Shown here: positions 1 to 24,133 of the stretch, piece after piece
Layout: every line of letters starts with the position of its first letter
Position numbering within the stretch: the first letter of the stretch is position 1
Source: a virus
Length of the DNA: 24,133 nucleotides
Strand: one strand, 5' to 3'
Virus record (IMG/VR): IMGVR_UViG_3300025890_002989
Location: 1 to 24,133 of that record
Notes under the pieces: generated by a model
Told to the model about the DNA's origin: nothing
What the model saw: only the letters and a program-made list of their open reading frames with translations
Databases searched by the model: none
Position numbers and translations under genes: made by a program

Positions 1-55
1 ATTTCCATCCAATAGTTTCATTGAGTACAGCAATGTCAAATTTTTTATAATTCAT
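1..55 (-). CDS. Partial CDS, N-terminus of unknown protein
   Basis: Only the first 18 codons are inside the window, beginning MNYKKFDIAVLNETIGWK. The ATG (55-53) overlaps the TAA of the preceding gene as TAATG, the same tight junction seen throughout this window, so the start is credible. Nothing can be said about function from so short a fragment. Confidence 0.5.
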   Translation of the reverse strand, partial: MNYKKFDIAVLNETIGWK

Positions 56-243
56 TATACAAGCACCAAGATTGCTAACAGAGTTCCGAAGATAACCATT
101 GAACCGATAAAAGATCCGATCACACCTTGCATGAACGTCTCATCAAAATTTTGATCAGCGAACATAGGATTCTCAACAGGCTTCCGACGATCTTTAGGAA
201 TGTACACCGATCCCACTTCATGATTCAGTTTAACTCTATCCAT
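55..243 (-). CDS. Small C-terminal membrane-anchor protein, 62 aa
   Basis: A 62-aa protein with a charged N-terminal half (about residues 1-38) and one hydrophobic segment at the very C-terminus (about 40-62, ending LAILVLV), so it is probably a tail-anchored inner-membrane protein. It has its own promoter-like element upstream (TATAAT at 273-278) and a Shine-Dalgarno AGGAG at 252-256, 8 nt before the ATG. That makes it one of the few genes here not simply coupled to its upstream neighbour. The next gene starts at its stop codon (TAATG). I do not recognise the family and assign no function. Confidence 0.7.
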   Translation of the reverse strand: MDRVKLNHEVGSVYIPKDRRKPVENPMFADQNFDETFMQGVIGSFIGSMVIFGTLLAILVLV

Positions 244-251
244 TACGCCAA

Positions 252-320
252 CTCCTTTTTGCTTACAAGGTAATTATACCCCGCAAAGTCCTGAAATAAA
301 ACCACAGCTAAGTTATTGAT
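252..320 (-). promoter_or_regulatory. Promoter/leader cassette, copy A
   Basis: Read on the minus strand, this 87-bp intergenic gap has a TATAAT -10 box (273-278), a 16-nt spacer, and TTTATT as a weak -35 (295-300). A conserved CAATAACTTA block lies farther upstream (309-318) and a leader TAAGCAAAAAGGAG downstream (252-265) ends in the Shine-Dalgarno of the 62-aa gene. The same parts in the same order and near-identical spacing occur at 725-793 before the 128-aa gene. The match to a sigma70 -10 is perfect and the -35 is poor, so an additional upstream factor could be involved; that is inference. Confidence 0.65.
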
Positions 321-330
321 ATTCTTCAAA

Positions 331-717
331 TTAACCAGCAGCAACTCTAGTGATATGGCCGTTTACAGGAAAGATTTCTTGGAAACCCTCACCAGTACAG
401 AGAAGAAATTTACCACCAGCAACTTCAAGGATATCACCAATTGACAAGGAAGCGACCCGAGCACCGATTTTGCAAACTCGGTCAGGATCATTCCAGAGGT
501 TCATCAGAACGAACGCTTCTTCAGGATCATCCGTTTTGCAAGTAGCGACCAATTCATATTGGTAAAACCACTTAGCAGCATCAAATCGACCATCATCGAT
601 CATCCAACTGCAACCCTTATCAGCGTAAGCCGTAGTGGTTTCATTAGCCATCCAACCATCACGATTAATGAGGTCAGACAATTCGTCAGAGAGGTGCCAC
701 TGGTATACTGCGATCAT
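331..717 (-). CDS. Conserved-type phage hypothetical, 128 aa
   Basis: A soluble 128-aa protein without signal peptide or membrane segment. The C-terminal third (about residues 90-122, around SLSIGDILEVAGGKFLLCT and the following GF) looks like the short beta-rich 'S-x-GD' ending found in several uncharacterised phage proteins; this is pattern memory, not a search. It has a dedicated promoter-like cassette (TATAAT at 746-751) and a Shine-Dalgarno AAGGA at 725-729, 7 nt before the ATG. Sharing that cassette with the 62-aa gene suggests the two are expressed under the same conditions. Function unknown. Confidence 0.7.
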   Translation of the reverse strand: MIAVYQWHLSDELSDLINRDGWMANETTTAYADKGCSWMIDDGRFDAAKWFYQYELVATCKTDDPEEAFVLMNLWNDPDRVCKIGARVASLSIGDILEVAGGKFLLCTGEGFQEIFPVNGHITRVAAG

Positions 718-724
718 ATTTCCG

Positions 725-793
725 TCCTTTTTTGCTTATGATATTATTATACCATACGAAATGACGAATTAAAACTAGAGGTAAGTTATTGAT
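725..793 (-). promoter_or_regulatory. Promoter/leader cassette, copy B
   Basis: On the minus strand: CAATAACTTA (782-791), TTTAAT as a -35-like box (768-773), a 16-nt spacer, TATAAT (746-751), then 7 nt to a TAAGCAAAAAAGGA leader carrying the Shine-Dalgarno (725-729). Copy A at 252-320 has the same blocks at the same spacing, including GG immediately before TATAAT. The upstream block overlaps the end of the exonuclease gene (stop at 786-788), so part of the signal lies in coding sequence. Confidence 0.65.
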
Positions 794-1442
794 TTTCGAA
801 GAGTTTTATTGTCTTGAGGAGTTCTGGAGCCCATTTATCTCTATGTTCCACAAACACTTGGGGCTTGGCGTCGTCTACTGCGACTATGGTAACGAGTTGG
901 GTAATTGGCATTCTGGTGCGTTCTTCCCACATGATCGCGTAGGCAGACTCTTGTTGAAAGTAGTTAGTGATATACTTTCGGAGTTTTGGTTTTCGACTGG
1001 TTTTAAAGTCAATGATTGAATCCTTGCCGTCAAATTGAGCAACGCAATCAACGCGCCCAGCGACGCGTAAATGATCAGAATAGAGAGGAAGTTCTTGACC
1101 ATAGACTACTCCAATTCGTTCGTCTAGAATTTTTTTGACTGATAAAAAATTACCAATAATGTTCGGCATATAACTAGATTGATACTCTGGATCGTTGTTT
1201 ATGTACTTCTCAATTATCTCATGAACCGCAGTTCCCCGAGTGGCCGCTCGATAAGAGATCTTATCTGCTTCCTCATCGCCCACTTTTGCTCGCCACTTGG
1301 CGATACCTTCTTCGCTTAATACACTGAGGACAGTTGTAATTGACGGGTATAGATTCGAACCAGAACGATAATGCCTCTTATTGTTTTTCTGTTCTGTTAA
1401 TAAATCATCGTACCCTAGATCGACTGGAGCGTGTTTAAACAT
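786..1442 (-). CDS. PD-(D/E)XK exonuclease, RecB/Cas4-like
   Basis: A 218-aa single-domain nuclease. Visible motifs in order: RGTAVHE at 69-75 (the RGxxxH...E motif of RecB/Cas4-type nucleases), GRVD at 129-132 (metal-binding Asp), IIDFKT at 143-148 (the D-x-K core), and QQESAYA at 163-169 (the downstream Q...Y helix). This set is diagnostic of the RecB-type PD-(D/E)XK superfamily, which acts on DNA ends with divalent metal. I see no four-cysteine Fe-S cluster of the Cas4 type. Such short exonucleases are common in marine T4-like phages and probably serve recombination or host DNA degradation. It lies at the end of the sugar island, 1 nt after the preceding gene. Confidence 0.85.
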   Translation of the reverse strand: MFKHAPVDLGYDDLLTEQKNNKRHYRSGSNLYPSITTVLSVLSEEGIAKWRAKVGDEEADKISYRAATRGTAVHEIIEKYINNDPEYQSSYMPNIIGNFLSVKKILDERIGVVYGQELPLYSDHLRVAGRVDCVAQFDGKDSIIDFKTSRKPKLRKYITNYFQQESAYAIMWEERTRMPITQLVTIVAVDDAKPQVFVEHRDKWAPELLKTIKLFENQ

Positions 1443-1443
1443 A

Positions 1444-2202
1444 TTATCCTAATATACCCTTTCGAAGTTGGGCTTCATAGGCCCTTTTTTGTTGGCGGTT
1501 CATATTGTTAATTTGTTCTTTCGAAACAACCGGACCCGAAGACTTTATCTTACTCTTCTTTTTTTCTTCTTTCAAGTCATATGTCTCGACAGATATATTA
1601 TCTCGATTAGTGATTTTAAGATTATTGTGATTGTGATGAAGAATAAATTTAGTTCCTGTTTTTTGTTCAGCTTCTTTAAAGATACCGTTCCACACAGGTC
1701 GCCAATTCTCTATCAACCTAAAATTGTTTATGTTTCCTCTGTCGCTGTTCAAGTAAAGGTCCGTAACTGACCGCATATTAAAATCAAATAGCGTATCAAA
1801 CCCATACATATGTACAACGTCTGCTTTCTTTTTATGGACGGCATAATGTACTGCCATCATTCCGCAGTTGAAGTTGGTTGCATTCTTAGCATACTTGGGA
1901 ACATCTGTATAAAATTCGCGAACGTTTGCAGCATATTTTAAATAGAAGTTTGATTGTTTTGGGTCGCTCATCCAGATCTTAGGTCGAGTGCCAAGGATCC
2001 ACGGGTACATATCTAGGTTCAAGGAGCCTTCGGTAAGAGCCATCATCATCTTAAAATCAACCATGGCGGTCGCGTAAACTTCGTTTGCAGGCATATCAAA
2101 AGGAGGCATGTTACAGATTATTTTTTTGCCTGCCCTTTCTCGAAATTTGTATACCGCTGCTAAATCGCCGTTACCAATTATGTGCCAAACTTTTTCAGCC
2201 AT
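1444..2202 (-). CDS. GT29/DUF115-like transferase candidate, 252 aa
   Basis: N-terminal nucleotide-binding-like turn IIGNGD (8-13). A second block at about 112-140 (NCGMMAVHYAV followed by VVHMYGFD) corresponds in layout to the C-terminal motif of DUF115/sialyltransferase-fold proteins, where a small-residue helix leads into a strand ending G-x-D. The 206-aa protein at 13374-13994 has the same two-motif plan. The last about 45 residues are lysine-rich and end in NMNRQQKRAYEAQLRKG, probably a disordered tail. It overlaps the upstream GT8 gene by 8 nt. A glycan-modifying role fits the context; donor and acceptor are unknown. Confidence 0.5.
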   Translation of the reverse strand: MAEKVWHIIGNGDLAAVYKFRERAGKKIICNMPPFDMPANEVYATAMVDFKMMMALTEGSLNLDMYPWILGTRPKIWMSDPKQSNFYLKYAANVREFYTDVPKYAKNATNFNCGMMAVHYAVHKKKADVVHMYGFDTLFDFNMRSVTDLYLNSDRGNINNFRLIENWRPVWNGIFKEAEQKTGTKFILHHNHNNLKITNRDNISVETYDLKEEKKKSKIKSSGPVVSKEQINNMNRQQKRAYEAQLRKGILG

Positions 2203-2857
2203 TATATATTTTTTTCCTTATTATGTTATTACCTTTCTCACCAGTCCAGTGCATAATTCTTTTTTTATTGCTATCGGTAGAATCGTGTTGAACATCAATT
2301 CGAAGCCAGTTATACATATGAGGCAGCTGGCAGATGTGAGTAACCTGATTAAGCGGATTACCCATCATAAAATGTAAAACTTCTTGATCGCCTTGATTTG
2401 GTTTCTTGGCGCATGCATCGATCCATGCGTTTAATATTCTTGGTTTATCTATAATTGCCATAACACCCGAATTAAACCATTTCTCTCCAGAACGTTTAGA
2501 CCATGGTCTGTCTTCGCACATCCCGAGCTTGTCTGGTTCGCAATGATTCCATATGTCTTCGATATTTTCTAGAACTTCGCAATCAGTATCAAGCCAACAG
2601 AGTTTTTTTGCGTTGATAAGTTGCAGTGTTTTGGGCTTGAGAAACCAGCCGTTTACTCTTTGTTTAGGAATACTAATTATATCATCAAATGTGCTTATCT
2701 TGTGTATCCATTCAAGCATTTCTGCAGAAACGCCAAAGTCTGCAAAAACAATAGGGATTGTTTTATTGTGTTTTTTAAAATTTTTGTGGAACCATTCTAG
2801 CTGCCACTCAGTCTTTTCATCACATCCTGTAACAAAAACTTTATCGTACGATTTCAT
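2195..2857 (-). CDS. GT8-like glycosyltransferase, 220 aa
   Basis: A GT-A-fold glycosyltransferase. WLDTDCEVL at 88-96 carries the DxD metal/nucleotide-sugar motif (D90, D92). FNSGVM at 128-133 is the 'NsG' motif of family 8, GDQEVL at 156-161 matches the 'DQ' helix, and HWTGEKG at 203-209 matches the closing H-x-x-G-x-x-K loop of glycogenin-like enzymes. All key motifs are intact, so it is likely active with a UDP- or similar nucleotide sugar. It overlaps the upstream GT25 gene by 17 nt, so the two are almost certainly co-translated. Acceptor unknown. Confidence 0.8.
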   Translation of the reverse strand: MKSYDKVFVTGCDEKTEWQLEWFHKNFKKHNKTIPIVFADFGVSAEMLEWIHKISTFDDIISIPKQRVNGWFLKPKTLQLINAKKLCWLDTDCEVLENIEDIWNHCEPDKLGMCEDRPWSKRSGEKWFNSGVMAIIDKPRILNAWIDACAKKPNQGDQEVLHFMMGNPLNQVTHICQLPHMYNWLRIDVQHDSTDSNKKRIMHWTGEKGNNIIRKKIYNG

Positions 2858-3488
2858 AACCTACCCCATCATGCCAATTATGTTTCGCCAAACAACCTTG
2901 CGTTTTCTGTATTGTGGTGAAAGAGTCTTTTGCGACTACTGGCCAAGGGTAATACTCTTGCAACCAAGGGAATTTGTCAAGGTGTAAGAAAACGTCTGTT
3001 GGCCCACCATCAACTTTCGCGCGCGCGATCAGCTCTTTAGCGCCAGCTGGTTTTATTCGATACGCATGCGCCCCAGGAAAGTAACGCTTGGAAACAAGAG
3101 GATTAGTTCCTAACATTAGTGGGGTGTTGAAGTTGCCATAACTTGGTTTGCCTAAAGATATCGCTTTGTCATAATTTATAAACTCAGGTAACTCTCCAAC
3201 GCAGAAAGCATCGTGCTCGAAGATTTGATATTCTACTTTATCCTCTACACATTTTTTCCATAGAGCATAATGAGAAAGAAACGCCGCAATGCAGGACTCA
3301 AGATAAGAATACTTTTCTTGGAACCCAGAAACAGGTATTGATTCTATTTTCAATATCTCTAGAGGGTTGTCCTTTGGAGTAATGCCGTAGAACTTTAATA
3401 CTTTAAAATCTGGCATCGATCGAATACATCTTTCTGCAGCTTGCTCAGAAAGACTATTGTCTTTTATAGTTATTACGAATGATTTCAT
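2841..3488 (-). CDS. GT25-like glycosyltransferase, 215 aa
   Basis: Family 25 (LPS/LOS-type) glycosyltransferase. Motifs: CIAAFLSHYALWKKC at 66-80 (the 'GC..SH...w' helix of GT25), FEHDA at 90-94 (acidic metal site), GAHAYRIKPAGAKELI at 139-154 (the 'G..aY.is..GA..ll' motif), and PTDVFL at 163-168 (the 'p.D..l' motif). Family members transfer galactose or other sugars to lipooligosaccharide or to collagen. Two related genes lie at 3485-4186 and 10513-11232. It overlaps both neighbours (4 nt upstream, 17 nt downstream). Confidence 0.78.
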   Translation of the reverse strand: MKSFVITIKDNSLSEQAAERCIRSMPDFKVLKFYGITPKDNPLEILKIESIPVSGFQEKYSYLESCIAAFLSHYALWKKCVEDKVEYQIFEHDAFCVGELPEFINYDKAISLGKPSYGNFNTPLMLGTNPLVSKRYFPGAHAYRIKPAGAKELIARAKVDGGPTDVFLHLDKFPWLQEYYPWPVVAKDSFTTIQKTQGCLAKHNWHDGVGYEIVR

Positions 3489-4186
3489 AATGTAGTAGTA
3501 GTTGAAACTAACCCTTGCACTTTTGTATAATATTTTTTAGTTTGACCCAACATTCCAGGTAGTAGTTGTTTGCACATAATAGCGTCGTTGGGCCAAATGC
3601 CATGCTGATCAACCAGCTCAATAAGTTTTTGTGCACCAAGGGGTTTTATATAGTAGGCTGAATTGCCTGCAAGTCCTTGTGGCACATGTTGTTCATCAAT
3701 ATATGGAGGAGGAGCAATTGTGTAATTTCTTGCTTGTGCTAAGTTATGATATTCTTGCGAGCGCCTCGTTGCGCCTCGAGGATCGTTAATCCCAATGATC
3801 TGGTACTTAGATTTTTCTAGATGATCCCAATTTACTTTATTAACAAATTCCACATCATGTTCTAGAATAAGAAAATGCTCTTGTGTTTCCACGCATTCTT
3901 GCCAGAGGAGATAATGAGAAAAGAAACAAGCAATACGAGTATCGGTATTTCCAACATAGGGCGAAAGACTCAGGCCTGTTGAAAAATCAAGCCTAGGTTC
4001 TTTCGTCGGATATGTGTATGATAACCCATACTTCTGTTGCAGATCTTCAATTTCCCATGGGCGTATAGCTTTAAATATGTTCATCCAAAACGCAGGGCCA
4101 TTAACCTTTCTTGCACTACGGCGACAGGCGTGATAACCTCTTTCTGAAATCCCATTTCCGTGCATTACAATAATTTTTACTTTCAT
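3485..4186 (-). CDS. GT25-like glycosyltransferase, 233 aa
   Basis: Second GT25-like gene, adjacent to the first. RIACFFSHYLLWQECV at 84-99 is the SH helix, LEHDVEF at 108-114 the acidic motif, GNSAYYIKPLGAQKLI at 174-189 the 'Y.i...GA..l' motif, and PNDAIM at 199-204 the D motif. I start it at the ATG at 4186 (protein MKVKIIVM), 1 nt after the stop of the upstream HAD gene. A longer reading from 4213 would overlap the HAD domain and adds residues not expected before the first beta strand. Compared with the 215-aa paralogue it carries a longer region (about 125-170) between motifs, which may set acceptor specificity. Confidence 0.75.
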   Translation of the reverse strand: MKVKIIVMHGNGISERGYHACRRSARKVNGPAFWMNIFKAIRPWEIEDLQQKYGLSYTYPTKEPRLDFSTGLSLSPYVGNTDTRIACFFSHYLLWQECVETQEHFLILEHDVEFVNKVNWDHLEKSKYQIIGINDPRGATRRSQEYHNLAQARNYTIAPPPYIDEQHVPQGLAGNSAYYIKPLGAQKLIELVDQHGIWPNDAIMCKQLLPGMLGQTKKYYTKVQGLVSTTTTL

Positions 4187-4187
4187 T

Positions 4188-4469
4188 TTAAAATATCCAT
4201 TCCGCCTTATCATCTACCCACACATCATAATGCGGTTTGTTCATCCATAATTCTGTATACCGAACACCCCAGTCTTCTAATTGTTGCTTAGTAAGTGCGC
4301 TCCAGTCTTTTCCAGAGACAGCGCCGCGAGCTGTCCAGTAAATAATCTCATGCCCCGCGTCATATAAAGCGTTTATTTTTTCAACGTGTTTTCTAATCGC
4401 CAATGCAGTATAATAATTACCGTCTAATGTTAAACAGATAGTCTTATCTATGTCGACAATAAATCTCAT
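4188..4469 (-). CDS. Small HAD phosphatase, 93 aa
   Basis: A cap-less HAD-superfamily hydrolase. Motif I is DIDKT (6-10, DxDxT with the nucleophile at D6), motif II is the Thr of YWTARG (T46), Lys lies in MNKPHYD (K78), and motif IV is the acidic pair D86-D87 in WVDDKA. The start at 4469 is chosen because it begins directly at the first beta strand; a longer frame open to 4592 runs back inside the cupin gene. At 93 residues it is about the minimal Rossmannoid core. It lacks the Cys/His zinc loop of GmhB, so it is not a straightforward heptose-bisphosphate phosphatase. Next to a sugar kinase and nucleotidyltransferase, a sugar-phosphate phosphatase role is a reasonable inference. Confidence 0.75.
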   Translation of the reverse strand: MRFIVDIDKTICLTLDGNYYTALAIRKHVEKINALYDAGHEIIYWTARGAVSGKDWSALTKQQLEDWGVRYTELWMNKPHYDVWVDDKAEWIF

Positions 4470-4471
4470 TT

Positions 4472-4825
4472 TTATTTTTTTCCTTTTCCTACTCTGTAAT
4501 TGTCCTCTACAGAATCTGGTGTCGACACCTCGATAATAGTGCCCTGTTCGAGACAGTAGAGCTGATGCGGGAGCATAGGTTCGTTTCTCCATACATCGCC
4601 AGTATTTAGGATTTTTTCTGAAACGCTAGCGTCAGACGTGTCTATTAATTTTAGAATAAATTTGCCAGACAACACGTACCAAGTTTCGTCTTTCTCTTTA
4701 TGCATGTGCATAGAAAACGAACAACCAGAATTAAAGTTCATTAATTTTCCGCAATACAGTTCGTTGGTCGCCCAGATTATTTCTGAACCCCACGCTTTCT
4801 TCACGGTTCCTTCTAATCTAGTCAT
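4472..4825 (-). CDS. Cupin, sugar-phosphate isomerase-like
   Basis: A 117-aa single-domain cupin. Motif 1 is HMHKEKDETWYVLSG (40-54) with metal ligands H40, H42 and E47; motif 2 is GDVWRNEPMLPHQL (76-89) with H87. The N-terminal AWGSEIIWA and CGKLM resemble the cupin domain of type II mannose-6-phosphate isomerases and related sugar-locus cupins. All four metal ligands are present, so an active enzyme is plausible: an isomerase or epimerase acting on a sugar phosphate or nucleotide sugar. Its ATG overlaps the kinase stop (ATGA) and the HAD gene begins 2 nt after its own stop, placing it firmly in the activated-sugar unit. Confidence 0.72.
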   Translation of the reverse strand: MTRLEGTVKKAWGSEIIWATNELYCGKLMNFNSGCSFSMHMHKEKDETWYVLSGKFILKLIDTSDASVSEKILNTGDVWRNEPMLPHQLYCLEQGTIIEVSTPDSVEDNYRVGKGKK

Positions 4826-5574
4826 ATCTCCTCCAGTGTCGGAGCATAAACTCCTAAGTGTTGTACAGTAACTGCTGCAGCTCTCATGGCAAATTCGATT
4901 GCGTCAGACTTACTATTTGTTTGAAGAAACTTCACAATAAATGCAGCAAAGAAAGTATCTCCGGCTCCGCAGACATCAACCATCTCAATTTCAGGAGGAG
5001 TCCATTCTTCTTTGCCAGATATAATCTTACCGCCACCTCCAGTAACGATTAATTGATCTGGAGTAGGATGGTCGCTTGTTCTACGGTTCCACTCATCAGT
5101 ATTTATTTTAGTAATAATTCCGTCAAATTGTTTGAGGTCTGGCTTCTTGGTATCGATAAACATTGGGCAATGGCAGTTAGCTCGAATATATCTTATCGCG
5201 TCATAAGATATAAACCCTTTGTTATAATCAGAGATGACAACGGCGGCGGGGTTCTCGCCTGAGATTTCTTCGGGATCAAACGGATGCCATCCAACTAGAG
5301 GGATGTCAACTCGCAACAGCTGGTGCTGTCCACTAAAATATCTTATTTTTTGTTCGACATACCTCGTATGAAGATCGATCTCTGCTCCAAAATTTTCTAA
5401 ATTGGCAGCAACGTTCATTGCCATACCTTCTCGGCACGTTTCAATTCCTGGCCAGTCTAAAACAGGAACAGGAGCCTCTGGACTTATTCGGTTAACAGTC
5501 CCAGATCTATACGCGTCCCAACAGGTTTCGCCGATTAATATAATCTTCAAGGGTGTTTGTGGTAGCTTCATCAT
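4822..5574 (-). CDS. HldE-type (PfkB-fold) sugar kinase, compact
   Basis: Ribokinase/PfkB-fold kinase of the HldE N-domain type. Evidence: ILIGETCWDAY (12-22), the near-signature RISPEAPVPVL (29-39) typical of heptose-7-phosphate kinases, GMAMNVAANL (50-59) where the family usually has GGAANVA, RVD (88-90), VVISDYNKG (112-120), and the ATP-site DVCGAGDTFFA (200-210) with catalytic D206. At 250 aa it is shorter than the usual approximately 310-320-aa kinase domain. The segment between NFGAEIDLHT and the following RYVEQKIRYF appears to lack the usual 'GDDEAG' region. The first 68 nt overlap the nucleotidyltransferase gene. Substrate by family: a heptose-7-phosphate or related sugar phosphate. 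Confidence 0.8.
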   Translation of the reverse strand: MMKLPQTPLKIILIGETCWDAYRSGTVNRISPEAPVPVLDWPGIETCREGMAMNVAANLENFGAEIDLHTRYVEQKIRYFSGQHQLLRVDIPLVGWHPFDPEEISGENPAAVVISDYNKGFISYDAIRYIRANCHCPMFIDTKKPDLKQFDGIITKINTDEWNRRTSDHPTPDQLIVTGGGGKIISGKEEWTPPEIEMVDVCGAGDTFFAAFIVKFLQTNSKSDAIEFAMRAAAVTVQHLGVYAPTLEEI

Positions 5575-5968
5575 TTACTCTTTCAAAAAAATCGATATCG
5601 ATTAGATCTTCACCAACAATATCTTTGCCTTTCCAATCGGATCCAATAACCCTCACGTCTGCTCTAGACATAAGAGAAATCAATTCAACGTCGCTGTTAA
5701 ATGACCAAACTTCGTTAATGTCAATTATACGAGACAAAATCTTGGCTCTAACCGGCAAAGGGTTAACTGGGCGATCTATTCCTTTATTCTGCCGTATTCT
5801 TTCGTCACTATCAATAGCGCAGATAACATATCCTAAAGACTTGGCGTACATGAACAAATCGATGTGGCCTGTATGTAGAATGTCAAACGCGCCATTCACT
5901 AAAACTTTTGTCTTATGATTTAAACACAGAGTCTCGGGATTAGAAGGATAGAGAGGAGTAGCTTTCAT
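5507..5968 (-). CDS. HldE C-domain-like sugar nucleotidyltransferase
   Basis: A 153-aa cytidylyltransferase-fold enzyme. VNGAFDILHTGH at 24-35 contains the (H/T)xGH nucleotide motif. SDERIRQNKG (54-63) with PVNPLPVRAKIL (67-78) matches the 'sD.svr..KG..RPv.p...R...l' region of HldE C-domains, and VIGSDWKG (107-114) matches the 'kGgDy' motif region. In bacteria this domain makes ADP-heptose from heptose-1-phosphate, usually fused behind the kinase; here it is a separate gene placed before the kinase. Its ATG overlaps the methyltransferase stop (TAATG). Whether ATP or CTP is used cannot be read from the sequence. Confidence 0.8.
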   Translation of the reverse strand: MKATPLYPSNPETLCLNHKTKVLVNGAFDILHTGHIDLFMYAKSLGYVICAIDSDERIRQNKGIDRPVNPLPVRAKILSRIIDINEVWSFNSDVELISLMSRADVRVIGSDWKGKDIVGEDLIDIDFFERVNDEATTNTLEDYINRRNLLGRV

Positions 5969-6471
5969 TAAACTTTTCGAGCTGTCGCGTAGAACGAATG
6001 GTTAAGGTCAAAACCGTCGGTAACAATAACTTCTCTCCATTTTCCTCTAGATTGAAGGCAATCACGAATGATATGAGGTTCTAAAACGTTTACGTGTTTT
6101 CGGTTATGCCAAGGTTTCCAGTACTCTTGCTGATAACTAGGTAGGTATAAAAACAGAAGACCACCAACTTTTAATTGTTCATACCAGTAGTCTAAAACAC
6201 CAACCCAGTCGGATAGATGCTCGAGACAATGTGAAGAGAAAACATAGTCTAATTCATTTTCAGGAAGGTTCAAGGCGTGCCATTCATCGTCAAAGTCTAA
6301 GTCTACAGGTATTGCTCCTGGAAACGCCCATTCCGGTTTCATACATCCAACATCAACACCTTTACCTTTCAATAACTTCGAAGCAAATGGAAATGCGTAT
6401 TGAGATGCAAATCCTTCTTGTTGCAGTTTCGGGTAAATCTTACCTCCAAATTGTATCGTGTGATCGCTCAT
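5968..6471 (-). CDS. SAM-dependent methyltransferase, 167 aa
   Basis: Class I methyltransferase of the Methyltransf_11 type. GVDVGC at 38-43 is motif I (SAM glycine loop, degenerate), DLDFD at 57-61 follows strand 2, and VFSSHCLEHL at 77-86 is the typical 'd.V....vlEH' motif. A W/H/Y-rich stretch, including WKPWHNRKHV at about 118-127, follows. I start at 6471: that ATG overlaps the previous stop as ATGA and has AGGA 8 nt upstream, whereas the ATG at 6486 lies inside the previous gene. The location suggests it methylates a sugar or nucleotide-sugar intermediate, but the substrate is unknown. Confidence 0.75.
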   Translation of the reverse strand: MSDHTIQFGGKIYPKLQQEGFASQYAFPFASKLLKGKGVDVGCMKPEWAFPGAIPVDLDFDDEWHALNLPENELDYVFSSHCLEHLSDWVGVLDYWYEQLKVGGLLFLYLPSYQQEYWKPWHNRKHVNVLEPHIIRDCLQSRGKWREVIVTDGFDLNHSFYATARKV

Positions 6472-7268
6472 AATAATTTCCTGCATGCATTAAAAATCAT
6501 ATCAACTGTCATCCATTCATTGGCGTCAGCACAATGTGAACATTCGTAAGTGTTACCGCAGGGCGACTCTGGATGATCATATTCTATATTGATATGACCA
6601 GGATATTCGCCAATCGTTGTGTTTGCTATACCACCCTGTAAAACAACGCAAGGTATACCCATACCTCCTAGTGCGTGGATAAACATTCCGATATATCCAA
6701 CACCGAATTTCGCGTTTCTTAACATGGCAAAAGAAACACGAACGTCTGTGCTCTCAATATTTATCGCGCCTTTAATTAAAGGCTCTTTGTAGATCCCTTT
6801 AGGCATTATTCGAACACAAGGCAGGTCAACAAGGCCGTCAAGCCTGTCTACTAACTCTTGATACTTCTTGATCCCCCAGTTTTTATTCGAACCGAAGAAT
6901 GTTTTTTTAAAGTCAGGATTAATCGCAACAAACTCTTTTGGTACATTGTGTTCTTCTAAAATTTTATCTGCGGTTTCTAATTCTTTCTCGGTGAATCGAA
7001 TATGAAAAGGTTTAATCTTATATGGCCGCCAGACCATTTTCTTACCCAGAATAGTCCTTTTCTCTTCTGAGCACATATACTGTATTCTATAGTCTGTTTT
7101 TTCTGGAGTGGTGTCTCTTGTGTTGACAGTTACTCCGCTGTCCGATAGAAACTCAACGTTATTAAAAAGAGGAGATTTACCACTACCAACTGGCCTTACC
7201 AGTTGGCCAGTTTCTTTAAAGATTTTCTCCGCTTCGCCGAGAAAAAACATATCATCCCCCATTCCCAT
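6468..7268 (-). CDS. GT9-like (heptosyltransferase-fold) transferase
   Basis: A 266-aa GT-B-fold protein resembling family 9, the ADP-heptose:LPS heptosyltransferases. The start MGMGDDMFFLGEA (1-13) corresponds to the family's N-terminal 'GiGD.i...' loop. VAINPDF (114-120) and NKNWGIKKYQELVDRL (128-143) match the 'i...p....k.W....f..L...L' region. GYIGMFIHALGGMGIPCVVLQGG (191-213) corresponds to the 'D.G..H.a.alg.p.v.lfg' donor site, although the usual Asp is replaced (YIG). The C-terminal CGNTYECSHC (237-246) is a possible zinc or disulfide site. It is shorter than typical heptosyltransferases (about 320-350 aa). It starts 1 nt after the previous stop. Confidence 0.68.
   Translation of the reverse strand: MGMGDDMFFLGEAEKIFKETGQLVRPVGSGKSPLFNNVEFLSDSGVTVNTRDTTPEKTDYRIQYMCSEEKRTILGKKMVWRPYKIKPFHIRFTEKELETADKILEEHNVPKEFVAINPDFKKTFFGSNKNWGIKKYQELVDRLDGLVDLPCVRIMPKGIYKEPLIKGAINIESTDVRVSFAMLRNAKFGVGYIGMFIHALGGMGIPCVVLQGGIANTTIGEYPGHINIEYDHPESPCGNTYECSHCADANEWMTVDMIFNACRKLL
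7186..7206. repeat. Inverted repeat inside the GT9-like gene
   Basis: CCAACTGG (7186-7193) and CCAGTTGG (7199-7206) form a perfect 8-bp inverted repeat with a 5-nt loop. It lies wholly within coding sequence, near residues 20-28 of the GT9-like protein. No U-tract follows on either strand, so it is not a terminator. It could fold in the mRNA near the 5' end of the gene. Confidence 0.4.
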
Positions 7269-7269
7269 T

Positions 7270-7920
7270 TTAACTGCTAATACGTTTTGTTGGTCCAGGA
7301 GGTTTCTCTTGAATATCTCCTAAGTCATCTTCAGTGGCGTCACGGGCGATCACTGCATGTCCGGCACCTCCTCCAGTTAACCGTTCAACAACGGACCATT
7401 CGGGATTGTTTTGGCAAAATTCTTCAATGACTTTAAGTAAAGCCCAATCGTTTTGTTTTATATCATGAAAGGCAATGTACTTCTTAACAGACATATGATG
7501 TGTTTGTAGTTCTTTTTTTAAATGAGAGGGGTGGTGCAAACTGTCGATATGAAGCATATCGACAGAACTAACAGTTGATACATCTAAAGAACTGACGCCA
7601 TGGCTTTTTAATGTCTTTCCTTTACGTTCACAATATTCTACTAATAAAGGTTTCAGATATTTTTTAAAGTGATTCAGGTTAATATCGATCCCAACGCCGT
7701 GTTTAACGCTGTCTTGAATCATCATTGCCATTAATGAACTGCCTTGGAATATTCCAATTTCTTTAACAGATTCACATTTGGCTGCATATCGCATTAGAGA
7801 ACGCAAACGCTTAAACGAATTTTGTCTTTCCTCTGCGATGTCTTTGGTGAGAAGAGTTTCTTGTATAGCCTGAGCTTCCTCGACCGTGTTTGCTGATTTA
7901 TATTCTTCCCATGCTCTCAT
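7270..7920 (-). CDS. Methyltransf_24-like methyltransferase, 216 aa
   Basis: Class I SAM methyltransferase of the O-methyltransferase / cephalosporin-hydroxylase-like group. VKEIGIFQGSS (52-62) is motif I ('iEiG...G.S'), VGIDI (76-80) is the strand-2 acidic residue, VDMLHIDSLHH (120-130) is the metal/substrate motif ('d.ihIDg.H'), and YIAFHDI (148-154) is the following 'G....DD'-like strand. The set is well preserved. Proteins of this type methylate small hydroxylated molecules including sugars. It lies between two GT9-like genes, which argues for a glycan substrate. The last about 20 residues are proline/lysine-rich and probably disordered. Confidence 0.72.
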   Translation of the reverse strand: MRAWEEYKSANTVEEAQAIQETLLTKDIAEERQNSFKRLRSLMRYAAKCESVKEIGIFQGSSLMAMMIQDSVKHGVGIDINLNHFKKYLKPLLVEYCERKGKTLKSHGVSSLDVSTVSSVDMLHIDSLHHPSHLKKELQTHHMSVKKYIAFHDIKQNDWALLKVIEEFCQNNPEWSVVERLTGGGAGHAVIARDATEDDLGDIQEKPPGPTKRISS

Positions 7921-7930
7921 AATTTATTCC

Positions 7931-8725
7931 TTATGTGTAAGTATTAACTTTAGCGCCATGTTTATGCATGCGATACACATGATGCGAAGATTTACCTTTG
8001 ATGTTTCCTATTGGATTATAAATGTCTATTAAATTCCATGCAACATATAATGAAGCCATATGCAACATGCCGGAATCGATTCCAACATGACCTTCAGAGT
8101 TTGCCATACAAAACCCAACGTGTTTTAAAGAATTTCTTAAGTGGCGGCTTTTAGCCTGTCCACCGACGACTACTAGGTCTAGTCCTTTTATTCTATACTC
8201 ATTTTCAATTTTATTCAACATTAACGGAGACAATTGTCTACTGCTGTCAGCTGAATCCCATTGAACAGTTACATACCTCTGAGGCAAAACAATTTCACTA
8301 GAACAATCAATTGGTTCAAGTTTTGGTGACTCTGTAAGGTATTCATCCGCGTCAATAAGGTCAATGCCTTTAACTGGACCAAGAGGTTGTAGATCAATAT
8401 GATCTTTATAGTAGTAAGTCTGTGGATCTTCGACCCCTTGATTTTTAAGATATTCTAACCAATCTGGTTCTGATAAACCGCAGACTGGCCATGCTTTAAC
8501 TTTGACTTTACCTCGAGTCATTTCACTCAATGCTGCCCATGTGTCTTTCTTAGCTTGCTTACCATATTTGTCAGAGGTTAAATGTAGAACAACATCACAC
8601 ATATGTGCATCTGCATATTTCTGGCCAAATAGAACCGCGTGTATCCTATCGCCTACTCCTGGAGTTGTATAGGGCACGCCCTTTCGCCACATAGACATCG
8701 AACGTATTGCGATGTTTTTTACCAT
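7931..8725 (-). CDS. GT9-like glycosyltransferase, 264 aa
   Basis: A GT-B-like protein with a recognisable C-terminal donor site: YVTVQWDSADSSRQLSP (151-167) in the position of the family 9 'i.p.....r.....' strand, LVVVGGQAKS (184-193), and GHVGIDSGMLHMA (212-224), very close to the 'fvG.DSGl.HlA' motif of heptosyltransferases. The N-terminal TTPGVGDRIHAVLFG (20-34) carries the expected GxGD loop. This donor site is better preserved than in the GT9-like gene at 6468-7268. The start at 8725 overlaps the upstream methyltransferase gene by 7 nt. It likely uses a nucleotide-activated heptose-like sugar; acceptor unknown. Confidence 0.68.
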   Translation of the reverse strand: MVKNIAIRSMSMWRKGVPYTTPGVGDRIHAVLFGQKYADAHMCDVVLHLTSDKYGKQAKKDTWAALSEMTRGKVKVKAWPVCGLSEPDWLEYLKNQGVEDPQTYYYKDHIDLQPLGPVKGIDLIDADEYLTESPKLEPIDCSSEIVLPQRYVTVQWDSADSSRQLSPLMLNKIENEYRIKGLDLVVVGGQAKSRHLRNSLKHVGFCMANSEGHVGIDSGMLHMASLYVAWNLIDIYNPIGNIKGKSSHHVYRMHKHGAKVNTYT

Positions 8726-9576
8726 TGGGCATTGCCTAATTCAATTTCATATCTTGTAGCGTTACAAGGCGAGTCAAATTCTGTTGGATAAACTTCTTCC
8801 GATTCATCCCATTCTACTAGATCATTGCGTATCCATGTGACCTCAAAGGTCTCCGCCACTGGAGGTTTACCTGGAATCTTATAGAAACCTGACCAATTGT
8901 TTGCATGTACATGGCAAGGAGTAAAGTGTTTTCGAAGTTTCTGTAGCGCGTTCTCGATAAGGTCTGTGGTATGTGCTTGTGAAAAATAAGAAACAAACCA
9001 ATGCATCTCTACACAAAGCTGAGAAAAACCTTTAAGGTCGTCTGGATTCATAGAAGAAAAGACATCCCATTCTGCTCCTTCACAGTCCATCTGCAAAAGC
9101 ATGTTGTCTTCATTAGAATGGTTATTGTTCGCGATCATTGTCTTTAAGGTCTGCAGTTCACCCTTGTTTTTAGGACCAATCCCTATTTTTTGAATTGTTC
9201 GGTTTGGTGTAGCAAACCTGCTACCGTCAACAGTATGATCATACATCCATATATGGTGACCATATGCTTCAATTGCCTCTTCAAACTTAACTGTCTTACC
9301 AATGCCAATAGAATAGGCAACCTTGCCGCCTTTTAAGAGATCTTCTATAAAAACATATCCACCATCATTCTGTTCGCCGATTCTAACTTTTTTCATTCCC
9401 TTTGGTTTTTTAGGATTTAATAGCGACATTACATCATATATTCTGTCCTGATTGTTTAAAAAATTAGCAAGTTGAAAAGGCGAGTTAATTTTTTTCCATA
9501 TCGTCGAAGGATGATCAACCCTGAAGGTTTTTTCCTTCTTATCTTTTTTATTCATTTGTTGGAATATTTCATTCAT
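8719..9576 (-). CDS. FkbM-type methyltransferase, 285 aa
   Basis: Methyltransferase of the FkbM/Methyltransf_21 type. EQNDGGYVF (68-76) and AYSIGIGKTV (87-96) cover the N-terminal region and the SAM-loop strand, and MDCEGAEWDVF (163-173) is the family hallmark 'iDvEGaE..vl'. LCVEMHW (187-193) is the next strand ('i..E.h'). FkbM-family enzymes methylate hydroxyl groups of sugars and polyketides. The first about 60 residues are lysine-rich and precede the domain; an internal ATG at residue 8 is an alternative start. It overlaps the radical SAM gene by 8 nt. Confidence 0.72.
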   Translation of the reverse strand: MNEIFQQMNKKDKKEKTFRVDHPSTIWKKINSPFQLANFLNNQDRIYDVMSLLNPKKPKGMKKVRIGEQNDGGYVFIEDLLKGGKVAYSIGIGKTVKFEEAIEAYGHHIWMYDHTVDGSRFATPNRTIQKIGIGPKNKGELQTLKTMIANNNHSNEDNMLLQMDCEGAEWDVFSSMNPDDLKGFSQLCVEMHWFVSYFSQAHTTDLIENALQKLRKHFTPCHVHANNWSGFYKIPGKPPVAETFEVTWIRNDLVEWDESEEVYPTEFDSPCNATRYEIELGNAQW

Positions 9577-10525
9577 CAGTTGTAGATCCTAGTGCGTTAA
9601 TAAAATCGAAAGATGGTTTACCAAATAATGTACCATCTACATTACATTTATTACAAGGTTTTTCTGTGCGGTTGCCTTTTTTTAACTTGTTTCTTATCTT
9701 TGTCATTGGTTTGCCAAACCAAACATCACTCAGGCTTTGTGTAATCAAATTACCCACCACTTGCTCTCTGTTCCAATCATTGCAACAAAGAATACAATCA
9801 CCGTTCCAATCAACAAACATCTTATAGAATGGATAGTAACAGGGCTTGTCCTTGACAGCTTCAATTGTCGACTCGTCAATACCCATCCAGTCAACAACGC
9901 CACTTCGATTGTTTAACACGAGGCCATGGTTCTCCATACCGCCCCAGTGCACTCTATACTTATACCTCTCTTGAGAAATGCCGGCAAGATCAAACAACTC
10001 GTCAAAATGGTCTACCTGTTCCATACCATCATACAGATTCACATAGATGATCGACATACCTGCATCAAAGATTCTTCGAGCGTAGTGCTCGTCTAGCTTG
10101 TCGCCGTTGGTGTTACACTCAATGACATTACTTGGTCTGTGTTTACGAAACACACTAATAATCTCTGGGAACCAAGGGTTTAGAAGATTCTCGCCGAAGC
10201 CACTAAAAGATATCTTACCTTCGAAGGAAGAACGCTCGAGCTCCTCTGCAATGATTGTAGCGCCTTTGACTGTTAGATGTAGGTTACGATTATCATAGAC
10301 TTTTGGGTCGTGTCGAGGACAGAACACACAGGTTCGATTGCATAGTTCTGTAGTATTAATCTCGATCGTCAAAATAGAGTTCAATGCATTTCGTTCTTTA
10401 ATTTTATCCCAATGCTCGAGCTCTTGTTTTTTTCGATGTTCAATCATTTCCCATTGATCAACTGCGACCATTGGTATACGATTATTACCTTCTGCTCCTG
10501 GAATCTTAGCCACTATAAACCCCAA
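9569..10525 (-). CDS. Radical SAM protein with SPASM-like C-terminus
   Basis: A 318-aa radical SAM enzyme. TTELCNRTCVFCP (58-70) gives the CxxxCxxC cluster motif (C62, C66, C69). FSGFGENLL (108-116) matches the 'sGGEPll' SAM-binding strand and ECNTNGD (136-142) the next conserved turn. At the C-terminus C229, C244, C247, C248, C291 and C294, with VDWNGDCILCCNDW (238-251), form a SPASM/twitch-type auxiliary-cluster region. Such enzymes modify peptides, proteins or sugars by radical chemistry. No obvious precursor peptide lies beside it; the neighbours are glycosyl- and methyltransferases, so a sugar or glycoprotein substrate is my preferred reading. It overlaps the upstream GT25 gene by 13 nt. 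Confidence 0.85.
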   Translation of the reverse strand: MGFIVAKIPGAEGNNRIPMVAVDQWEMIEHRKKQELEHWDKIKERNALNSILTIEINTTELCNRTCVFCPRHDPKVYDNRNLHLTVKGATIIAEELERSSFEGKISFSGFGENLLNPWFPEIISVFRKHRPSNVIECNTNGDKLDEHYARRIFDAGMSIIYVNLYDGMEQVDHFDELFDLAGISQERYKYRVHWGGMENHGLVLNNRSGVVDWMGIDESTIEAVKDKPCYYPFYKMFVDWNGDCILCCNDWNREQVVGNLITQSLSDVWFGKPMTKIRNKLKKGNRTEKPCNKCNVDGTLFGKPSFDFINALGSTTDE

Positions 10526-11232
10526 CTCGTTGTAACATATTGCGTATTGAAAACAACAGGGCTGGGGTTAATGTACTCAACCTTGCAATTCTTTGTGTTT
10601 AATATAAAATCTGACTGGTCCAAGCCAATAGTCAATGCAGCCTCGAGCATTTTCTTTGCTCCTGCTGGTGTGATAGCATATGCAGCAGTTCCAGGAACCA
10701 TATAAGAATTCTCCCAAACGTTAGGTTTATTATACACTAACGGATAAGATTTATCATCCAAAAGATTGTTATACTTTTCTTTCATTGAAACAGGATAGTT
10801 CCGTATTCCTTTCTGCACTGGATATTTTTTATTGGTAAAAGCGTCACCCATATTCAGTATAAGATAATCTTCAAATTCATATTCTTCAGCGTCAGCAATA
10901 CAAATTATATCGTGTTCAATAAAACATTGCGTTTCGTTAGACTCTATGACTTTCTTCCAGAAATATAGATGATTGTATACACAAGCTCTTTTAGTTTGCC
11001 AGACTTGATCGTTTCCACTGTGCATCATCCATAGTCGACCTTTCTTAGCAAACTTTGTATCAAAATCATTTCGTAGCCGAGCACCTTTCACTAGATCATC
11101 AAAGTCTGAACGAACAACGCCCTCTACTAGAGAAACATCCCATCCGTTATGCGCTCTAAACGACTCTAATGATTCCTTTCCAACCCTTTTAGAATCGGGG
11201 TTGGAAGGAGTGTAGATAATCTGAGCTTTCAT
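10513..11232 (-). CDS. GT25-like glycosyltransferase, 239 aa
   Basis: Third GT25-like gene. RACVYNHLYFWKKV (82-95) is the SH-helix equivalent (His retained, Ser replaced by Asn), CFIEHDI (103-109) the acidic motif, GTAAYAITPAGAKKML (181-196) a very clear family motif, and DQSDFIL (205-211) the D motif. The N-terminal half (about 10-70) is longer and more divergent than in the two paralogues at 2841-4186, so acceptor choice may differ. Its ATG overlaps the previous stop as ATGA. Confidence 0.75.
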   Translation of the reverse strand: MKAQIIYTPSNPDSKRVGKESLESFRAHNGWDVSLVEGVVRSDFDDLVKGARLRNDFDTKFAKKGRLWMMHSGNDQVWQTKRACVYNHLYFWKKVIESNETQCFIEHDIICIADAEEYEFEDYLILNMGDAFTNKKYPVQKGIRNYPVSMKEKYNNLLDDKSYPLVYNKPNVWENSYMVPGTAAYAITPAGAKKMLEAALTIGLDQSDFILNTKNCKVEYINPSPVVFNTQYVTTSWGL

Positions 11233-12014
11233 AACTTTTTAAGTAGTTCTTTGAAGTTTTCACCTCGAGCCGGCAGTTTATCCTTTAAGAAAAAATGCAC
11301 GAAAGAGCATTCTTTAATCTTTGTATTGGCGGTAAACAAACCATTCCACTTCCAATGCAGATCTTTGGTGGGCACTTTTGAATTGTATATGAAATAATTA
11401 AGCAGAGTCTGATCTGTGCTCCATTTCCACGCACCCTGACCGTCGACAAAGTCAGTAAACTCGTTCTGCATAATCCAATCTTTTGGAGACAAACCTTTTA
11501 GGAATGGTTCGAATTGCGCAGAGTTAAGAAGAATCAAGCCCATGTTATAGAAAGAGTAACCCATCTTAGATACTTCTCGGTATTTTCCTTTCTTGGAAAG
11601 ACCACGATACTGCATTGCAGAATAATTGATTATCTTCGCAATGTACTGATCGGTGATAGGCATTGAGGATTCAAGGACAGCACCAAAGGCATGGTCGGTA
11701 CCAAAGTCTTCGAATATATTTTCTGCAGACTCACGAATGTAAATATCAGCGTCGACAATTGCAATCTGATCATATTCTTTTAGATGTACAAAAGCGTTTT
11801 CTTTTTCGTAGATGGGAAGAAACCCACCATGTTTTTCATAAGACTCTTTACTGCGGTTTGTTGTAAAGACATTTGGCTTGATACGAAGGATAGGAGTTCT
11901 TTGTACAATGTGCTCGATGTTATGACGAGCACAATACTTTGCTACCGAATCAACACAACCATCATATAACTTAGATTTCTTGCCTACGTAAACTTGATAT
12001 ATCAATCTTCTCAT
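11229..12014 (-). CDS. GT8-like glycosyltransferase, 261 aa
   Basis: GT-A-fold transferase: IAIVDADIYI (84-93) carries the DxD motif (D88, D90), YNMGLILLN (156-164) is the 'N.Gv.l.n' motif, STDQTLLNYF (199-208) the DQ motif, and VHFFLKDKLP (239-248) a closing H...K loop. It starts at 12014, and the last 44 nt of a small basic reading frame (11971-12129) overlap it in another frame. It is only distantly similar to the GT8-like proteins at 2195 and 12718, so these look like separate acquisitions or old duplicates. Confidence 0.75.
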   Translation of the reverse strand: MRRLIYQVYVGKKSKLYDGCVDSVAKYCARHNIEHIVQRTPILRIKPNVFTTNRSKESYEKHGGFLPIYEKENAFVHLKEYDQIAIVDADIYIRESAENIFEDFGTDHAFGAVLESSMPITDQYIAKIINYSAMQYRGLSKKGKYREVSKMGYSFYNMGLILLNSAQFEPFLKGLSPKDWIMQNEFTDFVDGQGAWKWSTDQTLLNYFIYNSKVPTKDLHWKWNGLFTANTKIKECSFVHFFLKDKLPARGENFKELLKKL

Positions 12015-12129
12015 GATTTATTTTCTTTCGATTATCAGTTTGTTGATGCCGAACTTTCTTTCGTTCGGCTCTATATTTATCGTTTGTTCTTTTCTTGTTA
12101 CCAGAATCAAATTTAGAATATTTCGCCAC
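11971..12129 (-). CDS. Small basic protein, 52 aa, GTG start
   Basis: A short frame beginning at GTG (12129-12127) with AAGG roughly 10 nt upstream. The protein begins MAKYSKFDSGNKKRTNDK and is very rich in Lys, Arg, Asn and Gln with no hydrophobic segment, suggesting a nucleic-acid-binding or disordered protein. Without it the gap between the 47-aa gene and the GT8 gene would be the longest non-coding stretch in this region. It overlaps the GT8 gene by 44 nt in another frame and contains a hairpin (12048-12069). Function unknown; it could also be a spurious frame. Confidence 0.45.
   Translation of the reverse strand: MAKYSKFDSGNKKRTNDKYRAERKKVRHQQTDNRKKINHEKIDISSLRRQEI
12048..12069 (-). other. 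Stem-loop between lysozyme and GT8 genes
   Basis: GCCGAAC (12048-12054) pairs perfectly with GTTCGGC (12063-12069) around an 8-nt loop. On the minus strand it lies about 34-55 nt before the ATG of the GT8-like gene and inside the 52-aa frame. No U-run follows, so it is not an intrinsic terminator; an mRNA structure affecting processing or translation is possible. Confidence 0.45.
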
Positions 12130-12131
12130 TG

Positions 12132-12275
12132 TTACTTACCTTGACCTCTATATTTTTTATAATTCGCTTTCTTTCTTTTATTCATAGAGGATGTATTTAA
12201 ATGTCCTCTACCAATAGAAGTACCTTTGGGAGCATGCTCTACCTTGTTAGTGTTTGCGCTTCCTCCCTTTGCCAT
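12132..12275 (-). CDS. Small basic protein, 47 aa
   Basis: ATG at 12275-12273 overlaps the lysozyme stop as TAATG. The protein starts MAKGGSANTNKVEHAPKG and ends SSMNKRKKANYKKYRGQGK; it is glycine- and lysine-rich, strongly basic and lacks a hydrophobic core. The SSMNK...KKYRGQGK ending is one I associate with small conserved proteins of marine T4-like phages, though I cannot confirm this by search. A nucleic-acid-binding or virion-packaged role is possible but not shown. Confidence 0.65.
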   Translation of the reverse strand: MAKGGSANTNKVEHAPKGTSIGRGHLNTSSMNKRKKANYKKYRGQGK

Positions 12276-12721
12276 TATACATTCTCCATACGAGACATCA
12301 GTCTTTCTGCGCGATTAGTTACTTGATTATACCACTTCGAATCGCGTCCTTCAAGCGCTGCTGTTTTCCAATCACCGTTTTCTAACGCAGCTGTGAATTT
12401 TTTAAACTTGCTCAGTCTAGTTCTACCCATATTGAACATCATGTTGACCACGACTTGTTGCACTGTATCGGGGAATTCGTCAAAAGTCCCTTCTCCGTAT
12501 AAAGCGTAACACTCTTCGATAGCGGTGCTAAGGTCTTTTTCGAAGCATTCTTTGACTCTTTCTTCTGATACTGGCGTTCCAATATCGGACCCATGCTCAG
12601 GATCTGTTTCGAGCACAAGATGTCCGACCCCAAACGTGGCATATCCCAAGTGGTCGTTGTAAATCTCATATTTGACGCCTTCGTCTACTTTTAGTGTTTC
12701 GAAAATTTCTTCTCTGTTCAT
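12275..12721 (-). CDS. T4-type lysozyme (endolysin, GH24)
   Basis: A 148-aa muramidase that cleaves peptidoglycan at lysis. The catalytic set lines up with T4 lysozyme with a constant offset of three: E14 in VDEGVKYEIY, D23 in YNDHLGYATFGVGH, T29 in the same block (E11/D20/T26 in T4). VNMMFNMGRTRLSKFKKF and the SKWYNQVTNRAERL ending match the T4 C-terminal helices. There is no signal peptide, so it would need a holin for export. It lies between two sugar-transferase genes (ATGA overlap upstream), an odd location since the candidate spanins are about 6 kb away. Confidence 0.92.
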   Translation of the reverse strand: MNREEIFETLKVDEGVKYEIYNDHLGYATFGVGHLVLETDPEHGSDIGTPVSEERVKECFEKDLSTAIEECYALYGEGTFDEFPDTVQQVVVNMMFNMGRTRLSKFKKFTAALENGDWKTAALEGRDSKWYNQVTNRAERLMSRMENV

Positions 12722-13377
12722 TGATTTTCCTTAAGTTGTTTTGCTTCTTGTATCCACTCTTCAGCAAAGTCACAGTTCTCATATTCAGGAAACCATGGTC
12801 CGCCGTCTGTATAATGAATAATGTTTGGTTTATCTATATCGAAATAGTATCCAGACAAATAGTTCCAAGTGTGGTCAATAGAGCCAATTTTATCTGCCCA
12901 TCTCATTTGATGTAAGTAAGAAGGATCGACAATATTAACCATCTCTGGAGTTAGTTTCCAACACGCACGATTATTATAGAGCATAACTGATGACCAATTT
13001 TTTCTTGGATAAACATGCTGTTGTTTACCGTCCATCTTAAATTCGCCTTTGGGGTTATAGTCGTGTTGTACACAACTAACATCACAAGATTCGTCTATGT
13101 TATCCAAGATTTTTAAAACATTAGCGTTACATAAAATATCACAATCAACAAAAAGAGAATATCCTTTATAGTCGCTGAGAAAAGGAACAAGGAATCGAGT
13201 CATTGTGAATTCGGTTGATGCTTTAAGATCGTGTTGTCGACGAAATATACCTTTGTCTATCAACTCAGATCGCACAAGAGGGATAATTTCGACTTCTGTA
13301 GAATGATTTAATATCGATGCTCGTGCAACCTGATACGCTTCATCTTCTCTGGGATCGTAACCAATAAAAACTTTCAT
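12718..13377 (-). CDS. GT8-like glycosyltransferase, 219 aa
   Basis: GT-A-fold transferase. It begins MKVFIGYDPREDEAYQVA (the 'vfiGyD.re..a' opening common in phage and LPS-locus GT8-like proteins). FVDCDILC (76-83) is the DxD motif (D78, D80), NWSSVMLYNN (127-136) the 'sSv.l.n' motif, and IIHYTDGGPWF (186-196) a strongly conserved ending in this group. Motifs are complete. The gene overlaps the sialyltransferase-like gene before it and the lysozyme gene after it by ATGA. Confidence 0.82.
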   Translation of the reverse strand: MKVFIGYDPREDEAYQVARASILNHSTEVEIIPLVRSELIDKGIFRRQHDLKASTEFTMTRFLVPFLSDYKGYSLFVDCDILCNANVLKILDNIDESCDVSCVQHDYNPKGEFKMDGKQQHVYPRKNWSSVMLYNNRACWKLTPEMVNIVDPSYLHQMRWADKIGSIDHTWNYLSGYYFDIDKPNIIHYTDGGPWFPEYENCDFAEEWIQEAKQLKENQ

Positions 13378-13994
13378 TCTACAAATACTATTTTCGTGTT
13401 AAATTCTTTTTCGAAAAGAGGTAACATTTTTTGCTCTACATCATATCTATGATCTCCGTAATTTTTCCAATCCTTGCCTCTTGTGACAGACCAACCAAAC
13501 TTACCGCTGCGCACATTGTCATATCCGAGGAGATAAATCTTAGAAGGTCGAAGGTAATGACAGGTGTAAAGAATTGTATGTGTCCCAGAGGACATATGAT
13601 TGTGTCCTAGGGTTGGGTGCGAATACTTTTGAGATTCTTGAGGGTTCCTTGACCAATCGTCTGTCCTCATATCTCGAAAAGTTTGATTCCAATGACGACA
13701 GAGCTCCTGATTACATTTAACAGTTTCGCTATTGTACTCGGTATCATAGTTTTGAGATTCATGACGACTGTCAATGTAAACCCATTTCTCCACGCCTTTT
13801 AATTTTGACAATTTTTTATACTGATGCGGAGAACCTCCAACAGCGGTGGTCTTGGTACCATACCATTCAGGTTTTTCTTTGACATATTTGATAGAGTTGG
13901 CTTTTTGTCTTATAACATATTTGAACGAATCAATGTATTTGCCATATTGTTTACGAAGTATGCTGGGGCCATGACCAACTATTATAGCTTCCAT
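13374..13994 (-). CDS. GT29/DUF115-like (sialyltransferase-type) protein
   Basis: A 206-aa protein with an N-terminal nucleotide-binding loop IVGHGPSIL (5-13), followed by IDSFKYVIRQK (21-31), which resembles the L-sialylmotif region ('vG.g.sl......iDs...ViR.n'). Near the C-terminus SSGTHTILYTCHYL (135-148) and KIYLLGYDN (152-160) resemble the S-sialylmotif or the DUF115 core. Family 29 enzymes use CMP-sialic acid, but I cannot distinguish that from related nucleotide-sugar transferases. It is the first gene of the sugar island, starting 1 nt after the PhoH stop. Confidence 0.55.
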   Translation of the reverse strand: MEAIIVGHGPSILRKQYGKYIDSFKYVIRQKANSIKYVKEKPEWYGTKTTAVGGSPHQYKKLSKLKGVEKWVYIDSRHESQNYDTEYNSETVKCNQELCRHWNQTFRDMRTDDWSRNPQESQKYSHPTLGHNHMSSGTHTILYTCHYLRPSKIYLLGYDNVRSGKFGWSVTRGKDWKNYGDHRYDVEQKMLPLFEKEFNTKIVFVE

Positions 13995-13995
13995 G

Positions 13996-14715
13996 TCATT
14001 TAATTCCCATCCATTCTTTAGTCATAATATAGTCGCGAACAAAATCAGACCTTACAATATCTTCCCACCCAAACTGCACGTGAGTAAAACTCTTCATGTT
14101 GTCTAAGATACTAAGAAATTGATTAACGCCAGTTTTGTCTTTCTCTTGTTTGAAATCGCTCTGGTAGTAGTCACCACTGAATATAATTTTGGTAGCTTGA
14201 CCCACTCGTGTAATGACAGAATCTAGCTCATGAAAGTTAAGGTTCTGCATCTCGTCAACTAAAATAATACTGCTGTCGTAAGTTACCCCTCTAATATATG
14301 AAGTAGACTCAAACGTGATGTAATTGTTATGCACCAATTTATCATATGCTTTAGGATCATTAAATAGCTCAGTGGCTGCAGCTCGATATGGACCAGTATA
14401 AGCATTAAGTTTTTCTTCGACGCTTCCAGGAAGATACCCGATCTCTCGGGTCGGCACCACACTTCGAATGATGTGTAGTGTTTCAAACGGTGTGCTTTTG
14501 TCCATCACCTCTTCGAGCGCGAGATACATGCCGAGGAAAGTTTTACCGGTGCCCGCAGTGCCAGTTAAAGCAAGATGATCACCCTCTCGCCAACCTTTCC
14601 AAGCGTCTTCTTGATGTGGTGTAATAGGTTCGATAGTTGCTAACTGATCCGAGCGGATCTTCATATCGGGCATGCCTGTGCGCATAACCGGCATTTGTTG
14701 AGATTGTTTTCTCAT
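13996..14715 (-). CDS. phoH: PhoH-like P-loop NTPase
   Basis: A 239-aa PhoH-family ATPase. Walker A is GTAGTGKT (52-59), PTREIGYLPG (88-97) is the PhoH-specific sensor-like segment, and Walker B is IILVDEMQN (150-158). IIFSGDYYQSD (about 177-187) corresponds to the following SF1-helicase-like motif. PhoH proteins are widespread in marine phages, often interpreted as phosphate-stress or RNA-processing genes, but their role in phages is unsettled. The ATG overlaps the FmdB-like stop (ATGA) and the sugar island begins 1 nt downstream, so PhoH and the island are probably co-transcribed. Confidence 0.92.
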   Translation of the reverse strand: MRKQSQQMPVMRTGMPDMKIRSDQLATIEPITPHQEDAWKGWREGDHLALTGTAGTGKTFLGMYLALEEVMDKSTPFETLHIIRSVVPTREIGYLPGSVEEKLNAYTGPYRAAATELFNDPKAYDKLVHNNYITFESTSYIRGVTYDSSIILVDEMQNLNFHELDSVITRVGQATKIIFSGDYYQSDFKQEKDKTGVNQFLSILDNMKSFTHVQFGWEDIVRSDFVRDYIMTKEWMGIK

Positions 14716-14990
14716 ACGTTAATAGAATTGTCGACTAAGCCGTGTTTTCGTTTTTGTTCCGCAGTTAAGCCGCTGTTACCTCCAGACCCTTCTTTAATTT
14801 TCTTTAAAAGGTCTTTCCAGTCGCCAGACGTTTTATTAATAATATTGCCTGTGTGGGTAACAATTGGCGCCATTTTTAAATGAACTGATTCCCATTCTCC
14901 TGATTCGAGCATTTCTTTCTTTTTCGACCAAGGGATGATCATTTCCTTCACCTCACCTGTCGTAACATTTCTCATATCGTATGTTGGCAC
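14712..14990 (-). CDS. FmdB-like small protein lacking cysteines, 92 aa
   Basis: It begins MPTYDMRNVTTGEVKEM, the opening of FmdB-like zinc-ribbon proteins ('MPtYdf.c..C...e'), but both cysteine pairs are absent, so no zinc ribbon can form. A later segment, SGDWKDLLKKIKEG (about 55-68), matches the 'f.dvLk.ik..h' region that I associate with related phage proteins. The start is GTG (14990-14988) with AAGGA 6 nt upstream; I found no better ATG. A degenerate or repurposed regulatory protein is plausible. It ends overlapping phoH, a pairing that may be functional. Confidence 0.7.
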   Translation of the reverse strand: MPTYDMRNVTTGEVKEMIIPWSKKKEMLESGEWESVHLKMAPIVTHTGNIINKTSGDWKDLLKKIKEGSGGNSGLTAEQKRKHGLVDNSINV

Positions 14991-15008
14991 TTTTATTCCT
15001 TATACCGT

Positions 15009-15049
15009 ATCCTAAAGTGGATCCCCTAGGGGATCCGTTAGATTAGGAT
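15009..15049. other. 41-bp interrupted palindrome with 18-bp core
   Basis: The core GGATCCCCTAGGGGATCC (15019-15036) is a perfect 18-bp palindrome. It is flanked by a second perfect pair, ATCCTAA (15009-15015) and TTAGGAT (15043-15049), separated from the core by 3 and 6 nt. On the minus strand it starts at the stop codon of the 52-aa gene and lies just before the FmdB-like/PhoH genes. It is GC-rich relative to its surroundings and has no U-tract on either side. It may be an mRNA processing or stabilising structure, a weak terminator, or a protein-binding site. Confidence 0.6.
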
Positions 15050-15207
15050 CACCCCCTCGTGACTTGATTTATTGCAGCGTCTAAGAATGCCTGTTTCTTG
15101 ATCATTTTATACGCTGCTTCTTGTTTCCCTTTTTTATTTAACTTATGGATATAATTTCCAAGTTCCCTAGAGTCTTTCTTTAAACGTTCTATTTGATTTG
15201 TCACCAT
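15049..15207 (-). CDS. Small basic helical protein, 52 aa
   Basis: ATG at 15207 has a strong Shine-Dalgarno AAGGAG about 9 nt upstream. The protein begins MVTNQIERLKKDSRELGN and ends AAINQVTRG; it looks alpha-helical, basic and soluble, with regular Leu/Ile spacing consistent with a short coiled coil. It stops at TGA (15051-15049), where the large palindrome begins. Function unknown. Start signal, frame and tight fit between neighbours make it a likely real gene. Confidence 0.6.
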   Translation of the reverse strand: MVTNQIERLKKDSRELGNYIHKLNKKGKQEAAYKMIKKQAFLDAAINQVTRG

Positions 15208-15245
15208 AGGCAAGTCTCCTTGTTATCGATTTGGAATGTGCATAA

Positions 15246-15680
15246 TCAATTTGGGATTAAGTTTGGGTAAGCCTCCTGTACTATTTTTTTCGTCAATCCT
15301 TTCACGGGGGATTTTTTGTTAATCATAGACACTAAAATTTTAGCGTCCTCCGGATGCACAACCTCCAACATATCGATGAAAAGTTTTTCTCGTTTAAATG
15401 AAGGGAGGCCGTCAGCAACTTTAATACCTTTGACAAGGTATTGAAATTTAAGATGTTGTTTGAGCAGGGACGAAGGGGTCGACTCTGCGTGACTGGCAGT
15501 ATATGGTGGTGTTCCTGAAGGAAGGTTCCACTGTACCCTGTCGTCAAAGATTCCGCGCAGAACGTCTCTCAAAGAAACTGATGAATATTTTTGTAACACA
15601 TTTATCTTATCTTTTCTCGCTTTGGCGTTTGAAAATTCTTCGAAAACTTCATAAATTTCGCGAACTCGTTTAGTGTACAT
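15246..15680 (-). CDS. Conserved T4-like phage protein, 144 aa
   Basis: A soluble 144-aa protein with recognisable pieces: SLRDVLRGIFDDRVQWNLP (36-54), a middle REKLFIDMLEVVHPEDAKIL (97-116), and an ending KGLTKKIVQEAYPNLI. I associate this arrangement with an uncharacterised protein of T4-like marine phages (I believe grouped as a DUF; name from memory). No catalytic motif is visible. AGGA lies 7 nt before the ATG at 15680. Confidence 0.7.
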   Translation of the reverse strand: MYTKRVREIYEVFEEFSNAKARKDKINVLQKYSSVSLRDVLRGIFDDRVQWNLPSGTPPYTASHAESTPSSLLKQHLKFQYLVKGIKVADGLPSFKREKLFIDMLEVVHPEDAKILVSMINKKSPVKGLTKKIVQEAYPNLIPN

Positions 15681-15704
15681 AATATTGTCCTACTGTCATA
15701 ATAT

Positions 15705-16118
15705 TTAGCTTTTTAGATGTTTTGAGTGTATCCTACATTGGATATATTCGTTATAATAATCTTCTCTCAATATAACCGAATACTGAAATTGGTATAACGC
15801 TTCGTAATAAGAACATTCGCCTTTAGTTTCACAAAGTCTAATTATTTTTCTGTTGTAATTAAAAACACTTTTTGCCGAAACATTTTCTTTGAGTAGTTTG
15901 TTAGAGCCGAAATAATCTTTCCAGTCACTCTCGACAAGAGTTTTCTTTCTCCTTTTTCGAGTTTTTGTGACTGGAAGAATCTTAGGTTTCCAAAAGTATT
16001 TTTTGCCGATATATTTCATTCCGGTATCAATTTCTTCTATCTCATAAACAAACCCTTGCCATACAGACAACTCTTCTTCAGTAGGTGCAAACAATTTGTC
16101 TTCAAAATACCAGTCCAT
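15705..16118 (-). CDS. GIY-YIG-like endonuclease candidate, 137 aa
   Basis: The N-terminal half holds GFVYEIEEIDTGMKYIGKK (22-40), which fits the GIY...YIG pattern with the first motif degenerate (FVY for GIY). ESDWKDYFGSNKLLKE (63-78), a reported-like 'W.dYfGSnk' segment, and a C-terminal YYEALYQFQ...YYNEYIQCRI (about 104-129) supply the likely conserved Arg, Glu and Asn. I associate this layout with putative seg-like phage endonucleases. It lies just downstream of the ribonucleotide reductase gene, a frequent location for phage homing endonucleases. Alternatives are a non-mobile nuclease or an inactive homologue. Confidence 0.55.
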   Translation of the reverse strand: MDWYFEDKLFAPTEEELSVWQGFVYEIEEIDTGMKYIGKKYFWKPKILPVTKTRKRRKKTLVESDWKDYFGSNKLLKENVSAKSVFNYNRKIIRLCETKGECSYYEALYQFQYSVILREDYYNEYIQCRIHSKHLKS

Positions 16119-16130
16119 AGAATTATATAG

Positions 16131-16271
16131 TCATTCAATAATTGTCCATTCTTCGTTAACGTCTTCTCCACACATAGGACAGAAAGTAGGAAACTCATCT
16201 TCGCCCGTAACTTCTAGGGTTGTGTTTACTTCACAAGAAGGGCATTCTAAGGTATATTTAAATTCTTCCAT
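16131..16271 (-). CDS. 46-aa zinc-ribbon protein
   Basis: ATG (16271-16269) overlaps the stop of the ribonucleotide reductase gene as TAATG, so it is translationally coupled to it. The protein is acidic and carries two CxxC knuckles, CPSC (10-13) and CPMC (31-34), 17 residues apart, a classic small zinc ribbon. It could act as a regulator, an adaptor or a redox partner; the sequence does not discriminate. Confidence 0.75.
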   Translation of the reverse strand: MEEFKYTLECPSCEVNTTLEVTGEDEFPTFCPMCGEDVNEEWTIIE

Positions 16272-18190
16272 TATTGTATCTCGCAAAAGCCTGCAGCACA
16301 GGCGAGTTCTTGGGAACCGACAGTCATATCAGAAATTTCATATTCTGATAATTCAGACCAATCGATATTTTTTGGCATGCGCAATAGCATTTCTTTATAC
16401 TCAGACTCAGAACAGTCTTGATATGGCGCTTGTTTATAGCTGTGTTCAGAGAAAGGTAGAAACGATACACCTGACATAAAATCAAAGTTCTTATATGTCC
16501 AAGCGCCGACTTCCATCCACTCGTGTTCTTTAACTGAAATGGTAACAGAAGGCTTGTGTTCACACCAATGTTTCTGATAGATCAACCACATTTCTAACTG
16601 TTCAATAGCAGTCATATCGGTGCGGAATACTGCACCTTTGTCTACCTTGACGGGGAAAGAAAAAACAGAAGTATGAGAAGGATTCATTGAGTCGTCTTCA
16701 ACAGGGAATCCTCGGTCGACCATGAACTGGGTCAACGGGTCTTTTTTATCTCCTCTTACTGTTCGAATATAAAACGGATTATGACGAGCATGAATACCAG
16801 ACGCAGCGTCCACTAATTGTGAGACGGTGCCTGAAGGCTTAACACAAGTGATTGCTACTGATTGGTTTATACCTAGTTTTTTAGACATTTCAGCATTGAC
16901 CTTTACTGCTTCTTCACGCAACTCGTCAAGAAGTGACGGTAGGTCACCAATTTTACCATTAGTGTACTTGTTGTCCATGATACCAGTCATGGACACACCA
17001 AGCAAGCGTTCCTCTTCACAGTTTTTCTTCCACTGTTTAGAGATATATTTGAAGTTTACCAGAGATGATTGATACGTTCCTAGGATAGTCGCTAGCCTTA
17101 CTTTCTCAAGTAAAGTCTCGCGAGTGTCCACCGCGCGCACTACAACCTCTGATAGGTTACAGAATTCACGAGAGCGAAGAATGATCTCAGAACAAGGGTT
17201 GGTGCCAAATTCATAAGAGCCCACCTCGCGGCGCCCAGATTTCTCTGCCATCATATTGGCAGACTGTCGATTAAAAATACCTCGTTCGCCGCTCTTAGAG
17301 TCGTAGAGCGCCTTCCACTCATCCATAAAGATACCAATGTCGGGTTTCTCTGTATAGGCTGCACTGTTGTTAGCAAGTGCTCTATGGCCGTAGTCGTTCC
17401 ACCACTGACCTGCTTTGGCATGCCGCATACGATCGTCGGAGAGGTTCGAGAGGCTGATTAAAGCGCTTCTACGAACACCACCAACCACTACGATCTCTGC
17501 AACTTTGCACACAATGTCGTGACACTCTACTGAAGTCAACCTGCGACCAGCGCCAGACTTGAAGGTTTCAACACAGAAAGTAAAAAGAGACTCTAGAGGC
17601 TCAGGGCCAGAAGCTCTTCCACCGAAAGTCTTAAGTGGCGCGCCTGCAGGTCGAACTTTGCTCATATCCCATTGTGGAACTTGACCAACATACAACATAC
17701 CAACCAGTTCTTTAAACGCCTTTGCCCAACCCAATTTACTATCGCCTACGACGATGGTAGTATCTGTGTCGTGAAAATCATCGGCAACAACGGGTAATTG
17801 AGAAACGTGTTGACGCTCAACAGAGAATCCTACACCAGTTCCATTCATTAATACATAAAGGATTTCGTCAAACGAGGAAGGTTTATCAACTGCGATATAA
17901 GAACAGTTGTAGCCAGAAATATTCTCGCGTTTGAGCGCTTCACCTGCGGTCATCAGACAACGCATAGAAGGCATTACTCGTTGGGAGAGTACTGCTTCTT
18001 CTAACTCTTCTCTTAATTTCTTAGGCATTTTGTAACTGCATACTTCTTCAAGATGTTCTGTAAAAAAATTAAAGTATCTTCCAATTGTCTCTTCCCACGT
18101 TTCTCTTCGCCCTTCTTTTTCCAGCCATCGGCTGTATCGGGATAGGTGTATAAATTCTTGGTAACTGGTTGGTAGATAATTGCTGGGCAT
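16271..18190 (-). CDS. nrdJ: Class II ribonucleotide reductase (B12-dependent)
   Basis: A 639-aa monomeric, adenosylcobalamin-dependent reductase of the Lactobacillus type, reducing ribonucleotides for phage DNA synthesis. NPCSEI (331-336) holds the thiyl cysteine C333 and E335 (C408/E410 in L. leichmannii). The reducible pair is C96 in YNCSY and C344 in FCNLSE (C119/C419). The tail ACAAGFC gives C631 and C636, equivalent to C731/C736. It is about 100 aa shorter than the Lactobacillus enzyme. I start at ATG 18190 because GAGGAG (18200-18205) lies 9 nt upstream; a TTG at 18214 in the same frame is less likely. The host must supply cobalamin. Confidence 0.92.
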   Translation of the reverse strand: MPSNYLPTSYQEFIHLSRYSRWLEKEGRRETWEETIGRYFNFFTEHLEEVCSYKMPKKLREELEEAVLSQRVMPSMRCLMTAGEALKRENISGYNCSYIAVDKPSSFDEILYVLMNGTGVGFSVERQHVSQLPVVADDFHDTDTTIVVGDSKLGWAKAFKELVGMLYVGQVPQWDMSKVRPAGAPLKTFGGRASGPEPLESLFTFCVETFKSGAGRRLTSVECHDIVCKVAEIVVVGGVRRSALISLSNLSDDRMRHAKAGQWWNDYGHRALANNSAAYTEKPDIGIFMDEWKALYDSKSGERGIFNRQSANMMAEKSGRREVGSYEFGTNPCSEIILRSREFCNLSEVVVRAVDTRETLLEKVRLATILGTYQSSLVNFKYISKQWKKNCEEERLLGVSMTGIMDNKYTNGKIGDLPSLLDELREEAVKVNAEMSKKLGINQSVAITCVKPSGTVSQLVDAASGIHARHNPFYIRTVRGDKKDPLTQFMVDRGFPVEDDSMNPSHTSVFSFPVKVDKGAVFRTDMTAIEQLEMWLIYQKHWCEHKPSVTISVKEHEWMEVGAWTYKNFDFMSGVSFLPFSEHSYKQAPYQDCSESEYKEMLLRMPKNIDWSELSEYEISDMTVGSQELACAAGFCEIQ

Positions 18191-18239
18191 ATAAATGCGC
18201 TCCTCATTCGTCAAGGGGTTATAATTTTTAGGTGGAACT

Positions 18240-18268
18240 ATTATATATTATTTTTCAGGCTTTACCAA
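18240..18268 (-). promoter_or_regulatory. Sigma70-like promoter for nrdJ
   Basis: On the minus strand TTGGTA (18268-18263, four of six matches to TTGACA), a 17-nt spacer, and a perfect TATAAT (18245-18240). It lies in the 57-nt gap before the reductase and the end of the lipoprotein gene, predicting a leader of about 43 nt. It does not carry the upstream CAATAACTTA block of the two cassettes near the window's left end. Confidence 0.6.
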
Positions 18269-18685
18269 GGGTTTATTTTTTTCGGCCCAGTCTTCGGCAG
18301 TGGTGCCTTCACTTTCACTGGTGGCATTACGATAATAGACAATTAATTCTTTCTGTTGTCTTATATAGCGTCGCACTTCTTGGAAGTTCTCTGCCATTTT
18401 TTCATACCCGTCAGGCAACAAAGCAAAGACAACAAACTGACCGTCCATTATCTTCTCAATAAGTTTCATTTGTTCTTCTAGATTCTCTTCAGTTATGACA
18501 AAGAAATTAACATCCAGAAGATCGATAGCTCCTGGAAGAGGTGGTTGATAGATTCGAAGAGGAACAGTCTCAATCTCTTTGATGACTATAGGCTCAGGCG
18601 CAACAAAAGGAGGCTGTTCGTCTTTGAACTTAGGAATCCACGTGCAACTTGATAGCAGAAACACCGATAGTAATAACACTTTCAT
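18248..18685 (-). CDS. Lipoprotein, o-spanin-like candidate, 145 aa
   Basis: A lipoprotein signal peptide, MKVLLLSVFLLSSC, with a lipobox (LSSC, C14) gives an outer-membrane or periplasmic anchor. A proline-rich stretch follows (24-52, PPFVAPEPI to PPLPG), then a helical domain with EENLEEQMKLIEKI, and an ending rich in K/E. A lipobox plus proline-rich segment fits outer-membrane spanins (Rz1-like), but at 145 aa it is longer than the classical 60-aa Rz1. The coiled-coil membrane protein at 19013-19435 is the candidate partner. It overlaps the preceding gene by ATGA. Confidence 0.6.
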   Translation of the reverse strand: MKVLLLSVFLLSSCTWIPKFKDEQPPFVAPEPIVIKEIETVPLRIYQPPLPGAIDLLDVNFFVITEENLEEQMKLIEKIMDGQFVVFALLPDGYEKMAENFQEVRRYIRQQKELIVYYRNATSESEGTTAEDWAEKNKPLVKPEK

Positions 18686-19020
18686 TTTTTATTTCTCAGT
18701 TCCTGTGACCATTCTTTATGTTGCTTCGCTTCATTAGCATACCACCCATCGTCATATCCGCCTTTGTATTGTCTCAGTTTATAGTTCATTTTTTTGGCAA
18801 AGTGATAGGCGCGTTCCATAAGATAATTGAATTGATCAATGTCTTTTTGTGTCATTGTTGCTTTGTCATTATGTATTTTATTTACCATTCTGTACATTTG
18901 TCTATGAATGTCGCAGATAGTGTAGGTTTTATTGATAGGACCATTCATAGATTTTTTGTGTTTCTCAGAAATTTCTGTCTGAGAATGTTCTTCAAAAATT
19001 TCATCATTGTCATCATTCAT
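18682..19020 (-). CDS. Conserved-type phage hypothetical, 112 aa
   Basis: A highly charged soluble protein with no membrane segment or catalytic motif. The N-terminal 30 residues are acidic (MNDDNDEIFEEHSQ), the middle carries ICDIHRQMYRMVNKI, and the end YDDGWYANEAKQHKEW is aromatic- and acid-rich. I start at ATG 19020, which overlaps the coiled-coil gene by 8 nt; an in-frame ATG at 19098 would overlap it by 86 nt. It sits between the two spanin candidates, so it may be part of the lysis unit. Function unknown. Confidence 0.6.
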   Translation of the reverse strand: MNDDNDEIFEEHSQTEISEKHKKSMNGPINKTYTICDIHRQMYRMVNKIHNDKATMTQKDIDQFNYLMERAYHFAKKMNYKLRQYKGGYDDGWYANEAKQHKEWSQELRNKK

Positions 19021-19435
19021 CTGCCTTTTGCACCTCTTTGCTATCTTCTTCCATTTGTCGAAACACTTTGGCTGTTCCACTGTTGATACGTTTTTCAATT
19101 AATCCAGGCTTGGCTCGAGCCAGTCGAGTAATATTATGATCTTTAAAGATCTTCATATAATTCTTTTTCTCGGCTTCTAGCGCTTGTGCTCGACTAGAGA
19201 GCTCTAATATCTGGGCGCGCTCTTGTACTTGCTGCGCTTCCATATTTTTAATGGCTTGTGCGTTTTTCTCTGCGACTTCAGTTAAAGTCACATTGTTGTC
19301 TTTGAGCGTCTTGTTATTGGCTTCGAGTTTAGAAACAGTTGCTTGATACTTTGCAACAGTCGTGGTGTGATATGCGTAGCCTCCTCCAACTGCAGAAATA
19401 ACTGCGAAGAGAAAGATCAATTTCAAATACATCAT
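19013..19435 (-). CDS. Membrane-anchored coiled coil, i-spanin-like, 140 aa
   Basis: An N-terminal membrane segment (about residues 4-22, LKLIFLFAVISAVGGGYAY) leads into a long alanine/glutamate/glutamine-rich coiled coil (about 28-92). A C-terminal basic region, ARAKPGLIEKRINSGTAKVF (about 106-125), follows. This layout, short cytoplasmic side then periplasmic coiled coil, is that of inner-membrane spanins (Rz), usually about 150 aa. The downstream lipoprotein is the possible outer partner. The ATG overlaps the stop of the 54-aa gene. Alternative: a structural or membrane-associated protein unrelated to lysis. Confidence 0.6.
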   Translation of the reverse strand: MMYLKLIFLFAVISAVGGGYAYHTTTVAKYQATVSKLEANNKTLKDNNVTLTEVAEKNAQAIKNMEAQQVQERAQILELSSRAQALEAEKKNYMKIFKDHNITRLARAKPGLIEKRINSGTAKVFRQMEEDSKEVQKADE

Positions 19436-19596
19436 TTAGAGACTCTTTTCCTTTTACCGGCAACTTCAATATAACCACGAGTCAAAACTTTATATTTCTT
19501 TTTCTTCTTTGGACCCATGTCTTTAGTGTCTGCAGGAATACCAGCATCGGCTGCAGTAGTCATTTCTTCGTCAAACATCTGTTTAAAGGTTTTCAT
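19432..19596 (-). CDS. Small MKTFKQ-type phage protein, 54 aa
   Basis: A 54-aa protein from ATG 19596, with AGGA 6 nt upstream, to TGA 19434-19432. It begins MKTFKQMFDEEMTTAADAG and ends in a basic stretch PKKKKKYKVLTRGYI...KRKRVSK. The 'MKTFkeF.ee' opening recurs in many small phage proteins in my memory; no function can be assigned. The basic tail suggests nucleic-acid or virion binding. It overlaps the following gene by a TGATG-type junction. Confidence 0.65.
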   Translation of the reverse strand: MKTFKQMFDEEMTTAADAGIPADTKDMGPKKKKKYKVLTRGYIEVAGKRKRVSK

Positions 19597-19604
19597 TTTT
19601 TATC

Positions 19605-20915
19605 CTATTTCTTAAGAGACATCTTAAATCCAAGTTTGTTACCACCAGCATAGCCAGCCCAACCAAACTCAAAGTCTGCGTCTCTAAAAAAGTTACTTTT
19701 AAATGTGATCTGTTTGTTTGTCGCGTCAACATTAACCTGTATCAACGCAACTTGTTTCGCAACATTAGTCAAAGAGTTTTTTATTTCTTTACTATCATTA
19801 AGTATTTTCCAGATAGATTCGCCAAGAGGCGATATTATCAATCGAAGTTTATCTGGACCTTCGATAATTCTATCAGTCAACTTCATATTTAAGACATCCC
19901 AAAACGGTTGCAGTTTGGCTTTAAGTTCTGCAGAATCCTTATCAGAAACCCAGCTCTTCAGCTTGTCAAGGTCAATTTGTTTAACAGGTATACCGGTAAT
20001 ATCTGAAAGTTTCTTTATCCCTTTGGTGTTCATAAAGACATGTAGTTTTATCATGCCTTGTTTCATTGGGTTATCGTTGACAATTTTAAATATGCCAAGA
20101 GATTTCTCGGCAGAAAGGTCGACCCGACTGGCTGTCTTAGCTCGGTTTTCAATCGAATTAATAATATTCTGTACAGTTACTTTACCACCGCCACCAGACT
20201 TAACCGAAACAGGATACTGTATACCTGCTCTTACACCATAGAAATCTATTAATGGCTCGTTTGAAGCTGTTGGAAAATATGCTGCACGAAACCGAAGCGC
20301 ATTCTGCGCCCAAACAGCAGCCATTATCTCACCAAAGTCAGCAGATATTTTAGCAAGGTCTGTTGTTTTAAATGACATCTTAGGATCAAGAGAGACTGCA
20401 GTTTTCTTAGTATCAGAAAGCTTAAGCAAACGTATGAGAGAATCAGTTATAGGTTTCTCGTATTTGTCATTCAATTTTTTAGAGACTGCAGTGATTATCT
20501 TTTTAGTGTCAAGAGTCTTACCTGCGAGACCTAGAGTGTCTGGAGTCAGTTCTTTATTGCCAAACAGCTGCCCACCACCAGCAGTCTTACCTGTGTAGTT
20601 ATTCACCCAAGGGAGAGTAGTACCTTTTTTAGCTCCACCGACATTTTTTGTTGCAGTCAATTGATAGGTGAAAAATTTACCTGACAAACTTTGTCCAGGA
20701 TAGTCACTAACTTTAACCCCAATAGCAGCAAAATACTTTGGCCATTCTTTTTCTGGAATAGGAAACGGGAATCGTGTTTGTAATCCACCTCTACCAGAAC
20801 CTGTAATTTTTATTCCCTTTAGTTTGAGAGAACGTTCGATATGAGATTTTAACGCCTTTTGACTTCTCTTTATGTCTTCGGTAATTTGAAAGGCTTTAAA
20901 ATTAGCGGTGCTCAT
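19605..20915 (-). CDS. Possible PD-(D/E)XK nuclease-like protein, 436 aa
   Basis: The largest unknown in the window. KELTPDTLGL (121-130), DFGEIMAAV (193-201, E196), PLIDFYG (221-227, D224) and PVSVKSGGGG (235-244, K239) are arranged like the E...D...x-x-K catalytic order of PD-(D/E)XK nucleases. The 'SvKSGGG' segment resembles restriction-like proteins of T4-like phages as I remember them. The N-terminal about 110 residues are basic and glycine-rich; about 250 further residues follow the candidate core. It is bordered by the 54-aa gene and the 196-aa gene with overlaps or short gaps. A structural protein cannot be excluded. Confidence 0.5.
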   Translation of the reverse strand: MSTANFKAFQITEDIKRSQKALKSHIERSLKLKGIKITGSGRGGLQTRFPFPIPEKEWPKYFAAIGVKVSDYPGQSLSGKFFTYQLTATKNVGGAKKGTTLPWVNNYTGKTAGGGQLFGNKELTPDTLGLAGKTLDTKKIITAVSKKLNDKYEKPITDSLIRLLKLSDTKKTAVSLDPKMSFKTTDLAKISADFGEIMAAVWAQNALRFRAAYFPTASNEPLIDFYGVRAGIQYPVSVKSGGGGKVTVQNIINSIENRAKTASRVDLSAEKSLGIFKIVNDNPMKQGMIKLHVFMNTKGIKKLSDITGIPVKQIDLDKLKSWVSDKDSAELKAKLQPFWDVLNMKLTDRIIEGPDKLRLIISPLGESIWKILNDSKEIKNSLTNVAKQVALIQVNVDATNKQITFKSNFFRDADFEFGWAGYAGGNKLGFKMSLKK

Positions 20916-21502
20916 TTATAGATCTCGCCAATTGTGAAGTGAATCTTTTGGTTCGTGGCGATATGAATTCCTTCATAAATGTTTATACCAAAAATATCAT
21001 CAATCGGAAAACAATCTTCGGCTATTCGAATTTTATCTTTCGAAAACGCCAACTCTTGTAGAGAATCTGATAGGAGTTTGTCGTTGAGAATTTTATAAAC
21101 TCCAGGGGACAATTGATTGTCAGGCAACAAATACCAAGCGTGTTGTTCTTGTAACAGATCAGCGAAGTCTAAGCCAGATTCTTTGAGAATCTTTTCCATA
21201 TTATTTTCTTCTATGCCAAAATGTTCTTTAATAAGAAATAAGGCAGAGATATAGGATGCCAGCTTACTACCTCCTCCAGGAGCTTTTTGTAGAAGCCTTT
21301 TGATGTTATAAACTAAACGGTGAAAAGTAGTGTAGGCAGATTTCTCTTGAGAGGATTCTATTTTTTTAGACTTAATTCTTTTACCTTCGTTGTCAATGAT
21401 GCCGAGTTTAAAGGCGTCTGTGTCTGCCCAACTAGTGACCAAGAGTTTGATAAAGCGGAAAGTATAAACTAAATCTCCAGCTCTTGTTAGTAATGACATC
21501 AA
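20912..21502 (-). CDS. Conserved unknown (RAGDLVYTFRF-type), 196 aa
   Basis: It begins MMSLLTRAGDLVYTFRF, followed by KLLVTSWADTDAFKLGIID (about 19-37) and TTFHRLVYNIKRLLQKAPGGGSKLASYI (about 58-85). These segments are of a type I recall in T4-like marine phages with no assigned function. The protein is soluble and helical, with a beta-rich end (EGIHIATNQKIHFTIGEIYK). It overlaps both neighbours by 4 nt. Confidence 0.65.
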   Translation of the reverse strand: MMSLLTRAGDLVYTFRFIKLLVTSWADTDAFKLGIIDNEGKRIKSKKIESSQEKSAYTTFHRLVYNIKRLLQKAPGGGSKLASYISALFLIKEHFGIEENNMEKILKESGLDFADLLQEQHAWYLLPDNQLSPGVYKILNDKLLSDSLQELAFSKDKIRIAEDCFPIDDIFGINIYEGIHIATNQKIHFTIGEIYK

Positions 21503-21867
21503 ATCTTCCTTAGTTTGTCAACAACGTGTTGATCCATTGTTATACCAGTATATTTATTATTCTCGATAATTGAAAGTTTGATTAAAAACGGTTTTACAAC
21601 AGGCCAGTGTTTCTCTTCCAATTTGTACTCGAGCATCTTCAACCCAGCAGGAATAGTGAAAACATTGAATATGACAACCAAATGGTTTAAAATAAGTCTT
21701 TCTGCTAAGGCGCCTTGATCAATGTATCGATTGAGCAACCTTTTTACGTATTTGAATCGTTTAATATCTTCGTAGAATTCCTCTGCGTCTATACATGTTG
21801 GATTATAGAAATGTCTTGCGGCAAATAAAGTAAATGTATCTTCACTGAGTGTCTCGAATAGCTTCAT
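21499..21867 (-). CDS. Conserved T4-like phage protein, 122 aa
   Basis: A helical soluble protein. FTLFAARHFYNPTCIDAEEFYEDIKRFKYVKRLLNRY (12-48) and LAERLILNHLVVIFNVF (54-70) form the segment I associate with an uncharacterised T4-like phage family ('LFA...Y.nP.c....EF.eDl.rfkyikrLl.ry'). The ATG at 21867 has AGGA 7 nt upstream and lies inside the last 26 nt of the IscU gene. Function unknown; it is followed by the 196-aa unknown, with which it may work. Confidence 0.68.
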   Translation of the reverse strand: MKLFETLSEDTFTLFAARHFYNPTCIDAEEFYEDIKRFKYVKRLLNRYIDQGALAERLILNHLVVIFNVFTIPAGLKMLEYKLEEKHWPVVKPFLIKLSIIENNKYTGITMDQHVVDKLRKI

Positions 21868-22240
21868 GTTTCATCCTATAATCTTTTATCGCAGCTTTGA
21901 TCGCATCTTCTGCAAGCACACTACAGTGGATTTTGACTGGTGGTAATGCGAGTTCTTCTGCGATGTCGGAGTTGGTAATACTCCCAGCTTCATCAAGACT
22001 GCGACCTTTAACCCATTCGGTAAGGAGGGAGGAAGAAGCGATAGCACTTCCGCATCCGTAGGTTTTAAACCGAGCATCTTCGATAATTCCATCATCACTC
22101 ACTTGTATTTGTAAAAGCATTACATCACCACAAGCAGGAGCGCCAACCATTCCGGATCCTACGTCTTCTGCTTCTTTATCTAGGCTTCCCACATTACGAG
22201 GATTCTTGTAATGATCCATCACTTGTTCAGAGTACGACAT
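21842..22240 (-). CDS. iscU: IscU-type Fe-S cluster scaffold
   Basis: A 132-aa, full-length scaffold on which Fe-S clusters are assembled before transfer to apoproteins. All functional residues are present: C37 and D39 in APACGDV, C63 in YGCGSA, K103, H105 and C106 in LPPVKIHCS. LPPVK (99-103) is the HscA chaperone recognition motif, so it may plug into the host Isc machinery. The opening YSEQVMDHYKNPRNVG is characteristic. No cysteine desulfurase or chaperone gene is near. It lies between the thermonuclease-like gene and conserved phage unknowns, overlapping both, so it is a true phage-borne gene rather than an assembly join. The radical SAM enzyme at 9569 is one possible client. Confidence 0.93.
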   Translation of the reverse strand: MSYSEQVMDHYKNPRNVGSLDKEAEDVGSGMVGAPACGDVMLLQIQVSDDGIIEDARFKTYGCGSAIASSSLLTEWVKGRSLDEAGSITNSDIAEELALPPVKIHCSVLAEDAIKAAIKDYRMKHEAIRDTQ

Positions 22241-22637
22241 GTTCTCTATTCTTTATGTGTTCTTCTTCAATGTCGTCTTTGCTTTGACCGTGGTAAGCTA
22301 CTGCATGATGTTGTTCAATCAATAATTGATTAATAGACCTCCAAGAATCAGTAGTTGCGTCATAACCAATAAACTCTCCAAGAATTCTTCCGAATTTACC
22401 CTTCTTGTCTTGGTGAGTTCTCATTGTACATTCTTTTCCGAGGTGTGCTTTGAGAAATTGTTTTGCCGCCAACCCGTATTTTTTTTCAACTTTATCTCGT
22501 GTACGAGACTCAGGAGTATCAATCCCGTGAAGGCGAATACGCTGATTAAGGTACCAAATACCAAAACCAAGATCAATGTCAACATCGACGGTATCACCAT
22601 CAACAACTTTTTTAATTCTGCATTTATATTCATGCAT
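22227..22637 (-). CDS. Staphylococcal-nuclease-like (TNase) nuclease
   Basis: A 136-aa single-domain SNase homologue cleaving DNA or RNA with Ca2+. VVDGDTVDVDIDLGF (11-25) carries the metal-binding Asp residues, IRLHGIDTPE (34-43) has R35 and E43 as in the staphylococcal enzyme, and FGRILGEF (82-89) provides the second catalytic arginine R84. I start at ATG 22637, with AAGGG about 7 nt upstream; the frame is open to 22682 but the added residues precede the domain. It has no signal peptide, so it acts in the infected cell. Confidence 0.87.
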   Translation of the reverse strand: MHEYKCRIKKVVDGDTVDVDIDLGFGIWYLNQRIRLHGIDTPESRTRDKVEKKYGLAAKQFLKAHLGKECTMRTHQDKKGKFGRILGEFIGYDATTDSWRSINQLLIEQHHAVAYHGQSKDDIEEEHIKNREHVVL

Positions 22638-22641
22638 AAAT

Positions 22642-22818
22642 TTACCCTTCAGATTTAAATAATGTCCATAAACCGTAAGCAAGACCTGCCCATGCTGCTA
22701 GTTTAACAATGCCACCAAACAGTACGATAGCACCACATACACCTGTGATAACTACACCGTCCCACGTGGAGCGTTCACTCCACAATTTCTTTGCGTATAC
22801 TTTTGCTACTTCAATCAT
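22642..22818 (-). CDS. Small membrane protein, 58 aa, holin-like size
   Basis: ATG 22818-22816 overlaps the previous stop as ATGA. A short charged N-terminus (KVYAKKLWSERSTWDG) precedes one long or two short hydrophobic stretches, about 21-37 (GVVITGVCGAIVLFGGI) and 38-54 (VKLAAWAGLAYGLWTLF), and the protein ends KSEG. The layout would suit a small holin or other inner-membrane phage protein. It is encoded directly after the DUF1353-like membrane protein. A holin role is only a suggestion; no other holin candidate is clearer in this window. Confidence 0.7.
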   Translation of the reverse strand: MIEVAKVYAKKLWSERSTWDGVVITGVCGAIVLFGGIVKLAAWAGLAYGLWTLFKSEG

Positions 22819-23426
22819 GGTACAATCCTCTTACCTTTGAGATCAAATTGATCGCGGTCACGATGACCATTCCATGCTACGAAACCAGCAAGACGGAGCG
22901 ACCAGTATGCGAGATAGTTCAGTACTTTGAAACCGTTGACTTCAATACAGATATCACGGAACAATTCGTCTGCCATCTTTTGATCTAAGTTCCATTCTAA
23001 CTTCTGTTCTTTCTTAGTTCCTGCTGTTTTCAATCCCGCATACTTGTAAGCATAGTCGTGTACCAATCCGCCCATCAACAACACACCAACGGGTGATAAG
23101 AACGTTGCGAGAAACTTAGGCACTGATGCACCATCAAACTGAAATCCTGCAGGAACAACAAACTTGGTGCCATCTAACTCATAATGCCAGTCTTCTACGA
23201 TTTCCCAATGGCGCGAACCCATCAACCACATCCAGACTCCCTTGAAGAATCCTTTGTCTTTTGTGGCGATAGGTAACGGTGACATCTTAGGCATATTCTT
23301 GTAAGTAAACCCTACACGTAGTTCGCCTTGCCCGTCAAAGTGACTGACTACAAAACCTACACCTACCAACACAGCAAGGATTGCCCACTGCCAGAAGGTT
23401 GTTACTAATTCAATTACTAAATCCAT
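22815..23426 (-). CDS. DUF1353-like membrane protein, 203 aa
   Basis: An N-terminal membrane segment (about 9-29, TFWQWAILAVLVGVGFVVSHF) is followed by a domain resembling DUF1353: FVVPAGFQFDGASVPKFLATF (88-108) and GLVHDYAYKY (119-128), with the 'GaS.P' and 'HD.ly' blocks that define the family, then ADELFRDICIEVNG (about 151-164). The domain occurs in phage proteins of unsettled function, often with His/Asp residues suggesting a metal site. The start has AAGGAGT 6-7 nt upstream in a 39-nt gap with TATAGA and TATAAA hexamers. Confidence 0.75.
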   Translation of the reverse strand: MDLVIELVTTFWQWAILAVLVGVGFVVSHFDGQGELRVGFTYKNMPKMSPLPIATKDKGFFKGVWMWLMGSRHWEIVEDWHYELDGTKFVVPAGFQFDGASVPKFLATFLSPVGVLLMGGLVHDYAYKYAGLKTAGTKKEQKLEWNLDQKMADELFRDICIEVNGFKVLNYLAYWSLRLAGFVAWNGHRDRDQFDLKGKRIVP

Positions 23427-23465
23427 TTGTTAAACTCCTTGTTTGTTTATACTATCTATACCTTT

Positions 23466-23681
23466 TTAATCAGCGGGTGGTCCCCGATATGCTTTTCCAA
23501 CATACTCAAAGTAAAGACCACCGTCTACAATGTACATCGTCTTCTTACATTGGTAGGGTGTGCCTTCTTTCAGACCAGAAAGCGTATATGAGTTGTAATC
23601 GACGAATGCTTCGTCAATCGTCATATATTTATGTTCGTGCACTGTGTGCCCGTTATAATGAGTGTGAACTAAATAATACAT
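23466..23681 (-). CDS. Short hypothetical, 71 aa
   Basis: A soluble 71-aa protein starting MYYLVHTHYNGHTVHEHKY and ending YFEYVGKAYRGPPAD; rich in Tyr, His and Gly with no recognisable motif. AGGGGAA lies about 6 nt before the ATG, and the 34-aa membrane protein gene overlaps its start by 29 nt. Function unknown. Confidence 0.6.
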   Translation of the reverse strand: MYYLVHTHYNGHTVHEHKYMTIDEAFVDYNSYTLSGLKEGTPYQCKKTMYIVDGGLYFEYVGKAYRGPPAD

Positions 23682-23757
23682 ATATTTCCCCTAAAATAAG
23701 ACCAACAATTAAACCCATAGAACAAACTATCAAAAACTTTTTGCTATAAGTCTTCAT
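23653..23757 (-). CDS. 34-aa single-TM peptide candidate
   Basis: The frame runs from ATG 23757-23755 to TAA 23655-23653 and encodes a basic start (MKTYSKK), one hydrophobic segment (about 8-29, FLIVCSMGLIVGLILGEIYVLF) and SSHSL. It overlaps the upstream gene by 5 codons and the downstream one by 29 nt. I see no strong Shine-Dalgarno, so expression would rely on coupling. It fills the only gap between its neighbours with a clean membrane segment, which is why I list it. Confidence 0.4.
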   Translation of the reverse strand: MKTYSKKFLIVCSMGLIVGLILGEIYVLFSSHSL

Positions 23758-23938
23758 CAGGAGATTCTACAATATATGCGATCGCATTTTTGTTCAATTG
23801 TACTGGTGTTCCACTGGGGCGTTGGAACTCTATAAATTTTGAACCATCATTCAACACATCGCCTAATGTGTGATTGGATGAAATTTTCATATGCCCGAAT
23901 AACGAAGATCCGTTTGTAAACGTAACATGTACCCGCAT
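23744..23938 (-). CDS. Small beta-rich phage protein, 64 aa
   Basis: It begins MRVHVTFTNGSSLFGHMKI; a middle LGDVLNDGSKFIEFQ (25-39) and QLNKNAIAYIVES (47-59) follow. Short alternating hydrophobic strands with a glycine turn suggest a small beta-barrel. I recall similar 'DvLNd...F.E...lnk..Ia' small proteins but cannot name a family with confidence. AGGAGT lies 6 nt before the ATG at 23938. Confidence 0.6.
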   Translation of the reverse strand: MRVHVTFTNGSSLFGHMKISSNHTLGDVLNDGSKFIEFQRPSGTPVQLNKNAIAYIVESPDEDL

Positions 23939-23947
23939 GATTTACTC

Positions 23948-24133
23948 CTAATCTGCGAGAGGATTGTCTAATACATTTTGTATTTTTTTATTTAATCTAT
24001 CTTCTAATGCGTTAATCTTCAGTTCAGTGTCAGTTTGTAGACTTTCTCTCTTTGTGTCAAATCGCTCAGATGCTTTGTCGATCATGTCTCTGACATCATC
24101 TTGCATCTCTCTGTTTTGATCTTCGATACGATC
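23948..24133 (-). CDS. Partial CDS, C-terminal coiled coil
   Basis: The open frame enters at the window edge and ends at TAG (23950-23948). The 61 visible residues are almost entirely charged and helical (EDQNREMQDDVRDMIDK ... LEDRLNKKIQNVLDNPLAD), with heptad spacing typical of a coiled coil. The N-terminal part is outside the window, so neither domain nor function can be given. Confidence 0.65.
   Translation of the reverse strand, partial: DRIEDQNREMQDDVRDMIDKASERFDTKRESLQTDTELKINALEDRLNKKIQNVLDNPLAD

Follow-up and report, generated by a model that had tools for sequence, protein, structure and literature searches.

Two short minus-strand genes in a virus fragment each lie behind a promoter-like cassette, and the two cassettes share a sequence block well upstream of the −10 hexamer. 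What kind of promoter is this, and what is seated at the upstream block? The DNA examined (the window) is the full public record IMGVR_UViG_3300025890_002989, a virus fragment of 24,133 bp with no near relative among ~50,000 phage records. Its gene content is T4-like, with an exonuclease that matches PHROG 298 (E 1e-69), a PhoH-like protein, an adenosylcobalamin-dependent-type ribonucleotide reductase, and an IscU-like protein. The IscU gene (21842–22240, minus strand) scores 222 bits against TIGR01999, exceeding the NCBIfam cut-off for IscU, and the nearest PDB entries are bacterial IscU/NifU-like chains; a phage-encoded IscU hints at a proteobacterial host. Positions 2195–13994 (minus strand) hold a long series of glycosyltransferase-, sugar-nucleotide-, and methyltransferase-like genes, few of them scanned, with a radical SAM protein encoded at 9569–10525 inside the run.

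The cassettes occupy positions 321–253 and 794–725 of the minus strand (Table 1). A sequence-only reading of the window had placed the same far-upstream 10-mer in both, and it is present base for base. CAATAACTTA, at 318–309 and 791–782, is followed by TTTATT or TTTAAT, then by 16 nt, and then by TATAAT (278–273 and 751–746) with GG directly before it. Seven nucleotides past TATAAT comes TAAGCAAAAA(A)GGA (265–253 and 738–725). This pattern has two matches in the window and none in 100 shuffles. The common upstream block is wider than the 10-mer, reading [AT]ATCAATAACTTA (321–309 and 794–782), and an A/T tract lies 10–13 bp upstream of it in both cassettes. The starts predicted near 265/266 and 739 are consistent with the −10 positions. 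A matrix derived from the promoter class described below, and trained without the window, gives the cassettes 56.9 and 51.0 bits, compared with at most 11.4 bits for shuffles and less than 0 bits for the best other place in the window (overlaps with the cassettes omitted). A site at 23440–23462 that had been taken for a weaker relative has no IHF-type box (see below) and is not among the top minus-strand matches to the matrix, and we do not count it as a member. There is some likeness to a T4 late promoter in its sequence, TATAGATA, but near-matches of this kind occur in the window at the frequency expected by chance (49 vs 42 expected).

Table 1. Genes and predicted promoter elements of the two cassettes (window coordinates).
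Feature	Position	Strand	Remarks
62-aa gene	55..243	-	Downstream of cassette 1, read as driven by it
Leader TAAGCAAAAAGGA with Shine-Dalgarno, cassette 1	253..265	-	
GG + −10 hexamer TATAAT, cassette 1	273..280	-	Predicted start near 265/266
−35 region, cassette 1, GTTTTATTT	294..302	-	6 bp past box
IHF-type box, cassette 1, TATCAATAACTTA	309..321	-	13/13 to WATCARNNNNTTR (consensus PMC8421141)
A/T tract (TTAA), cassette 1	331..334	-	−13 to −10 from box; overlaps stop codon of 128-aa gene
128-aa gene	331..717	-	Downstream of cassette 2, read as driven by it
Leader TAAGCAAAAAAGGA with Shine-Dalgarno, cassette 2	725..738	-	
GG + −10 hexamer TATAAT, cassette 2	746..753	-	Predicted start near 739
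−35 region, cassette 2, GTTTTAATT	767..775	-	6 bp past box
IHF-type box, cassette 2, AATCAATAACTTA	782..794	-	13/13; overlaps last codons and stop of 218-aa exonuclease gene
A-tract (AAAA), cassette 2	804..807	-	−13 to −10 from box

Further copies of the cassette, whose absence would have counted against the sequence-only reading, were sought beyond the window, and they are abundant. Scanning IMG/VR with the pattern CAATAACTTA-N24..38-GGTATAAT returned 102 stretches, vs 12 with a scrambled 10-mer and 36 with the box reversed. Among the matches, gaps cluster at 24, 25, 27, and 28 nt, mostly with AAT before the 10-mer, and longer gaps look random; the spacing and context of the 36 reversed-box matches are scattered, and we take these to be chance. 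Class counts were drawn from whole records related to the window, which contain 423 TATAAT sites in 385 kb. WATCAANNNNTTR lies upstream of 36 of these sites, at a distance of 28 bp (n = 1), 29 bp (n = 12), or 30 bp (n = 23), vs two occurrences elsewhere within 80 bp of TATAAT; reversed and scrambled versions give only scattered singles or pairs. In total, these uncultured T4-like phage records, with DNA of ~60% A+T, contain at least 44 non-redundant members of the class. In 42 of the 44, a Shine-Dalgarno-like sequence and a frame of at least 35 codons follow, with the start located 29–79 nt past the first base of the −10 hexamer. The suggestion that the cassettes represent a phage promoter class with a common short leader is thus strongly supported.

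The genes behind class promoters are mostly small and mostly unannotated. A relative 95% identical to the 62-aa protein is encoded in L141 behind a class cassette with GATCAGTAACTTA, and distant relatives of the 128-aa protein in G010, G011, G012, and L141 are likewise behind class cassettes. One gene behind a class promoter, in G010, resembles the window exonuclease. An unnamed family of ~450–500 aa with an NPxPIxQRG motif is found behind a class promoter in G005 (L117), G002 (L112), and G007 (L119).

The far-upstream block resembles a binding site for IHF, a DNA-bending protein of bacteria. The 10-mer CAATAACTTA forms the 3′ portion of AATCAATAACTTA, and all 13 positions of the latter agree with the IHF consensus, WATCARNNNNTTR; strong IHF sites have an A-tract to the left of this consensus (PMC8421141). 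In the class, positions −13 to −10 from the box are A or T in 95–100% of members, placing the tract on the side expected for IHF, and the box occurs in a single orientation. Mismatches to AATCAATAACTTA, counted with no consensus imposed, are never at C4, A5, T11, or T12, and most of them affect positions 1, 7, and 8; the 44-member set was preselected for those four bases, so only this unconstrained count speaks for them. Within the 44-member set, G is the only substitute seen at positions 6 and 13. Orthologous promoters were compared in eight sets; counting along the box, the sets that vary at each successive position number 4, 1, 2, 0, 0, 2, 5, 4, 1, 2, 0, 0, and 2, and most of the variation is at the W, N, and R positions, which the IHF consensus leaves flexible. 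At the N positions TAAC is favored, beyond what a generic IHF consensus demands.

The class matrix also picks out sites in phage lambda. A 27-nt matrix was scanned over 96,950 places in the lambda genome, a test that covers few known sites. The top-ranked place is in attP (27684–27710) and the fourth is at cos (74–100); ranks 3 and 5 are upstream of pL, and rank 11 is the H′ site. With the 13-nt box alone, the first rank goes to another attP site (27606–27618). The attP matches fall among int-binding features annotated in the lambda record, and the matched places at cos and upstream of pL are, we assume, IHF sites. Among 500 column-permuted matrices, one put four of its top five places in the attP, cos, and pL regions. 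The sequence-only reading had suggested that an activator might sit 30 bp before the −10; the seat itself holds up, and its likely occupant, on the best explanation available, is host IHF rather than a phage activator.

The spacing of the elements is tightly constrained on one side of the −35 region. The box lies exactly 6 bp from a GTTT-like −35 in 43 of 44 members, including all 43 with a 29- or 30-bp gap, while the distance from the −35 to the −10 varies by one base, meaning that the box is locked to the −35 and not to the −10. Sigma region 4 and the alpha-CTD sit at the −35. The class −35 has GTTT at −36 and is variable thereafter, the register of T4 early promoters. With a matrix of the core only, 51 strong core promoters were recovered, 47 of which have the box, and even a weaker, apparently "boxless" promoter in G005 contains a sequence, TATCAAGGGATTG, that agrees with the IHF consensus. 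In the class, the 160 bp upstream of the box show no other conserved element. In two members, at 15932–15977 of G007 (L119) and 77163–77208 of G012, the spacer GTTGCCCTTCGGGGCAATTTTT is an intrinsic-terminator-like hairpin between the box and the −10.

The box extends beyond this class. Two further lineages have promoter variants with the same box and TGTACA in the −35 region, located either 4 or 7 bp past the box. In the 4-bp variant, the NNNN of the box again varies, with AGAC and TGGC found beside TAAC. Phages with the 4-bp variant encode a DNA polymerase, a UvsX-like recombinase, and a DnaB-like helicase, and those with the 7-bp variant encode a DNA helicase and an SbcC-like protein; for both lineages the closest annotated phages are cyanophages, at <50% identity. 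The spaced combination of box and promoter is absent from T4, KVP40, HTVC008M, the tested cyanophages, lambda, C48C1, phiM19, and SCTP-2, the last being a Salicola phage with a relative of a downstream protein. A BLAST search of cultured phages for the cassette yielded nothing beyond a match to 42 nt of intergenic DNA in Pseudoalteromonas phage J2-1, which has an IHF-like box and no class promoter. As for cellular genomes, near-exact copies occur in only three contigs of ~85,000 bacterial and archaeal species genomes, which agrees with the proposed phage specificity and led us to reject a host promoter origin. By eye, the three are terminator-like (L107), perhaps a chance match (L109), and a tRNA promoter (L108). 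The last, a single case in the Alphaproteobacteria MAG contig JAIXWE010000084.1 (6645–6690, minus strand), has AATCAATAACTTA and GGTATAAT arranged as in the phage class.

We consider it probable that the cassettes belong to a class of early promoters in uncultured marine T4-like phages, with a bend bound by IHF replacing the UP element of a promoter read by host sigma70. The module would consist of an IHF site (an A-tract plus WATCARNNNNTTR) centered near −49; a weak −35 of T4 early type, GTTTnnTTT from −36; and GGTATAAT, followed by an A-rich leader of ~20 nt with little beyond the Shine-Dalgarno sequence. Sigma70 host RNA polymerase would recognize the −35 and −10, and host IHF would cover ~35 bp immediately upstream, from about −77 to −40, bending the DNA by ~160 degrees. 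In place of the A-rich UP element that T4 early promoters have, the bend may raise initiation, with IHF bringing either the upstream DNA or itself within reach of the alpha-CTD or sigma region 4. IHF binding, activation, and possession of IHF by the host are predicted from the DNA sequence, and we infer early timing from the promoter type and the kind of gene only. A bolder version is that IHF is an obligate, class-II-like co-activator of the whole phage early regulon, touching sigma region 4 or the alpha-CTD at the fixed 6 bp from the −35, such that the UP element has been swapped for a host nucleoid protein and takeover is tied to the IHF level. This is conceivable, and we hold it only tentatively, leaning against it.

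The proposed arrangement has partial counterparts in known systems. Mu early and lambda pL, two phage sigma70 promoters stimulated by IHF, also have their IHF site upstream; each is a single promoter with the site farther away, whereas the class repeats one fixed module ahead of many genes, its box 6 bp from the −35. T4 early promoters have a GTTTAC −35 at −36 to −31 (PMC1524935), combined with UP elements and TGn (PMC2988021). The class shares with them GTTT at −36, TATAAT, and a position before small genes without known relatives, early in T4 and predicted to be early here, in T4-like phages (PMC1524935, PMC2988021), but it has an IHF-type box where T4 has an A-rich UP element (−40 to −44), and GG rather than TGn before the −10. 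In the promoters of the Caulobacter gene transfer agent, which use IHF and GafY, IHF is required at sigma70 promoters of a phage-like element, and the authors regard sigma70 activation that depends on IHF as rare (PMC11150451). In that system the activator site is far upstream and IHF occupies the stretch between it and the core promoter, whereas the class has no conserved far-upstream element; with no conserved sequence within 160 bp upstream of the box, we rejected an activator looped in by IHF in the Caulobacter manner. T4 middle promoters (MotA box plus −10) are similar in having a T-rich element ~13 bp before the −10 and a weak −35, but the class lacks the TGCTT core of (a/t)(a/t)TGCTT(t/c)a and has the additional conserved IHF-type site. 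We found no earlier description of early promoters of T4 type that incorporate an IHF module in the open-licence literature, and nothing there that matches the 10-mer or IHF at lytic-phage early promoters.

Several other explanations bear on the same observations. The two cassettes form a direct repeat of 69 nt, 473 bp apart, with 74% identity, and had been described as duplicated. Over 71 aligned bases the window pair, with 50 identical, ranks high among class pairs (mean 40.4; 19 of 406 pairs as high), as expected if both arose solely by recent tandem duplication of a single promoter region. However, at least 42 further members are in other records, no similarity is reported between the two downstream proteins, and spacer identity, at 18 of 30, is ordinary for the class (mean 14.3 ± 2.9; 52 of 406 pairs equal or exceed it). 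Duplication is not required, and as the sole explanation it is refuted by the members in other records; we give it almost no weight. Far less remote, if still improbable, is that the box is bound by another protein with an IHF-like preference, either phage-encoded or host-specific (a phage HU/IHF-like protein or a phage activator), and that the promoters are delayed-early or middle. The strong preference for TAAC at the N positions fits such a protein, as does the T-rich −35 region at the place of a MotA box, 13 bp before the −10. The left A-tract, the restriction of positions 6 and 13 to R, and the matches in lambda point instead to IHF, and the box is common to three lineages with different −35 elements. 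Neither a PF00216 (IHF/HU) gene nor a MotA gene was found in 18 records, which are fragments in which a gene could be missed; T4 was positive as a control for MotA. These searches argue against a phage-encoded IHF/HU and, together with the missing TGCTT core, against a MotA system.

A reading that keeps IHF but changes its role is slightly less probable again: bound IHF might mainly keep H-NS-like silencers off the AT-rich phage DNA, with no direct help to polymerase. The base composition of these phages would suit such a role, and there is a precedent in the relief of H-NS repression by IHF at the Mu early promoter (van Ulsen 1996, as cited in PMC6070864). Anti-silencing has no need, however, of a distance to the −35 that is locked to the base pair.

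IHF is known mainly as an accessory factor in recombination, packaging, and sigma54 promoters. A likely IHF site, set a constant distance behind the start signal, means that a bacterial architectural protein is seemingly used to switch on the first phage genes, and suggests that IHF is a routine component of sigma70 early promoters in phages. For a large group of T4-like marine phages that are uncultured, the module would serve as a sequence signature of early promoters, making early genes annotatable from contigs alone. Since the class is absent from the tested cyanophages and pelagiphage, it may also help to infer hosts, i.e., proteobacteria that bear IHF.

Follow-up and report, generated by a model that had tools for sequence, protein, structure and literature searches.

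A recurrent phage gene cassette resembling ADP-heptose synthesis, with a cupin as candidate replacement for GmhA

The sugar-activation unit described here probably encodes an ADP-heptose pathway in which a cupin takes the place of the isomerase GmhA, and its core genes recur across viruses. We analysed a 24,133-base virus record in full (hereafter, the window). A preliminary description had drawn the unit as eight largely overlapping genes; all eight were confirmed on the minus strand, in the order first stated, with adjacent genes abutting or overlapping (68 nt are common to the nucleotidyltransferase and kinase genes). The unit and its surroundings read as follows.

7931..8725, minus strand: possible GT9-fold transferase (hhalign 95% over 84 columns; TIGR02193 0.068)
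7270..7920, minus strand: methyltransferase, Methyltransf_24-like, below cut-off (PF13578 4.8e-5)
6468..7268, minus strand: GT9-related glycosyltransferase, C-terminal half detectable (hhalign 98.5% to GT9 profile; no Pfam hit)
5968..6486, minus strand: SAM methyltransferase, Methyltransf_23/11 (Pfam PF13489 7.7e-8)
5507..5968, minus strand: HldC/HldE-C-like nucleotidyltransferase, 153 aa (TIGR02199 9.1e-22; PHROG 7878 6.4e-31; motifs)
4822..5574, minus strand: short HldA/HldE-N-like kinase, 250 aa (TIGR02198 1.7e-28; predicted fold; tree)
4472..4825, minus strand: cupin, 117 aa (PHROG 7851 4.9e-38)
4188..4469, minus strand: small cap-less HAD phosphatase, 93 aa (PHROG 1238 3.7e-23; start corrected)
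3485-4213 and 2841-3488, minus strand: two GT25-type glycosyltransferases directly downstream (PF01755 9.1e-15 and 2.2e-9)
8719..13994, minus strand: rest of the glycan block, with FkbM-like methyltransferase, radical SAM/SPASM, GT25, GT8-like and GT29-like genes (Pfam, PHROGs)

Profiles, motifs and the predicted kinase fold agreed on an HldE-type kinase with the RISPEAPVPV signature and an HldE C-domain-like transferase, as had been proposed. The best family was rfaE domain II for the nucleotidyltransferase (TIGR02199; 77.4 bits, under the curated cut-off of 181.5 bits) and rfaE domain I for the kinase (TIGR02198; 99.7 bits, under the cut-off of 345 bits), and all window scores lie below the curated equivalog cut-offs. 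In the transferase we located NGAFDILHTGH, KGIDRPVNP, GSDWKGKDIVG and ATTN, and alignment identified HTGH and ATTN as the HxGH and STT-type motifs of the HldE transferase domain. The kinase carries RISPEAPVPV (at residue 29), LRVD, ISDYNKG and GAGDTF, and thus both the HldE-type loop and the GAGD catalytic motif. Its predicted fold is that of HldA: the seven best PDB matches of the AlphaFold2 model (pLDDT 93.3) were all Burkholderia cenocepacia HldA (including 4e8y/4e84; 3.6e-19 to 5e-16), and ribokinases were the next fold family (1e-12). The pathway had been staked on a kinase that falls within HldE and retains its catalytic residues, and HldE is indeed the nearest family, with the motifs kept. 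At 250 aa compared with about 315 in HldA, the kinase is about 65 residues shorter, and split phage homologues are similarly short. In the tree, these split phage-type kinases form a clade (support 99) with a Bacteroidetes copy nested inside, and its likely sister group (support 74) comprises the fused kinase-transferase forms. Such fusions, in HldE order, occur in some phages (L125, PRK11316 1.2e-81). Cyanophage homologues of the nucleotidyltransferase are about 39-48% identical to it, and cyanomyovirus kinases about 34-40% identical to that of the window.

The unit had been treated as a one-off. It is instead a widespread phage cassette, annotated as heptose or LPS genes in cyanophages, and it represents more than a chance assembly because nucleotidyltransferase, kinase and cupin recur at well over a hundred viral loci. 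A near-identity search in phage records gave no match, and a tblastn search with the kinase returned 31 phage records, all from cyanophages or marine viruses. P-SSM2 has them as T4-GC 304 (transferase), 305 (kinase), 306 (HAD), 307 (cupin) and 308 (sugar epimerase), and these families are arranged differently in S-SSM7, S-CAM3, S-SM2 and P-TIM68. Viral contig scans seeded by the kinase and by the cupin yielded at least 80 loci each. By profiles built in this analysis, transferase and cupin were each present at 75 of the 80 kinase-seeded loci listed, and the kinase at 69 of the 80 cupin-seeded loci listed. Once duplicates were removed, at least 123 distinct viral kinase loci remained, and among the matches listed 118/123 have the cupin; because these loci were selected for similarity and have common ancestry, the counts are not independent and serve as description.

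In agreement with the earlier remark that no GmhA-type isomerase was visible, profile searches found no GmhA (TIGR00441, SIS-type isomerase) in the window or in any of 44 related records, contigs up to 331 kb included. A profile of real GmhA proteins likewise found none at any of the listed kinase loci or cupin loci. Ten bacterial genomes with HldE served as positive control, and 8 of them gave a GmhA match, full-length in seven. The reverse search recovered 80 viral contigs with true GmhA (L318-L397), and those that also have a kinase carry a longer, conventional full-length one and no cupin. The exclusion between GmhA and cupin is not absolute, because two contigs (L371 and L385) carry GmhA together with a related cupin and no kinase; in L385 the cupin lies beside a weak nucleotidyltransferase.

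The cupin had been named as the sole isomerase candidate of the unit, which our data support; we regard it as a candidate sugar-phosphate isomerase that would replace GmhA. Its metal ligands H40, H42, E47 and H87 are invariant in 31 homologues, and its sequence profile touches those of D-lyxose, L-ribose and mannose-6-phosphate isomerases. D-lyxose/D-mannose isomerases and GmhA act on the same C2-C4 configuration, which makes isomerase chemistry plausible for the cupin. We discarded assignment of a function by fold, as the matches are too generic, and did not take the profile as proof of isomerase function, as the result shifts with the alignment used. Profile and fold searches equally return oxalate decarboxylase, quercetinase and KdgF, with no isomerase singled out. 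This undiagnostic fold search leaves room for a second arrangement, possible if somewhat doubtful, in which the pathway still makes ADP-heptose from heptose 7-phosphate supplied by a host GmhA, leaving the cupin to act as an RmlC-like epimerase on the activated sugar or in some other capacity. It would accommodate the co-occurrence of GmhA and cupin in L371 and L385, and also the 11 of 80 listed cupin loci that have no kinase nearby, sometimes with a transferase. Against it stand the cupin at nearly all listed kinase loci with GmhA absent, and a Bacteroidetes user of the phage genes, described below, that has GmhA and no cassette cupin. A host GmhA is, moreover, doubtful in WH8102-type cyanophage hosts, as their LPS has no heptose (PMC4515613).

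The candidate phosphatase of the window is of a different kind from GmhB. The 134-aa HAD open reading frame was rejected as over-extended into the cupin; homologues begin at the MRFIVDIDKT position, and the true start is accordingly at 4469, preceded by an AAGGA-type site, an arrangement the homologues share. The resulting 93-aa protein has the motifs DIDKT, WTARG, NKPHYD and VDDK, and its profile matches a solved capsule-biosynthesis HAD (9iqw, 1.9e-19). It is a small cap-less enzyme of the EcbF/BcbF type and falls outside GmhB (TIGR00213/PRK08942, HAD-IIIA), so we consider it a candidate bisphosphate phosphatase that may act as an alternative to GmhB. Among the matches listed, a GmhB-like HAD-IIIA phosphatase is present at 27/123 kinase loci, with heptose-1,7-bisphosphate 7-phosphatase as its best model (5.5e-38), and the small HAD at 21/123. 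The two were never found together (0/123 listed loci; Fisher p 0.007, a descriptive value given that the loci are related), and 75/123 listed loci have neither within the stretch examined.

An HldD-like gene (TIGR02197) was not found on the 24 kb window fragment. The epimerase of P-SSM2 is HldD-like (TIGR02197 4.9e-62), and among the matches listed a strong HldD-like epimerase is present at 75/123 kinase loci. In these sister cassettes, 99/99 listed epimerases keep both Tyr and Lys of YxxxK, and 98/99 keep the HldD-type second catalytic lysine, which we take to be equivalent to E. coli HldD K178. To our knowledge, a C6 epimerase makes sense only for a sugar with a stereogenic C6. The recurrence of this enzyme with both bases kept, together with the GmhB-like phosphatases of sister cassettes and a Bacteroidetes operon that includes a true HldD and a heptosyltransferase, makes it unlikely that the HldE-type enzymes activate another sugar (e.g. 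a hexose or pentose phosphate) with the cupin as a mannose/lyxose-type isomerase or epimerase for it. That reading draws on the scores below HldE cut-offs and the shortened kinase, on the contact of the cupin profile with the three isomerase families named above, and on the aldolase, E1/transketolase-like and dehydrogenase genes that some cyanophage clusters add. Heptose as the sugar is, in our judgement, fairly well supported.

The best single clue to the sugar, and to the role of the cupin, is one contig (L173) of a Bacteroidetes MAG. Its genes run permease, phage-type transferase, phage-type kinase, HldD, GT9 heptosyltransferase and other chromosomal-looking genes; HldD is full (375 bits, over cut-off) and the heptosyltransferase scores 113 bits. 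The kinase branches beside that of P-SSM2 within the phage clade (support 87), and no other HldA was found in that genome. GmhA is encoded elsewhere in it (213.7 bits, over cut-off) and the cassette cupin is absent, a 36-bit cupin match being the only one. Thus, where phage-type kinase and transferase sit in a heptose operon with GmhA present, the cupin is gone. GC across the contig is fairly even; as a MAG contig it may be mis-assembled. The idea that the short kinase is of general bacterial origin was discarded, as this contig alone looked chromosomal in the genome scan. Out of four other close matches, one (L172) reads as a phage contig and three (L174-L176) are phage-like, judged by cassette gene content only. 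No second short kinase was found in 345 genomes of the same phylum.

The preferred pathway would begin with host sedoheptulose 7-phosphate, which the cupin, as a non-orthologous replacement of GmhA, may convert to D-glycero-D-manno-heptose 7-phosphate. The short HldA-type kinase, whose family assignment is firm, would then phosphorylate C1 of this presumed substrate, and the small HAD, as the alternative to GmhB, would remove the 7-phosphate. The HldC-type transferase, again firmly placed by family, would add a nucleotide, probably AMP, and in related cassettes an HldD-type enzyme would add C6 epimerisation. Finally, GT9-like and other transferases with the methyltransferases could build and then cap a glycan. 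The ADP-heptose-like synthesis first suggested is therefore upheld in part: HldE-type enzymes, HldD- and GmhB-like members of sister cassettes and the absence of GmhA stand behind it. More broadly, we tentatively advance, as a distinct possibility, a widespread phage ADP-heptose route that has exchanged GmhA for a metal-dependent cupin and HldA for a minimal kinase, and with which some cyanophages put a sugar foreign to host LPS on cell or virion surfaces. If true, marine phages would have a self-contained heptose route with unexpected isomerase chemistry at its first step, and the role of the long-annotated cyanophage 'LPS genes' in hosts with heptose-free LPS would have a testable answer.

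The kinase and transferase families are shared with the bacterial GmhA-HldE-GmhB-HldD pathway, and HldD- and GmhB-like members occur in sister cassettes. Unlike that pathway, the phage unit has a cupin instead of GmhA and the shorter kinase, and in the window the transferase gene precedes the kinase gene and the phosphatase is a small cap-less HAD. The cyanomyovirus T4-GC 304-308 set has the transferase, kinase, HAD and cupin families in common with the window, whereas its cupin/HAD order is swapped or its genes are scattered, and it adds the HldD-like epimerase. The window phage differs further in its class II RNR, which is closest to that of Puniceispirillum phage HMO-2011 (a SAR116 phage, 65%); its PhoH is closest to those of cyanomyoviruses. 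Among the GmhA-bearing viral contigs are GmhA/HldA-like/transferase/GmhB sets that are likewise phage-encoded but have a full-length kinase, true GmhA and no cupin beside the kinase. Heptose-related genes for LPS have already appeared in a genome note on a cyanophage (PMC7378029), and rfaE has been reported in pelagimyophages (PMC7029224). Literature searches combining ADP-heptose with viral auxiliary genes, or cupin with heptose and phage, found nothing relevant in the mostly open-access papers covered; a cassette with a cupin in GmhA's place is apparently undescribed there, which is weak evidence of novelty. Database labels call for caution. The RefSeq '306 phosphoheptose isomerase' carries the motifs of a HAD and gave no match to SIS, and the '307 cysteine dioxygenase' label (PHROG 7851) denotes the cassette cupin. 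Since PHROG 1238, labelled 'phosphoheptose isomerase', is the HAD phosphatase, phage gmhA counts based on such labels may be wrong.

The activated sugar would most likely go into a glycan on the surface of the infected cell or the virion. The LPS of marine Synechococcus WH8102 has neither heptose nor KDO (PMC4515613), and phages Sf-CH5 and Sf-CH8, with hosts given as WH8102, carry kinase and transferase. Placement on phage DNA bases has precedent, as phages encode sugar-activation genes for DNA modification, with arabinose on RB69 DNA and a pentose on that of Shewanella phage Thanatos (PMC6024577, PMC12838424). Those systems have a phage-made activated sugar in common with ours and differ in enzymes and in their DNA target. 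For the present unit we consider this destination very unlikely: no base-modifying enzyme was recognised among the window proteins searched, and the neighbours are GT9/GT25/GT8-type transferases and methyltransferases.

For the two GT9-fold transferases of the preliminary description, neither gene matched any Pfam GT9 model, and a likeness to GT9 emerged only when profiles were compared with profiles, and then over the C-terminal half. For 6468-7268, a strict sequence set gave 98.5% probability over the GT9 C-terminal half, a value perhaps inflated by the presence of one viral relative (L025) in both profiles; for 7931-8725 the 84 matched columns likewise fall in that half. The SAM methyltransferase at 5968..6486 is possibly a sugar O-methyltransferase, judging from its neighbours. 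The unit is set in a long glycan block that encodes methyltransferases, a radical SAM/SPASM protein and, besides three transferases of GT25 type, GT8-like and GT29-like products; a T4-type lysozyme gene is interspersed in its 8719..13994 part.

The tendency of GmhA and the cassette cupin to exclude each other at viral loci is broken by two viral contigs, L371 and L385, both of which lack the kinase:

L371:9881-15649, true GmhA with a cassette-type cupin
L385:9881-15929, true GmhA with a cassette-type cupin

Contig L385 also encodes an IscU-like protein, as well as ferredoxin-like and GroEL-like ones, and a gene for a NifU/IscU-like Fe-S scaffold (PHROG 8429) is found in the window at 21842-22240.

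Public isomerase labels can mislead, as seen in cyanophage P-SSM2:

NC_006883.2 (L002):8719-9063, PSSM2_311, PHROG 1238, HAD phosphatase motifs

Since this protein, commonly named 'phosphoheptose isomerase', contains HAD phosphatase motifs and gave no SIS match, gmhA tallies in phages that rely on the PHROG 1238 label may be wrong.

Two further loci show other arrangements of the nucleotidyltransferase and kinase:

L173:9637-12765, Bacteroidetes MAG contig, phage-type nucleotidyltransferase and kinase within an HldD/heptosyltransferase operon
L125:6900-8099, viral contig, kinase-nucleotidyltransferase fusion in HldE order

The former looks like a phage-to-host replacement, and the latter is accompanied by an epimerase, a cupin and a GmhB-like gene. 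In the cyanophage S-SM2 glycan cluster (L004:4973-7195 and 13313-13984), dehydrogenase, E1/transketolase-like and class II aldolase genes lie close to the kinase. The window encodes a radical SAM/SPASM protein (9569-10525), flanked by glycosyltransferase and methyltransferase genes.
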